IMG/VR virus record: IMGVR_UViG_3300037327_000024
Span: 1 to 47,197 of that record
DNA from: a virus
Length of the DNA: 47,197 nucleotides
Strand: one strand, 5' to 3'
Part shown: positions 1 through 47,197 of the stretch, in pieces
Position numbering within the stretch: position 1 is the first letter of the stretch
Layout: every line of letters starts with the position of its first letter
Made by a program: the position numbers and the translations under genes
Notes under the pieces: model-generated
What the model saw: the letters and a program-made list of their open reading frames with translations, nothing else
The model's database searches: none
Told to the model about the DNA's origin: nothing

Positions 1-168
1 AAGTTAAGACTTTCTTGAAATCTTTCTTTATAGGAAGACTCTAAGTTAAGACTTTCTTGAAATCTTTCTTTATAGGAAGACTCTAAGTTAAGACTTTCTT
101 GAAATCTTTCTTTATAGGAAGACTCTAAGTTAAGACTTTCTTGAAATCTTTCTTTATAGGAAGACTCT
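1..168. repeat. four perfect 42-bp tandem repeats
   Basis: Four identical, head-to-tail 42-bp units fill the first 168 bases, and the array may continue beyond the left edge. The unit is a multiple of three and lies in frame in the minus-strand gene covering it, so each copy adds the 14 residues ESSYKERFQESLNL. There are no spacers, so this is not CRISPR. Perfect identity of the copies suggests recent slippage or unequal recombination, so copy number may vary between isolates. Confidence 0.95.
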
Positions 169-899
169 AGACCTACAGAATTTACAGAACTTTGCAGGTA
201 CTTGCTTGGAACAGCGAACATATCTACTAAGCGTTGATCGTATTCTGACATTATCTGGAGCTGATCTTCTAGTCGTTGAGAGTAAGAAGAGGATATATTT
301 AGCAAGTATAGTGTGTCTGGTTCTGTGCCACCACCATCGTCATAATATATCCACTGGCTATTGTCGCTAGGGAAGTTAATTAATTTTAAGGTTATTGTGC
401 CATCTGTCGAATCAAATGTTGATAACGTACCACCACTGTCAGACATATCAATAGTATGTGCGCCGTTATCATCTGTAACAATAATGTTTTTTACTGCTAA
501 GTCAGAAAACCCCTCAACTTCATTATAGCGACCGCCAAAAGAAAAAACCCCATTTGCTACGCTTTCTGAAGTTTCAAACTCGCAAACATCATCCTTTAAA
601 GGGTTAGATCTAAAAAGGTCATCTCCTGAGACCGATGAACCATTAATTTTATGGTCTGTTGTTCCGCTTGTGTTTATACTCTCCGTGTCTGTCCTTAATA
701 TAAATCCTGTCCCTCTATCGTTAGTGGTAGAGTTGAACCTCCGTCGTATATCAAAAAGGTAAATAGCTCTATTATCAAATAGCGGTTGGTCCTCTGCTAG
801 CTTGTAAGAAATTACTGCTCTGCCCGATACTCCTGATATTTGTACTAAATAACTATTTGTACTACCAGTGTCAGCAGGAAACTTTAAATAATAAGCCAT
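1..899 (-). CDS. structural-type protein with 14-residue C-terminal repeats (partial)
   Basis: The reading frame starts at ATG 899 (MAYYLKFPADTGSTNSYLV) and stays open for 299 codons to the left edge, so the C-terminus is missing. Residues 1-240 are beta-rich, with many Gly, Ser, Thr and Asp and no recognised catalytic motif. From residue 245 the protein becomes four identical copies of ESSYKERFQESLNL, an amphipathic, likely helical or coiled-coil repeat. It lies 2 bases after the stop of the next minus-strand gene and appears co-transcribed with it. Inference: a virion component such as a fibre, spike or minor structural protein. I do not recognise a named family. Confidence 0.75.
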   Translation of the reverse strand, partial: MAYYLKFPADTGSTNSYLVQISGVSGRAVISYKLAEDQPLFDNRAIYLFDIRRRFNSTTNDRGTGFILRTDTESINTSGTTDHKINGSSVSGDDLFRSNPLKDDVCEFETSESVANGVFSFGGRYNEVEGFSDLAVKNIIVTDDNGAHTIDMSDSGGTLSTFDSTDGTITLKLINFPSDNSQWIYYDDGGGTEPDTLYLLNISSSYSQRLEDQLQIMSEYDQRLVDMFAVPSKYLQSSVNSVGLESSYKERFQESLNLESSYKERFQESLNLESSYKERFQESLNLESSYKERFQESLN

Positions 900-901
900 T
901 T

Positions 902-1489
902 TTAGCTAATCACATTATAAGCATTGTCAACGTACATATCGGGAAAACTAGGCGCTTGAACTCGGTATTGACCTGACTTTTCTACAGCTCTGAACCCTGC
1001 CACTCTGACATCTTCATAACTGCCACTACTAAAAGTTACACGTCGGTATATTTGCGGGTTATGCGTAGGTGCGTCTGCTAATGTTGTGATGGTGCAAAAT
1101 CCTTGTTCGACTGTAACAGGCACTCTTTGTATTGTACCCTTGGCTATCTGAAAGTCTTGCTCTGTTTTATTAACAAAAGGATAAGTAAGAGGGTTAGCAT
1201 AATTAATAAGTGCGTCAGCAAATTCTTGAGGTACAACATTATCAGCAACTAATTTATCAAGAGCTAACTCTACAGATAAAGGGTTTCCTCTTATAAAGTT
1301 AAACTCAGAACCAAACTGAAAGGACGCTTTGACAACTTTTGCTTGAGAGGTTGTAGGGTTATCAAGCAACTGGTCTGTTAGTTCGTAACCATCAATATAA
1401 GAAAGCATGATATCGGGTGACATAATCTTACCCACAACTAGGGAGTGTAGTTTAGCAAGTGCTAGTGTTTCAAAGTCTGATAAGTTCAT
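902..1489 (-). CDS. hypothetical protein (195 aa), possibly structural
   Basis: A complete frame begins at ATG 1489 behind an AGGACC sequence and ends 2 bases before the repeat-bearing gene. The protein is soluble, of mixed alpha/beta character, with no signal peptide, membrane segment or known motif (start MNLSDFETLALAKLHSLVVG). Its tight coupling to the structural-type gene downstream and the DUF5681-like gene upstream suggests a packaging or virion role. That is context only; no function is recognised. Confidence 0.7.
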   Translation of the reverse strand: MNLSDFETLALAKLHSLVVGKIMSPDIMLSYIDGYELTDQLLDNPTTSQAKVVKASFQFGSEFNFIRGNPLSVELALDKLVADNVVPQEFADALINYANPLTYPFVNKTEQDFQIAKGTIQRVPVTVEQGFCTITTLADAPTHNPQIYRRVTFSSGSYEDVRVAGFRAVEKSGQYRVQAPSFPDMYVDNAYNVIS

Positions 1490-1519
1490 TAGTGGTCCTG
1501 TTAAATGTTTATGGCGATC

Positions 1520-1867
1520 TTAGCTTCCAGAGGACTTAAAAACTGCCTTAGGAAATTGTTTAACTTCACCTTTAGTTACATCTTTAGATTCTTTAGGAGT
1601 CTTAGGCAATCTCGCTAAGTCTTCTTTTGACAAGAACTTCTTCAAGTCGATTAACATTACGAGATACTTAGTCTTCTGAGCATCTGTAAGCTTAAGCTTT
1701 TCCTCTTCTGGCTCTATAGTTATCTTATTTGATAACCATATGACCATTTCTTGAAGGCTCATACCTGAGGCCATTGCCTTTGATATTTCATCTTGTGGGT
1801 TTACTTTGTTTCTTGAATTTCTTGGTCTACCTTCTGAATTTCCTGACTGACCTTTGATGAAGGGCAT
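1520..1867 (-). CDS. DUF5681-like protein, possible small terminase-like DNA-binding protein
   Basis: The N-terminus MPFIKGQSGNSEGRPRNSRNK matches the GQSGNPxGRPxGSRNK signature of DUF5681 proteins, which occur in phages and prophages, often near terminase genes. The start at ATG 1867 is chosen because AGGAGAGGT lies just upstream; the frame could open at 1918, but that adds 17 hydrophobic residues without a better ribosome-binding site. The C-terminal part is lysine-rich and probably helical. At 115 aa it fits a small nucleic-acid-binding protein. A role in DNA packaging is inferred, not shown. Confidence 0.7.
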   Translation of the reverse strand: MPFIKGQSGNSEGRPRNSRNKVNPQDEISKAMASGMSLQEMVIWLSNKITIEPEEEKLKLTDAQKTKYLVMLIDLKKFLSKEDLARLPKTPKESKDVTKGEVKQFPKAVFKSSGS

Positions 1868-1929
1868 AGCCACCTCTCCTAAATAAGTTGTGAGAATAAA
1901 AAGAACAGACCAGACCAACTAGGAGGAGA

Positions 1930-2109
1930 GTTGCTGTTAAGAACTAGGTTCAATCTGTTTAATAGCTAGGGCTTGGGGAGTCCTATAACAAGTATCACTT
2001 TTATAAGAGTTGCTCTGTAGTGATAGCTACACATGAGAGTGTAGTCTTTGGAAAGGGGTTGCCTACACGATTTCAGCTTACTACGTAGAGGCTTGGTAGG
2101 CGTATTAAT
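1930..2109. other. intergenic stretch with three perfect short hairpins
   Basis: No gene is visible between the DUF5681-like gene and the tRNA-like sequence. Three inverted repeats stand out: TATCAC at 1993-1998 with GTGATA at 2020-2025, CTACAC at 2027-2032 with GTGTAG at 2039-2044, and GCCTAC at 2061-2066 with GTAGGC at 2096-2101. The last loop contains the palindrome CTACGTAG. It lies directly 3' of the tRNA array on the transcribed minus strand. It may hold decayed tRNAs, processing signals or a structured RNA; no T-arm consensus is present, so I call no tRNA here. Confidence 0.4.
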
Positions 2110-2182
2110 TGGCATAAGGATTAAGAATCGAACTTAACAGGCGAGGGGTTGGAATCCTGCCGATACCCAGTATCTTCCCTAC
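2110..2182 (-). tRNA. tRNA-like sequence, probably degenerate (TCC-type loop)
   Basis: Read on the minus strand, GTAGGGA pairs with TCCTTAT over seven positions (including G-T wobbles), the T arm TTAAG-TTCGATT-CTTAA is perfect, and G73-CCA is encoded at 2110-2113. The lower half is irregular: the D arm is short (GATAC/GTATC around three bases) and the anticodon stem has only two firm pairs around the loop ATTCCAA, close to the TTTCCAA loop of tRNA-Gly in the same array. It is 73 nt with CCA. It may be a decayed duplicate, an unusual tRNA or a processing mimic. Basis: hand folding. Confidence 0.45.
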
Positions 2183-2189
2183 ATTAATT

Positions 2190-2267
2190 TGGTTCTCCAC
2201 GACTAGGATCGAACTAGTAACCTGCCGATTATGAGTCGGATGCTCTAACCAGTTGAGCTACGGGAGA
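2190..2267 (-). tRNA. tRNA-Met (CAT anticodon) with an extra base in the acceptor stem
   Basis: On the minus strand the sequence starts TCTCCCG and has the D arm GCTC/GAGC, anticodon loop CTCATAA (CAT), T arm ACTAG-TTCGATC-CTAGT and encoded CCA at 2190-2192. CAT would read Met codons, or AUA if lysidine-modified. The acceptor 3' strand is CGTGGAGA, one base too long for TCTCCCG: pairing is perfect only if the T at minus-strand position 2199 is bulged out. It ends 1 base from tRNA-Thr, so both must be cut from one transcript. Confidence 0.85.
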
Positions 2268-2268
2268 T

Positions 2269-2344
2269 TGGTGCCCTTAGTAAGATTCGAACTCACGACC
2301 TTCCCCGTACAAAGGGGCTGCTCTTCCATCTGAGCTATAAGGGC
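2269..2344 (-). tRNA. tRNA-Thr (TGT)
   Basis: On the minus strand the acceptor GCCCTTA pairs perfectly with TAAGGGC, the D arm GCTC/GAGC is canonical, the anticodon loop TTTGTAC gives anticodon TGT, and the T arm GTGAG-TTCGAAT-CTTAC closes normally. A73 and CCA are encoded at 2269-2272. It would read ACA codons, which are common in these AT-rich phage genes. Length 76 nt. Confidence 0.92.
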
Positions 2345-2417
2345 TGTATAAGGCCTCTAAGGGCAACGACTAAATACCAAGAGGGGAGCTTATTAGCCGC
2401 GTTCTCTTAGTTGTATT

Positions 2418-2494
2418 TGGAGCGTCCTATCAGATTCGAACTGATGACAACCTGTTTGGAAAACAGAAGCTCTACCAGACTTAGCTAAGAACGT
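2418..2494 (-). tRNA. tRNA-Gly (TCC)
   Basis: On the minus strand the anticodon stem CTGT/ACAG encloses loop TTTCCAA, giving TCC, which reads GGA. The T arm ATCAG-TTCGAAT-CTGAT is perfect, U73 is typical of bacterial tRNA-Gly, and CCA is encoded at 2418-2420. The acceptor is ACGTTCT against AGGACGC with a terminal A-C mismatch. It is the most upstream tRNA of the array, 73 bases from tRNA-Thr. Confidence 0.88.
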
Positions 2495-2498
2495 TGTG

Positions 2499-2594
2499 TT
2501 AAACTAACTCTGTACTTACAAACCCTTGAGTCTCAGAGCCTACGCCCCAACCTTCTTCAGATAAGCGTATCCAGTTGTTTTCTTGTGGAGACAT
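2499..2594 (-). CDS. 31-aa small protein
   Basis: A short frame starts at ATG 2594 (MSPQENNWIRLSEEGWG) behind the ribosome-binding sequence AGAGGTAAAGTT and stops at 2499, 5 bases before tRNA-Gly. A strong promoter lies 34 bases upstream, so it is probably the leader gene of the tRNA transcript. The product is acidic and Trp-rich with no recognised motif. Good spacing and the promoter support translation, but it is very short. Confidence 0.5.
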   Translation of the reverse strand: MSPQENNWIRLSEEGWGVGSETQGFVSTELV

Positions 2595-2627
2595 AACTTT
2601 ACCTCTAGTTATTTAGTTTACTCTATG

Positions 2628-2656
2628 ATTATAACACGATAAAGTAAACCTTGCAA
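2628..2656 (-). promoter_or_regulatory. sigma-70-type promoter for the tRNA transcript
   Basis: On the minus strand TTGCAA (2651-2656) and a perfect TATAAT (2628-2633) are separated by exactly 17 bp. It would start transcription near 2620, just before the 31-aa gene and the tRNA array. The promoter sits after the upstream zinc-finger gene, so the tRNAs can be expressed independently. Confidence 0.75.
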
Positions 2657-2665
2657 GCACTTTCT

Positions 2666-2863
2666 TTAATATTCACTACTTTTAGATGAGGTCATACCAC
2701 CTTCTAGGTTTCCACATACAAATTCATGGTCTTCAGCATAAGACCCATCTTCAAAAGCTGCTGTCTTACAAATGTTACAAGTATCTTCATCAGAACCGTC
2801 AGACTTCTTTTGAAGCATCTCCGTTCTAAACATCTTACGATTACATATAATACATCTACTCAT
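2666..2863 (-). CDS. small zinc-finger-like protein (65 aa)
   Basis: Two CxxC pairs (CIIC near residues 4-7 and CNIC near residues 29-32) suggest one zinc-binding knuckle, and a further Cys and His lie in the second half. The start MSRCIICNRKMF follows a clear AAGGAGTA ribosome-binding site. It is the first gene leftward of the divergent promoter hub and so likely an early gene. DNA, RNA or protein binding is possible; the family is not recognised. Confidence 0.7.
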   Translation of the reverse strand: MSRCIICNRKMFRTEMLQKKSDGSDEDTCNICKTAAFEDGSYAEDHEFVCGNLEGGMTSSKSSEY

Positions 2864-3057
2864 AGAGTACTCCTTAGTTGTTTTCTCTAGTTCATATATA
2901 TAGTATATAGCATATAATTGATCTTGTATACTACTTTATGTATATTTATGAAAATAAAGTTATATAGGCTCTTAAGAGATCCTTTTAAGAGTAGAAATAG
3001 AATTGAACGATAGTGAGAAGAAAGAAGGAATGTAAAGTAAAGTAAACTAACGTTAGT

Positions 3058-3170
3058 TAGTAGTATATCTAAAGGATACTCTTAATAGTAACTCTTAAGA
3101 TATACTCTTTAAGAATACTCTTAAGGGGTTTCCTTAGGATCAGTATAACGTTGATCTAAAAACCTGTCAA
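3058..3170. repeat. 113-bp perfect inverted repeat, left copy
   Basis: Base-by-base comparison shows 3058-3170 is the exact reverse complement of 26422-26534. The repeat carries a complete promoter pointing left and the downstream leader with three CTCTTAAG-type motifs. Such identity between non-coding sequences 23 kb apart implies recent copying, gene conversion or strong selection. Confidence 0.97.
3142..3170 (-). promoter_or_regulatory. leftward sigma-70-type promoter
   Basis: On the minus strand a perfect TTGACA (3165-3170) and TATACT (3142-3147) are 17 bp apart. It lies inside the inverted repeat and would drive the zinc-finger gene at 2863 and perhaps the leftward genes beyond. Confidence 0.85.
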
Positions 3171-3259
3171 GGACTATTTACATCTATTTGTTAAATAGTT
3201 AGTTCTATGCCTTAGGGGGTACTCTTAAGAGGGCTTATAAAGATTATTCTTAATAAGTG

Positions 3260-3288
3260 TTGACACCTTGAGTAGAGAATGCAATAAT
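3260..3288 (+). promoter_or_regulatory. rightward sigma-70-type promoter
   Basis: TTGACA (3260-3265) and AATAAT (3283-3288) are 17 bp apart, with TGC just before the -10. The same layout, TTGAC plus TGC-AATAMT, recurs at 26336-26364 (minus) and 26651-26679 (plus). It should drive the 3.3-17.8 kb operon. Confidence 0.85.
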
Positions 3289-3326
3289 CCTCAACAAGTT
3301 ATTTAATCAGGTTGTTAGGAGAAGTT

Positions 3327-3506
3327 ATGAGAGAGATACTAGAGATGTATGGTTACAACGAGTTTGAATCCAAGGTGTACCTTGAAGATGGAAACCACAG
3401 CATAAATGTACAGGGGGCAGGTTCTTACTTAGAAAGCCTAATACAAGGGACAGATAGCGGAGGATTGTATGAGAATGGCTTTATAGGGGCTTCTATGGGA
3501 GCCTGA
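3327..3506 (+). CDS. hypothetical protein (59 aa)
   Basis: First gene of the rightward operon. The start ATG 3327 (MREILEMYGYNEFESKVYLE) is chosen because AGGAGAAGTT lies directly before it. The C-terminal half is Gly- and Ser-rich. No family is recognised. Position right behind a strong promoter suggests early, high expression, as is usual for small host-takeover proteins; that role is only inference. Confidence 0.6.
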   Translation: MREILEMYGYNEFESKVYLEDGNHSINVQGAGSYLESLIQGTDSGGLYENGFIGASMGA

Positions 3507-3586
3507 GAGAGCTTCAAATGTAAAAGTAATACCACCGCATAGATATACATTAATAATGCCTTAGAGAGGCTTATAGGAGAATAAGA

Positions 3587-4873
3587 ATGAGTAACTACCA
3601 AGCAATGATAGCAAAAGTAAATCAAGTCTTAGAGTTAAAAGGGGCAGATAAGATACAGGTAGGAAAAGTTTTAGGGGAGACTGTGATTATTGGTAAGGAG
3701 ATACAAGTCGGAACTGTGGGAGTGTTCTTTTGTTCAGGTACTCAACTTTCAGAGCAGTATTGTAAACAAAATAATTTGTTTAGATCCAAAGAAGATAACC
3801 TTGATCAATTAAAATCTGGATTCTTTGAGTTCTCTCGTAGGGTTAGAGTTCAGCCTTTTATGAAAGTTAAGTCAGAGGGTTATTTCGCCCCCCTAGAGTC
3901 TTTAGGCTACACAGGTCATGATTTAAAAAAGCTTAAAGTAGGAGATACCTTTGAGTCTTTAGGAGATAACCCTATCTGCAAGAAGTATGTTAACCCTAAT
4001 GTTAAAGACCCTAGTAAGAAGAACTCTAAAAAGAAAAAATTAGATGTTCCTATGTTCGTAGAGCATTGTAATACCTCTCAGTATAGACACAACAAGAGTT
4101 TTATATCTAAAGGAGATTTAATTAGTATACAATCTAAAAAGCATGGAACATCCATGAGGGTTGGTAATCATAAAGTAAATATTAATTTAAATAAGATCAA
4201 AGTGCTTATAAATAAGATCCTTCCTATATTTCCAACTAGCCGATGGGATCTAGTAGTAGGCACTAGAAGAGTTATACTTAACAATTCGGACTCTGAAGGG
4301 TTTCATGGAAAAGAGGCTTACAGGTTTGAAATAGCAAATCAATTGTCTTCACACATTACAAAAGGGATGACAGTTTATGGAGAAATAGTAGGGTATGTAA
4401 ATGGCAAGTCCGTAATGTCTACTCATAACACAAAAGATCTTAAAGATAAGAAGTACACTGCTAAGTACTCTGATCAAATGAGTTACAAGTATGGATGCTT
4501 AGAAGATACTTACGATTACCACATCTATAGAATAACTATGGCATCCGAAGGAGGAGATATTGTAGACTTTACTCAACCTCAGCTTGTATCTTGGTGCAAA
4601 GATAGAAATATCAAACCCTCTCATGATCTTGTAGAGCCTTTTATCTACGATGGGGATATAGACACACTAGACACTTTAGTAGACTACCTTACAGAGCGTC
4701 CTGAACTGCTTACTGAAGACTACCACGACCCCAGCCATATTAGTGAGGGAATAGTTGTGAGAATAGATAACCATAGGCTTTCACCTACCTTCTTAAAAAG
4801 TAAAAGCTATGCTTTCAAGTTGTTAGAGGGTATAGTGTCTGAAACTGTTGTAGAAATAGAGGATGAAAGCTAA
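3587..4873 (+). CDS. RNA ligase, Rnl5/DRB0094-type
   Basis: ATP-dependent RNA ligase that would seal 3'-OH/5'-phosphate RNA ends, for example in tRNAs cut by host defence nucleases. The nucleotidyltransferase motif I KKHG with nucleophile K184 is visible (residues 184-187), followed by motif III near GMTVYGEIVGYVNG, motif IV EGIVVRI near the end, and a Lys-containing motif V. About 130 residues precede the catalytic domain and look like the N-terminal OB-type domain of Deinococcus DRB0094-like ligases. A His instead of Asp in KxDG is tolerated in that group. It starts a three-gene RNA-repair set with 4994 and 5689. Confidence 0.85.
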   Translation: MSNYQAMIAKVNQVLELKGADKIQVGKVLGETVIIGKEIQVGTVGVFFCSGTQLSEQYCKQNNLFRSKEDNLDQLKSGFFEFSRRVRVQPFMKVKSEGYFAPLESLGYTGHDLKKLKVGDTFESLGDNPICKKYVNPNVKDPSKKNSKKKKLDVPMFVEHCNTSQYRHNKSFISKGDLISIQSKKHGTSMRVGNHKVNINLNKIKVLINKILPIFPTSRWDLVVGTRRVILNNSDSEGFHGKEAYRFEIANQLSSHITKGMTVYGEIVGYVNGKSVMSTHNTKDLKDKKYTAKYSDQMSYKYGCLEDTYDYHIYRITMASEGGDIVDFTQPQLVSWCKDRNIKPSHDLVEPFIYDGDIDTLDTLVDYLTERPELLTEDYHDPSHISEGIVVRIDNHRLSPTFLKSKSYAFKLLEGIVSETVVEIEDES

Positions 4874-5004
4874 TGCTAGAAGATTACGAATTAGATATAG
4901 AGTATTGGCATACAGAGTACCAAGGTGACTTAGAGTTACACGAGTTTTTAGGGTTGTCTTGGTTAGAGTATAAATTTATGGTGGAGGTGTCAGGTGAACA
5001 TTAA
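4873..5004 (+). CDS. hypothetical protein (43 aa)
   Basis: A short frame starts within the stop of the RNA ligase gene (TAATG, ATG 4873) and overlaps the next gene by 11 bases. The product is very acidic and rich in Tyr, Trp and Leu (MLEDYELDIEYWHTEYQGDL). Its tight coupling between two RNA-repair genes suggests co-expression; function unknown. Confidence 0.5.
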   Translation: MLEDYELDIEYWHTEYQGDLELHEFLGLSWLEYKFMVEVSGEH

Positions 5005-5689
5005 GATAGATAAAGAAATGCACGAAGAACTTAATAAGCATGTCCTAGGGGATAACACCATAGAGTTTGGAAACCTTAATGGCAAGGATACGGACTTACT
5101 GCACATAGTTTGCCCTAACATACAGATGGATGCATGTATTCACAATAGGGATCATTTCTTATTCTATAAGTGTGAAGAGACTAATACAGACCACCTCTAC
5201 ATAACCCCTAGAGGGGCTGTCAATGCCTTGATCACTGGAAGTAATACTTTGATCTATGAGATACTTGTGGAAGGTAAGTTTAAGGGCACTTATCTAGAGT
5301 TCTTGCACAGCCTAAGGATAGAGCAGTTTCATACTTATAAGTTAGTTAAGGCTTTATTAGGAGTTGCTGAGAGAGATCTTAAACAGAGTAGGAGTCACAC
5401 AGATACTCAGAAGAAGTTGTTGTGGGTGAAAAACTATTACAGCATGGCTGTAGACATAATGAAAGATCATGGGATAACTGTAGGGATGGCAAGAAGGTTA
5501 GGTTCTCAAAGAGTTGGGTTGTTAGACCTAAAGTATGCTAGGATGAGATCACAAGGTCTTCCAAAGACGGTAGATGACTTTGTGTATATGTACTTGCAAG
5601 AACATCTTAATCTAGTAGGTGTATTGTATTTTCACAGTATAGAATATGTCTCTTACTATTACTTTAACAACTGGAAGGAGAGTTTATAA
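4994..5689 (+). CDS. RlaP-like (DNA polymerase beta superfamily) nucleotidyltransferase, divergent
   Basis: GTG start behind GGAGG. Residues 25-95 resemble the core of RNA-ligase-associated RlaP proteins: a loop with K-D-T-D where SDxD is usual, a hydrophobic strand, and a helix ending ALITGSNTLIYEIL that corresponds to the GNPxxIELLF segment. The usual GS motif in front of the DxD is changed to G-N-L-N, so activity may be lost or altered. RlaP genes are known to accompany RNA ligases and polynucleotide kinases, and this gene lies between exactly those two. Assignment rests on pattern and neighbourhood, so it is tentative. Confidence 0.55.
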   Translation: MNIKIDKEMHEELNKHVLGDNTIEFGNLNGKDTDLLHIVCPNIQMDACIHNRDHFLFYKCEETNTDHLYITPRGAVNALITGSNTLIYEILVEGKFKGTYLEFLHSLRIEQFHTYKLVKALLGVAERDLKQSRSHTDTQKKLLWVKNYYSMAVDIMKDHGITVGMARRLGSQRVGLLDLKYARMRSQGLPKTVDDFVYMYLQEHLNLVGVLYFHSIEYVSYYYFNNWKESL

Positions 5690-6603
5690 TGCAGAAAACT
5701 ACGCTAATATTAACAGTAGGAATTAGTGGCTCAGGAAAAACTTCTTGGGCAGAGGAGTTTACGCGAAATCGCGGAGATTGGGTCAATATTAATAGGGATG
5801 ACATAAGGTTCTCCTTGTTTAACAAGGGAGTGCGAGATTGGGGTGCTTATAAGTTTAAAAGGTCTAATGAAGACCTAGTATCAGACACTGCTATGAACTT
5901 AGCTAAGCTTTCTTCAAGAGCAGGTAAGAACATTATTATCTCAGACACTAACTTAAATCAAAAAGTCAGAAATATGTGGAGAGACTTTGCTAAGTCTTAT
6001 CATATGGAGTTTGAAGTCATAGATTTTGATATCTCTTGGGATAAAGCCGTTAAGAGAGAATCTCAACGAGCTGGAGGCGTAGGTATTAGCGTCCTGAGGA
6101 AGCAATGGGAAGCGTGGAACACCTACAGGGGACGTAAGGTGTATATTCCTGATGAAAGTTTGCCTAAGGCTTTTCTGGTAGATTTAGATGGTACAGTCGC
6201 GGAGAATACCTCAGGTCGAGGATGGTTTGATTGGGATCGTGTTGGAGAAGACTCTCCTAGAGAGCATGTAATCTCAATGGTGCATGGCCTTATCCAATCA
6301 GGACTAACTCCTGTGTTCTTGTCTGGAAGAGATGGCTCTTGTATAATTGAAACCTATGATTGGGTTATGAAGCATGTTATGGTGGACTACTTGCCAGAGA
6401 GAGGTGGACTTCACTTACTAATGAGAGAGCCTACAGATCAACGTAAGGACTCTGTGATCAAGGAAGAGATCTTCTGGAAGTACGTAGCTAATAGGTTTAA
6501 CATTGTGGCGTGTATAGATGATCGTCCTCAGATGATCAGGGCTTGGGAAGACTTAAAGATCCCTAATATTATTGCTGTAGGTAATCAGACTAAGGAGTTT
6601 TAG
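5689..6603 (+). CDS. pseT: polynucleotide 5'-kinase / 3'-phosphatase (T4 Pnkp-like)
   Basis: Bifunctional RNA end-healing enzyme. The N-terminal kinase has the P-loop GISGSGKT at residues 11-18 and the NRDDIR motif of T4 Pnkp-type kinases. The C-terminal phosphatase has the acylphosphatase motif DLDGT at residues 165-169 and the later FLSGRD and DDRPQM segments. Length 304 aa is close to T4 Pnkp (301 aa), with the same domain order. It would convert 2',3'-cyclic-phosphate and 5'-OH ends into ends the RNA ligase at 3587 can seal. ATG overlaps the previous stop. Confidence 0.92.
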   Translation: MQKTTLILTVGISGSGKTSWAEEFTRNRGDWVNINRDDIRFSLFNKGVRDWGAYKFKRSNEDLVSDTAMNLAKLSSRAGKNIIISDTNLNQKVRNMWRDFAKSYHMEFEVIDFDISWDKAVKRESQRAGGVGISVLRKQWEAWNTYRGRKVYIPDESLPKAFLVDLDGTVAENTSGRGWFDWDRVGEDSPREHVISMVHGLIQSGLTPVFLSGRDGSCIIETYDWVMKHVMVDYLPERGGLHLLMREPTDQRKDSVIKEEIFWKYVANRFNIVACIDDRPQMIRAWEDLKIPNIIAVGNQTKEF

Positions 6604-6852
6604 ATGTATAATATAGACAGTATAGAAGAATACCCTAACATAAACTTATCACAGAATGATCTACAAGAGCTTTTAGAATTAACAGAGGTTGTTGAAGAAT
6701 ACTTTTGGGAAAAACGTAACTTAATAGTTGTTAGGGACGGACATAATAAAGAAGGCACTAGAATACATTTTATAAAGGGCTATGCGGCTAGTAGTATCAG
6801 TATCATGTTACTTATAGATAATACTTTTGTAATCATGGGTGAGGATGTATGA
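6604..6852 (+). CDS. hypothetical acidic protein (82 aa)
   Basis: ATG follows the kinase-phosphatase stop directly. The first 35 residues are acidic and helical (MYNIDSIEEYPNINLSQNDL); the rest is more beta-like. No motif recognised. It belongs to the coupled operon. Confidence 0.6.
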   Translation: MYNIDSIEEYPNINLSQNDLQELLELTEVVEEYFWEKRNLIVVRDGHNKEGTRIHFIKGYAASSISIMLLIDNTFVIMGEDV

Positions 6853-7010
6853 GTATTATTAATAAGATAATGTTAGTCTCATTCTTAGGGTTTACAATAC
6901 TTTCAATGTATGAACAAAACCCATATGAGATTATTCCTTGGTTATTCGCTACAGGATATCTTTTATATTCTATAACTTTAGAAAAAGAACTTAAGGAGAA
7001 AAGTAAGTGA
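6849..7010 (+). CDS. small membrane protein (53 aa), two predicted helices
   Basis: ATGA overlap with the previous gene and GTGA overlap with the next. Hydrophobic stretches at residues 7-21 and 28-42 would span the membrane twice, and the tail EKELKEKSK is strongly charged. Such proteins in phages may act on the inner membrane, for example as holin-like or superinfection-exclusion factors, but nothing specific is recognised. Confidence 0.55.
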   Translation: MSIINKIMLVSFLGFTILSMYEQNPYEIIPWLFATGYLLYSITLEKELKEKSK

Positions 7011-7579
7011 GCAGTCCCAACACAAAGAAGAATGTATCCACAGATCCTAATGATCTATACTCTACACCGAAGATAGCCTTAGAATCTTTCTATGAGCAAT
7101 TCCCTGAAGTGTTTGACGAGTTTGATGTCTATTACGATCCAGCTAACGGTCTTGGTGACATTGCAGACTACCTCAAGAGTATTGGTAAGAAGGTTTACAC
7201 CAGCGATCTAGTAGATTACGGCTTTGGGGATAACCTAAAGGACTTTTTAAAGGTTGGTAAGATACATAATAGCATTGATTGCATTATATTTAACCCTCCC
7301 TTCACTCTCACAGAGGAATTTGTAGATAAAGCGTTAATGTTGTGTGATAATGTGCTAATGTTTAATCGTATGACTACTATAGAGAGTAATGCTAGGGCTA
7401 ACAAGCTTAAGTGTAAGGGGTGGAATCTAGAAACCATGTGGCAGTTTGGCTTTAGGGTTAGCTGCACTAAGGGTGTTAACAGAGAGTCCACAGCAAATTC
7501 TGTAGCGTACTCTTGGTTTCATTTTAATAATCAAAATTACTCTGAGAAGACTAAATTGGATTGGATAACTAAGGAGTAG
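7007..7579 (+). CDS. DNA adenine methyltransferase-like protein
   Basis: Class I SAM-dependent methyltransferase fold: the SAM-binding motif DPANGLGDIADYL is near residues 45-57 and the catalytic NPPF motif, typical of N6-adenine methyltransferases, is near residue 97. At 190 aa it has no room for a large recognition domain, like many phage enzymes. GTG start overlaps the stop of the membrane protein gene. Probable role: marking phage DNA against host restriction. No partner restriction gene is visible, so it is best read as an orphan methyltransferase. Confidence 0.8.
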   Translation: MSSPNTKKNVSTDPNDLYSTPKIALESFYEQFPEVFDEFDVYYDPANGLGDIADYLKSIGKKVYTSDLVDYGFGDNLKDFLKVGKIHNSIDCIIFNPPFTLTEEFVDKALMLCDNVLMFNRMTTIESNARANKLKCKGWNLETMWQFGFRVSCTKGVNRESTANSVAYSWFHFNNQNYSEKTKLDWITKE

Positions 7580-7581
7580 CC

Positions 7582-7824
7582 ATGAAACACTATTTACACG
7601 TTAATCAGCATGTTATTAAGTCTAATAGCAAAAAAGGAGAGTTTAAGCCAGTAATAACCTGTAAAAACTATAAAAAGAACACTTATGCCAATAAAATAAC
7701 CCTAAAAGATAAGTCTGTTCTAGCTAGGAAATATGGAGTATCTTTTGCGACTATTGATGCTATACTCAGAGGTAGTAGGTATAAAGAGTGTAATTATAAC
7801 AATGTGGAGGTGGAGTATGAGTAA
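7582..7824 (+). CDS. small basic protein with possible HTH (80 aa)
   Basis: The N-terminal VNQHVIKSNSKKGEFKPVIT resembles the start of a small conserved phage protein family. The C-terminal half, LARKYGVSFATIDAILRGSRY, looks like a helix-turn-helix. A DNA-binding regulatory role is plausible. It lies between the methyltransferase and a 48-aa gene and overlaps the latter. Confidence 0.6.
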   Translation: MKHYLHVNQHVIKSNSKKGEFKPVITCKNYKKNTYANKITLKDKSVLARKYGVSFATIDAILRGSRYKECNYNNVEVEYE

Positions 7825-7963
7825 GATTGATACGTTTAGAGAGTCTGTAGACTACTTAAATGAGGTTCACGGTGGAGATTGGTTTTGGAATGTAGTTTCT
7901 CAGAGGTTTGAGGACTACTTTACAGATAGATCCTTTAAAAGAGAAGAAGTGGAAGAGAAATGA
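7817..7963 (+). CDS. hypothetical protein (48 aa)
   Basis: ATG 7817 is chosen over an earlier in-frame start because GGAGGTGGAGT precedes it. The product (MSKIDTFRESVDYLNEVHGG) is acidic and Trp-containing, with no known motif. It ends in a TGA that overlaps the ATG of the helicase, so translation is probably coupled. Confidence 0.55.
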   Translation: MSKIDTFRESVDYLNEVHGGDWFWNVVSQRFEDYFTDRSFKREEVEEK

Positions 7964-10137
7964 TAGAAGAAATAGACGTTCAACAGGTAGCCATAGATAA
8001 GATTAAAGCTGGAGGTAATTTGTTCCTAACTGGTATGGGAGGCTGTGTTGATGAGAGTACTCAGTACTTTACAAGAGGTGGTTGGAAAGATATAAGCCAG
8101 TGGGAGGGTGAAGAGATACTCTCTTACGATAAAGACACTGGGGTTGCATTCTTTGAAGATCCTCTCGACTATATAAAGAAACCTTGTGAGGAGTTTTACC
8201 ACACCAAATCTAGGGGAGTCGATATGATGTTGTGTGAGGATCATAATATACTCTACTGCCCTACTAATAATTCTAAAGCTAAGTTTATAAAGACTGAGGA
8301 AATGGTAAGAAGGCATAATAGCAGTCAGGATGGTTGGCAAGGTAAGATAAAAACCACCTTTGACTACTCAGGAGGGGGTATCGACTTATCGGAAGGGGAG
8401 CTAAGGTTACAAATAGCGGTAATGGCTGATGGTAGGGTTGTCAAGGAAGGTAAAGACAACTACACTCAGATGAGATTTACTAAAGAAAGAAAATACTTAA
8501 GACTCTTGGAGATGTGTAAAAAGCATACACTTAGATACGAGGACAGAGGTATAAACAATCAAGGACAGTACGAAGTCATAGTGTGGGCTAAGGTTAGGGA
8601 TAAAAAGTACTCTTGGGACTTACTTGATTGTTCAAAAGAACAGATACAGATAATAGTGGATGAGGTAGTTCACTGGGACTCAAGTTTAACTAAAGAGGGA
8701 AATATAAGATTCTCCAGTAAATTTAAGATAGATGCTGAGGTTATCCAATTTTTTATGGCTTCCAGTGGTAAAAATACCAGTATACGAGAGGATAAGAGAA
8801 AAAATAAAGAGTCATGGAGGTCTGATGCAACCTTAAGCGGTAAAGGTTTTAGGTGTATAGCTAATAAAGACCGCAAGTTGAAAATACCTATAGTAGACTC
8901 TGTAGATGGTTTTAAGTACTGCTTCACTACCACTACTGGGGCTTTTGTAGCTAGAAGAGGGGGGTGCATATTTACTACGGGTAATAGTGGTAAGTCTTAC
9001 GTAATAGATCAGATAATGGATCAATCTACCATCAAATGCGCCCCTTATGGGCAAGCAGCTCTTAACATTGGAGGCATGACGTGTCATAAACTCTTTGGAC
9101 TACCCTTCGGGATACCTGTTGACGGTGATCGCGTTCAGATAAGCAAAACTATGAAGAGTGTTCTCGGTAATAACGTAGTTAAGCGGATTGTATTTGATGA
9201 AGTGGGCACTCTTAGGGCAGACTACCTAGACTTAATTAATATTAAGCTACAAATACTTAAATGCAACAATAAACCCTTCGGAGGCCTTCAGGTTGTCATG
9301 GTAGGGGACTTCTTTCAGATAGATCCTGTAGTATCTAGCCATGAACGGAGAATGTTTTATGATGAGTACCGTAGCAGCTTCTGTTTTGACTCAGAGTGCT
9401 GGGATTTTGAGACTATTGAGCTTCACAAGCCCTACAGAAACACTAATGCTAAACAGATCAAGGTACTAGAGAGCATTAGACGTAGAGATAACAACCACAG
9501 GCTCGCTGTAGACATTATTAACAGAGAGGCCATACCTTATGACCATACTAAGAGTGTTCTTCACCTGTGCTGTTATAAGACTGACGCTAAAGTGGTCAAT
9601 AAAGTTTGGTATTCCAAGCTAGAAGCTAAAGAAAACTCTTACAAGTGCTATAATCCTGATAAATGGAAAGAAACACCTGTGGATCTAGTTATTAAACTAA
9701 AAGTAGGTTGCAGAGTGATCATAAAAGCTAACCACAGAGATGGTTTATACGTAAATGGGTCTAAAGGTATGGTTTCTAAGTTATCTATCGCCTCTGTTAC
9801 AGTAAAGCTTGACTCTGGGGAGTCTGTAGAAGTAGAATCTAATCAGTGGGACAAGTATGTGTATAAAACATCTAAGGGTAAGCTAGAAAAAGAGATAGAA
9901 AGCAGCTTCTTTCAGTTGCCTATTGCTTTAGGGTATGCTCAGACTGTTCATGGCGCTCAAGGTGCTACTATGGATGATGTTGCCTTAGACTTTGGGGAAG
10001 GTTGCTTCAGTCATGGTCAAGCTTACGTAGCATTATCAAGGATTAGAGATTTAAAACGAATTTCTTTAGTAAACCCTCTTGAATATAAAGATATTATATG
10101 CGATAGTCGTGTCACTGGGTTTTATTCGGGTTTATAA
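7960..10137 (+). CDS. Pif1/Dda-type SF1 helicase interrupted by an intein
   Basis: Superfamily 1B DNA helicase. Of 725 residues, 314 (29-342) are an intein; the ligated protein would be 411 aa. The intein splits the Walker A P-loop: GMGG before it, SGKS after it. Further helicase motifs follow: Walker B IVFDEVG, the GGLQVVMVGDFFQIDP motif, and the C-terminal AQTVHGAQGATMDDV and YVALSR motifs of Pif1/RecD2/Dda enzymes. It would unwind DNA in replication or recombination, or dislodge proteins. The enzyme cannot bind ATP until the intein is removed. ATGA coupling joins it to the upstream gene. Confidence 0.92.
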   Translation: MIEEIDVQQVAIDKIKAGGNLFLTGMGGCVDESTQYFTRGGWKDISQWEGEEILSYDKDTGVAFFEDPLDYIKKPCEEFYHTKSRGVDMMLCEDHNILYCPTNNSKAKFIKTEEMVRRHNSSQDGWQGKIKTTFDYSGGGIDLSEGELRLQIAVMADGRVVKEGKDNYTQMRFTKERKYLRLLEMCKKHTLRYEDRGINNQGQYEVIVWAKVRDKKYSWDLLDCSKEQIQIIVDEVVHWDSSLTKEGNIRFSSKFKIDAEVIQFFMASSGKNTSIREDKRKNKESWRSDATLSGKGFRCIANKDRKLKIPIVDSVDGFKYCFTTTTGAFVARRGGCIFTTGNSGKSYVIDQIMDQSTIKCAPYGQAALNIGGMTCHKLFGLPFGIPVDGDRVQISKTMKSVLGNNVVKRIVFDEVGTLRADYLDLINIKLQILKCNNKPFGGLQVVMVGDFFQIDPVVSSHERRMFYDEYRSSFCFDSECWDFETIELHKPYRNTNAKQIKVLESIRRRDNNHRLAVDIINREAIPYDHTKSVLHLCCYKTDAKVVNKVWYSKLEAKENSYKCYNPDKWKETPVDLVIKLKVGCRVIIKANHRDGLYVNGSKGMVSKLSIASVTVKLDSGESVEVESNQWDKYVYKTSKGKLEKEIESSFFQLPIALGYAQTVHGAQGATMDDVALDFGEGCFSHGQAYVALSRIRDLKRISLVNPLEYKDIICDSRVTGFYSGL
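8044..8985 (+). mobile_element. LAGLIDADG-type intein in the helicase P-loop
   Basis: Protein-splicing element of 314 residues from Cys (helicase residue 29) to Asn (residue 342), followed by Ser as the +1 residue. The start CVDESTQYFTRGGW is a typical block A and the end has block G with C-terminal Asn, but Gly replaces the usual penultimate His. Inside, LQIAVMADG followed by MRFTKERKYLRLLEM matches the DOD (LAGLIDADG) homing endonuclease found in phage inteins; the second motif (AEVIQFFMASSG) is less conserved. Insertion into a nucleotide-binding loop is a favourite intein site. Endonuclease activity may be reduced. Confidence 0.92.
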
Positions 10138-10155
10138 CTAAAAAGGAGTCTAATT

Positions 10156-10677
10156 ATGACTACAATTTTAATAGATTTTAAAGAAAGGAAGATTGTAGCT
10201 GATAATCAGACTACTTTATATAAAAGACATGGAGACTTTCTAGGGACTAGCGGTGATGACTATTTCTACCCGAAGAGTACTAATAAAATACACGCTCTCC
10301 CAGATGGGGCTTGGTTTGTAGGTGCTGGAGTCTGTTCGGAGTTAGAGAGACAACTAAATAGGCTTTTAGATGGCAGTATATTCTTAGATAAACCTAGAGA
10401 TATTGTCAGTATAGCTATAGTTAGGTCTAAGAATAAAGGGCTACTAGTTGACTTACATGAGGCTGTGGAGAGTAAGTATCTAAAAATAAAATCTTGGGAA
10501 AAATATCTATATCAAAGTGAAGTTAAGGTACTAACCTTTGGGAGTGGGGGTAGCTTTGCTTACGGAGCATTTATGGGTGGATGTAGTGCGGAAGACTCTG
10601 TAATAGCAGCTTCTAAGTGTGATACATATACAGGTTTAGGAATAACAGTTGTGGAGGTGAATGATGGGCATGAGTAA
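10156..10677 (+). CDS. proteasome/HslV-like Ntn hydrolase
   Basis: The protein begins MTTILIDFKERKIVADNQTT, as in proteasome beta and HslV-like proteins where the N-terminal Thr becomes the nucleophile after Met removal. FVGAGVCSE near residue 55 and TFGSGGSFAYGAF near residue 128 match the GxG and GSG glycine motifs of the family, and SAEDSVIAASKCDTYTGLGI resembles the C-terminal helix and strand. At 173 aa it matches HslV size. No HslU-like unfoldase is in the window. It may be a phage protease or a structural homologue. RBS AAAAGGAG precedes the ATG. Confidence 0.75.
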   Translation: MTTILIDFKERKIVADNQTTLYKRHGDFLGTSGDDYFYPKSTNKIHALPDGAWFVGAGVCSELERQLNRLLDGSIFLDKPRDIVSIAIVRSKNKGLLVDLHEAVESKYLKIKSWEKYLYQSEVKVLTFGSGGSFAYGAFMGGCSAEDSVIAASKCDTYTGLGITVVEVNDGHE

Positions 10678-10873
10678 AGGTACAGAGATATTTGATCCAG
10701 TGGTTTGTAGTATGGTAGATCAACTAGGTGTTGGAGAAGCCTTAGATCTAAAGACTATTAAAATATTAGTTCAGAGTTTGTGGGATCTAGACTGGGATAC
10801 TGAGAGTGAGTCACATTTTTGGGAACATCCAGTGATAGGTAAGATATTAGGCAATACTTTTGAGGAGTGGTAA
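10661..10873 (+). CDS. hypothetical protein (70 aa)
   Basis: Overlaps the Ntn hydrolase end by 17 bases; GGAGGTGA supports ATG 10661 or 10664. Acidic, with a Trp-rich C-terminal half. No motif recognised. Confidence 0.55.
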   Translation: MMGMSKGTEIFDPVVCSMVDQLGVGEALDLKTIKILVQSLWDLDWDTESESHFWEHPVIGKILGNTFEEW

Positions 10874-10875
10874 TA

Positions 10876-11265
10876 ATGAAAGATGTAGATTTTAAGGTTG
10901 AAGTTACAGAAGCTATAAACAAACTAGAGTTACAGGGTGTTCTCAGTAAAGTTCTGGTCAATTCTAATTATAATTGCCTTTACCAATCAGAGAATGGGGC
11001 GTGTTGTATAATAGGCCAAATGATGCCAAAAAACCTTAGGTTAAGAGCCGATAAGATTCTTAAAGCTGGAGGAGACTCTTCAATAAGGAATTTACATGGA
11101 AAATGGGGTTTTATTAAGTGGAGTTCTAAATTTACTGGCTTACAAATTGGTCTTATGTCTAGTTTTCAAAAGCTGCACGATAACGGATGGGATAGCAGTT
11201 TTAAGGGTGTAATTGCCTCTATGAGAAACTTACTTGAGAGAGAACTGGAGGAGAGAGTCCTATGA
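10876..11265 (+). CDS. hypothetical phage protein with Cys-rich C-x-Y-x6-C-C-I-I-G motif
   Basis: ATG 10876 follows AGGAG at a normal distance. The segment CLYQSENGACCIIGQMM corresponds to the motif CMYRGDGGCKCAIGFLI in the gene at 29121, so the two belong to one phage family. It lies in the coupled small-gene operon (129 aa). The conserved Cys and Gly suggest a small metal or substrate site, but the function is unknown. Confidence 0.65.
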   Translation: MKDVDFKVEVTEAINKLELQGVLSKVLVNSNYNCLYQSENGACCIIGQMMPKNLRLRADKILKAGGDSSIRNLHGKWGFIKWSSKFTGLQIGLMSSFQKLHDNGWDSSFKGVIASMRNLLERELEERVL

Positions 11266-11591
11266 ATAATTTATTAGTAATTGGCGGGACAGAGCAAGAA
11301 GGCACAACTAGACTTTTAGAAATGGAAGGAGACCTAGAGTATGCTGAGGAGAGTATACAAGAAGCCTTTCAACAATGTTTGCTTGAGTGTAAAGACTTAA
11401 GAGAGTTAAGCTCTATATTAGTGTATTTATCAAACTATGGGGTCAATATTGTTGGAAGCAGGGGCTATCTATATTCCTCTAAGGGTCAGTCTATTGTAGT
11501 ACATGATAGGTGTTGGCCTTCTAATCGTATTACTAGATCTTTGGGCATAAGAGATAAGTATATAGAGCTTCATAAGAAAGAGAGTCACTAG
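11262..11591 (+). CDS. hypothetical protein (109 aa)
   Basis: ATGA-coupled at both ends. Helical and acidic in the first half, with a Gly-Ser-Arg-Gly turn and beta-like second half. No known domain. Confidence 0.6.
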   Translation: MNNLLVIGGTEQEGTTRLLEMEGDLEYAEESIQEAFQQCLLECKDLRELSSILVYLSNYGVNIVGSRGYLYSSKGQSIVVHDRCWPSNRITRSLGIRDKYIELHKKESH

Positions 11592-11827
11592 TGAAGCGTA
11601 TAGATCTAGATATGTTATCTATAATGTCTGGAGATGAAAAAAGGGCTTTAGAGAACTATGTAGATTGTAGGCTCTTTAGGCAGAGAAAGAGCTATGACGA
11701 GTACACTATAGGTAATCAGTATGTATACCTAGAAGACCTTGACGTAGTAGACTTAATGATAATAGCGGAGAATTTTAAGGTTACAGTTTACCCTAACGCT
11801 ATCTCACTGGAGCATAAAGAATTATGA
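11591..11827 (+). CDS. hypothetical protein (78 aa)
   Basis: GTG start overlaps the previous TAG. MKRIDLDMLSIMSGDEKRAL suggests a helical charged protein. No motif recognised; operon member. Confidence 0.55.
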   Translation: MKRIDLDMLSIMSGDEKRALENYVDCRLFRQRKSYDEYTIGNQYVYLEDLDVVDLMIIAENFKVTVYPNAISLEHKEL

Positions 11828-12096
11828 GCATACCTTATGGCGTTACCTTAGCAATGTATGAGGAAGACGATACACCCTTAACAATAGTTAGGTTTGGTAA
11901 TAAGCTTACGGGGATGACAGGAGTGTACGCGGAGGGTCATCTTAACTGCCTTAGAATACAAAAGACTACTAAGGAAATAATAGGTAAGAAAGAGTTTCTA
12001 GAAGACGAGCCTGTAGTCCTCCTAGGTTTTGACGATAAAGAGTCTGTAGATACAGTAATAAAAGCTTTAGAGGCTGTAAAGGATCACTTTAAGTGA
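11824..12096 (+). CDS. hypothetical protein (90 aa)
   Basis: ATGA overlap with the gene before and GTGA overlap with the gene after. Beta-rich (MSIPYGVTLAMYEEDDTPLT), ending in a helix. No recognised family. Confidence 0.55.
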   Translation: MSIPYGVTLAMYEEDDTPLTIVRFGNKLTGMTGVYAEGHLNCLRIQKTTKEIIGKKEFLEDEPVVLLGFDDKESVDTVIKALEAVKDHFK

Positions 12097-12848
12097 GTAA
12101 ATATACTACAGAGCAGTTGGAGGATATGGCCTTAAACCTATCCACCAACCAGCTTATAGATGTTATCTCGATAAGGGCTTCTAATAGCAAGTCCTCAATG
12201 AAAGAAATAGCAGCTCTAAGCTCCGTAGGGAAGAAGCAGATAATACGTGACCTCAAGGCATCGGGTCACGAGTTTAGTCCCAAGATTAACTTTGAACAGG
12301 CTTGTATAGCCTACAAGAAAGTACTGACGGAGGATGCCACTCCTGAGGACGCATTAGTTTACCTAGGAGAAATCACTTCTCTGACTTCTGAGTTTATCAA
12401 GCAAGCCAAGAACAACATCTTCCTAGAAAGCCCCAATAGACTTAAAACTTCCAAGCGCATAGTCGAGCATCATCAAGCAGAGCCTGTCCAGAAGAGTATG
12501 ATCAAGAGAGGCACAATGGATAAGAACCATGTAGAGAATGCTAACACTATTAATCAACAGCTGAAGAGAGTACATAGGAGCAGGAAGCTTGATAAAACTA
12601 TTACCAACTTAGAGGTCAAAGTAGAGATCCTTGAACATAGTGATATAGACAAGTCTTTGAGAGTTTCTTCTTTGGAGTCTAGCGTAGATACTTTAAAAGT
12701 CGCATTACCTCAAGTAAAGTTCTTGACAGACAAGGAGCAAGCAAGTAAGCTCAGGGACGATGGACATACAGTAGGAGATATAGCCAAACACTTAGGTAAG
12801 GATGTCAGGACTATTTATAGGTGGACTAACAATAAGGGGACAGTATGA
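12093..12848 (+). CDS. coiled-coil protein with C-terminal helix-turn-helix
   Basis: 251 aa, GTG start. The last 40 residues, EQASKLRDDGHTVGDIAKHLGKDVRTIYRW, form a clear resolvase/invertase-type helix-turn-helix. An N-terminal helical part (MKEIAALSSVGKKQIIRDLK) may hold a second HTH, and residues 165-205 are rich in heptad-like Leu/Val positions, consistent with a dimerising coiled coil. It is a good candidate transcription or replication regulator of the phage. No catalytic residues were seen, so it is not a recombinase. Confidence 0.7.
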   Translation: MSKYTTEQLEDMALNLSTNQLIDVISIRASNSKSSMKEIAALSSVGKKQIIRDLKASGHEFSPKINFEQACIAYKKVLTEDATPEDALVYLGEITSLTSEFIKQAKNNIFLESPNRLKTSKRIVEHHQAEPVQKSMIKRGTMDKNHVENANTINQQLKRVHRSRKLDKTITNLEVKVEILEHSDIDKSLRVSSLESSVDTLKVALPQVKFLTDKEQASKLRDDGHTVGDIAKHLGKDVRTIYRWTNNKGTV

Positions 12849-13117
12849 GAATAAATCAGAGGTGTGTTACAAAGAATGGAGAGAGAGTTACTAATGGCAG
12901 GATAATTGACATTAGCTCTGAAGGCATTATAAGTGTTTGTAGTGACTGCTTTAACATCATGGAATTTACAGAGGAAAACTTCTATTCTTTGTACACACTA
13001 GCTGATGACTTTGTAGATATTCCTGTAAGGTACTTTATGGGGGAAATTAAAGAGAACATGGCTAGGGTTGAGAAGTACCTAGAGGACAAGCTTGAGGAGG
13101 AGATTACAGATGAATAG
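12845..13117 (+). CDS. hypothetical protein (90 aa)
   Basis: ATGA-coupled to the HTH gene. The N-terminal half looks like a small beta barrel (MRINQRCVTKNGERVTNGRI), the C-terminal half is an acidic helix. Function unknown. Confidence 0.6.
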   Translation: MRINQRCVTKNGERVTNGRIIDISSEGIISVCSDCFNIMEFTEENFYSLYTLADDFVDIPVRYFMGEIKENMARVEKYLEDKLEEEITDE

Positions 13118-13301
13118 TACTATGAGGTTCTGTTGTACAGAGAAGAAAAGGTGGGGCTATGGTGGAGAGTGTATGGAGCATAGTGCTAAAGGTAAGTATG
13201 TGGAATACTCTAAGCACAAGGAAGTAGTAGACGGTCTTGAGAAAAGGATCAAACAGCTGATCAGAAGCCGTAAACAACTTGGATTAAAGGAGGACGTATG
13301 A
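13110..13301 (+). CDS. hypothetical basic protein (63 aa)
   Basis: Start ATG 13110 chosen from the GGAGGAG ribosome-binding site in the end of the previous gene, which it overlaps by 8 bases. Contains Cys-Cys near the start and a Lys/Arg-rich helix at the end (LEKRIKQLIRSRKQL). May bind nucleic acid. Confidence 0.55.
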   Translation: MNSTMRFCCTEKKRWGYGGECMEHSAKGKYVEYSKHKEVVDGLEKRIKQLIRSRKQLGLKEDV

Positions 13302-13489
13302 GGAAAATACTTTATAGAACAGCTTGTGCAGGATTTCTGGTCATGGTAGGATTGACAATTGCAGTGTTGTGGGGATCTTTTGAGGTAATCCTTACAGAGA
13401 ATGCTTTGAAGTACTTTGAGCTTTGGGCTTACGCTGGGGGTATCTTTGTAGGTTTAGTTGTACTACATTTAATCAATATTAAAAACTAG
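13298..13489 (+). CDS. small membrane protein, two predicted helices (63 aa)
   Basis: Hydrophobic segments at about residues 7-28 and 40-58 separated by a short acidic loop; N-terminus positively charged. ATGA coupling with the upstream gene. The topology is compatible with a class II holin, and a lysozyme-like gene lies 2 kb downstream, but a holin call would be speculative. Confidence 0.55.
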   Translation: MRKILYRTACAGFLVMVGLTIAVLWGSFEVILTENALKYFELWAYAGGIFVGLVVLHLINIKN

Positions 13490-13499
13490 GAGAACGAAA

Positions 13500-13799
13500 A
13501 TGAGATTATTATTACTAACAGTACTATTAACATTAAGTTTAAATTTATCTGCCAGCTGTTTAACCGTACAGAGAGATACTAAAGCCACTATGGATGCTCG
13601 TCAAAGGGGAGTGGACATAAACGTAGTTATAGAAATTGCAAAAGAAAAGAGCATGTCAGAGGATATCTTTGGGGCTTACTTTAGGATGATACTTAGAGCT
13701 TACAGTGTACCCCAGTTTGACAATAAGGAGTCTAGGGACAAAGCTTCTAAAGACTTTTCATTAGAGTATTACTCAAGGTGCCATGAGGTGTCAGCATGA
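13500..13799 (+). CDS. exported protein with signal peptide (99 aa)
   Basis: MRLLLLTVLLTLSLNLSASC is a typical signal peptide: Arg, a Leu-rich core, then small residues before Cys20. The SASC site could serve signal peptidase I or, weakly, lipoprotein processing. The mature part is charged and helical with one further Cys near the end, so a periplasmic disulfide is possible. RBS AGGAGAACGAAA. Possible roles are spanin-like or superinfection exclusion; none is shown. Confidence 0.65.
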   Translation: MRLLLLTVLLTLSLNLSASCLTVQRDTKATMDARQRGVDINVVIEIAKEKSMSEDIFGAYFRMILRAYSVPQFDNKESRDKASKDFSLEYYSRCHEVSA

Positions 13800-13966
13800 A
13801 GACTGATCAGGCAAAGCGAGACCTTGAGATGAAAGCGAAGGGTATTACAGATGCAGTATTTTGGCTTGATGTATGTTGGGCTGATAATGTCGGAGACTCA
13901 GTTATATGTGTTAACGATCTAGTAGACTATGCCAGAACTCTACGTACTCAGGCAGGTGCCTTATGA
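13796..13966 (+). CDS. hypothetical protein (56 aa)
   Basis: ATGA overlap with genes on both sides. MKTDQAKRDLEMKAKGITDA begins a charged helical protein with two Cys and two Trp. Not recognised. Confidence 0.5.
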   Translation: MKTDQAKRDLEMKAKGITDAVFWLDVCWADNVGDSVICVNDLVDYARTLRTQAGAL

Positions 13967-14163
13967 AAGATATGATCACTAAAGAGGACGTTCGTAATGG
14001 CAACTACTGTGGATCTCAAGTGTTAGATCTAATAGATAGAGTTGTAGTTATTGAAGCGTTATGCAAAGAGTGTGCTGATCACTTAGATGAAGATTTTTGG
14101 CGTAGTATACCTAATGACAGCTACCTACACCGCGACTTAAAGAAGAAAGGAGATGGACTATGA
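13963..14163 (+). CDS. hypothetical protein (66 aa)
   Basis: ATGA-coupled at both ends. MKDMITKEDVRNGNYCGSQV; mostly helical, three Cys, acidic middle. No family recognised. Confidence 0.55.
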   Translation: MKDMITKEDVRNGNYCGSQVLDLIDRVVVIEALCKECADHLDEDFWRSIPNDSYLHRDLKKKGDGL

Positions 14164-14408
14164 TAGCAATGAATAAAAGAGTATGGGATATAAGCTCTAG
14201 GAAAAATAATGGAGGATATAACTATGGTAAAGTAGTAGGCATCAAGCAGATTTATGAGGGTCTTGGGTTTTTAACTGAGAAGCAATACTTTAAAGACTTC
14301 AAAGAGTACGAGTACCTATTTGCATGTGTTGACATATGTACTGGAAAGGCTAGTGCTGAATGGGTGCATTATTCTAACTTATCTTTAACTGAACCTAAGG
14401 GGTGGTAG
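14160..14408 (+). CDS. hypothetical protein (82 aa)
   Basis: ATGA coupling upstream. Beta-rich with a W-D/N-Y pattern and a C-terminal Trp (VHYSNLSLTEPKGW), resembling small SH3/Tudor-like phage proteins such as that at 26935. Function unknown. Confidence 0.55.
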   Translation: MIAMNKRVWDISSRKNNGGYNYGKVVGIKQIYEGLGFLTEKQYFKDFKEYEYLFACVDICTGKASAEWVHYSNLSLTEPKGW

Positions 14409-14621
14409 ATGGTCATATTAGCAGCAGGATATTCTATTGTAGTTCTAATATTTCTATTTATAGCTGGGAGGATAAACCACCCAAAGAATTTATTATATTG
14501 GCACTACGCGATAAACTTCAGCCTAGCTTGGATTTTAGTTCTATTCTGTTTAGTGGTAGGATACTTAGCATATCTATCGGCTCCATTTTTTAAGTGGGCA
14601 GCTAACAAGAAAATATTTTAG
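14409..14621 (+). CDS. small membrane protein, two predicted helices (70 aa)
   Basis: Starts directly after the previous stop. Hydrophobic segments at residues 2-20 and about 33-57, basic linker and tail (WAANKKIF). A competing frame at 14402-14593 was judged a shadow. Possible holin or membrane modulator; undecided. Confidence 0.55.
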   Translation: MVILAAGYSIVVLIFLFIAGRINHPKNLLYWHYAINFSLAWILVLFCLVVGYLAYLSAPFFKWAANKKIF

Positions 14622-14629
14622 GGGGTGTT

Positions 14630-14899
14630 ATGAGAAATGTAATTTTAGAATTGTGGAATCATGGCCTTGCAGGAACGCCTTCACAACCTTGTGGAGAAGT
14701 AAGCGTATTTAAAGTATCTGGGGTAGACATGCCCATAGAGCTGTTAGCTTTACTAGTTCACGAAGGAGCAGATGACGAGAATACTCTTTGGTTTGGGTAT
14801 CTCCCTACTGAGCAAGTTTTAATAGTGGAGGCTGAGGTTACTGGAGATAGTGATGGAGAGTTCTTTCTGCTAGTTAAGAATTGGCAGGTGGTCCTATGA
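14630..14899 (+). CDS. hypothetical acidic protein (89 aa)
   Basis: RBS GGGGGTGTT before ATG. Rich in Glu, Asp and Gly with beta-strand pattern; no motif recognised. Overlaps the next gene by 4 bases. Confidence 0.55.
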   Translation: MRNVILELWNHGLAGTPSQPCGEVSVFKVSGVDMPIELLALLVHEGADDENTLWFGYLPTEQVLIVEAEVTGDSDGEFFLLVKNWQVVL

Positions 14900-15126
14900 A
14901 AGCTAAAACCTACAGAGTGTATGAGAGAGATAGCCATAAAAGATACTTCCAGAAAGAGCGAGATGGTTGGTGGTGTACTCATGGGTCTTGGTGGGGCAAG
15001 CATAAGGATGTTGACGGAGTGCCTTGCCTGCGAACAGGAAGAGGTAAAGAGGGCTTAATCCAATTTGAATCTTTTAGAGATTTAACAGCAGAAGAGTATG
15101 ATAAGGAGTATGACTATGGGTATTAA
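14896..15126 (+). CDS. hypothetical protein (76 aa)
   Basis: ATG 14896, coupled by ATGA to the previous gene and supported by AGGTGG. Aromatic and basic first half (MKAKTYRVYERDSHKRYFQK) with several Trp, acidic tail. Function unknown. Confidence 0.5.
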   Translation: MKAKTYRVYERDSHKRYFQKERDGWWCTHGSWWGKHKDVDGVPCLRTGRGKEGLIQFESFRDLTAEEYDKEYDYGY

Positions 15127-15286
15127 TAATGAACTACATGCTATTGTTGAAGAAGCTGTTGCGTGTTCTACTGTAGCTACAGAGAGGGCTATGGAGAAGC
15201 TGGATAGAGGGGAGGACTTAGAGTTTGTAGAGCATAAACCTAGAGTAGTATACGAGAAAGAAGATAAGATTGAGGAGTATATATGA
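15116..15286 (+). CDS. hypothetical protein (56 aa)
   Basis: ATG 15116 preferred over 15098 because AAGGAG sits seven bases before it. Acidic helical protein (MGINNELHAIVEEAVACSTV). Overlaps genes on both sides. Confidence 0.5.
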   Translation: MGINNELHAIVEEAVACSTVATERAMEKLDRGEDLEFVEHKPRVVYEKEDKIEEYI

Positions 15287-15558
15287 TTTTTATTAGAGAG
15301 GAAATTGTAGATAAAGTATACAACATACCTTATGAAGAGTTTATGTGTAACTATTTCTCAGCAGCTGTGATTGACAGTTATAACCCTAACGTAGTCATCA
15401 TCTACGTACACTCTGGTTTAGGTACAGGTAACATGTCTTACGTATTTGATGTGCCACTAATTAAGGGGTGTGATGTTGATAATGTTGCAGATGTTAAGAA
15501 AATGATTATGTCTTATTTTAGATCAGAGCGTAAGACAAAAGAGGACTTTAAGTTATGA
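15283..15558 (+). CDS. hypothetical protein (91 aa)
   Basis: ATGA coupling at both ends. Mixed alpha/beta, Tyr-rich, ending in a basic helix (SYFRSERKTKEDFKL). No known family. Confidence 0.55.
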   Translation: MIFIREEIVDKVYNIPYEEFMCNYFSAAVIDSYNPNVVIIYVHSGLGTGNMSYVFDVPLIKGCDVDNVADVKKMIMSYFRSERKTKEDFKL

Positions 15559-16055
15559 GTATGCTTTATTCCCAATACAAAGAATACATTATAATACCAG
15601 TTTTAAAACAGATGAGTATTCCTTACTCAGAAGAAGCTGTTGAGTTACTCGCCATGACTATTGCCCACGAATCCCAAGGTGCTAAGTATATTAAACAGTT
15701 GGGAGGTGGCCCCGCCTGTGGGCACTATCAAATGGAACCTGCTACGTATATGGATATATGGGAGAATTACCTAGCCTATAGGAATGACTTACAAATAGAT
15801 TTAGCGGCATGGGGATCTTGTGGGGATGCAGAAGAGATGATAGGCAACCTCTACTACGCTACAGCTATGGCTAGGGTGCATTATTGGAGAGTGAGTGAGG
15901 CACTGCCTGTCTTAGATAGGAGTCAAGTAGAGTTAGAGTATGATTTTCTAGTAGAGCTTGCACATTATGCTAAAGACCACTACAATACACACTTAGGGAA
16001 AGCAACCCCTGAGAAGTACTTATCAGATTATTTGACATGGAGGAATGAAGGATGA
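15555..16055 (+). CDS. lysozyme/transglycosylase-like endolysin candidate
   Basis: The segment AMTIAHESQGAKYIKQLGGG followed by PACGHYQMEPATYMDIW is the hallmark of a phage family related to lytic transglycosylases: the Glu of AHES is the likely catalytic acid and GxYQMEP corresponds to the GLxQ(I/M)xP loop. The second half (YATAMARVHYWRVSEALP and the YNTHLGKATPEKYLSDY stretch) is also typical. It would cleave cell-wall glycan during lysis. No signal peptide is present, so export would need a holin; two small membrane proteins lie upstream at 13298 and 14409. Confidence 0.7.
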   Translation: MSMLYSQYKEYIIIPVLKQMSIPYSEEAVELLAMTIAHESQGAKYIKQLGGGPACGHYQMEPATYMDIWENYLAYRNDLQIDLAAWGSCGDAEEMIGNLYYATAMARVHYWRVSEALPVLDRSQVELEYDFLVELAHYAKDHYNTHLGKATPEKYLSDYLTWRNEG

Positions 16056-16477
16056 ACATAGAAGAGTTACGTAGTATTATAGAAGAAACTCCTGAGGGCG
16101 CTACACATATAGACTCTGAGCAATATTACTGGAAGTTTGATAATCAGTGGAAGTACTTTGGTAAGTCTACTTGTGGTAGATGGAGAGTCCTTGACTGGAC
16201 TTTTGATGAATTTACTCGATCACTAGATGACATCAAAGATACTATAGAGCGAGAAGATACAATTGAAAGACTCTTGCTGGCGGTGTTAAAAGTAACAGAG
16301 TTTGTAGAAAAGCAAGCAGATAAAATTGCAGAAATGCAGGAACACATGATAAGCAATGCAGATTGTATAGATGAACTTATTAAATTAGGCGCTTTAAGCT
16401 CTGACCCACAGGTTGAAATGGATGCAATGACAGACAGTATGAGATACATAGCCAACAAGCAAGCGGGTGACTTATGA
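16052..16477 (+). CDS. hypothetical protein (141 aa), paralogue of 16641 gene
   Basis: The N-terminus MNIEELRSIIEETPEGATHI is clearly related to that of the protein at 16641 (MNNIEELRKTIQGAPKGATHI). The N-terminal third looks like a small beta domain with aromatic residues; the rest is a long helical coiled-coil-like segment. ATGA overlap at both ends. Unknown function; part of a local duplication. Confidence 0.6.
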   Translation: MNIEELRSIIEETPEGATHIDSEQYYWKFDNQWKYFGKSTCGRWRVLDWTFDEFTRSLDDIKDTIEREDTIERLLLAVLKVTEFVEKQADKIAEMQEHMISNADCIDELIKLGALSSDPQVEMDAMTDSMRYIANKQAGDL

Positions 16478-16644
16478 GTGATATATCGTTAAGAATGGAT
16501 TTGCTGAATGCTGAAATTAGAATTAAAGAGCTTGAAAGGAATGAGAAGGAATTAATACAAGAATTTGCAGAAGCTGAATGCATGGGTGACTTAGCCAAGA
16601 TAGCAAGAAATCATGGTTATGATGATAAGGCGGGTGACTTATGA
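16474..16644 (+). CDS. hypothetical coiled-coil protein (56 aa)
   Basis: ATGA-coupled on both sides. Heptad-like helix LRMDLLNAEIRIKELERNEK, then an end KAGDL that matches QAGDL of the upstream gene at DNA level (GCGGGTGACTTATGA in both). It looks like a relic of the duplication that made 16052 and 16641. Confidence 0.5.
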   Translation: MSDISLRMDLLNAEIRIKELERNEKELIQEFAEAECMGDLAKIARNHGYDDKAGDL

Positions 16645-16970
16645 ACAACATAGAGGAGCTACGTAAAACTATTCAAGGTGCGCCTAAAGGTGCTACGCAT
16701 ATTGATTTTAACGGAATATATCTTAAGTATGACCTAAATAAATTACTGTATCTCTACCATGTAAATTATAAGGAATGGCAGTGGGCATCAAATTATATAT
16801 GCCCTGACCAGTCTTTAGCAGACATCAGAACTATCATAGAGCAACAGGAGAGCCATGAAAGACTTCTAGAGGAATTAGAACAACTACAGGCTGACTACTT
16901 AGAAATAGAATCTAGAGTTGTGCAGGTTGTGTCTGAGTATAACGATCTGATAGAGTCCTATTACTCATGA
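16641..16970 (+). CDS. hypothetical protein (109 aa), paralogue of 16052 gene
   Basis: Shares the domain IEELR-x5-AP-x-GATHID with the protein at 16052 and ends in a predicted coiled coil (ERLLEELEQLQADYLEIESR). ATGA coupling upstream and downstream. Function unknown. Confidence 0.6.
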   Translation: MNNIEELRKTIQGAPKGATHIDFNGIYLKYDLNKLLYLYHVNYKEWQWASNYICPDQSLADIRTIIEQQESHERLLEELEQLQADYLEIESRVVQVVSEYNDLIESYYS

Positions 16971-17170
16971 AAAAGAGAAAGGTTAAATTGAAGGGTACAA
17001 TGACTCTACACCTAGAGCGAGTGGTAAAGATGTCTGAGGAGGAGTATCAAGAGTTTAAGAGCTATAGTCGTATCATGAGAGACTTATATGTAGGAGAGCT
17101 ATTAGAGAGTAGGGATCATAAGTATGTCTCAGACTGTCACTTTGAGGATTCGGAGGTAGAGTATGAGTGA
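16967..17170 (+). CDS. hypothetical protein (67 aa)
   Basis: ATGA coupling upstream. Very basic start (MKKRKVKLKGTMTLHLERVV), acidic end. May bind nucleic acid; no motif recognised. Confidence 0.55.
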   Translation: MKKRKVKLKGTMTLHLERVVKMSEEEYQEFKSYSRIMRDLYVGELLESRDHKYVSDCHFEDSEVEYE

Positions 17171-17372
17171 TCATAAACTAAGAATAAAGCAGGTATCTAA
17201 TCCTATCTTCGGAACGTACTACACTTGTTATAATCCTTACGGAATAATAAAGGCGGGACAGCTAGTATTATCCCATTCGTTCTCAGGCCCAACACCTTAT
17301 AAGGCTTACATAGGATACCATCAACCTATAGCTTACAATAGTGGTTCATTTAATTTAGTAGGTGCATTATGA
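17163..17372 (+). CDS. hypothetical protein (69 aa)
   Basis: Start ATG 17163 behind GGAGGTAGAGT in the end of the previous gene. Tyr- and Gly-rich, beta-type composition (TYYTCYNPYGIIKAGQLVL). Unknown. Confidence 0.5.
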   Translation: MSDHKLRIKQVSNPIFGTYYTCYNPYGIIKAGQLVLSHSFSGPTPYKAYIGYHQPIAYNSGSFNLVGAL

Positions 17373-17839
17373 AGTTTAAAGTTGGAGAGGGCAAACACAA
17401 AACCTATGTTAACAACAGACAGACTAGGGCTTACACCGCTTGGAGGGATATGATAAGGAGGTGTAGAGACTACCCTACTTACAATAAGGTTTCTATATGT
17501 GAAAGTTGGCACAACTTCCAAGAGTTTGCTGAGTGGTTCTACTCTAATCACACAGAGGGGATGGTCTTGGATAAGGACGTACTCCAAAGAGGTGAAGAGT
17601 TTAAGGTTTACTCTCCAGAGACTTGCATGTTTATAACTGCCAGTAGGAACAGCATAGAGAAGGGTGGAGACTACTCCTTTGTAAGCCCTGAGGGAGTGTT
17701 GTTTAAGGTGTCTTATGGTCTAAGAAAGTTTTGTATAGAGCATAACCTTCATTCTGGTAACTTAAGCACACTCAACGCAGGGAAGATAAAGCAGTACAAA
17801 GGATGGACTAAGTATGTAGAGCCTACAACCACTGTATAA
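17369..17839 (+). CDS. homing-endonuclease-like protein with C-terminal NUMOD-type domain
   Basis: The N-terminal part has the pattern AYTAWxxMxRRC, then SICESWxxFxxFAEWF, then LDKDVL and YSPETCMF, shared with the gene at 31512. This family accompanies phage homing genes, though a classical HNH is not visible. The C-terminal part (SPEGVLFKVSYGLRKFCIEH and GKIKQYKGWTKY) is the DNA-binding module seen at the ends of many phage HNH endonucleases. It is the last gene before a 1.6 kb non-coding region. Homing activity is inferred. Confidence 0.65.
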   Translation: MKFKVGEGKHKTYVNNRQTRAYTAWRDMIRRCRDYPTYNKVSICESWHNFQEFAEWFYSNHTEGMVLDKDVLQRGEEFKVYSPETCMFITASRNSIEKGGDYSFVSPEGVLFKVSYGLRKFCIEHNLHSGNLSTLNAGKIKQYKGWTKYVEPTTTV

Positions 17840-17972
17840 ATATACACTAGATCCGATTTTTGTCAGGGTACTTTTGCTCGTTGCTCGTATAAAAGATAAC
17901 TATAGGGAAACTCTTAAGACCTCTTATCCCCCAAGAGTGTTCTTGAGTTTCTCCCTTCACACCTCCCCCTTC

Positions 17973-18537
17973 AAAATATCCTCTGTAAGCCCTCCTTATC
18001 AGTAAGACACACCATAGCATATAATTAAAGAGATAACCCCTTAGAGAGCTTCTCAGGAATCCTCAGCATATCCCTAGAGACTACAATAAACTTAATTAGT
18101 ATAACAATACTAAGAACAATAAGTCCTCCTCAGGATATTCTAAGGCCTACCCCCCTGTACTACGTACACCACTTCCTCTTGATAATCAAATACTTAACTG
18201 GGTTTTTATATCTAAAATACCTAAGTCATTCCTAAAAGTTCTATTGTAAAATATCAACGTTTAAAAATATCCTAGGAGATGCCCTCTAAAAAAGTACTCT
18301 AAAGTATCTATGCTGTCTAAGAATTTTCTAAAATAGGATATGCTAAAACAGTCTAAGCCCTAGGATCACCCCTACAGAAAATATCAAGGGGGCTATCTAA
18401 AGGAGTAACTCTAAAAGAGATGTCTCAAGGTGATGCTCTAGAGGCCTTGCTGTGGGGGAGATTGGAAGGATTCTGTATTGGAGTGATTAACAAGTACCCC
18501 GCCACGATTTCCCTGTCTATAACTTTTCTAAAATATC
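17973..18537 (+). repeat. five dispersed copies of AAAATATC
   Basis: Exact copies at 17973-17980, 18248-18255, 18264-18271, 18378-18385 and 18530-18537, all in the same orientation. Several are followed by CNNNG. Spacing is irregular, so they are weaker than true iterons but could be protein-binding sites. In AT-rich DNA some of this could be chance. Confidence 0.4.
18156..18168. repeat. inverted repeat TGTAC-TAC-GTACA, copy 1
   Basis: Perfect inverted repeat with a three-base centre. The same 13 bases occur again at 19212-19224, where the arms extend by one base (TTGTAC-TAC-GTACAA). Two exact copies in one non-coding region suggest an operator or initiator-binding site. Confidence 0.45.
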
Positions 18538-18571
18538 ATAGACGTTAATAGTATAACCTAAGAATGCAACT

Positions 18572-18588
18572 TGGCATGGTCTTTGCTT
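18572..18588 (+). promoter_or_regulatory. sigma-54-type promoter match 1
   Basis: TGGCAT-GGTCT-TTGCTT matches the -24/-12 consensus TGGCACN5TTGC with one change and exact spacing between GG and GC. No gene starts close downstream, so any product would be RNA or read further into the non-coding region. Confidence 0.5.
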
Positions 18589-19036
18589 AAGGATAATCTA
18601 GGGTAACACTCTAAATGATGCTATCTAATAGATGCCCTCAAAAGTAGGCTATCAAATCACGCTGAATAGTTATAACTAAAAGAGTACTCTAAAAGAATAA
18701 TGTTATAAGTAATGCCTTGATAGTGTAGCCCTCATGTGATCACTCAAATGGTCACTTATCAGATATCATACCTTTATGTTCCACGCTGAGAATTGCATAT
18801 ATTCACTCATTCTTGCATAACTCCTCTACAGCCCGCATTCTTAGAAACTCTTATGCAGTATTTATGCAGTGTTCCACGGAATAGCATCCCTTGGAATAGC
18901 CCTGTAAGCTCCACCACTGATAGCAGACCCCTTAAGCACGTCGTTATATGGGTATATCTTGCATATGCTCTCAGGGAGCCTTACAGATTTTTTGAGATTT
19001 TATTATTTAAGATTATTTTTGAGGATTCTGACAAGT

Positions 19037-19053
19037 TGGCACGCGGGTTGCTT
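19037..19053 (+). promoter_or_regulatory. sigma-54-type promoter match 2 (perfect)
   Basis: TGGCAC-GCGGG-TTGCTT is a full match to the sigma-54 -24/-12 consensus with correct spacing. It points right, into non-coding DNA that ends at the hairpin 19413-19430. It would need RpoN and an enhancer-binding protein from the host or from elsewhere in the phage genome. Confidence 0.6.
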
Positions 19054-19210
19054 AACACTCCTTAACTAAATTCTATAGGTTAGGCTCTTTAATACTTCAC
19101 TATCAACCCACTACCTGAGCATCTATCTTTAAGAGTACTCTTATGGACTGCTTATTTAAGATCCCTCTTATAGATTAACCACCTTTAAGATTACTCTTAT
19201 ATATGTGATC

Positions 19211-19225
19211 TTGTACTACGTACAA
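19211..19225. repeat. inverted repeat TTGTAC-TAC-GTACAA, copy 2
   Basis: Six-base arms around TAC. Shares 13 bases with the copy at 18156-18168. Lies 160 bases right of the perfect sigma-54-type site. Confidence 0.45.
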
Positions 19226-19405
19226 AACTACTATTAATAATTAACCCTTTGCCTTTTAAATTATTCTAATTATAAATTGAGTAATCTTAAGATTAACCCT
19301 TAAGCATAACCTTAATAATTAGCTATTCTGTATACTATTTGAGAGTGCCATTTAGAGCGCCTTAATACCACCTTTACAGCGTCTTTATACTAATTTGATA
19401 CACTA

Positions 19406-19430
19406 ACAAAAAAGCCCCATTTAAGGGGCT
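19406..19430 (-). terminator. rho-independent terminator for the minus-strand block
   Basis: On the minus strand AGCCCC-TTAAAT-GGGGCT is followed by TTTTTT, a strong terminator, 20 bases after the stop of the last minus-strand gene (19451). The same hairpin core recurs at 19999-20015. Confidence 0.85.
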
Positions 19431-19450
19431 ACAGGGTCTTAAGGGTCTTT

Positions 19451-19780
19451 TTAGTATGTATTAATACGTGTATTCATAATCTTTACAAAAGCTTTTGATT
19501 TAAACATGTTTTTAAGATTTGTAATGTTCTTAGAATACCTTTTAGCAGATTTAAGATCGCCGTCTAACATCAAAAAGATTTCTAGCTCTATTGTCTGCTT
19601 TAGGGCTTCGATCACTGCATCCCTTAAGTTAATAGTACGTGTATTAATAAAAACACATGGTGAACATATCACGCCATCGCTAGCACTACGTATTGATACT
19701 ATTGCGCGTTGGCCCATTATAGCATTTTCAATAGAAAAGGTAATTTCAGTGTTCAAAGCTTTGATAGTGTAAGTATTCAT
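19451..19780 (-). CDS. hypothetical protein (109 aa) of the foreign-looking block
   Basis: Starts at ATG 19780 after AGGCTAAAAA, the leader style of this block, and ends before a strong terminator; a promoter lies just upstream. N-terminal half beta-like (MNTYTIKALNTEITFSIENA), C-terminal half helical and Lys-rich. No family recognised. Confidence 0.6.
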   Translation of the reverse strand: MNTYTIKALNTEITFSIENAIMGQRAIVSIRSASDGVICSPCVFINTRTINLRDAVIEALKQTIELEIFLMLDGDLKSAKRYSKNITNLKNMFKSKAFVKIMNTRINTY

Positions 19781-19822
19781 TTTTTAGCCTGTTTTTTAGT
19801 TTAATAAATTAATTGAAGTTGA

Positions 19823-19850
19823 ACTATAAAGCATATTCATTAGAGTGCAA
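19823..19850 (-). promoter_or_regulatory. promoter for the 109-aa gene
   Basis: On the minus strand TTGCAC (19845-19850), 16 bp, then TATAGT (19823-19828). It is preceded by TTTAAATAAGC, similar to the AAAAAAGCTTG in front of other promoters of this block (near 20415 and 24391). Confidence 0.55.
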
Positions 19851-19868
19851 GCTTATTTAAAAGAAAAA

Positions 19869-19891
19869 CCAAAAAAGACCCATTTAAGGAT
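19869..19891. terminator. weak hairpin, possible terminator
   Basis: AAAGA/TCTTT with two further C-G pairs around ATTTAA; flanked by A and T runs so it could act on either strand. A variant of the AGCCCC hairpins nearby. Confidence 0.35.
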
Positions 19892-19997
19892 CTTTATTGA
19901 AAAGCTTTTTAGTGCCTTATTTCATCTTGTACCCCCTATGGGCTATTAGTTAAAAGTCTATTCTATGTTACTAAAGGATCTTAAACCTTTCACCTGA

Positions 19998-20015
19998 AAG
20001 CCCCATTTAAGGGGC
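19998..20015 (-). terminator. hairpin terminator behind the 103-aa gene
   Basis: On the minus strand GCCCC-TTAAAT-GGGGC followed by TTTC, 20 bases after the stop at 20035. The core AAGCCCCATTTAAGGGGC is identical to the terminator at 19412-19429. Confidence 0.65.
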
Positions 20016-20034
20016 GCTATAAGAGCTTTTAAGA

Positions 20035-20346
20035 TTAATTAAGTTCTGTATGGTAGATATCAACTACACAATGTTTTTTACCGTTAGAGCCGATCACGTC
20101 CTCACTAATGATACTATTCCAGAGATCATCTGATAAAAGAGGCCTTGCAGCTGATAACCATTCTGAACAATCTTGAATAACTTTTTTAGCCTTTTCTACA
20201 TTTCTTTGATGTTGAGTTCCTGTAAAGTCTTCAAACTTCCATATATAATCATTGGCTTCAAGATCACGCGCAATACGTAAGTGTATCATATTCCGCACTT
20301 GTTTAATGCTAGCATTCATAAATTGTGTATCTAAGATATATTTCAT
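20035..20346 (-). CDS. hypothetical protein (103 aa)
   Basis: Start ATG 20346 (MKYILDTQFMNASIKQVRNM). Largely helical with Trp, ends in a short beta segment. Has its own terminator and a weak promoter (TTGCAA at 20409-20414, TAGTGT 17 bp on). No known family. Confidence 0.6.
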   Translation of the reverse strand: MKYILDTQFMNASIKQVRNMIHLRIARDLEANDYIWKFEDFTGTQHQRNVEKAKKVIQDCSEWLSAARPLLSDDLWNSIISEDVIGSNGKKHCVVDIYHTELN

Positions 20347-20395
20347 AATTTTTATCCAGTAGTTTTTTTTTATAAGTGAACACGAACACTACAGA

Positions 20396-20575
20396 TCATT
20401 TAATAGGCTTGCAAGCTTTTTTAAAAAAAGTTAATCCAGCCCTAAAACAGTTTTGTACTTTAAACGCTGTCTTATGAGTGTTTAAAACTATAAGAGCTTT
20501 TTTAACACCTTGATCGTTATTATCAAAGTTTAATATTAAAAGAGTGTTGTTGAAATTGTCAGTTATGATCCACAT
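20396..20575 (-). CDS. hypothetical protein (59 aa)
   Basis: Frame from ATG 20575 (MWIITDNFNNTLLILNFDNN) to TGA 20396 with AAGGTGAATAAAC before the start. Ends with a basic tail (FFKKACKPIK). Its 3' end overlaps the TTGCAAGC promoter element of the next gene. Composition fits the block. Unknown function. Confidence 0.5.
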   Translation of the reverse strand: MWIITDNFNNTLLILNFDNNDQGVKKALIVLNTHKTAFKVQNCFRAGLTFFKKACKPIK

Positions 20576-20646
20576 GTTTATTCACCTTGTAAGTGCCTGT
20601 TAAGCGCCTTGTATAGCATCCTAACAGACTTTTATTAATGATTTGA

Positions 20647-20847
20647 TTAACTACGTAACGATACACAAAAAAGTTCTTCGGGGCCGTTTAATGTCTTACC
20701 ATCTATCCAAGTAAGTCCAATGGTGTGATTATTAGATAAACAAACTATTAAGTATTGGCCCTTACTATCTTTTATGACTTTATAATTTTCTGAGAAAGTT
20801 ACAACTTGCCCATTATTAATCGCTTGTTTTATTTCTTTAACATTCAT
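20647..20847 (-). CDS. small conserved phage/plasmid-type protein (66 aa)
   Basis: The pattern NVKEIKQAINNGQVV followed by YKVIKDSKGQYLIVC, NNHTIGL and DGKTLNG fits a widespread family of small proteins on gammaproteobacterial phages and plasmids, of unknown function. The leader AAACGAAATATAGGCTGAAATATT before ATG is almost the same as that of the gene at 21172. Confidence 0.6.
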   Translation of the reverse strand: MNVKEIKQAINNGQVVTFSENYKVIKDSKGQYLIVCLSNNHTIGLTWIDGKTLNGPEELFCVSLRS

Positions 20848-20878
20848 AATATTTCAGCCTATATTTCGTTTAAAAGGT

Positions 20879-21172
20879 TTAGTTTAAGATCGGAACACTT
20901 TCACCGCACTGTATAAAGTACGCTTGTTGCCAAAACCCTAACCACATTTCAAAGTTACCAGATCTATATTCTTTTATTTTAGCTATATTCTGAAGCCTAT
21001 AATCTTCAAAATCATTCACAAAAACATCACCGCTTTGAGCTTCACGAATACAACCAATAGCATTTTTAACATACCAGTTAACAGTTTTCTTAATAGTCTT
21101 CTTAGTTATTAGAACACTTTGATCATGAACTCTGATACTTTGCTCTTTAATTTGATTGTTTAATAATTTCAT
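20879..21172 (-). CDS. hypothetical protein (97 aa)
   Basis: Starts behind ATATAGGCTAAAATA, a leader shared with 20847. Basic N-terminal half (MKLLNNQIKEQSIRVHDQSV), then EDYRLQNIAKIKEYRSGNFE and a Trp/Phe-rich end (MWLGFWQQAYFIQCGESVP). This ending recurs in small plasmid and phage proteins, but no function is known to me. Confidence 0.55.
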   Translation of the reverse strand: MKLLNNQIKEQSIRVHDQSVLITKKTIKKTVNWYVKNAIGCIREAQSGDVFVNDFEDYRLQNIAKIKEYRSGNFEMWLGFWQQAYFIQCGESVPILN

Positions 21173-21181
21173 TATTTTAGC

Positions 21182-21373
21182 CTATATCTCGTTTAAGTTG
21201 ATTTCTTTACTAGTTGTTTGAACTTGGTTTAAAGTACACTTGAAGCCTTTATTTGTAGGAAAGGACTTTTTAAGGGTATCCACAAAAGTTAAAAGATTTG
21301 ATTGATTTTGATCGCTTATTCTGTTTATTTCACAAAAGAATTGACCTTTTAAACTTACATTAACTCTATACAT
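21182..21373 (-). CDS. hypothetical protein (63 aa)
   Basis: ATG 21373 after AAAGGCGTAAAATA. Beta start (MYRVNVSLKGQFFCEINRIS), helical middle. Unknown; coupled to the neighbour at 21373. Confidence 0.5.
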   Translation of the reverse strand: MYRVNVSLKGQFFCEINRISDQNQSNLLTFVDTLKKSFPTNKGFKCTLNQVQTTSKEINLNEI

Positions 21374-21612
21374 TATTTTACGCCTTTAAAAAGGTTAATA
21401 GCTTGAAAGAACTTTTTAGATGTAGATTTACTTGATCCTTGCCAGTGTATAACATGTAAAAGACCACCTTTTGAGACCCTAACAAAGCGGCATTTTTTAG
21501 GGTTTTGATCTCCGCATTTTAACCACTGGCCCGCATGAATTTTAATCTGGCCCTGAGATATGGCGTTAGCTATATTGTGATCCCATATGTTTAGAGTTGG
21601 TAAGTCTTTCAT
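21373..21612 (-). CDS. hypothetical protein (79 aa)
   Basis: ATG 21612 overlaps the stop of the upstream gene (TAATG) and follows GGAGATA. Rich in Trp and Cys (IHAGQWLKCGDQNPKKCRFV, VIHWQGSSKSTSKKF). The pattern may form a small basic nucleic-acid-binding fold. Not recognised. Confidence 0.55.
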   Translation of the reverse strand: MKDLPTLNIWDHNIANAISQGQIKIHAGQWLKCGDQNPKKCRFVRVSKGGLLHVIHWQGSSKSTSKKFFQAINLFKGVK

Positions 21613-21800
21613 TATCTCCACCAGTTTTTTAATGTAGTCTCAGATACGTTATTAGGGTTATCCATAGTATCTAAATGTTTTATAATTTTAGGATCTTTTA
21701 TATACTTGTAACCATAAAACTTAGATCTTAAGAGTACTATACAATACTTAGAATTACCGATTTTTATAGCTAAATCTGTAGAAGTTTGAATATATAACAT
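21612..21800 (-). CDS. hypothetical protein (62 aa)
   Basis: ATG 21800 (MLYIQTSTDLAIKIGNSKYC) to TAA 21612. Beta-like start, acidic middle, Trp-Trp-Arg end. Translation couples to the gene at 21612. Confidence 0.5.
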   Translation of the reverse strand: MLYIQTSTDLAIKIGNSKYCIVLLRSKFYGYKYIKDPKIIKHLDTMDNPNNVSETTLKNWWR

Positions 21801-21865
21801 TTTTTATCACTCTCAGTTAATTTAATGATAGACCCTAATTAAAAAGGATCTACGGTTAAACAAAC

Positions 21866-21970
21866 TTAGTCATTCAGTGCTAAGTGTCTATCTTTACGCA
21901 TAGATCTCAAGATCTTGATTTGCTTGCGTTGGCTTTTTGTTGGTTTATTTTTTGCGCTGTAGTATTTCAT
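21866..21970 (-). CDS. 34-aa basic protein
   Basis: ATG 21970 behind AGGGGATCATC. MKYYSAKNKPTKSQRKQIKI is very basic; the whole product has a high Lys/Arg content like small nucleic-acid-binding peptides. Short, so moderate confidence. Confidence 0.45.
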   Translation of the reverse strand: MKYYSAKNKPTKSQRKQIKILRSMRKDRHLALND

Positions 21971-21979
21971 GATGATCCC

Positions 21980-22522
21980 CTAGTTAGTTCTGAAAATATT
22001 ATAATGATTGCTTTGGTATGCTTCGCCATCATAAGATCCGAAGTGATGCCCTAAACCGTCAACCTTGCAATTCTCCACGGTTTGATCCCAGTCAATAACA
22101 AAAAAACTTGGCAGCTCGTCAGGTAGCTCATAACAATCTTTTATCTGTCCTCTAAGGCTATCAGACCATATTTGATCTATCTCGTCGTTATGTATTAGGC
22201 GAACTTCACCACAAAGCAGATCCATACAAAACTCACTAGACGTTAGAAAATTTTGTTTAATATTGTTTAAATGTTCGAAAAACTCATAAAATTCTAGCTC
22301 TGAAAAATCACAATCGACAGCTTCAAGACATACAGTTAATATTTCTAAACATCTAGTATTATCAGAGTCATTATCTTTTACTAGCAAGCTCTCCCAGTCA
22401 TCTAGATAATTATCATTAATAGTAGTGATCGCGCTCTTCATTTCTTCAAGTGAGTAGTTGGTAAAATCTGCATTACCTTGAAGATCATTAAAAAAGTTTA
22501 AAAGTGAAGTTGAGTTTTTCAT
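21980..22522 (-). CDS. hypothetical acidic protein (180 aa)
   Basis: ATG 22522 after AAAGGCTAGACTA. Strongly acidic, helical first two thirds with several Cys (DNDSDNTRCLEILTVCLEAV), Asp/His-rich end (DWDQTVENCKVDGLGHHFGS). The ending resembles short antirestriction-type or DUF1281-like acidic tails only superficially. DNA mimicry is possible from the charge; no assignment made. Confidence 0.55.
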   Translation of the reverse strand: MKNSTSLLNFFNDLQGNADFTNYSLEEMKSAITTINDNYLDDWESLLVKDNDSDNTRCLEILTVCLEAVDCDFSELEFYEFFEHLNNIKQNFLTSSEFCMDLLCGEVRLIHNDEIDQIWSDSLRGQIKDCYELPDELPSFFVIDWDQTVENCKVDGLGHHFGSYDGEAYQSNHYNIFRTN

Positions 22523-22526
22523 TAGT

Positions 22527-23294
22527 CTAGCCTTTGATAGTTGTTAAGTTAAATTTATTTGTAAGTTCTTGAAGACGAACCTTATTTAATAATGTTTGAG
22601 ATGTCAATATTTTTGTAAGTTTATTTTTGTAATCGGCATCAAGTAACAGTTCTTTTATAATGCTTTGATCAATACCCGTGTGATTTGAATACTTTTGGAT
22701 ACCCCATATTTCAGATCGTGCCTTTGCTTTTGATATTTTCTTTTCATATATATGATACTCAGATTTTATATCTTTAAGCCTTGATAAAGCTGTAAATATA
22801 CTCTTATGTATGAAAGTGTTTAAACTGTACTTTCTAATTAACATATTTATAAAAGCTCTATCATTAGAATTTTCCTTCTCAATATGCATTAATAATTCAC
22901 CCCAATATTTTACATCCTTACGCTTTAAGGGCTTAAAAGTAATCAAGTAATTTTCTAGTTGTTGATCTTGGAGGGCTTTAAAACTTTCCTTTGATAGGGT
23001 TAGATTAAATATATCATTTCTCAGTTGTTCAAAATAATACAAATTATTAGGGATAAAATGCATACCATAGCCGTTAGGATCATAAAGGTGAAAGTTAACA
23101 AGCTCTGAAAATTCAGGATCTATCAACTTAATAGCGGCTTTTTGATCTTTCCAATCTACGTTTTCGCCATTAAAGCGCACTTGCTCAATGCTAACGCTTA
23201 AATAAGGTAAATCATTACTAGATAATTTGCTCCAATAAACACTCAAAAGGATTTTAGATTTACTTTTGATATCTGAGAATTTTAGTTTAGTCAT
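22527..23294 (-). CDS. hypothetical protein (255 aa), largest of the block
   Basis: ATG 23294 (MTKLKFSDIKSKSKILLSVY), weak ribosome-binding site GAGTAAAA. The first 100 residues are beta-rich, the rest helical and basic with a Lys-rich region. No catalytic motif. A perfect 16-bp palindrome lies 23 bases upstream, which suggests autoregulation or repression. It could be the regulator or replication-like protein of the block; that is inference. Confidence 0.6.
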   Translation of the reverse strand: MTKLKFSDIKSKSKILLSVYWSKLSSNDLPYLSVSIEQVRFNGENVDWKDQKAAIKLIDPEFSELVNFHLYDPNGYGMHFIPNNLYYFEQLRNDIFNLTLSKESFKALQDQQLENYLITFKPLKRKDVKYWGELLMHIEKENSNDRAFINMLIRKYSLNTFIHKSIFTALSRLKDIKSEYHIYEKKISKAKARSEIWGIQKYSNHTGIDQSIIKELLLDADYKNKLTKILTSQTLLNKVRLQELTNKFNLTTIKG

Positions 23295-23316
23295 AAAAAT
23301 TTTACTCTTTTTGGTC

Positions 23317-23332
23317 TAGACATAATTGTCTA
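23317..23332. promoter_or_regulatory. 16-bp palindrome, probable operator
   Basis: TAGACATAATTGTCTA is a perfect palindrome between the 255-aa gene (start 23294) and a TTGACA hexamer on the minus strand (23366-23371, with TACCTT 16 bp downstream). Its place between promoter and start codon fits a repressor site. Confidence 0.55.
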
Positions 23333-23375
23333 AAGGAACTTACAAGGTACGATATAAAATAACGTTGTCAACAAT

Positions 23376-23651
23376 TTATTTAAAATAATTATTCTTGATA
23401 CTTACAAGCTTATTATTTTCAATAGTTACAATTAAACATCCTACATACACTCGATGATCTTGATTGTCTAAAAAATGATCATCTAAAGAAACATTTAAGA
23501 TACTGTTTAAATGTTTGTTTATAGTGCTATGGCTCATGCCTGAAGCCTTTAAGCCGCTAACCACTTGATCAAGGCTTGCTAACGTTTCAGACTTTTTATA
23601 CCTACTATTGATCTTATCAATTTCAGCTTTTACAAAGTATTTTTTAAACAT
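23376..23651 (-). CDS. hypothetical protein (91 aa)
   Basis: ATG 23651 follows the stop of the upstream gene directly (TAGATG). Basic N-terminal helix region, then VVSGLKASGMSHSTINKHLN, which has the look of a short HTH, then beta-like end. Possible DNA-binding protein. Confidence 0.5.
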   Translation of the reverse strand: MFKKYFVKAEIDKINSRYKKSETLASLDQVVSGLKASGMSHSTINKHLNSILNVSLDDHFLDNQDHRVYVGCLIVTIENNKLVSIKNNYFK

Positions 23652-24065
23652 CTAGTAATAAACCCTTTTAGGGTTAGCGGCATAATACATGCCACGCTGT
23701 AGGCTGTTCCACTTATCTTGTGAGAGTTTAAGATCGTGGAGTTCTTCGGTTGTTCTTAAGTTATTAACTAACCTTGAAGCGTGGGTTTTTCTATACGTAG
23801 TGTAAAATTCACCCTCGTACCAATAGCCGTAGACTATTGTTTTTCTCTCGTAGACCCCTTTTAATTCATTAAAGATAGCATTAAAAAAAGGCTGGTATTG
23901 TTTGTTATAACGGTTTCTACCCGTTGGGGTCTTCTCTTCAAGAACTGAAGAAACAAACAATTGATACCCAATAAATACATCACCTATAGGTAATTCTGAT
24001 AGTTCGTAACAATCGTGAATAATTTCATGTAATTCTGTAGTTAGATCTGTAATTGATTTTTTCAT
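23652..24065 (-). CDS. hypothetical protein (137 aa)
   Basis: ATG 24065 overlaps the stop of 24065-24289. Helical start (MKKSITDLTTELHEIIHDCY), then an aromatic, basic C-terminal half (VYGYWYEGEFYTTYRKTHAS). No family recognised. Its reading frame contains a partial sigma-54-like TGGCATN5ATGC on the same strand, judged chance. Confidence 0.55.
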   Translation of the reverse strand: MKKSITDLTTELHEIIHDCYELSELPIGDVFIGYQLFVSSVLEEKTPTGRNRYNKQYQPFFNAIFNELKGVYERKTIVYGYWYEGEFYTTYRKTHASRLVNNLRTTEELHDLKLSQDKWNSLQRGMYYAANPKRVYY

Positions 24066-24289
24066 TATAAAGCCCCTTCAATGTATGATTTAAATTTACT
24101 AACAGAATTTTCCATAGTATTGCTATGATCCACCCCATCAACTGCAAAGCGTTGAAGCCAAGTATTAAAGCCCTTTATGATAACTTTTTTACCTTCTACA
24201 TTACCTACAAAAAGATACCAATCATTTTTATTTTCAAGGCGCTTTTTGTTTATAAGGGCTATAAAGCCTTTTTTTGTATGATTGCTCAT
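24065..24289 (-). CDS. hypothetical protein (74 aa), first of the block
   Basis: ATG 24289 (MSNHTKKGFIALINKKRLEN). Basic, with Trp-rich centre and a helix at the end. The upstream region is AT-rich and lacks a strong Shine-Dalgarno. It heads the minus-strand block. Confidence 0.5.
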   Translation of the reverse strand: MSNHTKKGFIALINKKRLENKNDWYLFVGNVEGKKVIIKGFNTWLQRFAVDGVDHSNTMENSVSKFKSYIEGAL

Positions 24290-24398
24290 ATGTAATCCGT
24301 TTTCGTTTGTTTCTAAGGAGGTGCAAACAATACGCGGATCGTTATTAATAACAAGTGTTTTGTAAAATTATTTTTATTTAATTTATTTTTAAAAAAGC

Positions 24399-24427
24399 TT
24401 GTAATCGGTTTTCTTTTTTGTTATCTT
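24399..24427 (+). promoter_or_regulatory. sigma-70-type promoter upstream of the hairpin RNA region
   Basis: TTGTAA (24399-24404), 17 bp, TATCTT (24422-24427), preceded by TTTTTAAAAAAGC. The AAAAAAGCTTG lead-in matches the minus-strand promoter region near 20415. Confidence 0.45.
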
Positions 24428-24506
24428 ATTAATGCAGGAACGAAAAGCCGACAGGCTTTAAGATACTGGAGTTCAAAACACGGGACGATCCCGATCATAA
24501 AAAAGT

Positions 24507-24523
24507 TGGCACAAAAATTGCTA
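24507..24523 (+). promoter_or_regulatory. sigma-54-type promoter match 3 (perfect)
   Basis: TGGCAC-AAAAA-TTGCTA has every consensus base and correct -24/-12 spacing. A rho-independent terminator lies about 105 bases downstream with no gene between them, so the likely product is a small RNA. Confidence 0.65.
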
Positions 24524-24532
24524 TAGCAAACG

Positions 24533-24640
24533 CCATGCCAATCTGTCATAACTAAATCGTATATCTTATACCTAGATCGCCTTAAAAATCTCATTTATTA
24601 TATTTATTATTCTCCAAGAAAGATCCGTCTTGGGATTTTT
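24533..24640 (+). ncRNA. candidate sigma-54-dependent small RNA
   Basis: Predicted from a perfect -24/-12 promoter (start expected about 12 bases after the GC of the -12 element) and a terminator ending in TTTTT at 24640. The body is AT-rich with only a 6-codon frame (MPICHN), so it is probably not coding. Similarity to known RNAs cannot be judged here. Confidence 0.45.
24613..24640 (+). terminator. rho-independent terminator
   Basis: CCAAGA (24614-24619) and TCTTGG (24628-24633) form a perfect stem with an eight-base loop, then GATTTTT. Points right and closes the candidate small RNA. Confidence 0.8.
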
Positions 24641-24790
24641 CTGCTTAAAGTTTTCTGTATAGAAATTACAATATATATTTCAAATGAAATCACTATTTAG
24701 ATCTAAAATGAAAAGTCTATCGAGATACAGTTTTGGATGAAAATGCTCTTTGTATAAAAATCTAAGGAGGTTTAGTGGAGAAGGTGTAGG

Positions 24791-24819
24791 AGAGCTTACC
24801 TGTAGGGTAGATAAGCTCT
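24791..24819. other. long perfect hairpin
   Basis: AGAGCTTA (24791-24798) and TAAGCTCT (24812-24819) pair over eight bases around 13. No T run follows on either strand, so it is not a standard terminator. It lies 52 bases past the end of the minus-strand gene set at 24871. Confidence 0.5.
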
Positions 24820-24870
24820 TGAGGGGTTATACAGGAAGGCTAACTCTGTATCTTGGATTTAGTATTAGTA

Positions 24871-25071
24871 TCATGATTGTATATTCTTAAGTTCTTTATG
24901 TGGACAATCCTCTTCATGTGTATATTGCTCACCACAGAATACGCAGTTATACTCATCCCATTCGTCTACATATGTTTGAGGCACTTTCTTTAGTAAGTCT
25001 TCAAGGTAGGCTATTCGCTTGTCTCTGGCCTCTAAAAGCACTTCATACTCTTCTGAGCTTACAGTCATCAT
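24871..25071 (-). CDS. small CxxC protein (66 aa)
   Basis: ATG 25071 overlaps the stop of the upstream gene (ATGA) and follows GGAG. Helical start (MMTVSSEEYEVLLEARDKRI), then CVFCGEQYTHEEDCPHKELK, where C-x2-C and C-x-H look like a zinc-binding knuckle. The end EDCPHKELK is repeated in the gene at 25283. Unknown function. Confidence 0.6.
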   Translation of the reverse strand: MMTVSSEEYEVLLEARDKRIAYLEDLLKKVPQTYVDEWDEYNCVFCGEQYTHEEDCPHKELKNIQS

Positions 25072-25286
25072 AGCTGCCACTCCCACTCTAAGGAGCAATC
25101 AAACTCTTTAGCGCACTTCTTAAAGCGTTTTAAAGACAACCCCTCTAGACCTATCACACCCTCCCCGTTATAAAATAATACTAACATTCCATCTACCCAT
25201 CCTACAGAGTTAAAGCCTACAGTCATACCCTCATGAGTAAGTGAGTAAACTGATTTATCTAGCATCTTATTTTTTTCTAATTTCAT
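25068..25286 (-). CDS. hypothetical protein (72 aa)
   Basis: ATG 25286 behind AAGGAGATACAATT. Beta-rich centre (MTVGFNSVGWVDGMLVLFYN), helical end. Overlaps neighbours on both sides by 4 bases. No family recognised. Confidence 0.6.
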   Translation of the reverse strand: MKLEKNKMLDKSVYSLTHEGMTVGFNSVGWVDGMLVLFYNGEGVIGLEGLSLKRFKKCAKEFDCSLEWEWQL

Positions 25287-25525
25287 AATTGTATCTCCTT
25301 AAGTTCTTTATGTGGACAGTCCTCTGGGTGTTCATCTGCCTCTATATCAATATTATTCATTAATCTTGACTCCGCTCCATCACCTGTAAGACTTCGGCTA
25401 TGGTGTATGGTAGTACCGTTATGTTGTGCGTATCCGTAGTAATATCCATTTTGCATATCTTCAGGGACTTCTACAAACAAATGGAAACCTCGATACTTAG
25501 TGTAAGAATACAATTCATTATTCAC
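25283..25525 (-). CDS. hypothetical protein (80 aa)
   Basis: GTG 25525; the ATG close by is out of frame. Tyr- and His-rich, ending PEDCPHKELKEIQL like the gene at 24871. The shared end continues at DNA level for about 35 bases, pointing to a local duplication. Confidence 0.55.
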   Translation of the reverse strand: MNNELYSYTKYRGFHLFVEVPEDMQNGYYYGYAQHNGTTIHHSRSLTGDGAESRLMNNIDIEADEHPEDCPHKELKEIQL

Positions 25526-25526
25526 T

Positions 25527-26309
25527 CTATACGCCCCTTATTAATAGTTTAAGCTGTTCTGAGCTGTGCGACAAAAAGAAATTAGCTCTAGCCGTTAAGG
25601 AGTTAAAAGTTACTTTATTAAAGCGCCCCAGTACATCTACATACTTGACTAGACCTTGACTATCAATTGTTATCCCATACCGAGTATTGCCTTTGATTAA
25701 AGGCACACCGCCATCTGCAATCTGGGCTGATCTAAGCTCTTGCTCAAGTATTAGGTATTCCATGTATTGATCACATGAGTCTTTGTCATAAAATAGATAC
25801 CCCATTTCAATGGCGGCACAGTCCCATGAATCCCCGTCACACTTGACCCTACTCACCGCGCCTGTACAGCTAGGTGAAAAACACTTTATTCCTACATATA
25901 AGCCATAAACACTCATAACCCTACCAAACCTAGGCTCTGGAGCGTCTAAGACAGCCTGATAAGCTTTTATGTCAGCTTCTAACTTAGAGATGTCATCTAA
26001 GTGAGTATTGCGCCTAGCTTGTAGCTCTTTCATTAGCTCTTTAGTAGTCTCTTTGTCAACAGGTACAGGCTGTACACTTTGGTTTTTTTCAATTAAGGCT
26101 ATCATACCTACGTAAGAGATTACTTTATAAGTTTCTCTCCCTTTCCAAGTTCCTGTATACCCCCTATCATCAAAACCTATGAAACTTTCAAAGGGAAAGT
26201 AGTCAAAAAAACGGATTTCCTTTTCCACAACACCTTCCATCAGTGTTTGTAGTCGCGTCTTCTGGTCTTGGTCTAAATATTTTATCCTACAAACTGTACT
26301 TGTTATCAT
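25527..26309 (-). CDS. hypothetical phage protein (260 aa)
   Basis: ATG 26309 (MITSTVCRIKYLDQDQKTRL) after GGAGATAAAC, first gene behind the leftward promoter at 26336-26364. Contains a central coiled-coil-like helix (ELMKELQARRNTHLDDISKL) and a Cys-rich part (CFSPSCTGAVSRVKCDGDSW) that may bind metal. Likely early protein, function unknown. Confidence 0.65.
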   Translation of the reverse strand: MITSTVCRIKYLDQDQKTRLQTLMEGVVEKEIRFFDYFPFESFIGFDDRGYTGTWKGRETYKVISYVGMIALIEKNQSVQPVPVDKETTKELMKELQARRNTHLDDISKLEADIKAYQAVLDAPEPRFGRVMSVYGLYVGIKCFSPSCTGAVSRVKCDGDSWDCAAIEMGYLFYDKDSCDQYMEYLILEQELRSAQIADGGVPLIKGNTRYGITIDSQGLVKYVDVLGRFNKVTFNSLTARANFFLSHSSEQLKLLIRGV

Positions 26310-26335
26310 GTTTATCTCCTATCTAGTTAGCCTTA

Positions 26336-26364
26336 AGTATTGCATCTCTAATAAATAGAGTCAA
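26336..26364 (-). promoter_or_regulatory. leftward sigma-70-type promoter
   Basis: On the minus strand TTGACT (26359-26364), 17 bp, AATACT (26336-26341) preceded by TGC. Corresponds to the promoter at 3260-3288 in the inverted copy. Drives the 26309-24871 genes. Confidence 0.8.
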
Positions 26365-26421
26365 GTCTTATTAAGAGTAATCTTAAATAATGTTACATTA
26401 CAAGTATTTGCTAAATAGGGG

Positions 26422-26450
26422 TTGACAGGTTTTTAGATCAACGTTATACT
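26422..26450 (+). promoter_or_regulatory. rightward sigma-70-type promoter in the repeat
   Basis: TTGACA (26422-26427), 17 bp, TATACT (26445-26450). Same promoter as the leftward one at 3142-3170. It would feed the 26.7-47 kb operon with a long leader containing CTCTTAAG-type motifs. Confidence 0.85.
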
Positions 26451-26534
26451 GATCCTAAGGAAACCCCTTAAGAGTATTCTTAAAGAGTATATCTTAAGAG
26501 TTACTATTAAGAGTATCCTTTAGATATACTACTA
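26422..26534. repeat. 113-bp perfect inverted repeat, right copy
   Basis: Exact reverse complement of 3058-3170, beginning with the TTGACA of a rightward promoter. Confidence 0.97.
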
Positions 26535-26650
26535 TAGATCTTGTTCCTTTGTTTAAATGATTATTTCTACCCTAAGGGTTAATTCTTTAAGAGTACTCTT
26601 AAGTAACACCTCCCCCGTAGATCCTCTACAAAATAAAATACTAAATACCG

Positions 26651-26679
26651 TTGACATACAAAAACTATCGTGCAATACT
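26651..26679 (+). promoter_or_regulatory. second rightward sigma-70-type promoter
   Basis: TTGACA (26651-26656), 17 bp ending in TGC, AATACT (26674-26679). Lies 32 bases before the first gene of the right operon. Confidence 0.85.
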
Positions 26680-26710
26680 CTTCTCAAGCTAACCACTGAG
26701 AGGTATAATA

Positions 26711-26938
26711 ATGAATATTAATGACATAGATAGAGTATCTAAACTAACTAAAGATAAATCAACTTTAGAGAGATTTATTAAGTCTAAACCTTATAATGAC
26801 TTACCTGAGATCTCTGTTAGAGATGCACATGGCCCTGATGTAAAGTTTCAAGTTAGGCAGTTTACACTTAAAACTTTCTTACAAGGCGAAGTTAAAGAAA
26901 TTAATAAGCAACTTAAATCATTAGGAGTAACTTTATGA
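26711..26938 (+). CDS. hypothetical helical protein (75 aa)
   Basis: First gene behind the tandem promoters, RBS GAGAGGTATAATA. MNINDIDRVSKLTKDKSTLE; ends with a helix EVKEINKQLKSLGVTL. Probably early and strongly expressed. Unknown function. Confidence 0.65.
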   Translation: MNINDIDRVSKLTKDKSTLERFIKSKPYNDLPEISVRDAHGPDVKFQVRQFTLKTFLQGEVKEINKQLKSLGVTL

Positions 26939-27168
26939 AATTATGTGATTGTGAGTATGGTAAGTTAGTTTGTATAGTCCAAGGTGATGAGATTTATGAT
27001 ATAGGTATGATAGTGGGTCTCACTACTAACAGACAGGCTTGTAGTAGTGAAGATAAAAGAGGGGAGGCATATGCAATACCCTTAGTAAAATTCTCTCACG
27101 AGGAGTTCCCCAGAGGTATGCACTATGGAAACCTTACAGACTATAAAAAACATTGCAGAGGATGGTAA
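26935..27168 (+). CDS. hypothetical SH3/Tudor-like small protein (77 aa)
   Basis: ATGA overlap upstream. The pattern GKLVCIVQGDEIYDIGMIVG followed by AIPLVKFSHEE and a final YGNLTDYKK fits a small beta-barrel protein common in phage early regions. No function known. Confidence 0.6.
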   Translation: MKLCDCEYGKLVCIVQGDEIYDIGMIVGLTTNRQACSSEDKRGEAYAIPLVKFSHEEFPRGMHYGNLTDYKKHCRGW

Positions 27169-27169
27169 T

Positions 27170-27448
27170 ATGAGTAGAATAACAAGACAACAATTTGCAG
27201 ATCTATCTGAAGAGATTAAGTATCAGAAGTATGTTAATGAAGAGTACCGAGGGGACACTTATAAGAGGATTGCTGTGCAGCTTGAACTGTGGAGAGATGG
27301 TTCTCAAGGTCACAAAGAAGCTTTAGAAGACCTTCATAGTAATGATAAGACAGATAGCCGTAGGAATGGATTCAAGGTTCATGACTACTCTTTAGTTTTT
27401 ATAGATGAAGTTAACGATTTTCAAGGAGTATCCCCATGTTTAAAATAA
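27170..27448 (+). CDS. hypothetical protein (92 aa)
   Basis: Start ATG 27170 just after the previous stop; ATG 27125 with AGAGGT is an alternative that would add 15 residues. MSRITRQQFADLSEEIKYQK and RGDTYKRIAVQLELW indicate a charged helical protein. Unknown. Confidence 0.55.
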   Translation: MSRITRQQFADLSEEIKYQKYVNEEYRGDTYKRIAVQLELWRDGSQGHKEALEDLHSNDKTDSRRNGFKVHDYSLVFIDEVNDFQGVSPCLK

Positions 27449-27621
27449 TGTTTAGAAGTGTTTTGTCTCATAAGCCTTATCAGGACTTTCACAAAGGAGT
27501 TGACTTCTTATCTGTCCCAGAGGCTCAGGAGTATATTAGCTTTTACGTAGACTGGATAGATATGCAACTTAATGATTACATCGTAGTATCAGTAGAGGAG
27601 AAAGAAGTTGAGCAAGAATAA
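27436..27621 (+). CDS. hypothetical protein (61 aa)
   Basis: ATG 27436 behind AAGGAG, overlapping the previous gene by 13 bases. Basic start, acidic end (SVEEKEVEQE). No motif. Confidence 0.5.
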   Translation: MFKIMFRSVLSHKPYQDFHKGVDFLSVPEAQEYISFYVDWIDMQLNDYIVVSVEEKEVEQE

Positions 27622-27748
27622 CGAAGTTAAAACCTCAAGAAACTTAAAAAGGTTTGTTGTTGTAGGTGTCATATGTGCAGTATCCGTCTTCCTCCTATGC
27701 GTATGGGGAATTGTAGTTATCGTAGAGCTATTAGGAGTTATGTTATGA
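27608..27748 (+). CDS. 46-aa single-span membrane protein
   Basis: TTG start seven bases after AGGAG. Basic N-terminus (MSKNNEVKTSRNLKR) followed by a long Val/Leu/Ile-rich membrane helix (residues 17-45). Ends in an ATGA overlap with the next gene. Probably an inner-membrane micro-protein. Confidence 0.5.
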   Translation: MSKNNEVKTSRNLKRFVVVGVICAVSVFLLCVWGIVVIVELLGVML

Positions 27749-28062
27749 GCAATCCATTATTTATAGTAGGTGAAGAGGTAATCTTACAGAGCAAAGATCG
27801 TCCTCAACTTAATGGGGAGTACTCTGTGGATGCTGTTAGCACCGCAGATAAGATCACTATCTGTAGACAGACAGGAGAGTATTATGACTTCATTGACGAA
27901 GATAAAGACTCTGTAGGCTACATGTTATATCCTATTATCTTAGACGATGAGGGATTTGAGATTGTCTGGAATGAGTCTGCACTTAGAAAGAAGCATAAAC
28001 CTTCTGATCAATCTCTTGAAGAGCTTATTAAAGGGCTTAACCAAGAAGTAGTGGCGTTGTAA
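27745..28062 (+). CDS. hypothetical protein (105 aa), SH3-like
   Basis: ATG 27745 behind AGGAG. MSNPLFIVGEEVILQSKDRP and the beta-rich centre suggest a small barrel; the tail NESALRKKHKPSDQSLEELI resembles tails of other phage early proteins. Unknown function. Confidence 0.6.
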   Translation: MSNPLFIVGEEVILQSKDRPQLNGEYSVDAVSTADKITICRQTGEYYDFIDEDKDSVGYMLYPIILDDEGFEIVWNESALRKKHKPSDQSLEELIKGLNQEVVAL

Positions 28063-28238
28063 TGGAGAGCCTCGAACAAGCATTTAAAAGACTTTGTTCT
28101 GAGGAGGGGCGTAAATACCCCTTTACTTTCTATTTTAATAGGTGTAGGCTCAAGGTTACTGAAGACTCAACTTATGAGTCAGTCGGTAGAGATTACTACA
28201 ATAATGTAGACTTATCACAATTCGGAGGATGGAAATAA
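28062..28238 (+). CDS. hypothetical protein (58 aa)
   Basis: TAATG overlap with the gene before and after. MESLEQAFKRLCSEEGRKYP; aromatic, basic centre. Weak ribosome-binding site, so coupling is likely. Unknown. Confidence 0.45.
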   Translation: MESLEQAFKRLCSEEGRKYPFTFYFNRCRLKVTEDSTYESVGRDYYNNVDLSQFGGWK

Positions 28239-28384
28239 TGCAACAGAAATCATTTGCAGATTGGGTAGAAGATAACGAAATAGTCATACAAGAGGAGGCT
28301 TTGGAAAACGATGAAACATTTGATGATGCTTGTAACAGGATGTATCTCGACTATGAGCAAAGTTGGTTTGAACTGTATGTATAA
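28238..28384 (+). CDS. hypothetical acidic protein (48 aa)
   Basis: ATG 28238 after GGAGGATGGAAATA. Very acidic (MQQKSFADWVEDNEIVIQEE). The net negative charge could suit a DNA mimic, but it is short and unassigned. Confidence 0.5.
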   Translation: MQQKSFADWVEDNEIVIQEEALENDETFDDACNRMYLDYEQSWFELYV

Positions 28385-28449
28385 TGTTGCAATAGAAGAG
28401 TTTCAACTTAAAATCTCTAAATTTAAGGTAAACCAACAAGGTAACAAAA

Positions 28450-28626
28450 ATGCTTAGATCAACTCAGCAGTTACACTCTAAAAAAGCCATCTTAGGTGAT
28501 TTTGTAAGAAAGCTTACTAAAGACTTGACAGAAGCCAGAGATGAGATTAGAGTTATAAACTCAGCTATTGAGTCAGTCAATAGAGATAATCAATTAGATA
28601 TGTTCGGGGAGGATACTAATGTCTAG
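28450..28626 (+). CDS. hypothetical helical protein (58 aa)
   Basis: ATG 28450 behind AAGGTAACAAAA. Charged helix KLTKDLTEARDEIRVINSAI, end DNQLDMFGEDTNV; the LDMFG piece resembles clamp-binding peptides (QxxLxxF-like), which would suit a protein acting at forks, but this is speculative. Confidence 0.5.
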   Translation: MLRSTQQLHSKKAILGDFVRKLTKDLTEARDEIRVINSAIESVNRDNQLDMFGEDTNV

Positions 28627-28768
28627 TCATGAGATGATAATACAGCTAAGTGTTAACTTTCAAGCAGCCCTTGAAGCAGGAGAGTACCTTCTAGCCAGAA
28701 AGATAAACGCTAAGATTAATCAAGTTATACATTATGCAACTAAGATACCAGTGGAGGTTACAGCATGA
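28619..28768 (+). CDS. hypothetical protein (49 aa)
   Basis: ATG 28619 behind GGGGAGGATACTA, overlapping genes on both sides. MSSHEMIIQLSVNFQAALEA; probably a two-helix protein. Unknown. Confidence 0.5.
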   Translation: MSSHEMIIQLSVNFQAALEAGEYLLARKINAKINQVIHYATKIPVEVTA

Positions 28769-29124
28769 ATTATGAGTTAGCAGATGGTAGTTGGAGTTTA
28801 GACTATGAGATTGGAGATCAGTTTATATACATTGGTAATAGTTTAGGAGAGACACTCAAGTTTTCGGAAAATGACTGTTCATGCCATCCCTACTTTCTCT
28901 GGGGTGATGATAAATACCCTTATCCTTGTGCTTGGGAGCGTCTTATACTAAAAAAACGTAATAAGACAGCTAAGGAAGTTAAGACACTTACAGTAGAGAC
29001 CCAAGATAAGGTATCTTCCTTGCATGGTGATATTCAAATGCTAGTGGCTAGCATTAATATTGAGGCTTTAAATAAACTACTCAATAAGTTAGAAGAGATA
29101 TACCAAGAGGAGTTACGTTCATGA
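28765..29124 (+). CDS. hypothetical protein (119 aa)
   Basis: ATGA-coupled. N-terminal beta barrel-like part (WSLDYEIGDQFIYIGNSLGE, CAWERLILKK) followed by a coiled-coil helix. Same general design as 27745. Unknown function. Confidence 0.6.
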   Translation: MNYELADGSWSLDYEIGDQFIYIGNSLGETLKFSENDCSCHPYFLWGDDKYPYPCAWERLILKKRNKTAKEVKTLTVETQDKVSSLHGDIQMLVASINIEALNKLLNKLEEIYQEELRS

Positions 29125-29507
29125 GTACTAAACAAGGTTTACTATTAAGTATAACAGCTGTAATAGCTCAAGGAGAGCAGAGTGTAAACGAAGAAGGAGG
29201 TTGCATGTACAGAGGAGATGGTGGATGTAAGTGTGCGATTGGCTTCTTAATACCAGATAAAAAGTATAATCAAGAAGAAATGGAGGGGGAAAGTGTTAGC
29301 GATACTAGTATTAAACAAGTAATCCTCGAATCATATAAGACGGACTGTTTATGGATAAGTCATCTAGAAAATTTACAGGCTTGCCATGATGATTGTAATA
29401 ATTTAGATGGGTTTGTAAGCCAATTTAAAGAAAAAATTAGAGAGGCTGTTGAGGAAAGTGGCCTACCCAAGTATTGCCTACAAGCACTTGAGGAGAAGTC
29501 ATCATGA
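29121..29507 (+). CDS. hypothetical phage protein with C-x-Y-R-G-x4-C-x-C-A-I-G motif
   Basis: Contains CMYRGDGGCKCAIGFLIPD, a motif of a common small phage family, also seen in altered form at 10876. ATGA coupling on both sides. 128 aa, mostly helical after the motif. The Cys may bind metal. Function unknown. Confidence 0.65.
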   Translation: MSTKQGLLLSITAVIAQGEQSVNEEGGCMYRGDGGCKCAIGFLIPDKKYNQEEMEGESVSDTSIKQVILESYKTDCLWISHLENLQACHDDCNNLDGFVSQFKEKIREAVEESGLPKYCLQALEEKSS

Positions 29508-29695
29508 ATAAAGTTTACATGTTTATCTTTATGGCCTACAAGATGAAAAACTTCCTTGTATATAAAACTAAAAGCTTATGCTGGAGAGTTAAAACCTTCG
29601 CAACATTAAACTATTCAGAGTGCAGTCTTGTGTTTTACTTCTTGATCCTACTGTCTATCGTGTTACTATCTATGAACCACTACACTCAGGAGTAA
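29504..29695 (+). CDS. small membrane protein (63 aa)
   Basis: Amphipathic basic N-terminal half and one strongly hydrophobic helix near residues 42-58 (LVFYFLILLSIVLLSM). ATGA coupling upstream; directly precedes the primase-helicase gene. Unknown. Confidence 0.5.
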   Translation: MNKVYMFIFMAYKMKNFLVYKTKSLCWRVKTFATLNYSECSLVFYFLILLSIVLLSMNHYTQE

Positions 29696-29698
29696 TAG

Positions 29699-31510
29699 AT
29701 GGCAGAGCTATCCCACCATGAAGGATGCCCTAAGTGTATAGCTAAGGGCAAAGACAGGGGAAAAGATAACTTAGCAGTGTACGTTGACGAGAGCGCACAC
29801 TGTTTTTCCTGTTCTTATACAATACCATCTAAAGAGTGGTTAAAAGCTAATGGAGATAAGTCTAGAAGTAAGAGTTATCTAAATGAAGAAGAAGAAGAGG
29901 AGTTAGACGTAGGCGCTATGGCAGAAGATTTTAATTTATCTAATTGGAAGACTATTAGAAAGAAGTGTACACATAACCCTGAAGGCTGGAGAGGACTGAC
30001 TAAGGAGACTTGTCAGTTTTTTGACGTTATGCATGAGTATAACACATCATCAGGGGACTTAGTTAAGCAGTACTATCCTTGTACGAAGGCATACAGCATC
30101 TCAGGAGTGCGTTGGAGGTTTAAAGAACTCAATGACAAGGGTAAGAAGGATTATGGCTCTAGAGGCACTACAGGAGCTGCCTCAGACCTACATGGACAGT
30201 GGAAGTTTAAGAATAGTAACAGCAAGGTTGTAGTGATCACTGCTGGAGAGATTGATCAGATGTCAGGACACCAGATGTTTGAGCTAACTCGTAAGAAAGA
30301 CTACGAGGTTACTCCTATTGTGACTCCCACATCGGGAGAAGGCAGTTCAGCTAAACAGTTACAGGGTCAGTATGAGTGGTTAGATACATTCGAGAAGATC
30401 ATCCTGTGTTATGACAATGATGAGGCAGGACAAGCTGCGATAGTTAAGGCTGTAAAGGTGTTACCTCGCGGTAAAGTCTACGTTATGAAGCTAACCCTTA
30501 ATGACACTAATGATTACTTAATGGCTGGCAGAGAGAAAGAATGGATCAACGCTTTTTGGAAAGCAGAGAGATATATCCCAAGTGGAATACTAGGTAGTGG
30601 AGGCATAAGAGATAAGATGTTAGATTATGTAGTGATACCTAAAATAACATTACCTCCTTTTATGTATAAACTACAAGATTTAATGGCTGGAGGTATACCC
30701 TTAGGTGTTATAGTGGCTATGGGCAGTGCAAGTGGGACTGGTAAGACAACAATAGTAGATGAATGTAGCTATTATTGGTATTTTAATAGCCCTCATAAGC
30801 TAGGGGTGTTAACTTTAGAAGCGGACTCTGCCCAGTATGGGATTAATTTATTATCTAGACATATTGGTGAGAAGATAAACCTCATAGAGTCCCCAGAAGA
30901 CAAATTACTATTCTTAAATAGGCCAGAAGTTAAGAAAGCCTCCGATGAGTTGTTCTTAGATGAGAATGGTCAAGATAGGTTCTTTCTAGTGGAAGAGAGA
31001 GATGGGGATATTAATACAGTTATGGACCTTACAGAGAACTTGATTATAGCTTGTGACTGTAAGGTGATAGTGTTCGATCCTGTGAGTGATGTACTGGAGG
31101 GACTTAGCAACGAAGAGCAAGCTATGTTTTATAAGTGGATGAAAGGTATGGTTAAGGACTACACTGTAACTTTTATACTCATCTCCCATGTTAGGAAGAA
31201 CTCAGGGGGTCAGAAAGCTAATTCTACAGGGGCTGAATTGCATGAAGAAGACTTCTTTGGCAGCGGTAGTATATTTAAATCTTCCGCTTGTAATCTACTA
31301 TTCTCTAGAGATAAAGAAGCTGAGAATGAGTTTGAGAGGAATGTAACTAGAATGAAAGCTACTAAGATAAGGTGGACAGGTAGGACTTCTCCTATAGCAG
31401 GGGAGTATTACTACGATAATGCTACTCATACGATGTTCGACAAGCATAAGTGGTTAGAAGAGCACTCCTCAGATCCTAAAGATAAGAAATTTAGTATGAA
31501 AAAGGTATAG
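29699..31510 (+). CDS. T7 gp4-type primase-helicase
   Basis: Bifunctional replicative protein of 603 aa. The N-terminal zinc ribbon has C10, C13, C35 and C38; the TOPRIM region carries the Glu of TAGEID and the DxD of LCYDNDEAG. The C-terminal RecA-like helicase has Walker A GSASGTGKTT (K349), DPVSDVLE as Walker B-type strand, and LISHVRKN as the conserved His/Arg motif. Domain order and size match T7 gp4. It would unwind DNA ahead of the polymerase and make primers. The tail ends KKFSMKKV, sharing FSMK with two other replication proteins. RBS AGGAG. Confidence 0.95.
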   Translation: MAELSHHEGCPKCIAKGKDRGKDNLAVYVDESAHCFSCSYTIPSKEWLKANGDKSRSKSYLNEEEEEELDVGAMAEDFNLSNWKTIRKKCTHNPEGWRGLTKETCQFFDVMHEYNTSSGDLVKQYYPCTKAYSISGVRWRFKELNDKGKKDYGSRGTTGAASDLHGQWKFKNSNSKVVVITAGEIDQMSGHQMFELTRKKDYEVTPIVTPTSGEGSSAKQLQGQYEWLDTFEKIILCYDNDEAGQAAIVKAVKVLPRGKVYVMKLTLNDTNDYLMAGREKEWINAFWKAERYIPSGILGSGGIRDKMLDYVVIPKITLPPFMYKLQDLMAGGIPLGVIVAMGSASGTGKTTIVDECSYYWYFNSPHKLGVLTLEADSAQYGINLLSRHIGEKINLIESPEDKLLFLNRPEVKKASDELFLDENGQDRFFLVEERDGDINTVMDLTENLIIACDCKVIVFDPVSDVLEGLSNEEQAMFYKWMKGMVKDYTVTFILISHVRKNSGGQKANSTGAELHEEDFFGSGSIFKSSACNLLFSRDKEAENEFERNVTRMKATKIRWTGRTSPIAGEYYYDNATHTMFDKHKWLEEHSSDPKDKKFSMKKV

Positions 31511-31511
31511 T

Positions 31512-32084
31512 ATGAAAATGATATTTGGTAAAGGTACAAACGACTTAGAAGGAGAATCCTCCTCTATAGCCTACACTACTTGGCATAGTATGTTAAGGAG
31601 GTGCTACAGTGATCTATATCAAAAAAGAAAGCCCACTTATAAAGGTTGTAGTGTGAAAGAGGAATGGATGCTTTTTTCTGTATTTAAATTATGGTTTGAC
31701 AAAAACTATATGATAGGTTGGGCTTTAGATAAAGATATACTATTCCTATATAATAAGTTATACTCTGAGGGTACTTGCTGTTTTGTACCCGCAGGGTTAA
31801 ACACATTCTATAGTCATTTATATAGAGTCAAGAAAGATGGAAACCCTTTAGGGGTTTACTTTAAGAAAAGTAATAAAAAGTACGTAGCTCAAGCATCTCT
31901 GATAACTCCCGACGGGAAGAGAGGCTCAGGACACCTACTTATTTCTGAATCCCTTGAAGATTGTGTTAAGGTCTATAAAGAGCATAAAAAGAAGGCTTTA
32001 CTTGAGATGGCAGACTCCTATAAGTCGGTCTTAAAACCTGAGGTCTACAACGCCCTAGTTAATTTTAAATGGGAGGTCTTATGA
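31512..32084 (+). CDS. putative homing endonuclease-like protein with AP2 domain
   Basis: Residues 17-100 carry the AYTTWxxMxRRC, SVKEEW, LDKDIL and TCCFVP pattern shared with the gene at 17369. Residues 115-165 (NPLGVYFKKSNKKYVAQASL onward) form an AP2 DNA-binding domain, as in phage homing endonucleases. It sits between primase-helicase and polymerase, overlapping the latter by 4 bases. No HNH catalytic triad is visible, so cleavage is unproven. Confidence 0.7.
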   Translation: MKMIFGKGTNDLEGESSSIAYTTWHSMLRRCYSDLYQKRKPTYKGCSVKEEWMLFSVFKLWFDKNYMIGWALDKDILFLYNKLYSEGTCCFVPAGLNTFYSHLYRVKKDGNPLGVYFKKSNKKYVAQASLITPDGKRGSGHLLISESLEDCVKVYKEHKKKALLEMADSYKSVLKPEVYNALVNFKWEVL

Positions 32085-33688
32085 AGTCAATAACAAATTT
32101 CCGTAAAGCAACTATAGCGGATGTGGAGGCTAATGGTTTAGACAATGCCACAAAGATACATATTCTATCTTGCACTATGGATGGCAACAAAAAGCACAAC
32201 ACTAGGGGTTCAAACCACGAGAAGCTAAGGCAGTTTCTTAATTACCACATTAAGAATAAGATACCCGTTGTTATGCACAATGGTATTTGCTATGACGTAC
32301 CTCTCTTAAGTAGGTTGTTAGACATTGACCTGTCAGAGTTAATGGTTATAGATAGCCTAGCCCTTAGTTGGTATTTAAACACTGACAGAAAGGTGCATGG
32401 CTTAGATAGCTTCTATGATGACTATGGTATCAAGAAGGTTGCTGTAGAGCAGGAGGACTGGGATTTTCAGAGTGAGTGCCCCGAAGAGTTAGAGGCACAC
32501 TATGAGCGCATGAGAGTACGCTGTGTAGTAGACGTAAAGATAAACAAGAGCCTCTGGGAAGACCTCTTAGAGCGTTTAACTAATATGTATACTATCGTCA
32601 AGGAATCTGTAGATAATGGCTTGGTGGAAGGTACAAGGATGTCTGAGGATGAGGTCTGCTACATAGATCAGTACAAACAATCTTCTAGTGTAGATGACTA
32701 CATAGAGAGAATACTAACCTTTCTTATGTTTAAGATGGACTGCGCTAGACTACAAGAGAAAACTAAGTTTAAGTTAGATATACCTAAACTAGAGAAGCTA
32801 GAAGATAAATTAGAGGGACTGATACTGATAGCTAAGACAGAGTTGGAAGCAGCCCTACCTAAAGTGCCTAAGTATGCTGTCAGGAACTTCCCTAAAAAAC
32901 CTTTTAAGACTGATAGGACTTACTCTGTTTCTGGCCTTACATGGAATGCTCTAGTAGATAAGCTGGACACTGTAGATGAGTATGGCTTTGCTAAGGCTAT
33001 TATAGTGGATGATAAGTCTATCAAGGAGCTGATAGGCCATGACAGCCCTAAGATATCTTCTCCAGCTCAGATAAAGGATTGGTTATTCAGTCATGGATGG
33101 AAGCCTAAGACATTTAAGTTTGTTAAAGATAAGAAAGCTCAACAGATCTGGGTGGACAGTGGCTTTAGGAAAGAGCTTAAGCCTAAGCCTAGAGCTGTAC
33201 CTCAGATCAATCAAGAGAAAGACACAGGTAAAGAGCTTTGTGACAGCGTTGTAGAGCTTGCTAGTAGAATACCTGAGATCATGGCTTACTCTAAGTACAC
33301 TCTTATTAAGCATCGTTATGACATTGTTAAAGGGTTTAGAAGGGATATGTCTCCCGATGGCTATGTTAAGGCCCGTATAGGTGGATTTACTAACACCCTA
33401 AGAGTTAAGCATAGACAGTTAGTTAACCTGCCAGCTATTAATAAAGAGTACGGAGAGGACATAAGAGGGCTGCTTATAGCTGGCGAGAGTAGAACCTTGC
33501 TAGGTAGTGACTTAAGTGGTCTAGAAGATAGGACTAAACACCACTTTATGTTGCCACATGATCCAGAGTATGTACAAACTATGATGTCTCCAGATTATGA
33601 TGCTCACCTAGATATTTGTGTAACTAATGGAACAGTAACTGAAGAGGAGGTTAGATTTTACAAATGGTACAAGACGCAAAGCAAATGA
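32081..33688 (+). CDS. DNA polymerase family A, N-terminal part (exonuclease to motif A)
   Basis: First piece of a T7-like replicative polymerase, 535 aa. Exo I is DVEANGLD (D14, E16), then the exo II-like HNGICYDVPLL and a C-terminal exo III region RCVVDVKIN. Palm motif A is SDLSGLEDR with D477. The chain ends shortly after EEEVRFYKWYK, before the O-helix. The missing motifs B and C are in the gene at 34142. Start ATG 32081 chosen for GGGAGGT; an upstream in-frame start at 32069 is less likely. The two pieces would have to associate to make an active enzyme. Confidence 0.92.
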   Translation: MKSITNFRKATIADVEANGLDNATKIHILSCTMDGNKKHNTRGSNHEKLRQFLNYHIKNKIPVVMHNGICYDVPLLSRLLDIDLSELMVIDSLALSWYLNTDRKVHGLDSFYDDYGIKKVAVEQEDWDFQSECPEELEAHYERMRVRCVVDVKINKSLWEDLLERLTNMYTIVKESVDNGLVEGTRMSEDEVCYIDQYKQSSSVDDYIERILTFLMFKMDCARLQEKTKFKLDIPKLEKLEDKLEGLILIAKTELEAALPKVPKYAVRNFPKKPFKTDRTYSVSGLTWNALVDKLDTVDEYGFAKAIIVDDKSIKELIGHDSPKISSPAQIKDWLFSHGWKPKTFKFVKDKKAQQIWVDSGFRKELKPKPRAVPQINQEKDTGKELCDSVVELASRIPEIMAYSKYTLIKHRYDIVKGFRRDMSPDGYVKARIGGFTNTLRVKHRQLVNLPAINKEYGEDIRGLLIAGESRTLLGSDLSGLEDRTKHHFMLPHDPEYVQTMMSPDYDAHLDICVTNGTVTEEEVRFYKWYKTQSK

Positions 33689-34158
33689 GCTTAGAGGATC
33701 TTTATGAGGAATGTCATAAGAGGTTTAAGTATGTGAATGGGGTACTTTACTTTAAGGGAAATACACACAGTAAGAATAGGAGAGGGGAATCTCCCTCAAG
33801 TGTGAATAATTGTGGCTATTTATTCGTCACAGTTAACTATAAGAGTTACCTAGTTCACCGACTTATATACCTTATGGAACATAAGACTCTCCCAGAGCTA
33901 CTTGACCACATAGACAGGAATAAACAAAACAACAAGGTCGGCAATTTAAGAGCTGCAAATAGGGAGGTGAACTCTTGGAATAGAGATAAACAACAGAATA
34001 ACTCCTCAGGGTATAGGGGAGTTAGTTGGGGGAAGCAGAATAAGAAATGGCACAGCTATATCACAATTAAAGGTAAGAGAGTCAACTTAGGATATTTTAG
34101 GTGTGTCCATGAAGCAGGTAGAGTCGCAGAGGAGGCTAAAAGTGAAATTAAGTTTTGA
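33685..34158 (+). CDS. HNH homing endonuclease with AP2 domain, inserted in the polymerase gene
   Basis: HNH_3 motif: LVHRLIYLMEHKTLPELLDH followed by IDRNKQNNKVGNLR, with the His-Asn-His-type core. The C-terminal AP2 domain is SGYRGVSWGKQNKKWHSYIT then KRVNLGYF. ATG 33685 overlaps the polymerase stop (ATGA); a start at 33664 with distant GAGGAGG is possible. It lies exactly where the polymerase is broken, so it probably targets the intact polymerase gene of related phages between motifs A and B. Confidence 0.9.
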   Translation: MSLEDLYEECHKRFKYVNGVLYFKGNTHSKNRRGESPSSVNNCGYLFVTVNYKSYLVHRLIYLMEHKTLPELLDHIDRNKQNNKVGNLRAANREVNSWNRDKQQNNSSGYRGVSWGKQNKKWHSYITIKGKRVNLGYFRCVHEAGRVAEEAKSEIKF

Positions 34159-34735
34159 AGAGATGAAGGGCTTAAACCCTAAAGACCAGATGGAAATAAT
34201 AGAGAGACTTTCAGGTTTAAGATCACAAGGAAAGTCCACCAACTACAGTTCAGTGTATAACATAGGGGCTGATGCACTTTCAAGAGATTTAGACGTTGCT
34301 GTGAGAGTTGCTAAGGCACTCCTAGAGGGGTATTGGCAGTTAAACTGGAGTGTAAAGACTATAGCAGAGGAGCAGTTTGTCTTCCAAGATGACTACGGCA
34401 ATAACTGGTTAGTAAATCCTATCAATGGGTTCTGTTATTCTCTAAGAAAAGACTCGGATAGGTTCAGTACATTATGTCAGGGTACAGGATCATTCTTTTT
34501 CGATATGTGGGTTGACATCATATTGACGGAAATGTACACTCTTTGGGGTCGGAAGTCATTAAGTGCATCTTTTCATGACGAAATAGTATTAGCATTTAAA
34601 GATAGCCCTAAGTTAAGAAAGATATTTAGTGAATTAGTTTTAAAAGCTATTGACACAGTAAACAAGAAGTATATACTTAGGAGAGATTTAGGGGCTGATG
34701 TTCAGTTTGGCAACAGTTACGCAGAGATACACTAG
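34142..34735 (+). CDS. DNA polymerase family A, C-terminal part (motifs B and C)
   Basis: Second piece of the split polymerase, 197 aa. GTG 34142 is preceded by GGAGG with six bases spacing, inside the end of the HNH gene. The O-helix motif B is KSTNYSSVYNIGADALS (K31) and motif C is ASFHDEIV (H145-D146-E147). Together with 32081-33688 it gives all catalytic motifs in order, with nothing essential visibly lost. A separate ribosome-binding site shows it can be translated on its own; intron splicing is not needed to explain it. Confidence 0.9.
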   Translation: MKLSFEEMKGLNPKDQMEIIERLSGLRSQGKSTNYSSVYNIGADALSRDLDVAVRVAKALLEGYWQLNWSVKTIAEEQFVFQDDYGNNWLVNPINGFCYSLRKDSDRFSTLCQGTGSFFFDMWVDIILTEMYTLWGRKSLSASFHDEIVLAFKDSPKLRKIFSELVLKAIDTVNKKYILRRDLGADVQFGNSYAEIH

Positions 34736-34746
34736 GGGGAGAATGT

Positions 34747-35313
34747 ATGAGAAAGTTATTTATAGACCAAAAAGGCCTTTGTCGTTCGGATAGAACCAAA
34801 ATCGCCAATACTTTACGTAAGTTAGGGGCTAATTGGTATAACGGCACTACCCATAGCCTACACCTAGGCAAGAATTTTATATACTTAATAGGTGATGAGC
34901 TTACTTGGTCATCAACTAGAGTGGCTGAATTAGAAAGTTATACAGAAGTAACCTTAAAAGAACTATTGGAGATGACGATGCAAGAGGATCAGATAAAACT
35001 AACTAACTTTGTAACTATTACACTAACTTACGGAGAGCTTTTAAGAGCTGGAGTTGTAGGTGCAAGAACTAATGGCAACAGACGAGGAAAAAGCGTATAC
35101 CAAATAGCTCTAGATACTTTTGGAAGGGATATTATAGACCCTTGTGTCGCTAAATATTGCGCTAATAGTCAAGATTACTCAAGTTCTCAGTTAGAGTGTG
35201 AAGCTATAGCTTTCTCTCCTAAGCTGTCTGAAAAAGAAATTCAAATGAATGCTTTACAACAGAAAATTACTGAGCTACAATCAACTTACGATAACTTAAA
35301 GGACACTTTATAA
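34747..35313 (+). CDS. hypothetical protein (188 aa)
   Basis: ATG 34747 behind GGGGGAGAATGT. N-terminal part (MRKLFIDQKGLCRSDRTKIA) looks like a small alpha/beta domain; the middle helix-rich; the end is a coiled coil (LQQKITELQSTYDNLKD). No family recognised. Confidence 0.6.
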   Translation: MRKLFIDQKGLCRSDRTKIANTLRKLGANWYNGTTHSLHLGKNFIYLIGDELTWSSTRVAELESYTEVTLKELLEMTMQEDQIKLTNFVTITLTYGELLRAGVVGARTNGNRRGKSVYQIALDTFGRDIIDPCVAKYCANSQDYSSSQLECEAIAFSPKLSEKEIQMNALQQKITELQSTYDNLKDTL

Positions 35314-35765
35314 TGAGAGTTAAGCAACCTGAGACAGCTATACGTCAGTTAGAGGCTCTAATAGTTACTGCCACTAATGCAAAACTATCAGAGAGCATTT
35401 TAGATATGACTGCATGGAAAACAATACATGAATGTGGTTACGCAGCCTGCCTGATTGGATACCAAAGTTTGTCAAAGAACTTAAAAGAGTTCCCTTGCGC
35501 GGATGCTAGTGATTATACCACTACTAGGGATATGTGCGAGACTATAACTGATGACTTAGATGCGTCTTTAGGGTATGCCTTGTCAAGGTCTATATGGGAA
35601 GGGGGAGACAGAGAAGGTTATGCTGAGTGTTCAGGTATGTTTAGTATAGAGGAGATCAGCACATTTTCACACCTACGAAAAGGCAGCACTAGCTTTGACT
35701 CTGCTATATACTATATGTCGGCTATTATAGCTAAAATTAAAACTCAAAAAGGGGGTAGAATCTAA
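35313..35765 (+). CDS. hypothetical protein (150 aa), paralogue of the next gene
   Basis: Shares about one third of its residues by eye with the protein at 35765, with the common core W-x-TIH-x-CG-x-AACL-x-GYQ-x-LS. Such Cys/His motifs occur in a widespread phage hypothetical family. TAATG overlap upstream. Tandem duplication; function unknown. Confidence 0.65.
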   Translation: MRVKQPETAIRQLEALIVTATNAKLSESILDMTAWKTIHECGYAACLIGYQSLSKNLKEFPCADASDYTTTRDMCETITDDLDASLGYALSRSIWEGGDREGYAECSGMFSIEEISTFSHLRKGSTSFDSAIYYMSAIIAKIKTQKGGRI

Positions 35766-36229
35766 TGGCATTACGTGATAATATTAAGTCTGTAGAAATG
35801 TTAGAAGCTTTGATATTAACAGCTACAGAAGCTAAAGAACAAGAAAAAAATCTAAATATGGGCAGATGGGTTACTATCCATACCTGTGGAAAGGCAGCTT
35901 GTCTAGTTGGGTATCAGGCGTTATCAAAAAGGTTAAGTCTTTTTGCTCATGCTACTATGACCTCTAATGGGCCAAGAGGAAATGATGTGCATGAGATATC
36001 TTCAGAATTGGCTACAGATGTGGAGGACTGTTTAGGTTACGAATTGGCAAACTCTATCTATGAAGCGAACGATAGAAGAGAGTTTGCAGAAAATTCTGAG
36101 TTATTTTCTGCAAAAGAGCTTGACTCCTTTGATCACTTAGGGGAAGATACAAACTTGGAAGCAGCTATAGACTACATGCAAGCTATAGTTGTTAAGATTA
36201 AAAACAACGAACAAGGAGAAGCAATATGA
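35765..36229 (+). CDS. hypothetical protein (154 aa), paralogue of the previous gene
   Basis: Core GRWVTIHTCGKAACLVGYQA matches the neighbour. Starts one base into the stop of that gene. Acidic C-terminal half. Likely arose by tandem duplication and then diverged. Confidence 0.65.
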   Translation: MALRDNIKSVEMLEALILTATEAKEQEKNLNMGRWVTIHTCGKAACLVGYQALSKRLSLFAHATMTSNGPRGNDVHEISSELATDVEDCLGYELANSIYEANDRREFAENSELFSAKELDSFDHLGEDTNLEAAIDYMQAIVVKIKNNEQGEAI

Positions 36230-36426
36230 CGAACACTAATGGGTTAAACTTTCAGACTTTAAAGATTAAGGCTGAGGACAATCAGGTAGGTAATCTAACA
36301 CACTGGAGAGCTTTAAAGAATCCAGATGCAAAGAAAGATAAGATATTAGAGGGTCTTAGTTTTATAGAAGCTTTTATACATAGAGGCATTACAGTTCAAG
36401 TACGTAAAATCAGTCAGGGGTACTAG
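36226..36426 (+). CDS. hypothetical protein (66 aa)
   Basis: ATGA-coupled. Basic (MTNTNGLNFQTLKIKAEDNQ), no motif. The following 72 bases up to the SSB-like gene are non-coding. Confidence 0.5.
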   Translation: MTNTNGLNFQTLKIKAEDNQVGNLTHWRALKNPDAKKDKILEGLSFIEAFIHRGITVQVRKISQGY

Positions 36427-36498
36427 AGTATTAACTTACCAGCCATTTCTATCAGCACACTAACAAACCAGCTTAAGTAACTAGGAGATATAAACAGT

Positions 36499-37434
36499 AT
36501 GAGTAAATTTAGCATGAAGGCAAGTAAAGGTACATCTACAGGTTCATCAGACGTAGATTGGGTAGCATTTAACAAGCACTTACAAGAGGTACTTGGAGAA
36601 GAAGAGCAGCAAGTGGCAATCTTGTCAGGCATCATTGATGTAGGTATACAGTACCGTGAAGACCTAACTGTAGCCTATGAAGGAAAAGAGATACAAGAAA
36701 AAGCTCTTGAAGAAGGTCGCGCCACCCTTAGCGAAGACGAGTCTAAACTAACCATTCAAATGTCTCCTGTAGGTCAGGTAGTCCTTATAGCAGACTTCCC
36801 AGACCTTATGGTTAACTACGGAAAGTACTTCGCTGGTGAAGACGAGTTTAAACCTTATCGAACCTTGGTTGGCGGTTCTTGGGAAGGTATTGCCAAAGGC
36901 ATTAACATGAACAGCAAGAAGATTAATGGAGTGTGGCAGTTTGATCCTAAGTCTACTATCAGTAAGCTTGCTAAGTTTTGTGATGGAGTCTCTGGAGCTG
37001 TACCTCAAGACTATGACATCGGTAACTTGCTAGGAGAGGCATTCGCTATGGATGTAGGCGTTAAAGATGTAGATGGTAAACTCTATGTCAACGCTAAAAA
37101 TGTAAATCGTAAGCATAAGATGGTAGAAGTACCTGAGCATAATATTGAGCCATTTGGTATTAGTTTTGGTGGTGGTAATGACCCTAAAGATCTGTTTAAC
37201 ATCAATGGTCAAGTGTACAAACTTCTTGAGAAGGCTGTAGGTTGGAATGAGTCAGGCCTTAAGAAAGAGTTAGATGCGTACCAAGCAGAGAAAGAGGCTG
37301 CTAAAGAAGATAAGGACACCCCTAAGGAAGCTCCTAAGAAGTCAGCCCCTGTTAAGAAGGCAGCCCCAAAGAAAGCAGCTAAGGCAGCAGAGCCAGAGCC
37401 TGAAGAAGACGAAGAAGATGATTGTCCTTTCTAG
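36499..37434 (+). CDS. SSB-like replication protein with acidic DDCPF tail
   Basis: 311 aa. A folded core of about 240 residues is followed by a Lys/Ala/Pro-rich linker and a tail EPEPEEDEEDDCPF. That end closely resembles the DDDIPF tip that bacterial SSBs use to recruit partners. Location between polymerase and exonuclease fits a single-stranded DNA-binding protein of the T7 gp2.5 functional type, though the core has no OB-fold motif I can certify. N-terminus MSKFSMKAS carries the FSMK motif. RBS TAGGAG; a terminator follows. Confidence 0.7.
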   Translation: MSKFSMKASKGTSTGSSDVDWVAFNKHLQEVLGEEEQQVAILSGIIDVGIQYREDLTVAYEGKEIQEKALEEGRATLSEDESKLTIQMSPVGQVVLIADFPDLMVNYGKYFAGEDEFKPYRTLVGGSWEGIAKGINMNSKKINGVWQFDPKSTISKLAKFCDGVSGAVPQDYDIGNLLGEAFAMDVGVKDVDGKLYVNAKNVNRKHKMVEVPEHNIEPFGISFGGGNDPKDLFNINGQVYKLLEKAVGWNESGLKKELDAYQAEKEAAKEDKDTPKEAPKKSAPVKKAAPKKAAKAAEPEPEEDEEDDCPF

Positions 37435-37456
37435 TTAAGGCGAGTAATACATAACT

Positions 37457-37485
37457 CTAGAGCAAGGAAGCTCTAGTAACTTTTT
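37457..37485 (+). terminator. rho-independent terminator behind the SSB-like gene
   Basis: CTAGAGC (37457-37463), loop AAGGAA, GCTCTAG (37470-37476), then TTTTT at 37481-37485. It probably gives the abundant SSB-like message a defined end with partial read-through. Confidence 0.8.
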
Positions 37486-37509
37486 AATAAATATTAGTAG
37501 GAGTAACCA

Positions 37510-37773
37510 ATGTTACCACAAACCCAAGAACACCGTCAGAAGCTTAACCGTTATATTTCAGAGTGCGTTGCTATAATGAGAGAGAAAGATTTACTTGATG
37601 AGAGCATTAAGGACACTAAGGACTTAGTTAAAGAAGAGCTTGACATGATATCTGCTAAAGAGTTCTCAGGCTTAGTCAAAGTGGCGTATGACCAATCTAA
37701 AGTAGAAACTGAGATTGAAGAGCGCCAAACAGCAATTAGTAATGTTCAAATACTACTAGGCAAGGGAGAGTAA
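37510..37773 (+). CDS. hypothetical coiled-coil protein (87 aa)
   Basis: Behind TAGGAGTAACCA. Almost entirely charged helix (DLVKEELDMISAKEFSGLVK, ETEIEERQTAISNVQILLGK). Lies between SSB-like protein and exonuclease; function unknown. Confidence 0.65.
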   Translation: MLPQTQEHRQKLNRYISECVAIMREKDLLDESIKDTKDLVKEELDMISAKEFSGLVKVAYDQSKVETEIEERQTAISNVQILLGKGE

Positions 37774-37775
37774 TT

Positions 37776-37973
37776 ATGATGGGTAATAAGAAGACAGTAG
37801 CTACAGTTAAGAGTCAGTTCACAGTTATGGTAGAAGACCTCAAAGGGATTATTAAGTTAGAAACTGTTAAGAAGGTTAAAGCAGAAGCTGAAGTAGTGAG
37901 ATCTTCCGCTGAGATTGAAGAGGCAGAGTCTTTTAGCACAAAACTTAATGAATGGTTAGGTAAGAAACCTTAG
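37776..37973 (+). CDS. hypothetical coiled-coil protein (65 aa)
   Basis: ATG 37776 or 37779 after GGGAGAGTAATT. Helical and charged, similar in style to its upstream neighbour, perhaps a distant paralogue (both pair a Lys-rich helix with a final L-x-K-x tail). Unknown. Confidence 0.6.
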   Translation: MMGNKKTVATVKSQFTVMVEDLKGIIKLETVKKVKAEAEVVRSSAEIEEAESFSTKLNEWLGKKP

Positions 37974-37981
37974 GAGATATT

Positions 37982-39046
37982 ATGGCAGGTTTTAGTATGA
38001 AGGCGAAGCTAGGGGCTGTTGATACCAGCCCCGATGCTTTCGAGCTAGACGGAGACCCAGACATTATCGCAGTGTTTGATGCTGATGAGATAGCATTTAT
38101 TGTAGCAGCGGCTTGTGAACAACGTATGGTTAAGGTGACTAACTCTAGTAATAAAGCAGAGGGAGTGCTTAAGAATAGAACAGAGTTTAAGAAGTTAGTT
38201 GCAGGGCTAGAAATACCAGAAGACTTTTTCTCTTACGAAGATGTACAGATAGCAGAGCCTATTCAGAACGCCATAAGCACTATTAAGAAGCGTATTGCAA
38301 AGCAGGCTAAAAGAGTTAACGCTGGAGTGTACGAACTATACATTGGAGGAGTAGATAACTTTAGGGATTCCTTGCCCTTACCTACTAAGTATAAGTCTAA
38401 CCGTAAAGAGACAGTTAAGCCTTTACTACTTAAAGAGATTAGAAGCTACCTAATTGATTACAAAGGTGCCACTGTAATAGATGGTAGAGAAACAGATGAT
38501 AAAGTCACCAGTAGAATGTATGATGGTTTTAAGTCAGGACAAAAGATAGTGGCGATAACTCAAGATAAAGACGCAATGCAATCTAGTGGGTGGCTACTAA
38601 ACCCTAATAAAGAGGAACCAGCCGTTTTCATAAAAGGGTTAGGAAAACTCTACATTGACAACTCAGGTTCAAAACCTAAGGTTAGAGGGATAGGCAGAAA
38701 ATTCTTATATTTCCAGTGTCTGACAGGTGATGCTGTTGATGGATATAACCCTAGAGACTTAGTTTCCTTAGTGAAAGGTAAAAGACCTGTATTTGGGGAT
38801 ATGGCAGCCTACAAGCTCTTATTAGAAGCTAACTCAGACTTACAGTGCTTACAAGTTATAGTTAATACCTATAAAAAATGGTTTGGAGAGTTAGAGTTTA
38901 CCTACAACTGTTGGGAAGGTGTAACACATAAGATAACTTGGCTAGAGGCACTTCAAATGTATTGGGACTCCGCATATATGCAGAGGTTCGAGGGAGATAG
39001 AGTGGTAGTTAAAGAGTTATTAATGAAACTTAAGGTTGTTCTATGA
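37982..39046 (+). CDS. 5'-3' exonuclease / flap endonuclease (FEN-like, T7 gp6-type)
   Basis: 354 aa. The acidic clusters of the FEN family are visible: AVFDADEIAFIVAAA near residue 30, REIRS-type helix followed by VIDGRETDDKV near residue 165, VAITQDKDAM near residue 190, and the helix-hairpin-helix-like FQCLTGDAVDGY near residue 245. It would remove RNA primers and degrade host DNA. N-terminus MAGFSMKAK shares FSMK with the SSB-like protein. RBS TAGGAGATATT. Its end overlaps an HNH gene. Confidence 0.85.
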   Translation: MAGFSMKAKLGAVDTSPDAFELDGDPDIIAVFDADEIAFIVAAACEQRMVKVTNSSNKAEGVLKNRTEFKKLVAGLEIPEDFFSYEDVQIAEPIQNAISTIKKRIAKQAKRVNAGVYELYIGGVDNFRDSLPLPTKYKSNRKETVKPLLLKEIRSYLIDYKGATVIDGRETDDKVTSRMYDGFKSGQKIVAITQDKDAMQSSGWLLNPNKEEPAVFIKGLGKLYIDNSGSKPKVRGIGRKFLYFQCLTGDAVDGYNPRDLVSLVKGKRPVFGDMAAYKLLLEANSDLQCLQVIVNTYKKWFGELEFTYNCWEGVTHKITWLEALQMYWDSAYMQRFEGDRVVVKELLMKLKVVL

Positions 39047-39573
39047 CACCCTCTTCAAGAGCAGAGGCTAGAGCTATGGGAGCTAAGAGTTACTTCAACG
39101 GACAGCCTTGTTTTAATAGCCATGTAGCTCTTAGAAGGACGGATACTGGGTCTTGTATGGAGTGCAGGAAGATACAGTCTAAAAGGTGGAGAACTGTAGG
39201 TAGGGTTTCATCAGATGATTTAATAAGGGGTAAAGACCTGCCTAACTTAGAGCTGTTAAACAAACGGTTCATAGCAGATTTCCATAATGGTGTCCTATAT
39301 TGGAAAAGTATTAAAGAGTTTACAAAAGAAGATAAGATTTTTAATTCTTTACATTCTGGGGCTATTGTAGGACACTTAAACAAAACTACAAACTACACTG
39401 AGGTCAGATTAGAGAATAAACTATATAAACTTCATAGAATACTTTTTAAAATGTACCATAAACATGAGCCTACTATACTAGACCATATAGATAGAGACAG
39501 AAATAATAACTCTATAAGTAATCTAAGGGAGTGTACTGCGAAAGAAAACAGCCTGAATAGGGGTAGTAAATGA
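39043..39573 (+). CDS. HNH homing endonuclease with N-terminal zinc-finger-like motif
   Basis: ATGA overlap with the exonuclease gene. The N-terminal FNGQPCFNSHVALRRTDTGS then CMECRK holds C-x3-H and C-x2-C, the finger found in a set of phage HNH enzymes. The C-terminal HNH_3 motif is KLHRILFKMYHKHEPTILDH and IDRDRNNNSISNLR. Probably a free-standing homing gene that moved in behind the exonuclease. Complete, 176 aa. Confidence 0.85.
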   Translation: MTPSSRAEARAMGAKSYFNGQPCFNSHVALRRTDTGSCMECRKIQSKRWRTVGRVSSDDLIRGKDLPNLELLNKRFIADFHNGVLYWKSIKEFTKEDKIFNSLHSGAIVGHLNKTTNYTEVRLENKLYKLHRILFKMYHKHEPTILDHIDRDRNNNSISNLRECTAKENSLNRGSK

Positions 39574-40112
39574 AGGAAAAGATGTGGGGTGAAGGAACAC
39601 CTTGGAAGACACAAGCAGCATTCTTCAACTACATTAGAGGGGGTATTAGGAGAGGACTTTGGCTTCGTCATCCCTCGAAAATACAGCTCCTCCATCATAA
39701 ACGTAAGAGGGTGGCGTTAGGCAAGAAGACTAGGACTAACCCTAAGGGTTTGATATGGGGTTGTCAATGTGATATATGTAAGAAAGACTTTAAACAGTCT
39801 GACGTACAAGTAGACCATTTGAAAGGCAGTAACAAGCTTAAGGACGAAGATGATTTAAAGTCCTTTTTAATGGCGATGGTATTTGTTAAAGAGAGAGACT
39901 TACAGATAGTTTGTAAGCCTTGCCATACGACTAAAACCTACAGCGAATCTAGAGGGGTGTCATTTGAAGAGGCTCAAGTACAGAAAAAAGCTATTGAGAT
40001 CATTAAGTCAAAGGAGGACAAAGTATTTCTTCGAGGAAAAGGAATCGTCCCCGCTTCCAATGCGAAGTCTAGAAGAGAGCAGTTGGTGATGTATTTATTA
40101 GGAGAAGAGTAA
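39570..40112 (+). CDS. HNH endonuclease, probably a phage recombination/resolution nuclease
   Basis: 180 aa. GTPWKTQAAFFNYIRGGIRR followed by LWLRHPSKIQLL is a typical start of a family found beside exonuclease genes in T7-like phages, and CDICKKDF, QVDHLKG and LQIVCKPCHTTKTY supply the HNH zinc and catalytic His residues. Because related phages keep it at this place, it is likely native, functionally standing in for T7 gp3 endonuclease I, rather than a homing gene. The role is inference. Confidence 0.75.
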   Translation: MKEKMWGEGTPWKTQAAFFNYIRGGIRRGLWLRHPSKIQLLHHKRKRVALGKKTRTNPKGLIWGCQCDICKKDFKQSDVQVDHLKGSNKLKDEDDLKSFLMAMVFVKERDLQIVCKPCHTTKTYSESRGVSFEEAQVQKKAIEIIKSKEDKVFLRGKGIVPASNAKSRREQLVMYLLGEE

Positions 40113-40285
40113 TGAAGATATATATTAAGGCTATAATTAAAGGAGTTAACAAACTAGAAGAGCAAGAAGACAAACTCTGCTATTACACAATCCCTAATTC
40201 TTCTAGGAGTAAAAAGCTAGAGGGTGTGACTATAAGATACGTAAGTGGAGTGATGATTCTTGAGATACCAGAGGAGATACAATGA
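40112..40285 (+). CDS. hypothetical protein (57 aa)
   Basis: TAATG overlap upstream and ATGA overlap downstream. MKIYIKAIIKGVNKLEEQED begins a small beta/alpha protein with a Cys-Tyr-Tyr turn. Unknown. Confidence 0.55.
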   Translation: MKIYIKAIIKGVNKLEEQEDKLCYYTIPNSSRSKKLEGVTIRYVSGVMILEIPEEIQ

Positions 40286-40503
40286 CTAAAGTTTATCAAG
40301 CACAAGTTTATAGAAGAGACTGGAGACATGAGCTAGGGAGAGAAGAACACTGGGTAGCTCTAAGTACTAAGTCAGGAGGCACTATTTGCAACACAGCTGG
40401 AGGAGCTAAGAGTAAGTTAAGAAACATTAAGACCCAAAAATGTAGAGTGGTAGAGTTTACTTTATCAAACCCTGTAGTCGTAGAGGAGAGAAATTTTGAG
40501 TAA
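40282..40503 (+). CDS. hypothetical basic protein (73 aa)
   Basis: ATGA-coupled, with GGAGATACA before ATG. MTKVYQAQVYRRDWRHELGR; basic and beta-rich. Possible small nucleic-acid-binding protein; not recognised. Confidence 0.55.
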   Translation: MTKVYQAQVYRRDWRHELGREEHWVALSTKSGGTICNTAGGAKSKLRNIKTQKCRVVEFTLSNPVVVEERNFE

Positions 40504-41509
40504 AATAGTTTGGTTAGAAGAAGCAATAAAGTTAGATACTCTTGGCATGTCTTGGAGAAAGATATCTACGAAGTTAGGTATCCCTAAGTCCACTGTCAGT
40601 GATAACTTAAGGAAAGTCTTTAAAAATAAAACTAGGGAGGTCAAAGTTATTAATAAACCAGAGGTTAAGACTCTAGTACATGATATTGGAGTATACAAAA
40701 TAGAGACTGTCTTAGAAGTAGGCCCTAATGTAACTCATTTAATGATCCCAGATACCCAGTGTAAAGAAGGGGTGGATATGACTTACCTATCCCTCGTAGG
40801 GGAATATATCGCGGATAAGAAGCCTGAGGTTATAGTCCACATTGGAGACCACGCGGATATGCCATCTCTATCCTCTTATGATAGAGGTAAGAAATCAGCA
40901 GAAGGTCGTAGAGTAAAATCTGATATAGATGCTGCTATAGTAGGTATGAACCTATTACTTAAGCCTTTGTATGACTTACAGCAAGCAGAGTCCCTAGAAT
41001 ACGGAGAGGTGAGGTATAAACCTAAAATGGTCTTTACACTAGGCAACCATGAAGAGAGAATCATGAGACACGTTAATGCTAATCCTGAGTTAGGGGGTTT
41101 CATGAGCTATGACAACTTAAGGTATGGGGATATGGGATGGGAAGTCTATGATTACTTACAACCTGTAATAGTTAATGGAGTTAGTTATTGTCACTTTATG
41201 GCAAACCCAATGACAGGGAAGCCTTATGGAGGAGCTGCGCTTAATATCCTTAAGCAAGTGGGAGAGAGCTTCTGTATGGGACATAAGCAGACTCTAGATG
41301 TAGCTACTAGGTTCTTACCTTCAAGCGGTAAACAGCAATGGGCTATTATTGCGGGAGCATGTTACACTCATGATGAAGACTACAAAGGGTATCAAGGAAA
41401 CCACCATTGGAGAGGTATAGTTGTAAAACATAACACTAAGGAAGGTAGTTTTAATCCTATGTTTGTGAGCTTGGACTACCTAGAGCAAAGATATAGAGTT
41501 GGTTTGTGA
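40496..41509 (+). CDS. calcineurin-type metallophosphoesterase with N-terminal HTH
   Basis: 337 aa, TTG start after GGAG. Residues 5-40 form a helix-turn-helix (DTLGMSWRKISTKLGIPKST). The catalytic domain shows PDTQ, GDHADMPS, GNHEER and later a GxCYTHD-type His, the metal ligands of calcineurin-like phosphoesterases. Such fusions occur near replication genes in many phages. Substrate unknown; nucleic acid or cyclic nucleotide are possibilities. Confidence 0.85.
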   Translation: MSKIVWLEEAIKLDTLGMSWRKISTKLGIPKSTVSDNLRKVFKNKTREVKVINKPEVKTLVHDIGVYKIETVLEVGPNVTHLMIPDTQCKEGVDMTYLSLVGEYIADKKPEVIVHIGDHADMPSLSSYDRGKKSAEGRRVKSDIDAAIVGMNLLLKPLYDLQQAESLEYGEVRYKPKMVFTLGNHEERIMRHVNANPELGGFMSYDNLRYGDMGWEVYDYLQPVIVNGVSYCHFMANPMTGKPYGGAALNILKQVGESFCMGHKQTLDVATRFLPSSGKQQWAIIAGACYTHDEDYKGYQGNHHWRGIVVKHNTKEGSFNPMFVSLDYLEQRYRVGL

Positions 41510-42075
41510 GCTTAGAAGTATGGAAGGATGTCCTTGGATATGAAGGTTTCTATCAAGTCAGTGATAAAGGTAGGGTTAAAAGTGTTGATAGAAGGGTAGT
41601 TTACTCTAATGGGAGGGTCTATAACTACAGAGAGAAAACACTCAAGCCAGCCATAGATAAGGATGGGTATTGTGTTATTGGACTCTGCGTCAAACAAAAA
41701 ATAAAGGTTAAAAAAGTCCACAGGCTTGTAGCTGAGTGTTTTATAGATAACTTAGAGAATAAACCTCAGGTTAATCATAAAGATGGGATTAAGTGTAATA
41801 ATCATGTAGGTAACTTGGAGTGGTGTACTTGTTCTGAAAATCAGAGGCACTGTAATGATACAGGTTTGAGAGTGGCTGGAAAAGGGGATAAAGCCACCTC
41901 CAATAAGTTAACAGAGATTGACGTAGGGTTTATAAGGTTATGGATAAAATTAGGGCATAGTCAGAGAGAGATAGCTAAGATTTTTAAAGTACACTTCGCA
42001 ACTATCTCTTGTATCCACGTAGGTAAGAGTTGGGTAGAACTAGGAGAAACCTATGAAATACAGAGTACAAGTTAA
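41506..42075 (+). CDS. NUMOD4-HNH homing endonuclease
   Basis: GTG start overlaps the phosphoesterase stop. Domains in order: NUMOD4 (EVWKDVLGYEGFYQVSDKGR), HNH_3 (KVHRLVAECFIDNLENKPQV then NHKDGIKCNNHVGNLEW), and a C-terminal HTH (LGHSQREIAKIFKVHFATIS) for DNA recognition. 189 aa, complete. It sits directly behind the phosphoesterase, its likely protected or targeted gene. Confidence 0.9.
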   Translation: MSLEVWKDVLGYEGFYQVSDKGRVKSVDRRVVYSNGRVYNYREKTLKPAIDKDGYCVIGLCVKQKIKVKKVHRLVAECFIDNLENKPQVNHKDGIKCNNHVGNLEWCTCSENQRHCNDTGLRVAGKGDKATSNKLTEIDVGFIRLWIKLGHSQREIAKIFKVHFATISCIHVGKSWVELGETYEIQSTS

Positions 42076-42205
42076 TTCTATTTACACAGCCTTTTTAGAG
42101 GTAGAGGCTGACAGTAGAGAGGGTGCAGAGTGTATTGCACTAATGGATGAGGGCAGTGAAGATAATTTTAGTCATGTAGAAGAAGTTATAGTGAAGGAGA
42201 TATAG
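42053..42205 (+). CDS. hypothetical acidic protein (50 aa)
   Basis: ATG 42053 behind AGGAGAAACCT inside the end of the homing gene. MKYRVQVNSIYTAFLEVEAD, acidic and beta/alpha. Such a layout suggests the homing gene invaded next to it. Unknown function. Confidence 0.55.
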   Translation: MKYRVQVNSIYTAFLEVEADSREGAECIALMDEGSEDNFSHVEEVIVKEI

Positions 42206-42206
42206 T

Positions 42207-42887
42207 ATGAGCGAACAATCATTAAGGTACAACACAGGCAAGGCAGAGTTAAGTTACATCCTAGACGTAATGCCAGCCCTTCATGATATGGTAGCTGTCA
42301 TGGAGTTTGGCGGCAAGAAGTATGAGAGAAACAACTGGCAGAAGGGCTTCCCTAGGGAGAAGCTCTTAGATAGTATGCTAAGGCACATCGACGCATTCTA
42401 CTCTGGGGAAGACATAGACCCTGAGAGTGGTTTGCCTCATGTGGGGCACATCCTTTGTAACGCAGCCTTTCTAGGCTATCACTTCGGGAGTCGTAGTGAG
42501 TATTGGAATAAGAAGGAAGGGGAAGAGGTAGAAAAGGAAGAGCCTTGGAATGGCCCTGTAGATGAGAATACACCTTCTCCAGATAGGGCTATTATTTTGA
42601 AAAAGGGAGATAGCTACCCTATGGGTATTACTAAAGCAGAGATGACTAGCAGTATGTTATCTAAGATACTCCCTAAAGATAATTGTAGCTTAAAAGTAGG
42701 GGATAAGGTACTTGTTAAAAGCTTTGAATATATAAAGGAAAACCCACACAGTTCAGTAGTTTTTGTAGCTGCGATGAAAAGCTCTTGTGGAAAGGTTTTT
42801 GAGGTCACTGAAGTACTCCATCATGGTGACGCTTACAGAGTTAATGACTGGAGCTTCTTAAGAGAATGGCTGGAGAAAGTGGGATGA
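42207..42887 (+). CDS. dATP/dGTP diphosphohydrolase-like protein (MazZ-like N-terminal domain)
   Basis: The first 95 residues, RYNTGKAELSYILDVMPALH through KYERNNWQKGFPREKLLDSM and LRHIDAFYSGEDIDPESGLP to HVGHILCNAAFL, fit the dGTP_diPhyd_N/DUF5664 domain of phage dATP/dGTP diphosphohydrolases. The remaining 130 residues are an extra, partly SH3-like extension. In Z-genome phages a related enzyme (MazZ) makes dGMP or removes dATP, but the domain also occurs in phages with normal DNA. ATG follows AAGGAGATATAGT. Confidence 0.75.
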   Translation: MSEQSLRYNTGKAELSYILDVMPALHDMVAVMEFGGKKYERNNWQKGFPREKLLDSMLRHIDAFYSGEDIDPESGLPHVGHILCNAAFLGYHFGSRSEYWNKKEGEEVEKEEPWNGPVDENTPSPDRAIILKKGDSYPMGITKAEMTSSMLSKILPKDNCSLKVGDKVLVKSFEYIKENPHSSVVFVAAMKSSCGKVFEVTEVLHHGDAYRVNDWSFLREWLEKVG

Positions 42888-43417
42888 AAAACTTTGACTT
42901 CATAGGGACTCTAACTAATAAGGACTTCCATTTTCTTAACCCACATCCAGATGAGGTGTGTATAGAGGACATATCTCATGCCCTTTCTATGAGCTGTAGG
43001 TACTCAGGGCACGTTAAAGAGTTCTATAGTGTGGCAGAGCATTGTTGTCACATACATGACCTTGTAGAGGCTGGAGGAGAGGATTCTGAGTTATGTTTCT
43101 CAGCCCTCATGCACGACGCTTCTGAGGCTTACCTGTGCGATATACCGAGGCCTATCAAGCCTCACTTATCTAACTACTTTGAGATAGAGGCAATGGCAGA
43201 GAAGGTGATACAAGAGAAGTATAACTTTAAACCTATGAATGGGTTGCTTAAGTATTACGACATGCACATATGTGGAGATGAGGCTAGACAACTTTTTAGA
43301 ACTGTCCCAGAATGGGCTGAGGGCTTTCACAAGCTTGGGGTTATAGTACAAACTTGGAGTCCTAATAAGGCTAAACAACAATTTATAAAGAGGTTTAATA
43401 AACATTATGAACGATAA
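42884..43417 (+). CDS. HD-domain nucleotide phosphohydrolase (YfbR/DatZ-like)
   Basis: 177 aa; ATG 42884 chosen for GGAGAAAGTGGG and ATGA overlap. The HD metal residues are visible: SVAEHCCHIHDL (first His), ALMHDASEAYLCDIPRP (HD) and the later DMHICGDEA (Asp). Size and motif match phage phosphohydrolases, including DatZ, which hydrolyses dATP. It is coupled to the diphosphohydrolase-like gene, so both probably act on the dNTP pool. The exact substrate cannot be read from sequence. Confidence 0.82.
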   Translation: MKNFDFIGTLTNKDFHFLNPHPDEVCIEDISHALSMSCRYSGHVKEFYSVAEHCCHIHDLVEAGGEDSELCFSALMHDASEAYLCDIPRPIKPHLSNYFEIEAMAEKVIQEKYNFKPMNGLLKYYDMHICGDEARQLFRTVPEWAEGFHKLGVIVQTWSPNKAKQQFIKRFNKHYER

Positions 43418-43940
43418 GTATTTGAATGAACTTAGTAAGAAGATCCACTCAGACAATGTAGCTATGGGTTGGTATGAAGGAGAGGTTTGTGTACACACTA
43501 AGATGCAGTTGGTGTCTACTGAGATAGCAGAGGCTACAGAAGGAGAGCGTAAGGGTCTTATGGATGACCACTTAGCACACAGGATAATGGGAGAAGTAGA
43601 GCTGTCAGATGCGCTTATAAGAGTATTAGACTTAGGAGGTTACTTAGGGTTAGAGTATGAGAGTTTAGAGTATGAGATGCCTTTCTTATTGAAAGAGTGT
43701 CCCATAGCAAAACAACACTTAGGCTTAAACGTTTTGCTAGTAGACTTTACAAAGTGTCATTTTATAGAGAGTCCTAAGCTGAACCTACTGTACTCTGCGC
43801 TAGTCTCAGGCATTCTTAAGGTGGCTAAGAATAAGAAGTACAATATAGCATTAGCAATGTCTGAGAAGTTAGCTTACAATAAAAAACGAGCAGATCATAA
43901 GCTTGAGAATAGAGCTAAAAAGAATGGTAAATCATTCTAG
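43407..43940 (+). CDS. MazG-like nucleotide pyrophosphohydrolase
   Basis: 177 aa, overlapping the HD gene by 11 bases. TEIAEATEGERKGLMDDHLA and GEVELSDALIRVLDLGGYLG form the ExxE...ExxD metal site of all-alpha NTP pyrophosphohydrolases; the end KLAYNKKRADHKLENRAKKN is the usual closing stretch. It would convert NTPs or dNTPs to monophosphates, or degrade ppGpp-type signals. Third hydrolase in a row before ribonucleotide reductase. Confidence 0.82.
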   Translation: MNDKYLNELSKKIHSDNVAMGWYEGEVCVHTKMQLVSTEIAEATEGERKGLMDDHLAHRIMGEVELSDALIRVLDLGGYLGLEYESLEYEMPFLLKECPIAKQHLGLNVLLVDFTKCHFIESPKLNLLYSALVSGILKVAKNKKYNIALAMSEKLAYNKKRADHKLENRAKKNGKSF

Positions 43941-43983
43941 AATATGTTAAAATAATAGTCCACTATAGACTTAGGAGTGAGTT

Positions 43984-44208
43984 ATGAGAGTCGATGCAAA
44001 AGGTTATAAGTTAGATGGCGATTACGTATCAGAGATAGTTTGTGATGCTATGATCATTACTAAGGGCGATAGAGTAGGGGAGGTTAGTGTAGAGTTTAGC
44101 GAGGACTTTATTACTTGCGATGCAGAGGGAGTGCTGAATATGATAGACGGTTTGAACACTGCAATAAAGTTAGGGTGGTTAGAGCCAACAGTTAAGGGGG
44201 TTAAATGA
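43984..44208 (+). CDS. hypothetical acidic protein (74 aa)
   Basis: ATG 43984 behind TAGGAGTGAGTT. MRVDAKGYKLDGDYVSEIVC; beta-rich, acidic. Unknown function. Confidence 0.6.
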   Translation: MRVDAKGYKLDGDYVSEIVCDAMIITKGDRVGEVSVEFSEDFITCDAEGVLNMIDGLNTAIKLGWLEPTVKGVK

Positions 44209-44273
44209 TAAGTGCAACCTTCCAACAGTATCGTAAACTATTAGAACATGGCATAGAGGATTATTATTTATGA
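44205..44273 (+). CDS. 22-aa micro-ORF
   Basis: ATG 44205 behind AAGGGGGTTAA, ATGA overlaps at both ends. MISATFQQYRKLLEHGIEDY; helical. It may be a real micro-protein or only bridge translation to the next gene. Confidence 0.35.
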   Translation: MISATFQQYRKLLEHGIEDYYL

Positions 44274-44467
44274 GTAAGACAGAACAGATTAGAACATTAT
44301 TTACTGAGATACTTAACGGAATTACAGTTTTAGACCAATCAGAAGAACATAGTCAAGAGGTATTCTTAAAGATGTCAGAAATCGCAGCTTGTGCAGGGAT
44401 ACTTTTAAGTATTGAGGAGATTTTATTTGAAGCATTAGAGACGATAGAGGAGAGTGGTAATGAGTAA
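44270..44467 (+). CDS. hypothetical helical protein (65 aa)
   Basis: ATGA overlap upstream. MSKTEQIRTLFTEILNGITV; acidic helices, no motif. Confidence 0.55.
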   Translation: MSKTEQIRTLFTEILNGITVLDQSEEHSQEVFLKMSEIAACAGILLSIEEILFEALETIEESGNE

Positions 44468-44789
44468 GGGCAAAGAGGAGTTTATCGAAAGCACATTAAA
44501 CCAATACTTAGAGCAAGAGAATGCTCACGAGATAAGTCTTTCAGACATTGTAGACTCTCCAGAGTATCGTGAGTTATGCCCTACACCAGAGAGTTGTAAC
44601 TACGAAGACCTTAAAGGATTGCTATACACATTTGGGATGGACAATCAGTTTCCTATTCAAGAGCAACACCTATCGCATCGTAATTGGAAAGGTGTTGTAG
44701 TTACCTGTCCTCGATGGGTTGGTGTTAAGAGAAAAGACCATCAGTGGGTTAACTTTATGAATAGTGTCAATAAATTTCAGAACAACTAG
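44460..44789 (+). CDS. hypothetical protein (109 aa)
   Basis: ATG 44460 chosen for AGAGGAG; GTG 44454 is possible. MSKGKEEFIESTLNQYLEQE; Cys-Pro, Trp-rich second half (HLSHRNWKGVVVTCPRWVGV). Directly upstream of ribonucleotide reductase. Unknown. Confidence 0.6.
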   Translation: MSKGKEEFIESTLNQYLEQENAHEISLSDIVDSPEYRELCPTPESCNYEDLKGLLYTFGMDNQFPIQEQHLSHRNWKGVVVTCPRWVGVKRKDHQWVNFMNSVNKFQNN

Positions 44790-44797
44790 GAGTGTCA

Positions 44798-46612
44798 ATG
44801 ATAAGTAAGACAGCAGAAGAGTACTTAGGGATCATCATAGACTATTCCAGAGATGCTTTAATACCAGAGCAAGGTTTAGCATTATTAACGGGCAAGGGAT
44901 TTTACAAGAAAGAATGGGAGGTGAGCCCTCAGCAGGGACTCGCCAGAGCTAGTACAGGGTATTGCTTTGGTGACTATGAGTTTGCACAAAGGATCTATGA
45001 CTATGCTTCTAAAGGCTTCTTCACTTTCGCAGGAGCGCCTTTAATAAACGCAGTAGAGACAAGCTGGCCTACATTCTCTAATGAAGAGTTTGATAAGGCT
45101 GGATACTGGTTAGAGTGTAATGTAGAGCCTACAGGGATGCCCATCAATTGCTTTTTGTCTTACATACCAGACACTAAGGAAGGCCTAGTAGACACGAGAA
45201 CTGAGACTAATTGGCTATCTATGCTAGGAGGTGGTATAGGCATCTACGCTGGCAATAGAAGTCCTGATAGTAAGTCTACAGGAGCTATGGCTCACATGAG
45301 AGGGTATGACGCTGATGCCCTTAGCTATAAGCAAACAGAGTCTAAGAGAGGTTCTATAGCGGCTTACATGGACATTACTCATCCAGAGATTAAGAGTTTT
45401 ATACAATCTAGAAACCCTGTTGGAGGTGATCAGAATAAGAAGTGTTTTAACTTACACAATGCAGTTAACTTGACAGATGACTTTATGCAAAAGGTTATCT
45501 TAGAGAAGGACTACGAGTTGATAGACCCTAAGCATGGTAAGACAGGCAGGTTCTTAAACGCCAGAGAGACTTTTGAAGAGATACTAGAGCAGCGTTATGA
45601 GACAGGTGAGCCTTACATCATGTTTAAGGATACAGTTAACAGAGGAATACCTAAGTGGATCACTCACCCTCTGTACAACGTAGAGCAGTCTAATTTATGT
45701 AGCGAGATAGTTTTAAGGACTTCAGCTACCAGAACAGCAGTTTGTTGTTTGTCTAGTTTAAACCTAGAGAAATATGACGAGTGGAAAGACACTAACATGG
45801 TAGAAGACTTGGTAAGGCTATTAGATAATATCTTAGAGTACTTCATTAGGTTAGCCCCTCCTGTACTTAAGAGAGCTGTCAACTCTGCCAGTAAAGAGAG
45901 AGCTTTAGGTCTAGGTACGTTAGGATGGCATTCATACTTACAGAGTAAAGGAATACCTTTTGAGTCTGGAGGATATGGTTCAGCCATTCAGAAGATACAC
46001 ATACTCTATAAGGACATTCACAAGAAGGGGATTGCAGCATCGTTGATGTTAGGAAAAGAGCGAGGAGAGAGCTATGACTGTCTAGGAAGTGGCATGAGAA
46101 ACTCTCACATATTTGCTATCGCCCCTAATGCTAACTCAAGCTCAAGAGTGGGTACAAGCCCATCTAAAGAGCCTTGGAACTCTAATGCTTTTAACGCCAC
46201 TGGTAGGTCTGGTAGCTATCTTATTAAGAATAAGTTTTTAGAGCCTGTGCTAGAGTCATATGGCAAGAATACTCCCGAAGTTTGGAAGTCGATAATCCTG
46301 AATCAAGGAAGCGTACAGCACTTACCTTTCTTAAGTGAAGATGAGAAGAAGGTGTTTAAGACCTTTGTAGAAATAGACCCGATGTGGGTAATAGAACATG
46401 CAGCGGAAATACAGAATTACATTTGCCAGTCTCAATCTACAAATATTAAAGTACCTAAAGGTATTAGTAAACAAAAAATGATAGACATACACATGAGCGC
46501 ATACTTCAAGAAAGTTAAAACCTTGTATTATTGCAGAGCAGAGTCACCAAACAAGGCAAGCTTAAATTTCACTGAAGAACTAGAAGGTGAATGTTTAGGA
46601 TGCGGAGGATAG
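44798..46612 (+). CDS. nrdA: ribonucleotide reductase class I, large (alpha) subunit
   Basis: 604 aa; start ATG 44798 chosen for AGGAG at five bases, not GTG 44792. Reduces ribonucleoside diphosphates to deoxy forms. Visible family features: PTGMPINCFLSYIPD with the first active-site Cys, NLHNAVNLTDDF, NLCSEIVLRTS with the catalytic N-x-C-x-E triplet, RALGLGTLGWHSYLQSKGIP, PNANSSSRVGTSPSKEP and the C-terminal redox pair CLGCGG. The N-terminal ATP cone seems absent, so allosteric activity control by dATP is probably lacking, as in many phage enzymes. Confidence 0.95.
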   Translation: MISKTAEEYLGIIIDYSRDALIPEQGLALLTGKGFYKKEWEVSPQQGLARASTGYCFGDYEFAQRIYDYASKGFFTFAGAPLINAVETSWPTFSNEEFDKAGYWLECNVEPTGMPINCFLSYIPDTKEGLVDTRTETNWLSMLGGGIGIYAGNRSPDSKSTGAMAHMRGYDADALSYKQTESKRGSIAAYMDITHPEIKSFIQSRNPVGGDQNKKCFNLHNAVNLTDDFMQKVILEKDYELIDPKHGKTGRFLNARETFEEILEQRYETGEPYIMFKDTVNRGIPKWITHPLYNVEQSNLCSEIVLRTSATRTAVCCLSSLNLEKYDEWKDTNMVEDLVRLLDNILEYFIRLAPPVLKRAVNSASKERALGLGTLGWHSYLQSKGIPFESGGYGSAIQKIHILYKDIHKKGIAASLMLGKERGESYDCLGSGMRNSHIFAIAPNANSSSRVGTSPSKEPWNSNAFNATGRSGSYLIKNKFLEPVLESYGKNTPEVWKSIILNQGSVQHLPFLSEDEKKVFKTFVEIDPMWVIEHAAEIQNYICQSQSTNIKVPKGISKQKMIDIHMSAYFKKVKTLYYCRAESPNKASLNFTEELEGECLGCGG

Positions 46613-46613
46613 A

Positions 46614-47197
46614 ATGAGTATATTTAAAGAGAACGTAGCGTATAGACCTTTCACTTACCCTTGGGCAATAGAGGCAGAGAAGATCCATAGAGTAGATATG
46701 GCTTGGAATGAGAACCAGATAGACCTACAGGATGACCTTAGGCAGTATCATAGTAAGAGTGAGTTAGCCACAGCAGATGTATCTCACGAAGATAATAAAT
46801 ATCTAATAGATACTTTGTTGTTGCTCTTCACAGAAATGGAGGTGCATGTAGCAGCTGGCTATGGGGAGTTGATTCCTTACGTAAAGAACAATGAGATTAA
46901 GACTCTATGGTTTACGTTCGCAGCTAGGGAAGTTACACATCAGAGGTCTTACGCATTAGGAGCTGAGACCTTCGGGTTTAGTAACTCAGATTGGTCAGAG
47001 TTTAAGAAGTACAAAGAGATGCAGGACAAAATTGGACTTATCTCTCAAGACGTAGGAGACCTAAGCATAAAGCTTAACTTCTGTAAGAAACTCGTCATTA
47101 TGTCTTCTGGCGAAGGTATAGCTTTGTTTGGAGCGTTTAGTAACTTACTTAACTTAAGAAGGTTTGGTAAGCTCATGGCCTTCAACTCTATTAATGA
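46614..47197 (+). CDS. nrdB: ribonucleotide reductase class I, small (beta) subunit (partial)
   Basis: Starts 1 base after nrdA (ATG 46614, MSIFKENVAYRPFTYPWAIE) and runs off the right edge after about 194 residues. Metal/radical residues are seen in LFTEMEVHVAAGYGELIPYV and FAAREVTHQRSYALGAE, where ExxH and the Tyr four residues later match E115, H118 and Y122 of E. coli NrdB. The radical Tyr is thus kept. The C-terminal ligands and tail lie outside the window. Confidence 0.95.
   Translation, partial: MSIFKENVAYRPFTYPWAIEAEKIHRVDMAWNENQIDLQDDLRQYHSKSELATADVSHEDNKYLIDTLLLLFTEMEVHVAAGYGELIPYVKNNEIKTLWFTFAAREVTHQRSYALGAETFGFSNSDWSEFKKYKEMQDKIGLISQDVGDLSIKLNFCKKLVIMSSGEGIALFGAFSNLLNLRRFGKLMAFNSIN

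What the first reader, a model, noticed from the sequence alone, without database searches (positions are those of the whole stretch)
19406..24400. Foreign-looking 5-kb block of 13 unknown genes with its own expression signals
All genes lie on the minus strand; their start sites use leaders such as AGGCTAAAA instead of the GGAGG sites of the phage core; promoters carry AAAAAAGCTTG rather than TTGACA-N17-AATAMT; gene ends use AGCCCC/GGGGCT terminators seen nowhere else in the window. Gene spacing is looser too. At least one protein (20647) belongs to a type common on gammaproteobacterial plasmids and phages. The block may be an acquired plasmid-like cargo, a satellite remnant or a defence/counter-defence island.
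Basis: partly seen in the sequence, partly recalled or inferred. Interest (0 to 1): 0.8.

Follow-up and report, generated by a model that had tools for sequence, protein, structure and literature searches.

The report
Phage early host-takeover gene array
The 5-kb block is most likely the fast-changing early ("host takeover") gene region of an aquatic tailed phage; it looks foreign beside the core genes, but it occupies a set place in this kind of phage and is not an inserted plasmid, although its unusual excess of GATC sites is unexplained.

Summary
In detail: 19.4-24.8 kb is AT-rich (31% vs 39% GC), lacks canonical Shine-Dalgarno leaders (1/14 vs 42/63 genes), is all minus-strand and has no Pfam, PADLOC or named PHROG match. 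The interpretation (plasmid-like cargo, satellite or defence island) is not supported. A 94-98% sister contig carries the block at the same place, but there it is ~82% identical with whole genes swapped. A more distant relative has a mostly different gene set at the same spot with the same GC drop, leader style, terminator and GATC excess. Relatives with a 40-43% identical primase keep the same layout: a minus-strand small-ORF block diverging from the replication operon. Block genes recur in small-gene arrays of unrelated phages of marine bacteria (at least five families within one 10-kb stretch of Vibrio phage RYC). One gene of the distant relative's block has its homologue in the experimentally early-transcribed region of phage PAK_P3. 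Best reading: an early host-takeover array, a known kind of region, fed by a shared gene pool. The GATC excess has no tested explanation.

The parts
19406..24800 (-). whole block: AT-rich, GATC-rich minus-strand small-gene array, including upstream noncoding DNA to about 24.8 kb
   Evidence: GC 0.31; GATC O/E 1.86 vs 0.90; GATC positions; ORFs
24065..24289 (-). 74-aa ORF, first gene of the array, 95% aa identical in sister L004
23652..24065 (-). 137-aa ORF; matches phrog_7352/29101; 34% identical over 91 aa to a Colwellia phage 9A protein; absent from sister L004, which has a different gene here
23376..23651 (-). 91-aa ORF, 96% aa identical in L004
22527..23294 (-). 255-aa basic ORF (pI 9.5); 65% aa identical in L004, 25% to a Vibrio phage RYC array protein; structure model unusable (pLDDT 38)
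21980..22522 (-). 180-aa acidic ORF (pI 4.1); homologues in Vibrio phage RYC (41-45%) and Erythrobacter phage vB_EliS-L02
21866..21970 (-). 34-aa basic mini-ORF with motif K-P-(S/T)-K-S-(E/Q)-R-K-Q-I-K-x-L-R; conserved in L004 and L024 and in part in Shewanella phage 1/40
21612..21800 (-). 62-aa ORF, 48% aa identical in L004; no match in the phage collection
21373..21612 (-). 79-aa basic ORF (pI 10.3); relatives in Roseobacter phage CRP-738, Alishewanella phage Slicko01 and Shewanella-infecting phages
21182..21373 (-). 63-aa ORF; phrog_18878; relative in the Slicko01 array
20879..21172 (-). 97-aa ORF; phrog_19367 (E 3e-35); 47-51% identical to Pseudoalteromonas phage PH357 and Shewanella phage 1/40 proteins; leader ATATAGGCTAAAATA
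20647..20847 (-). 66-aa ORF of a type found on roseobacter conjugative plasmids and a few large Vibrio replicons; leader ATATAGGCTGAAATATT
20396..20575 (-). 59-aa ORF, no relative found
20035..20346 (-). 103-aa ORF, no relative found
19451..19780 (-). 109-aa ORF, last gene; leader AACAGGCTAAAAA
24327..24354 (-). putative array promoter TTGTTA-N16-TATTGT, sequence retained in sister L004
   Evidence: read; consensus reading only
23344..23371 (-). putative promoter TTGACA-N16-TACCTT (L004: TTGACA-N16-TATCTT)
   Evidence: read
20386..20414 (-). putative promoter TTGCAA-N17-TAGTGT behind an A-tract
   Evidence: read
19823..19850 (-). putative promoter TTGCAC-N16-TATAGT
   Evidence: read
19998..20018 (-). 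terminator-like hairpin GCCCC-TTAAATG-GGGC
   Evidence: read; not listed by the terminator scan
19874..19895 (-). terminator-like hairpin with loop TTAAAT, T-rich tail
19413..19430 (-). terminator-like hairpin AGCCCC-TTAAAT-GGGGCT-TTTTT closing the array; same stem in L024

Best explanation
The block is the early, host-takeover gene array of a lytic tailed phage whose replication genes resemble those of Pseudomonas Otagovirus phages and whose layout matches Rheinheimera Barbavirus. It is a minus-strand run of small genes, probably read by unmodified host sigma70 RNA polymerase soon after DNA entry, diverging from the replication operon and running towards the left operon, with which it converges. 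Its small basic and acidic proteins probably bind host proteins or DNA to redirect or block host functions. The genes are drawn from a pool shared with larger, unrelated phages of marine bacteria and are swapped fast, which explains the odd composition, weak-SD leaders and orphan look. Shown here: position, divergence, gene swapping, shared gene pool, and one homologue (of a relative's block) inside an experimentally early region. Inferred: early timing in this phage, sigma70 use, and the takeover function.
For: Layout: small-ORF minus block, then divergent replication operon, in window, L004, L024, Barba22A and about a dozen relatives with 40-43% identical primase. Turnover: block 82% vs core mostly 94-98% nt identity, with 23652-24065 replaced and an extra 147-aa gene in L004. 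L024 has a mostly different gene set with the same GC drop, GATC excess, AGCCCC terminator and leader style. Shared pool: five gene families of the three blocks in one 10-kb stretch of Vibrio phage RYC and none in a 30-kb RYC control stretch; others in Slicko01, PH357, Shewanella 1/40 and Colwellia 9A. In Slicko01 many of the array genes have their own copy of a TTGACT...TATACT promoter leader. Timing anchor: the L024 block gene 2875-3402 is homologous to PAK_P3 gp100 (32%, E 7e-27), and gp74-gp112 of PAK_P3 are early by RNA-Seq, all hypothetical proteins (PMC4933390).
Against: No transcript data exist for this phage. The timing anchor is a gene of the distant relative's block, not of the window's own. 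The relatives with 40-43% identical primase share layout with the window but no detectable block genes. The Barba18A transcriptome resolved no separate host-takeover class (PMC9305737). Promoter-like and terminator-like sites in 18-29 kb are no more numerous than in shuffled sequence. Otagovirus PN09, closest by primase in the phage collection, has only three short reverse genes before its primase operon.
Confidence: 0.8

Rival explanations
1. An acquired plasmid-like cargo, inserted once as a block from a bacterial plasmid.
For: Different GC, leaders and GATC usage; the 20647 protein has relatives on roseobacter plasmids and large Vibrio replicons.
Against: No replication, mobilisation or toxin-antitoxin family; all other relatives found, apart from a short match of 20879 to two Bacillus plasmid records, are in phages; no bacterial genome carrier with two probes; the sister and the distant relative both have a block in this place.
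Confidence: 0.06
2. A remnant of a phage satellite lodged in the phage genome.
For: Compact block of small genes with its own signals.
Against: No integrase, primase, capsid or packaging interference gene detected; gene content turns over at a fixed locus, unlike a single integrated remnant.
Confidence: 0.03
3. A dedicated counter-defence island: most of the proteins inhibit restriction, CRISPR or abortive systems. This is a special case of the early array in function.
For: Early arrays of many phages hold anti-restriction genes (general knowledge); 21980 is very acidic (pI 4.1), as are most L024 block proteins, which would suit DNA mimics; fast gene swapping suggests an arms race.
Against: No PADLOC hit better than E 0.016 (that library holds defence systems, not inhibitors); no Pfam hit; PDB searches with the 21980 family and model gave nothing meaningful.
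Confidence: 0.2
4. The odd composition reflects recent import from donor phages with GATC-rich genomes, not function. (This concerns the origin of the composition and is compatible with the early-array reading.)
For: Shared gene pool with large phages of marine bacteria.
Against: Those phages' arrays have GATC O/E 0.8-1.2, not 1.9, while window and L024 blocks have the excess with mostly different genes.
Confidence: 0.35

Closest known systems
Early region (gp74-gp112) of Pseudomonas phage PAK_P3 (Nankokuvirus)
   Same: Array of small ORFan genes; one homologue (gp100) to a gene of the related L024 block
   Different: PAK_P3 early genes lie downstream of the RNR genes on the same strand and near the genome terminus; in its close relative PAK_P5 this region has GC about 54% and no GATC excess
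Divergent small-gene region (22.4-31.6 kb) of Rheinheimera Barbavirus phages
   Same: Same layout: replication operon on one side, small genes on the opposite strand, convergent operon beyond; two L024 block genes have homologues there; GATC is higher there than in the rest
   Different: No homologue of the window's own block genes was detected; pentapeptide-repeat genes are present; early timing not resolved in its transcriptome
Small-gene arrays of Vibrio phage RYC, Alishewanella phage Slicko01, Pseudoalteromonas phage PH357 and Shewanella phage 1/40
   Same: Same gene families side by side; one-strand runs of small genes; near-identical per-gene promoter leaders in Slicko01
   Different: Much larger genomes (136-158 kb); GATC O/E only about 0.8-1.05

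Membership tests
Phage early host-takeover array | Run of small genes of unknown function on one strand | tested here: met
   14 ORFs of 34-255 aa, no Pfam function among the ten scanned
Phage early host-takeover array | Fixed place next to the replication operon, with fast gene turnover | tested here: met
Phage early host-takeover array | Genes homologous to experimentally early genes | tested here: inconclusive
   met for L024's block (PAK_P3 gp100); no window block gene hit the PAK_P3 stretch
Phage early host-takeover array | Host sigma70 promoters inside the array | tested here: inconclusive
   candidate sites read from sequence, two of them retained in L004; site count equals shuffles
Phage early host-takeover array | Transcribed in the first minutes of infection | not testable with these tools
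   needs infection RNA-Seq
Plasmid-like cargo | Replication, mobilisation or maintenance genes | tested here: not met
   no such family among the ten proteins scanned against Pfam and PHROGs
Plasmid-like cargo | Block or several of its genes present on plasmids or chromosomes | tested here: not met
   no listed plasmid record held several block genes; 20647-type relatives on most of 111 plasmid records plus a short 20879 match on two Bacillus records; 22527 none; genome scans with two families found no relative
Phage satellite | Integrase, replication or packaging-hijack genes | tested here: not met
Defence or counter-defence island | Members of known defence or anti-defence families | tested here: not met
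   PADLOC and Pfam; no anti-defence library was available
ArdA-type anti-restriction DNA mimic (21980) | ArdA sequence or fold | tested here: not met
   Pfam and PDB sequence searches found no ArdA; model pLDDT 60, Foldseek best E 1.1, so the fold part is weak evidence

The most novel reading that the evidence does not exclude
GATC (Dam) sites are kept on purpose in the early arrays of this phage group, while the rest of the genome is neutral or depleted, so that GATC methylation state or GATC-binding host proteins (SeqA, MutH, Dam) mark the early region, for example switching it off after replication or steering its exchange between phages.
Probability: 0.1. Interest if true: 0.65.

Novelty: new member of a known kind. 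Interest (0 to 1): 0.4.

Why it matters
Early arrays are where phages keep small proteins that disarm hosts, and they are mostly unannotated. This one shows that unrelated phages of marine bacteria draw on one shared early-gene pool, and that position plus composition can mark such arrays in raw contigs when homology fails. The GATC excess in the window and L024 blocks, which have mostly different genes, and the milder rise in 13 further phages, is a simple, testable signal whose cause is unknown.

Tried and rejected
ArdA-like anti-restriction for 21980 (resemblance of its C-terminus recalled from memory): no ArdA by Pfam, PDB sequence search or Foldseek on a low-confidence model. Structure of 22527: pLDDT 38, not searched further. 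Leader motif ATATAGGCTRAAATA scanned in viral contigs: at least 119 stretches, probably mostly chance; not used. Bacterial carriers through genome scans with families A1 and A2: none. Left-flank core protein 15555-16055 as a probe for sister phages: none. GATC excess in Pseudomonas PAK_P5 and Ab03 early regions: absent. AAAAAAGCTTG as a distinct promoter class: not above chance in the window. Papers linking GATC avoidance to phage early genes: none relevant by title and abstract; not read.

Full report
Observation. The window is a 47-kb phage contig from IMG/VR. Between 24289 and 19451 lie 13 minus-strand ORFs plus a 34-aa ORF. GC is 0.314 against 0.387 for the rest. Of 14 leaders, one has a canonical SD core, against 42 of 63 core leaders (p = 8e-6). 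The AGCCCC/GGGGCT hairpin occurs only at the block's end. The promoter statement is weaker: AAGCTTGNA is not above chance, the sites can be read as sigma70-like with an A-tract, and promoter-like and terminator-like sites in the region are at shuffle level. The block is therefore a real compositional and translational unit, and its border lies near 24.8 kb.

GATC. Among 4-mers, GATC is the most enriched in the window block and the corresponding block of L024 taken together: O/E 1.86 and 2.06, flanks 0.90 and 0.66. With proteins and codon usage held fixed by shuffling synonymous codons, 35 sites are seen where 23.0 +/- 2.8 are expected (L024: 50 vs 28.3 +/- 3.4; window core: 60 vs 61.9), with the window and L024 counts above the null mean in all three frames. 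There is no clear longer motif. Eleven sites lie in the 1129 noncoding bases. In 12 relatives by primase and in Barba22A, the small-gene block always has a higher GATC O/E than the rest (13 of 13, Wilcoxon p = 2e-4; the loci are not fully independent), but there it mostly rises from about 0.6 to about 0.9; only the window, L004 and L024 exceed 1.6. GATC was picked after looking at the window, so the independent support is L024, whose genes are mostly different, and these relatives.

Relatives. Sister L004 (19.7-kb contig) is mostly 94-98% identical in the replication operon and about 82% in the block; one gene is replaced, one added, and 22527 is 65% identical in protein. Two core genes next to each other (35313-36229) are also divergent (79-85%), so fast change is not confined to the block. 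L024 (16.6-kb contig) has a 76% identical primase segment and, at the same place, a run of minus-strand small genes of which the 34-aa ORF matches the window at E<0.001 and the 116-aa gene matches L004. It has the same closing terminator, A-rich weak-SD leaders and candidate sigma70-like promoters. In relatives with 40-43% identical primase, a minus-strand run of small ORFs diverges from the primase operon; Barba22A has the same layout. The block is thus the occupant of a fixed locus, not a one-off insert.

Gene pool. Block genes have relatives in Vibrio phage RYC, Alishewanella Slicko01, Pseudoalteromonas PH357, Shewanella 1/40, Colwellia 9A and Roseobacter CRP-738. Five families from the three blocks lie within 10.4 kb of RYC, and none in 30 kb of RYC around its terminase and capsid genes. 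In Slicko01 many array genes carry near-identical promoter leaders one by one. Plasmid hits are to the 20647 type, mainly on roseobacter plasmids, and to 20879 on two Bacillus plasmid records.

Timing. PAK_P3 gp74-gp112 form the early transcribed region, all hypothetical proteins (PMC4933390). L024's 2875-3402 protein is 32% identical to PAK_P3 gp100 at 58063-58578. The Barba18A study could not resolve a host-takeover class (PMC9305737). Early timing in the window's own phage is inferred.

Function. No Pfam, PADLOC or named PHROG family was found for the proteins scanned; structure models were poor (pLDDT 60 and 38) and Foldseek gave nothing. The mixture of very basic and very acidic small proteins fits binders of host proteins or nucleic acid, but this is inference. 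Counter-defence is a plausible role for some members and was not shown for any.

Verdict. The GATC excess is the part that deserves follow-up; import from a GATC-rich donor is the simplest explanation, yet the array phages sampled here do not show it.

Noticed in passing
window 7960-10137: PIF1-like helicase whose Walker A region appears split by an intein-like insert (GMGGC...TGNSGKS).
   Followed up: partly
window 33607-34331: DNA polymerase gene interrupted by an HNH-endonuclease-bearing insert; in sister L004 the gene is one 714-aa ORF.
   Followed up: partly
window 3058-3180 and 26412-26534: A 123-bp promoter-bearing segment is duplicated in inverted orientation (97.6% identity) at the heads of the two plus-strand operons.
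   Followed up: partly
window 1-169: Four perfect copies of a 42-bp unit at the contig end; could be an assembly artefact or a real repeat.
   Followed up: no
window 21866-21970: 34-aa basic mini-protein conserved in L004 and L024 blocks, with a similar motif in Shewanella phage 1/40 (L007 10461-10637).
   Followed up: partly
window 2194-2494: Three tRNA genes (Met, Thr, Gly) on the minus strand.
   Followed up: no
window 7007-7579: Putative N6-adenine DNA methyltransferase (Pfam PF10237 match, E 6.5e-4, below the curated cut-off); specificity unknown, of interest given the GATC excess.
   Followed up: no
window 24871-24913 and 25283-25325: A 43-bp direct repeat (91% identity) at the ends of two neighbouring minus-strand genes.
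   Followed up: no

Follow-up and report, generated by a model that had tools for sequence, protein, structure and literature searches.

Several bacterial small RNAs, among them Qrr of Vibrio, GlmY/GlmZ and CrcZ, depend for their expression on sigma-54 (RpoN), whose promoter has the consensus TGGCAY-N5-TTGCW with an exact spacing. Transcription in virulent phages is usually attributed to the host sigma-70 polymerase, to a sigma factor encoded by the phage or to a polymerase of their own, and the literature searched, which lacked most subscription papers, gave none that dealt with sigma-54 promoters in such phages. Two small RNAs, sRNA1 and sRNA2, have been described in phage PAK_P3, one in a 200-bp gap and one between two tRNAs, and no mention of sigma-54 was found in the available portion of that report (PMC4933390). 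PAK_P3 infection is reported to raise the host rtc RNA-repair operon (PAK_4493-4499) nearly 80-fold, and deletion of rtcB left plating unchanged (PMC4933390). The RNA-repair operon of Salmonella is RpoN-dependent and RtcR-activated, and its signal requires a prophage region (PMC9879122). Stranded RNA-seq of infection by the Rheinheimera phage barba18A (BioProject PRJNA644242), in which reads were counted for CDS alone, reportedly sorted the genes into two expression classes that were unchanged between rich and poor medium (PMC9305737).

Here, we analyzed a locus in a stretch of phage DNA of 47,197 nucleotides (IMG/VR record IMGVR_UViG_3300037327_000024; hereafter, the window) that an earlier note had proposed as a regulatory small RNA gene, and a direct reading of the sequence located all of the elements named in that note within 24399-24640. 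Like Qrr, GlmY/GlmZ and CrcZ, the locus would be expected to give a short noncoding RNA that starts at a -24/-12 promoter and ends at an intrinsic terminator. Unlike them, it is phage-borne, its promoter is palindromic, a sigma-70-type promoter would read through the -24/-12 element, and it has no Rfam family match at the gathering score. The Rfam search that the earlier note had suggested returned only three tRNAs (2194-2494) at or above threshold in the window, with no known family for 24399-24640, where permissive thresholds gave sub-gathering chance matches. CRISPR-repeat mimicry, a candidate suggested by the hairpin shape, was rejected, with no CRISPR family among the Rfam matches listed. 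Like sRNA1 and sRNA2 of PAK_P3, the window candidate would be a small intergenic RNA of a virulent phage from the same wider group; the PAK_P3 RNAs, however, lie outside the gap that holds the order of promoter, GGAG-AAACA motif and -24/-12 element and thus at a different locus.

The window phage is virulent and is kin to Barbavirus, Myoalterovirus V22 and the PAK_P1/PAK_P3 group. Its primase shares 51% identity with that of phiPsa374-type Pseudomonas phages and its ribonucleotide reductase 67% with that of Rheinheimera Barbavirus. Genes for an RNA ligase (phrog_968) and a polynucleotide kinase-phosphatase (PF25109) are present as well. The record starts with a perfect 85-bp direct repeat (1-85 and 85-169), possibly an assembly end effect.

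The noncoding gap and the elements within it

The locus lies in a gap at 24290-24870 that is noncoding according to the ORF lists and is flanked by the minus-strand genes 24065-24289 and 24871-25098; the block 24300-24838 within it shows low divergence from the closest relative, L002 (IMGVR_UViG_3300022822_000103). This relative is a mosaic with mostly 82-98% DNA identity to the window, and it carries the block at 94-95% identity with an extra gene inserted on each side. Scans of viral contigs for proteins and DNA patterns returned L002 as the sole other carrier of the block, a blastn search of the window gap against phages and plasmids gave no match, and a scan of genome contigs for the primase found none; a 20-mer matching five Pontibacter genomes among the genome contigs was judged to be chance. 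The two phages differ at 20/530 sites in 24300-24838 and at 3/223 in 24300-24522, compared to 35/256 four-fold sites in seven neighboring genes (Fisher, 1.6e-6 and 2e-7, respectively), and 75/528 four-fold sites differ across all 11 genes compared. Recombination could explain this low noncoding divergence, because some segments differ by only 0-3%, as is the case for the genes at 27673-29507. The duplicated coding tails at 24871-24913 and 25283-25325, which end in CPHKELK-I-Q, belong to neighboring genes.

Reading of the sequence revealed no usable start with a ribosome site in 24432-24641, and a 57-amino-acid minus-strand ORF at 24421-24594 is interrupted in L002 by an in-frame TGA; the earlier note had described neither a ribosome-binding site nor a useful frame between the -24/-12 element and the terminator. 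We considered that a short translated ORF or an antisense transcript could account for the stretch, given the presence of that minus-strand ORF and of a 9-codon frame (MQERKADRL) that starts at 24432, where the RNA is predicted to begin. However, there is no Shine-Dalgarno sequence, the minus frame is stopped in L002, and in Barba8S and RYC offsetting indels maintain the short frames but not their amino acids. We regard this explanation as very improbable. Shine-Dalgarno-like strings, AAGGAGGTG and AAGGAGGT, occur in the noncoding DNA at 24317-24326 and 24763-24771, each as part of a small inverted repeat and neither followed closely by a useful start codon.

The sigma-70-type promoter claimed upstream is present on the plus strand at 24399-24427 as TTGTAA (24399-24404), a 17-nt spacer and TATCTT (24422-24427) with an extended -10 (TGn), and its predicted start is at about 24434-24436. 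It was unlisted in a 9-of-12 scan because only 8/12 consensus bases match; it is a below-threshold -35/-10 pair aided by the extended -10 and by an A/T-rich, UP-like stretch on the same strand (24363-24398) that aligns with the Barba8S gap. Elsewhere in the window, 3058-3180 and 26412-26534 form an inverted duplicate of 123 bp with 97.6% identity that carries a near-consensus TTGACA-17-TATACT promoter.

Both upstream hairpins described earlier are present on the plus strand and fold, with a z score of -3.0 for 24432-24500 (2/200 shuffles equally stable). Hairpin 1 (AAAGCC-GACA-GGCTTT, 24444-24459) has its sole L002 difference, at 24450, in the loop; hairpin 2 (CGGGA-CGA-TCCCG, 24481-24493) is identical in L002; and a further small hairpin (GTATA-TCT-TATAC, 24559-24571, plus) carries two L002 changes, both in the loop. 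The plus-strand terminator-like hairpin at 24613-24640 consists of a stem (24613-24619/24628-24634) followed by an A and by TTTTT at 24636-24640, and L002 retains it, with a change (A24635>G) that may allow one more C-G pair. The earlier note had called this terminator clean. The hairpin and U-run are there, but the structure is modest (-7.6 kcal/mol) and within the shuffle range: when the 700-nt region was shuffled 25 times, at least 11 shuffles contained a more stable structure, and a scan of 5 kb gave three terminator-like sites where 2.1 were expected. From the promoter and the terminator, a long noncoding RNA of about 206 nt (24434-24641, plus) is predicted, and a short sigma-54 RNA of about 109 nt (24533-24641, plus) would share its end.

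Sigma-54-type elements and the 36-bp palindrome

The -24/-12 element at 24506-24522 (plus; predicted start, about 24533) reads TTGGCAC-N5-TTGCT and is identical in L002; it matches the sigma-54 consensus at the exact spacing, which bears out its earlier description as perfect. We scored such elements over 13 positions with GG and GC fixed, and both this score and the GGAG-AAACA motif described below were defined post hoc from the window, with relatives scored at unchanged sigma-54 thresholds. The top scores in the window were 13/13 at 19036-19052 (plus) and 12/13 at 18571-18587 (plus), both within the 1.6-kb gap at 17840-19450, followed by 12 for the 24506 element and 11/13 for a minus-strand element facing it, TTGGCATGGCGTTTGCT, at 24525-24541. 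Shuffles of the window (n = 100) gave means of 0.08 at score 12 and 0.37 at score 11 and none at 13, and scores of 12-13 were confined to the 5-nt spacer when spacers of 1 to 11 were tried. The exact string TGGCAC-N5-TTGC occurs twice in the window, the other copy being at 19037, compared to a shuffle mean of 0.04, and 0/100 shuffles reached two.

Across 15 phage records (1.42 Mb) that are not independent of each other, TGGCAY-N5-TTGCW gave 34 matches, about 27 of them distinct once palindrome partners, the ortholog in L002, one copy in a terminal repeat and a duplicate record resembling Barba19A are removed, whereas the reversed pattern gave one match and the N4 and N6 spacings three each in the same records. 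At least one match was found in 10/15 records, including phiPsa374 (6), J2-1_QLiu (5), G008 (2) and Shewanella 1/40 (1), and the pattern was absent from the other five, namely, the Vibrio phages RYC and helene and three other relatives. The stricter TTGGCAY-N5-TTGCT was found in 1/12 relatives searched, L002. Tandem -24/-12-like elements a few bases apart were also observed in L059 (MF988720, about 82105) and L049 (KJ018211, about 138010). As a sequence pattern, the sigma-54-type motif is beyond chance and statistically firm, and its function as a sigma-54 promoter is putative. The sigma-54 activator domain PF00158 was found in 0/7 phage records, some of them fragments, compared to 14/14 control genomes; a phage-encoded activator would be unnecessary, and one from the host would suffice. 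The start of the Rfam narK RNA model (RF03032), GGCACA-N4-UUGCU-AAAGCAA, resembles the -24/-12 element and the inner palindrome, but the match reaches 15.2 bits (E = 2.7) against a gathering score of 43.2 and looks like a common sigma-54 consensus.

Upstream of the -24/-12 element, at 24468-24481 on the plus strand, lies the motif GGAGTTCAAAACAC, of the form GGAG-N2-4-AAACA. This post hoc motif occurs within 60 nt upstream of a -24/-12 element in the window, L002, PAK_P1 and PAK_P3 (4/32 distinct sites upstream and 0/32 downstream on the same strand, with 0.0009 expected per flank), and V22 has AAACAC alone at the upstream position.

The plus and minus sigma-54-type elements are the two halves of a 36-bp palindrome (24506-24541), TTGGCA-N6-TTGC-TATA-GCAA-N6-TGCCAA, which was absent from the earlier description of the locus. 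A sigma-54 promoter needs no palindrome. The 34-bp outer palindrome, TGGCAY-N22-RTGCCA, is present in 4/15 records (the window, L002, V22 and PAK_P1). Four palindrome bases differ in L002, where the plus -24/-12 element is intact and the minus element lacks its -12 GC; among 81 four-base change sets, only the observed one creates a perfect 12-bp palindrome, and it ranks 15/81 for stability on the plus strand and 79/81 on the minus strand.

A rival reading, which we consider unlikely, is that the -24/-12-like motif and palindrome are not a sigma-54 promoter but an operator to which a DNA-binding protein of the phage or the host attaches, such as one that regulates the nearby promoters. The four boxes, spaced by roughly one helical turn, would be suited to a dimer or tetramer, dyads occur in the window and PAK_P1 and, in the outer arms, in V22, and several sites lie near sigma-70-type promoters. 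The perfect 12-bp palindrome of L002 points the same way, but it is offset by 2 bp from the outer one, so a concentric operator is broken in that phage, and template switching could also create a palindrome. Most sites, moreover, are single and asymmetric with a free linker, and they fit the sigma-54 consensus and spacing.

Read on the minus strand, the palindrome folds as a 9-pair stem with an inner hairpin followed by TTTTTT at 24499-24504 (-12.5 kcal/mol; equaled in 2/25 shuffles). This is the top terminator-like site of 24200-24900 and, therefore, a genuine rival reading, in which the palindrome would mainly be an intrinsic terminator for the minus-strand genes at 26309-24871 and any plus-strand RNA would be incidental. 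We consider this improbable, given that the site lies about 330 nt beyond the last gene, that the L002 changes rank so low for minus-strand stability, and that the exact -24/-12 match and the single sites elsewhere would be left unexplained.

Matching gaps in related phages

All four sites of the window lie in two gaps, 17840-19450 and 24290-24870, and the corresponding gaps of related phages also contain sigma-54-type elements. In Barba8S (NC_048188), 3/3 sites are in the matching gaps 30485-31750 and 25939-26415, whose order and side relative to the primase are as in the window; at a score of at least 11, there are four sites compared to a shuffle mean of 0.62 (maximum of 3 in 60 shuffles), and 3/4 are in the gaps (P = 4e-5). 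In barba18A (NC_048189), the Barba8S gap recurs at 25295-25845 with 99.8% identity, and a 1.3-kb gap lies beyond it. Alteromonas phage V22 (NC_048847) has 2/2 sites in gaps at 63506-63964 (459 nt) and 69366-70986 (1,621 nt). Of seven sites in PAK_P1 (NC_015294), three lie in the gap at 55193-55816, one lies in 68700-69226, and three are within annotated coding sequences; a tRNA suspected by eye in the PAK_P1 gap was not supported (ARAGORN, 0). The RNA-seq-based annotation of noncoding RNAs in PAK_P3 (NC_022970) places no small RNA inside the matching gap 50571-51080, and the antisense RNA as16 (51063-52000, minus) only touches its edge.

The promoter region also shows similarity to Barba8S. 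When 24355-24432 was compared with 1,090 Barba8S windows, the top match was the matching gap on the correct strand, where TTGTAA-18-TATACT with TGn is found, and 10/2,000 shuffles equaled its score. Promoter-like sequences 5' of the GGAG/AAACA motif were identified by eye as TTGCAT-17-TATACT in V22, TATAAT in PAK_P1, TTGACA with a weak -10 in PAK_P3 and the above TTGTAA-18-TATACT in Barba8S. The -24/-12 element of Barba8S is upstream of its sigma-70-type promoter, whereas that of the window is downstream. Barba8S and Vibrio phage RYC carry a comparable module, with a TATACT promoter and GGAG-N-Y-AAACA, the Barba8S copy being in the matching gap; unlike the window locus, this module has no -24/-12 element downstream (RYC has none at all), and its RNA body is not detectably similar to that of the window. 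The promoter and RNA segments of Barba8S and RYC are 75.6% identical (E = 7e-4; 6e-5 for other Barba records against RYC). The common portion comprises the promoter and about 60 nt (L035, 2512-2588, in RYC; L033, 26110-26195, minus, in Barba8S), is unannotated and does not keep a reading frame, and this segment is a candidate mobile phage RNA. A match to RYC was also seen at 2604-2671 of the window.

Conservation of the RNA body is undetectable by sequence comparison outside L002. The stretch 24430-24505 ranked about 850/1,090 against Barba8S windows, and the similarity of the RNA core was not significant in any of four comparisons (shuffles reaching the score: V22, 415/1,000; PAK_P1, 135/1,000; Barba8S, 470/1,000; RYC, 58/1,000). 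For the stretch from promoter to element, 0/500 shuffles reached the score with V22 and PAK_P1, where the scores take in the shared palindrome, compared to 7/500 with Barba8S and 61/500 with RYC. The covariance model R1 recovered its own two members, and next, at E of at least 0.11, a coding-looking stretch of L014 and two minus-strand matches at the same place. The earlier note had looked to conservation of the hairpins among relatives; they are seen conserved only in the close relative L002, within the block of 94-95% identity, so conservation lends the proposal weak support. Its regulatory RNA reading retains the noncoding gap, the promoter similarity and the enrichment of sigma-54-type elements, but not a conserved RNA body or a strong terminator.

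The elements themselves, the enrichment of the motif, its exact spacing and its recurrence in the matching gaps are observed features of these genomes. The terminator and the weak -35/-10 pair, taken alone, are at chance level, and one could imagine that promoter- and hairpin-like strings had simply come together in A/T-rich intergenic DNA. The enrichment, the spacing specificity and the matching positions across genera disfavor such a chance assembly, which we regard as extremely improbable.

The larger gap at 17840-19450 is a noncoding, repeat-rich region of 1.6 kb in which the words AAATATC/TCTAAAA show a strand bias and two sigma-54-type sites occur. Its counterparts of 1.3 kb in Barba8S and 1.6 kb in Alteromonas V22 share the word, and the strand bias of AAATATC in these large gaps is 5:0 in the window, 8:0 on the matching strand in Barba8S and 5:1 in V22. 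An origin is one possible role for this gap, and a long noncoding RNA is another.

Proposed regulatory model

The locus probably makes a noncoding RNA. From the arrangement of its elements, we infer transcription, the use of sigma-54, an activator and a task for the RNA; exact antisense matches of at least 11 nt numbered four within the phage, none of which was judged meaningful. The model that we favor, and which we consider about evenly balanced between right and wrong, is that of a noncoding transcription unit with an RNA of about 206 nt from the sigma-70-type promoter and one of about 109 nt from the sigma-54 promoter once a host activator is switched on. The host polymerase, carrying the main sigma factor, would initiate at about 24435 at the extended -10 promoter, and its structured product of about 206 nt would terminate at the 24613-24640 hairpin. 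Within this long RNA lies the putative -24/-12 promoter for the sigma-54 polymerase of the host, which takes the form of the 36-bp palindrome. An active host enhancer-binding protein would allow the short RNA of about 109 nt to be made from the sigma-54 promoter; with none active, sigma-54 polymerase that is bound but silent could obstruct the longer transcript. Results that speak against this model are the absence of a small RNA from the matching gap in the PAK_P3 annotation, the failure to find an activator domain in the seven phage records searched, the RNA body without detectable conservation outside L002, the chance-level terminator, the five records that lack the motif, the different order of elements in Barba8S and the unchanged expression classes of barba18A genes. 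By analogy with the induction of rtc by PAK_P3 and with RpoN/RtcR control in Salmonella, RtcR is a possible activator, assuming that RtcR drives the RNA-repair operon in Pseudomonas.

The recurrent sigma-54-type element in gene-free gaps suggests, on the basis of sequence, a shared phage tap on host stress control. Tentatively, and with considerable doubt, we propose that the group comprising Barbavirus, Myoalterovirus, the PAK_P1/PAK_P3-like phages and the window lineage keeps host sigma-54 promoters in noncoding loci as a tap on damage or stress. Silent sigma-54 polymerase on the palindrome would then block the early sigma-70 RNA as long as no activator is present, and host RNA broken during infection could turn on RtcR or another activator and switch the locus to the short sigma-54 RNA. 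Alternatively, the many sites could titrate sigma-54 polymerase away from host stress genes. If this proposal is true, conserved, spacing-exact sigma-54-type promoters in the noncoding loci of virulent phages would represent a new layer of control. Phage gene expression would thereby be tied to stress activators of the host, RtcR being one example, and there would be a concrete reason to re-map RNA-seq sets in which coding genes alone were counted.

Follow-up and report, generated by a model that had tools for sequence, protein, structure and literature searches.

A short terminal peptide shared by the SSB-like protein, 5' nuclease and primase-helicase of a marine phage, with the SSB core as its putative socket

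The window analysed here is the whole 47,197-nucleotide stretch (positions 1-47,197) of IMG/VR record IMGVR_UViG_3300037327_000024, which derives from a marine phage. Three of its replication proteins carry the tetrapeptide FSMK close to one end: a primase-helicase at its C-terminus, and an SSB-like protein (hereafter SSB) and a 5' nuclease at their N-termini. The family A DNA polymerase falls outside this set of tag bearers. The features concerned are as follows.

29699..31510, + strand: primase-helicase of 603 aa, bearer of the C-terminal copy; phrog_239 DNA primase/helicase (E 1e-154), with Toprim and AAA domains
31472..31507, + strand: primase-helicase C-terminal tail DPKDKKFSMKKV, residues 592-603; FSMK is residues 598-601 (31490-31501)
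32069..34735, + strand: family A DNA polymerase in two pieces (32069-33688 and 34103-34735) with an HNH ORF between them; phrog_17 for both pieces
36499..37434, + strand: SSB-like protein of 311 aa; phrog_2544, a family without assigned function
36499..36546, + strand: SSB N-terminal tail MSKFSMKASKGTSTGS, residues 1-16; FSMK is residues 4-7 (36508-36519)
37396..37431, + strand: acidic C-terminal tip of the SSB, ending DEEDDCPF; the PF is conserved among aligned SSBs
37982..39046, + strand: 354-aa 5' nuclease (FEN / T4 RNase H type); phrog_107
37982..38053, + strand: nuclease N-terminal extension of ~24 residues, bearing the other N-terminal copy; FSMK is residues 4-7 (37991-38002)

Six-frame translation of the window placed FSMK in exactly three ORFs longer than 40 aa, at precisely the residues given in the preliminary description and, as had also been stated there, in no other window protein. 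The accompanying remark that the motif is always next to a lysine holds for the SSB and the primase, where Lys precedes Phe, but not for the nuclease, which has Gly before Phe and Lys only within the motif. The genes for primase, polymerase, SSB and nuclease are clustered in the window and in PT11-V22, L015 and L027. In the near relative L002 the polymerase homologue is intact (714 aa), and the primase has kept DPKDKKFSMKK although the preceding helicase half is only ~33-57% identical.

A four-residue match is weak on its own, and when position is ignored the sharing is unremarkable, with 113 tetrapeptides found in at least three window proteins vs 70 in shuffles; both points speak for coincidence within the window. 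It is the terminal position that makes the sharing of FSMK unusual. Among 95 selected window genes, KELK, HKEL, EELR and FSMK were the four tetrapeptides found in the ten-residue ends of at least three proteins, while shuffled proteins gave a mean of 0.1 and none of 300 shuffles reached four. Across 104 loci of the window phage and related phages, FSMK was absent from all 3,200 other genes, a background from which duplicated contigs and several Pakpunavirus near-copies had been left out. Broader tag patterns matched three and one of the 3,200, figures that speak to specificity but do not amount to a blind test, as the patterns were drawn up after the tags had been seen.

Coincidence also fits poorly with the recurrence of diverged tags at the three corresponding places in relatives at ~36-45% identity. 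The tags of PT11-V22, a laboratory phage of Alteromonas, read KFKKKAKV, KFTKKGKV and KFSKPKKP, and those of L038 read AYSKKVEK and GYSKKADK, with Phe changed to Tyr in both proteins. The wider motif thus approximates [F/Y]-x-[K/M]-K plus further Lys, of which FSMK is a local spelling; Met, previously put forward with Phe as a key residue, drops out of the general form. In a leave-one-genome-out profile, the SSB N-tail, nuclease N-tail and primase C-tail were the top three in four genomes (PT11-V22, 153 genes; G004, which holds L041, 154; G002, which holds L027, 152; the window, 99). PT11-V22, L015, L027 and L041 are close kin and so do not count as independent. When the SSB N-terminal peptide was used as the query, the nuclease N-terminus was the best ORF terminus of the locus in L004, L015, L038, L039 and L041, and in the window and L002 it came second to the primase tail. 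In L027 it only shared places 2-5, with the primase tail outside the best eight. Equal frequency of the motif in unrelated phage proteins, which would have spoken against the preliminary idea, was thus not observed within the window/PT11-V22 group, given its absence from the 3,200 genes and the top ranking of the three bearers. Coincidence is refuted by the tag-bearing orthologues and we consider it scarcely credible: as far as these comparisons reach, the three-protein FSMK is neither chance nor a quirk of a single genome.

The tag is nevertheless confined in its distribution. Retention of the motif by orthologues, which the preliminary description had made a test of its idea, was found within the window/PT11-V22 group, but not in the wider family. 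Distant Pseudomonas phages lack both the exonuclease and the primase copy: in Pakpunavirus and Otagovirus the exonucleases have no N-terminal extension and the primases have no tag. The primase tag is absent in L039 (genome G003), and in L015 it reads KLTKPKKP, with Leu replacing Phe. By the SSB-peptide query, the nuclease was second in its locus in L043 and outside the best eight in L049 and L052, and in L118-L121 the nuclease is extended (MSFKP...) but its start does not resemble the different SSB type of L119. Searching other gene ends with the SSB peptide recovered no replication partner in eight distant phages of Pseudomonas, Pseudoalteromonas, Rheinheimera and Vibrio (L005, L006, L008-L013), where the few high scores came from unrelated ORFs and from an overlapping start of the SSB. 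Single-protein scans of IMG/VR for close relatives returned one near twin only, further IMG/VR relatives being reached through alignment queries, and a nuclease scan of GTDB genomes returned no relative.

The SSB and nuclease tags resemble each other more within a genome (mean similarity 20.3) than SSB tags (14.5) or nuclease tags (17.6) do between genomes. When the SSB/nuclease pairs of six lineages, picked after the pairs had been seen, were shuffled, 8 of 720 arrangements scored as high over six residues and 2 of 720 over seven. The addition of L043, L049 and L052, whose pairs score 8, 4 and 0 vs 16-24 for the six chosen lineages, gave 224 of 362,880. The permutation and codon tests excluded the near-duplicates L002, L014 and L015. 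Of 27 identical residues, 9 are encoded by the same codon vs 12.6 expected, which indicates matching at the protein level and not a copy at the DNA level. These small samples show a tag that is conserved and whose SSB and nuclease copies change together as protein. The peptide would be incidental if the repeat were a nucleic-acid element, for instance a translational operator close to start codons, or the product of a recent DNA duplication, and the window itself offers some encouragement for this: all its copies read TTTAG[C/T]ATGAA[G/A] with Ser always AGY, two of them directly after start codons and the third directly ahead of the next gene. However, relatives keep the peptide while the codons differ, as the above counts attest, and in PT11-V22 and its kin another ~30 residues of tail come after the primase copy, which therefore does not lie at a start site. 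Disfavoured by both codon choice and this tail, such an origin is very unlikely.

The SSB belongs to PHROG 2544 (E 2.6e-48 over residues 6-311). Its predicted structure has a strand-rich core and a mean pLDDT of 78.6, with values below 50 for residues 1-16 and the tail 274-309, the ordered core beginning after the N-tail. OB-fold proteins were its best structural matches, all below Z 8 and with no Foldseek E below 0.001: the best solved structure was PrgE, an OB-fold ssDNA-binding protein (Z 6.0, rmsd 5.4, 116 aligned; also 5.8), and RPA scored ~3. A search of PDB sequences with the SSB profile found nothing, and gp32 and gp2.5 were not among the structural matches listed, which does not exclude them. 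All 41 aligned SSBs have an aromatic residue within residues 2-6, including those of phages with untagged nuclease and primase, and this persistence makes the SSB copy of the tag look older than the other two. At the other end, PF occurs within the last 12 residues in 37 of the 41, and the remaining four carry a short extension after it.

The nuclease model is of higher confidence (pLDDT 89.8) except for residues 1-18, which fall below 50. Foldseek matched it to T4 RNase H (2ihn, E 2.0e-5), T5 D15 and E. coli ExoIX, and D33, D35, E170, D172, D173, D195 and D197 are among the residues invariant in 24 sequences. By modelled fold and conserved acidic residues it is of the FEN / T4 RNase H type, with predicted 5' nuclease activity. 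An N-terminal extension is present in 11 of the 24 aligned exonucleases, and in every one of the 11, residue 3 or 4 is F or Y. The flexible termini proposed for the tag thus agree with the models as regards the SSB and nuclease copies, both of which lie in tails predicted to be disordered.

That unrelated folds sharing a terminal motif point to a docking peptide, as originally suggested, is supported by its retention in diverged orthologues, by the joint change of the SSB and nuclease copies and by the disordered N-tails. We regard the evidence as evenly balanced for a more specific form of this idea, in which the tag is a short docking peptide copied from an SSB N-terminal self-association peptide, with a putative socket on the SSB core. 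The peptide would consist of an aromatic residue (F, sometimes Y), then Lys or Met and further Lys, in a disordered tail. On ssDNA the SSB N-terminal peptide would bind the core of the neighbouring SSB, giving cooperativity, and the copies on the 5' nuclease and primase-helicase would use the same socket on SSB-coated lagging-strand DNA, with presumed effects on primer removal and priming. We infer the SSB core as socket by analogy with T4 gp32, and from the near-universal aromatic SSB N-terminus and the replacement of the polymerase.

More tentatively, the nuclease and primase-helicase may enter the SSB filament by mimicking the SSB N-terminal peptide, and the PT11-V22-group primase tail may mimic both SSB tails, copying the acidic NPF tip as well as the basic-aromatic peptide. 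Joint drift of peptide and socket would yield private lineage keys (FSMKA, F-x-KK-x-K, YSKK), which would act as lineage-specific addresses while the polymerase and helicase domain are swapped. Sliding clamps and bacterial SSB tips are known cases in which replication enzymes are brought to a hub by short shared peptides. Here the SSB bears the tag along with two enzymes, and a search of six records revealed no phage beta-clamp family. Should the SSB core prove to be the socket, self-mimicry would encode how lagging-strand enzymes are recruited, and replisome partners in uncharacterised phages might be found through copies of the SSB N-terminus at other gene ends.

Other partners for the tag are conceivable. 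In T7, gp4 and gp2.5 are gathered on the polymerase through acidic tails, and the tag could bind the phage DNA polymerase and gather SSB, nuclease and primase there. All three bearers are expected to act with the polymerase at the fork, their genes are grouped with its own in the window, PT11-V22, L015 and L027, and, as expected for a receptor, the polymerase is not among the top tag bearers listed for PT11-V22, G002 and the window. However, the acidic T7 tails have no likeness to the basic, aromatic tag, and between the two main tag-bearing lineages the polymerases have diverged far more than SSB and nuclease. Those of the window and PT11-V22 clades align over just 94-303 residues at 21-32% identity, while SSB, exonuclease and tags persist. 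The polymerase, favoured as partner in the preliminary description, has thus been largely replaced between lineages that keep the tag, and we consider this role for it unlikely. It is similarly unlikely that the tag is a mere basic, aromatic patch touching ssDNA or RNA, with likeness arising from Lys-rich tail composition. Flexible basic tails frequently assist DNA binding, and the tags of PT11-V22 and kin are rich in Lys, but the window motif proper holds just one or two, the profile sets the tag tails apart from ~150 other genes, and SSB and nuclease peptides match better within genomes than orthologues do between them.

An APIM-kind peptide that recruits the host beta clamp is a rather improbable further reading. 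Window KFSMK resembles RFSLK, a growth-inhibiting APIM variant in bacteria from a peptide class reported as beta clamp binders, and APIM and bacterial clamp motifs are likewise short and common to many replication and repair proteins that share one hub (PMC7261172). T4 RNase H binds the gp45 clamp through its N-terminal peptide and contacts gp32 through its C-terminal domain (PMC3012046), an arrangement that fits the clamp reading. The clamp would have to be that of the host, given that the phage beta-clamp family PF00712 was not found in six records (control positive in 10 of 14 genomes); a search for the gp45-type clamp PF02916 matched nothing anywhere and is uninformative, as its controls were silent too. 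APIM is defined as [RK]-[FWY]-[LIVA]-[LIVA]-[KR] (PMC7261172), and no copy of the tag conforms: the hydrophobic positions 3 and 4 are Ser and Met in the window (KFSMK, GFSMK, the latter with Gly before F in the nuclease) and are missing above all in relatives (KFKKK, KFTKK, AFNKK, AYSKK), most of which have Lys at position 4. A clamp peptide would also be unusual on an SSB.

Docking on the SSB core finds its closest parallel in the LAST motif of T4 gp32, a short basic N-terminal peptide that binds the adjacent gp32 core and gives cooperativity, in a protein whose C-terminal tail recruits other proteins (PMC12893549). The basic peptide of the window SSB likewise lies in an N-tail modelled as flexible (residues 1-16, pLDDT below 50), but the LAST consensus (K/R)3(S/T)2 is not seen in KFSMKAS (window), KFKKKAK (PT11-V22) or AYSKKVE (L038). 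The tag is also on the nuclease and primase here, while the available text of PMC12893549 does not mention LAST on other T4 protein ends. T4 RNase H is, like the window nuclease, whose fold it shares, a FEN-type 5' nuclease, and is aided by an SSB, removal of the gp32 N-terminal peptide giving a protein with high affinity for the nuclease (PMC3012046); T4 uses the nuclease C-terminal domain, whereas the contact proposed here would be made by an N-terminal copy of the SSB peptide. The N-terminal tail of PrgE, from plasmid pCF10, binds the neighbouring PrgE on DNA, and the accessible text of PMC11137577 does not mention tag-sharing partners. PrgE is, as noted, an OB-fold ssDNA-binding protein and the best, if weak (Z 6.0), structural match to the SSB model, but no sequence relation between the two was found.

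The C-terminal tip of bacterial SSBs is DFDDDIPF, and the SSB family described here also ends in an acidic tip with PF. This is a second tag, separate from the FSMK type. The window primase has no acidic tip, while the primase tail of PT11-V22 and its kin bears one of the same kind.

FSMK was found at all three places where the preliminary description had put it, and six-frame translation of the window placed it in no other ORF. Its bearers are:

29699-31510, primase-helicase (phrog_239), tag in the C-terminal tail
36499-37434, single-strand-DNA-binding (SSB)-like protein (phrog_2544, to which PHROGs gives no function), tag in the N-terminal tail
37982-39046, 5' nuclease (phrog_107), tag in the N-terminal tail

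In the 95-gene window set, four tetrapeptides recurred within the terminal ten residues of three or more proteins, against a mean of 0.1 in shuffles. The signal lies in the terminal position, because sharing without regard to position is common (113 tetrapeptides in at least three window proteins versus 70 in shuffles). The nuclease model (pLDDT 89.8, but below 50 for residues 1-18) matched T4 RNase H, T5 D15 and ExoIX structurally. The SSB model has an ordered core, with residues 1-16 and 274-309 predicted to be disordered, and its best solved-structure match, at a modest Z, was the OB-fold ssDNA-binding protein PrgE.

The window is a 47,197-base virus record from IMG/VR. Judged by SSB and nuclease, its nearest named relative is Alteromonas phage vB_AmeM_PT11-V22 (PT11-V22). 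The expectation that orthologues keep the motif at the same places held for all three proteins in PT11-V22 and in L027 and L041 (L-numbers denote loci of related phages), but not for the L039 primase, nor in Pakpunavirus and Otagovirus, whose nucleases lack the N-terminal extension and whose primases lack the tag, although their SSBs keep an aromatic residue near the N-terminus.

Terminal peptides of SSB, nuclease and primase in related phages
PT11-V22: MSKFKKKAKV; KKFTKKGKV (annotated start TTG); KKKFSKPKKP
L027 (genome G002): MSKFKKVAKV; MATFNKKAKV; KFTKKEKP
L041 (G004): MAFKKKAKK; MSKFNKKGKA; KKKFTKPNSK (same record)
L015 (G001): KFKKKAKV; KFTKKGKV; KLTKPKKP (Phe to Leu)
L039 (G003): MAFNKKVVV; MAFSKRVKA; no tag
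L038: MAYSKKVEK; MGYSKKADK; no primase match on this short contig

All 41 aligned SSBs have an aromatic among residues 2-6 (F in 40), and each of the 11 nucleases, among 24 aligned, with an N-terminal extension of at least about nine residues has F or Y as its third or fourth residue. By sequence comparison, the shared tag is real, conserved and lineage-specific. The tag probably served the SSB first, since its copy there has the widest distribution. A 97-aa gene directly after the nuclease (L014 3786-4079; L015 12872-13165) starts MSNYTKREV and is a possible fourth bearer in that lineage.

FSMK occurred in 0 of 3,200 other genes of this and related phages, while a pattern for the N-terminal tags matched three and one for the primase tags a single gene. 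When genes were ranked with a profile built without the genome concerned, SSB, nuclease and primase tail were the top three of 153 genes in PT11-V22 (third 12.7, fourth 8.3), 154 in G004 (11.9, 9.6), 152 in G002 (14.9, 10.8) and, by a thin margin, 99 in the window (8.83, 8.76). SSB and nuclease ranked first and second of 113 in G003 and also led in G001, where the primase tail scored below another gene; on the eight-gene L038 contig a Lys-rich stretch in the SSB's own C-tail outranked both, leaving them second and third. Kinship among PT11-V22, L015, L027 and L041 means that the rankings are not independent trials.

Within a genome, the SSB and nuclease peptides scored a mean of 20.3 (six residues, six lineages), above the between-genome means for SSBs (14.5) and nucleases (17.6). 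Re-pairing did as well in 8 of 720 arrangements (2 of 720 with seven residues), and in 224 of 362,880 once three weakly matching pairs were added, with pairs picked after inspection and scores that take no account of shared ancestry. In locus-wide scans with the SSB N-terminus, that of the nuclease was the top match in L004, L015, L038, L039 and L041 and the second in L043; in the window and its near relative L002 only the primase tail scored above it. It shared places two to five in L027, and in L049 and L052 it was not in the top eight. Of the 27 residues at which SSB and nuclease tags agree, 9 have the same codon (expected 12.6); the match is therefore kept at the protein level.

The primases of the window (29699-31510) and L002 (3732-5540) are nearly identical to about residue 289 and about 33-57% identical over the helicase domain that follows, yet both end DPKDKKFSMKK, with two synonymous changes. 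Likewise, the helicase parts of the L015 and PT11-V22 primases are strongly diverged (43% identity at residues 376-667), and the tails of the two are almost letter-for-letter equal. That tails outlast their domains is suggestive only, as recombination ending before the tail would look alike. An HNH gene directly follows the primase in the window and not in L002, and the divergence possibly reflects co-conversion beside a homing endonuclease insertion. Within its helicase domain, from about residue 377 on, the 993-aa L015 primase-helicase (3482-6463) carries an intein-like Hint and LAGLIDADG insert; the 931-aa L027 primase (8636-11431) has a ~270-residue insert in the Toprim region, without a Pfam Hint domain.

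An acidic C-terminal tip holding NPF makes a second shared terminal tag: in PT11-V22, G004, G002 and the searched part of G001, exactly two ORFs, SSB and primase, have it. In the PT11-V22 group, the primase tail thus resembles the SSB twice over, in a basic-aromatic stretch and in an acidic tip.

Primases with the NPF tip, common only to primase and SSB
L004 14223-16226
L028 9824-12805
L099 6805-9600
L096 7955-9964

Past an acidic PF tip, the SSBs of L042, L048, L064 and L114 share an ending of the type [A/S]PIG[L/K]QEG[K/R][L/M]FLHMI.

The docking peptide of the preliminary description is still the best reading of the conserved tag, and one of a known kind, the short hub-binding peptides of replisomes. 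The polymerase, named there as an example of a partner, found no support: between the two main lineages polymerases align over only 94-303 residues, at 21-32% identity, and we consider this partner unlikely. A sliding-clamp-binding peptide would accord with the resemblance of KFSMK to the active APIM variant RFSLK (excerpt of PMC7261172) and with the T4 clamp, bound by an N-terminal peptide of RNase H (excerpt of PMC3012046), yet the tag falls outside the APIM definition and this role seems quite improbable. We give an even chance to a docking peptide for SSB-coated DNA, with a socket on the SSB core favoured. The N-terminal tail of PrgE docks on the neighbouring PrgE on ssDNA (excerpt of PMC11137577); most simply, nuclease and primase would carry copies of an SSB self-docking peptide, which would bind them to SSB-coated lagging-strand DNA.

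HNH-like genes lie between or beside the window replication genes at 31512-32084, 33664-34158, 39043-39573 and 41506-42075, the last two named from their own sequence only. That at 33664-34158 splits the polymerase into two pieces, whereas the L002 polymerase is intact (714 aa); an Rfam search of 31300-34800 gave no match. In five of five loci, a short gene encoding about 86-96 aa separates SSB from nuclease:

Window 37510-37773
L004 21088-21378
L038 1713-1973
L039 11168-11428
L041 1969-2247

The L039 copy falls just short of the Pfam Phage_DsbA cut-off, and the window copy matches phrog_639 (transcriptional regulator).

Follow-up and report, generated by a model that had tools for sequence, protein, structure and literature searches.

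The polymerase locus

The window, by which we mean the whole stretch of DNA analysed, is a 47-kb viral contig (47,197 nucleotides). Its polymerase locus reads, in order, primase-helicase (29699-31510), an HNH gene (31512-32084, phrog_953), PolN, an HNH_3+AP2 nuclease gene and PolC. PolN and PolC encode, in two frames, a T7-like (phrog_17) family A DNA polymerase. The features of the split gene are as follows, the invariance of the PolC residues being judged among 18 relatives:

32081-33688, plus strand: PolN, the N-terminal chain (535 aa), with 3'-5' exonuclease, thumb and the palm carrying motif A
33503-33532, plus strand: motif A, GSDLSGLEDR, in which D477 and E482 are invariant in an alignment of 19 relatives
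33664-34158, plus strand: HNH_3+AP2 homing-type endonuclease gene, overlapping the PolN 3' end and the PolC 5' end
34130-34135, plus strand: Shine-Dalgarno sequence AGGAGG of PolC, 6 nt upstream of GTG 34142
34142-34735, plus strand: PolC, the C-terminal chain (197 aa), with the fingers O helix and motif B, and palm motif C
34220-34258, plus strand: motif B, RSQGKSTNYSSVY (R..K...Y...Y), aligning with the Taq O helix; R27, K31, Y35 and Y39 are invariant
34574-34582, plus strand: motif C, HDE; H145 and D146 are invariant and E147 nearly so

PolN matched phrog_17 in a profile search (E=5.6e-56), and up to nucleotide 33607 it is 97% identical to the uninterrupted gene of a close relative, L019 (IMGVR_UViG_3300022822_000103). 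Its start is preceded by a strong Shine-Dalgarno sequence, GGGAGG (anti-SD duplex energy -10.8 kcal/mol). In a Foldseek comparison the PolN model hit T7 DNA polymerase (E=4e-15); when PolN is folded alone, the exonuclease and thumb are predicted confidently and residues 468-495, including motif A, poorly (pLDDT below 50).

PolC matched phrog_17 (3.3e-23) and Pfam DNA_pol_A (7e-7). It most likely starts at GTG 34142, 17 nt inside the end of the nuclease gene, rather than at the GTG 34103 chosen by the ORF caller: the Shine-Dalgarno duplex of GTG 34142 (-12.0 kcal/mol) is equalled or beaten by only 0.45% of the 2241 start-like codons of the window, and GTG 34103 and ATG 34109 were both rejected for their weak Shine-Dalgarno sequences. 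The AlphaFold2 model of PolC (pLDDT 88.8) matches residues 507-704 of T7 polymerase (VIA-align Z 10.8) and also residues 692-876 of Bst, so that PolC alone is predicted with confidence to fold as the corresponding part of the T7 enzyme. Since its alignment with Taq begins at the O helix and the structural matches agree, the cut falls within the fingers, ahead of the O helix, and leaves palm motifs A and C on different chains.

Chance resemblance is excluded by the two phrog_17 matches and by the 97% identical uninterrupted relative. PolN/PolC is thus a family A polymerase by sequence and fold, with each catalytic motif accounted for over two chains. It departs from the family in its chain layout: such an enzyme is a single polypeptide, and here palm and fingers are split over separate frames. 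The initial annotation had proposed a polymerase split by an HNH gene between motifs A and B, a second piece with its own Shine-Dalgarno sequence and GTG inside the end of that gene, and no missing motif; each of these claims held. Its statement that the N-terminal piece ends just after motif A was slightly loose, PolN ending 58 residues past the motif A aspartate D477 (nucleotide 33509).

The nuclease gene matches Pfam HNH_3 (1.5e-8; 34.6 bits, cut-off 24.8) and phrog_99 (1.2e-44), and its AP2 domain scored 25.4 bits, under the cut-off of 33.3. Its start, ATG 33664, has a strong Shine-Dalgarno sequence (-12.4 kcal/mol); an alternative start at 33685 has none and was rejected. It fits a free-standing HNH homing endonuclease in that (i), the nuclease motif scores above its cut-off, (ii), no intron or intein surrounds it and (iii), an uninterrupted allele exists in a close relative (L019), with co-converted flanks covering the tract 33608-34336.

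An uninterrupted relative and the replaced tract

L019 encodes a single-chain polymerase, and its matching flanking genes are mostly 94-98% identical to those of the window. Along the polymerase gene, identity is 97-100% to nucleotide 33607, falls to chance level over 33608-34336 and then returns to about 100%. This profile shows that what was gained is a 0.73-kb tract, more than a nuclease gene. The tract is in frame at both edges, comprises the PolN tail, the nuclease gene and the PolC head with motif B, and took the place of the stretch from the end of the motif A region through motif B, linker included. It is bounded and marked by:

33608-33688, plus strand: split-type PolN tail, TEEEVRFYKWYKTQSK, which opens the tract at the point where L019 identity drops from 97-100% to chance
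34142-34219, plus strand: split-type PolC head, KLSFEEMKGLNPKDQMEIIERLSGL, found in split alleles only, with helices predicted at residues 5-9 and 13-38
34336/34337, no strand: right edge of the tract, where L019 identity is back to about 100%

The split in the window is thus a replacement by a tract with its own tail and head, beyond the simple insertion of a bare nuclease gene. The same kind of mosaic was found in another phage group, between the split allele L065 and the intact allele L067 (4930-5550). Both patterns are what co-conversion during homing would leave, homing itself being inferred. The dN/dS values against L019 are low in both halves (0.0050/0.110 and 0.0062/0.054). Because the tract around the site was recently shared among some phages, it is possible that most of the low dN/dS outside the tract predates the split.

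Other HNH genes lie in the window, which holds at least five HNH endonuclease genes. The one between the primase-helicase and the polymerase (31512-32084; phrog_953, E=5.7e-56) is missing from the near-identical L019, and the adjacent part of the primase-helicase (30565-31470) also diverges from L019. Three more (39043-39573, 39570-40112 and 41506-42075) are found in the replication and nucleotide module.

Recurrence of the split and its shared joint

Scanning first with the two polymerase halves and afterwards with only the joint identified seven other uncultured phages split at the identical position:

L061 and L194: same-site split with HNH_3/AP2 nucleases
L065, L124 and L195: same-site split with Endonuclease_7 nucleases
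L192 and L196: same-site split without a nuclease

The recurrence with two unrelated nuclease families and the two nuclease-free splits are direct observations. In L192, a deletion between two GCTAGA repeats, which looks recent, took out the nuclease and left its first and last bases, with both polymerase frames open. In L196, fewer than 40 nt separate the PolN stop from the PolC start. In a PolN tree built with the tract left out, the split alleles are dispersed among intact ones, requiring 7 changes, 6 of them forced by well-supported branches. Among the 119 distinct motif A-C segments of the earlier scans, 108 are intact, 6 contain inteins as in-frame inserts, and 5 are interrupted by a stop or a change of frame, the intron of Escherichia phage 4HA13 accounting for one of these 5.

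Further interruptions were seen in individual relatives. The polymerase of L065 (3064-6008) lies in three frames, in the order exonuclease, DNA methyltransferase-like gene (phrog_757, E=1.5e-54), palm, Endonuclease_7 gene and PolC. The polymerase gene of the L196 phage (as L204, 4992-6617) is interrupted in two ways, by the nuclease-free split and by a complete intein at motif B of PolC. Motif B also holds intein-like inserts, in frame, in L010, L016, L020, L043, L070 (PV206818.1) and L112 (Acinetobacter phage Herod), two of them in records annotated solely as DNA polymerase. Phage 4HA13 (L111, 4211-4823) has, at polymerase motif B, a group I intron that contains an HNH gene and scores 26.6 bits, below the Rfam gathering score.

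A first objection is that a group I intron at the split is spliced from the message. Phage polymerase genes commonly contain introns that carry an HNH or Endo VII gene (PMC3428280, PMC6083498), and the 4HA13 intron lies close to the split position. We nevertheless consider this reading very unlikely: (i), no Rfam match was found at E<=1 in 31000-35500, while the same library detects the 4HA13 intron (E=0.0013); (ii), the HNH frame takes up the gap of roughly 450 nt, so that an intron core would not fit; (iii), PolC possesses its own strong Shine-Dalgarno sequence and GTG; and (iv), L196 stays split with its very short gap. At gathering thresholds, Rfam gave no match in L010, L016, L020, L043, L061, L065 or L070; where one of these has an in-frame insert, the insert is an intein.

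A second possibility is that the halves are covalently joined, be it by a split intein, by frameshifting or by ribosomal bypassing. Inteins do occur at motif B in relatives, and fractured genes that combine split inteins with a homing endonuclease have been described (Dassa 2009, cited in PMC6892783). However, the end of PolN and the beginning of PolC are polymerase sequence with no splicing domain on either, and nine in-frame stops lie in the gap between them. The HNH stop comes so soon after the PolC start that reading through would yield an HNH-PolC fusion at most, and L196 has the split joint in addition to a separate, complete intein. Covalent joining is again very unlikely.

The split alleles share more than a position. 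Their PolN tails have a common form, typically ...FYxW[YF]..., the FYxWY tail occurring in split alleles only, and their PolC heads follow the consensus LTxEEMKALPPExQKxIIxRIxxxRK. These tail and head segments were not found in any intact relative compared, and a scan of IMG/VR with the head pattern matched split alleles only. A 42-aa joint query against 50,697 phage records gave no match at E<=10, and the joint pattern hit 110 stretches in bacterial genome contigs, with no relative among them. Some intact polymerases have other long linkers (L062, phiM6, Acibel004 and Ep020, with NYKWY in phiM6), so the joint could conceivably derive from an unsampled intact lineage with a long linker.

In the PolC frame, pooled pS across the heads of seven split alleles is 0.95 and pN is 0.30; the other frames lack such a signal. 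The head is thus under strong purifying selection in the PolC frame. We regard this as the best indication that translation yields PolC and that selection acts on it as a protein in the split state, an inference drawn from sequence alone.

This bears on a third objection, that the polymerase gene is broken and replication of the phage relies on another polymerase, from the host or elsewhere. Alleles with this split are known from uncultured contigs only, and activity data are absent. However, the catalytic motifs are intact in both halves of all split alleles compared, both halves remain open after nuclease loss, and no polymerase gene besides PolN/PolC was seen among the window genes scanned. 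Because the motifs are conserved and the joint is under selection, a dead gene is unlikely.

A probable two-chain polymerase and its known counterparts

The locus likely encodes a split T7-like family A polymerase, with a free-standing homing endonuclease gene in the split and two chains that would reassemble non-covalently. The activity and target of the nuclease, translation, assembly and polymerase activity are all inferred. Two separate chains are the best-supported reading because intron and intein signals are absent, the genes have strong starts and conserved open frames, and the split recurs and persists after nuclease loss. The initial annotation had likewise proposed two separately made chains reassembling non-covalently, and this is supported as the best reading, the reassembly remaining an inference. 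Our analysis refines it in two respects: the cut precedes the O helix in the fingers, and the replaced tract brings its own tail and head segments.

We propose that one message would be read as three overlapping genes, PolN, HNH and PolC, each from its own start, and that PolN and PolC would come together non-covalently as one active polymerase, with PolN contributing motif A and PolC motifs B and C to a common catalytic centre. PolN would not be enough by itself, since in the intron-bearing phage Pf-WMP3 exon 1 on its own is reported to have exonuclease and no synthesis activity (PMC3428280). The putative nuclease would cut an uninterrupted polymerase allele, and repair would bring in the nuclease gene with flanking coding sequence (PolN tail, PolC head and motif B). 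The recipient polymerase would pass from one chain to two in a single step, and the element would move as a cassette.

A bolder reading, which we offer tentatively and would not yet favour, is that of a portable split-joint cassette: the selfish nuclease would spare the essential gene that it occupies by means of a matched tail and head, with which the interrupted enzyme would reassemble from two chains, replacing RNA or protein splicing. On this bolder reading, the joint would outlast the nuclease and would have been adopted by unrelated nucleases.

In the literature that we searched, the following are new: where the family A enzyme is cut, that the split recurs with two nuclease families, that split alleles have a joint in common, and that some of them survive without a nuclease. 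Mobile nucleases in essential genes are normally tolerated through intron or intein removal, whereas here the gene remains cut. With a recurrent cut at the catalytic fingers of a replicative polymerase, unrelated nucleases and extra joint sequence, a third way of tolerating invasion becomes directly testable. The split polymerase also provides a natural and transferable blueprint for DNA polymerases made in two parts.

Several known systems resemble this locus in part. Aeromonas phages 25 and 44RR also have a two-chain phage replicative polymerase, gp43A/gp43B, with a homing endonuclease gene (seg) between the two in phage 25, where the split proteins co-purify with polymerase activity (PMC2988022). 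That enzyme belongs to family B and its nuclease is of the GIY-YIG type, whereas the present one is a family A polymerase interrupted within the fingers, accompanied by nucleases of the HNH_3 or Endo VII type and by tails that the split alleles share and that are specific to them; homing endonucleases of the Endo VII type have been described (PMC6083498). In Aeromonas phage Aeh1, a free-standing HNH gene (mobE) likewise lies in a functionally critical region of an essential gene, nrdA, making two chains, and the split NrdA is fully functional (PMC2988022). It is a ribonucleotide reductase in one documented phage, whereas here a polymerase is split in several phages and by two unrelated nuclease families. 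In the isolated, lytic OM43 phages MEP401/402, too, a family A polymerase is encoded by two ORFs that flank a small gene (PMC10580990, OP830906). Their cut falls before motif A, which leaves the second chain with all three catalytic motifs, and the intervening 77-aa ORF has no known homology; we rejected MEP401 as an identical system on the position of its cut. Finally, the 4HA13 and Pf-WMP3 introns and the inteins of L010, L016, L020, L043, L070 and L112 are mobile elements in the same fingers/motif B region. These introns and inteins splice out and restore one chain, whereas the locus described here removes nothing.
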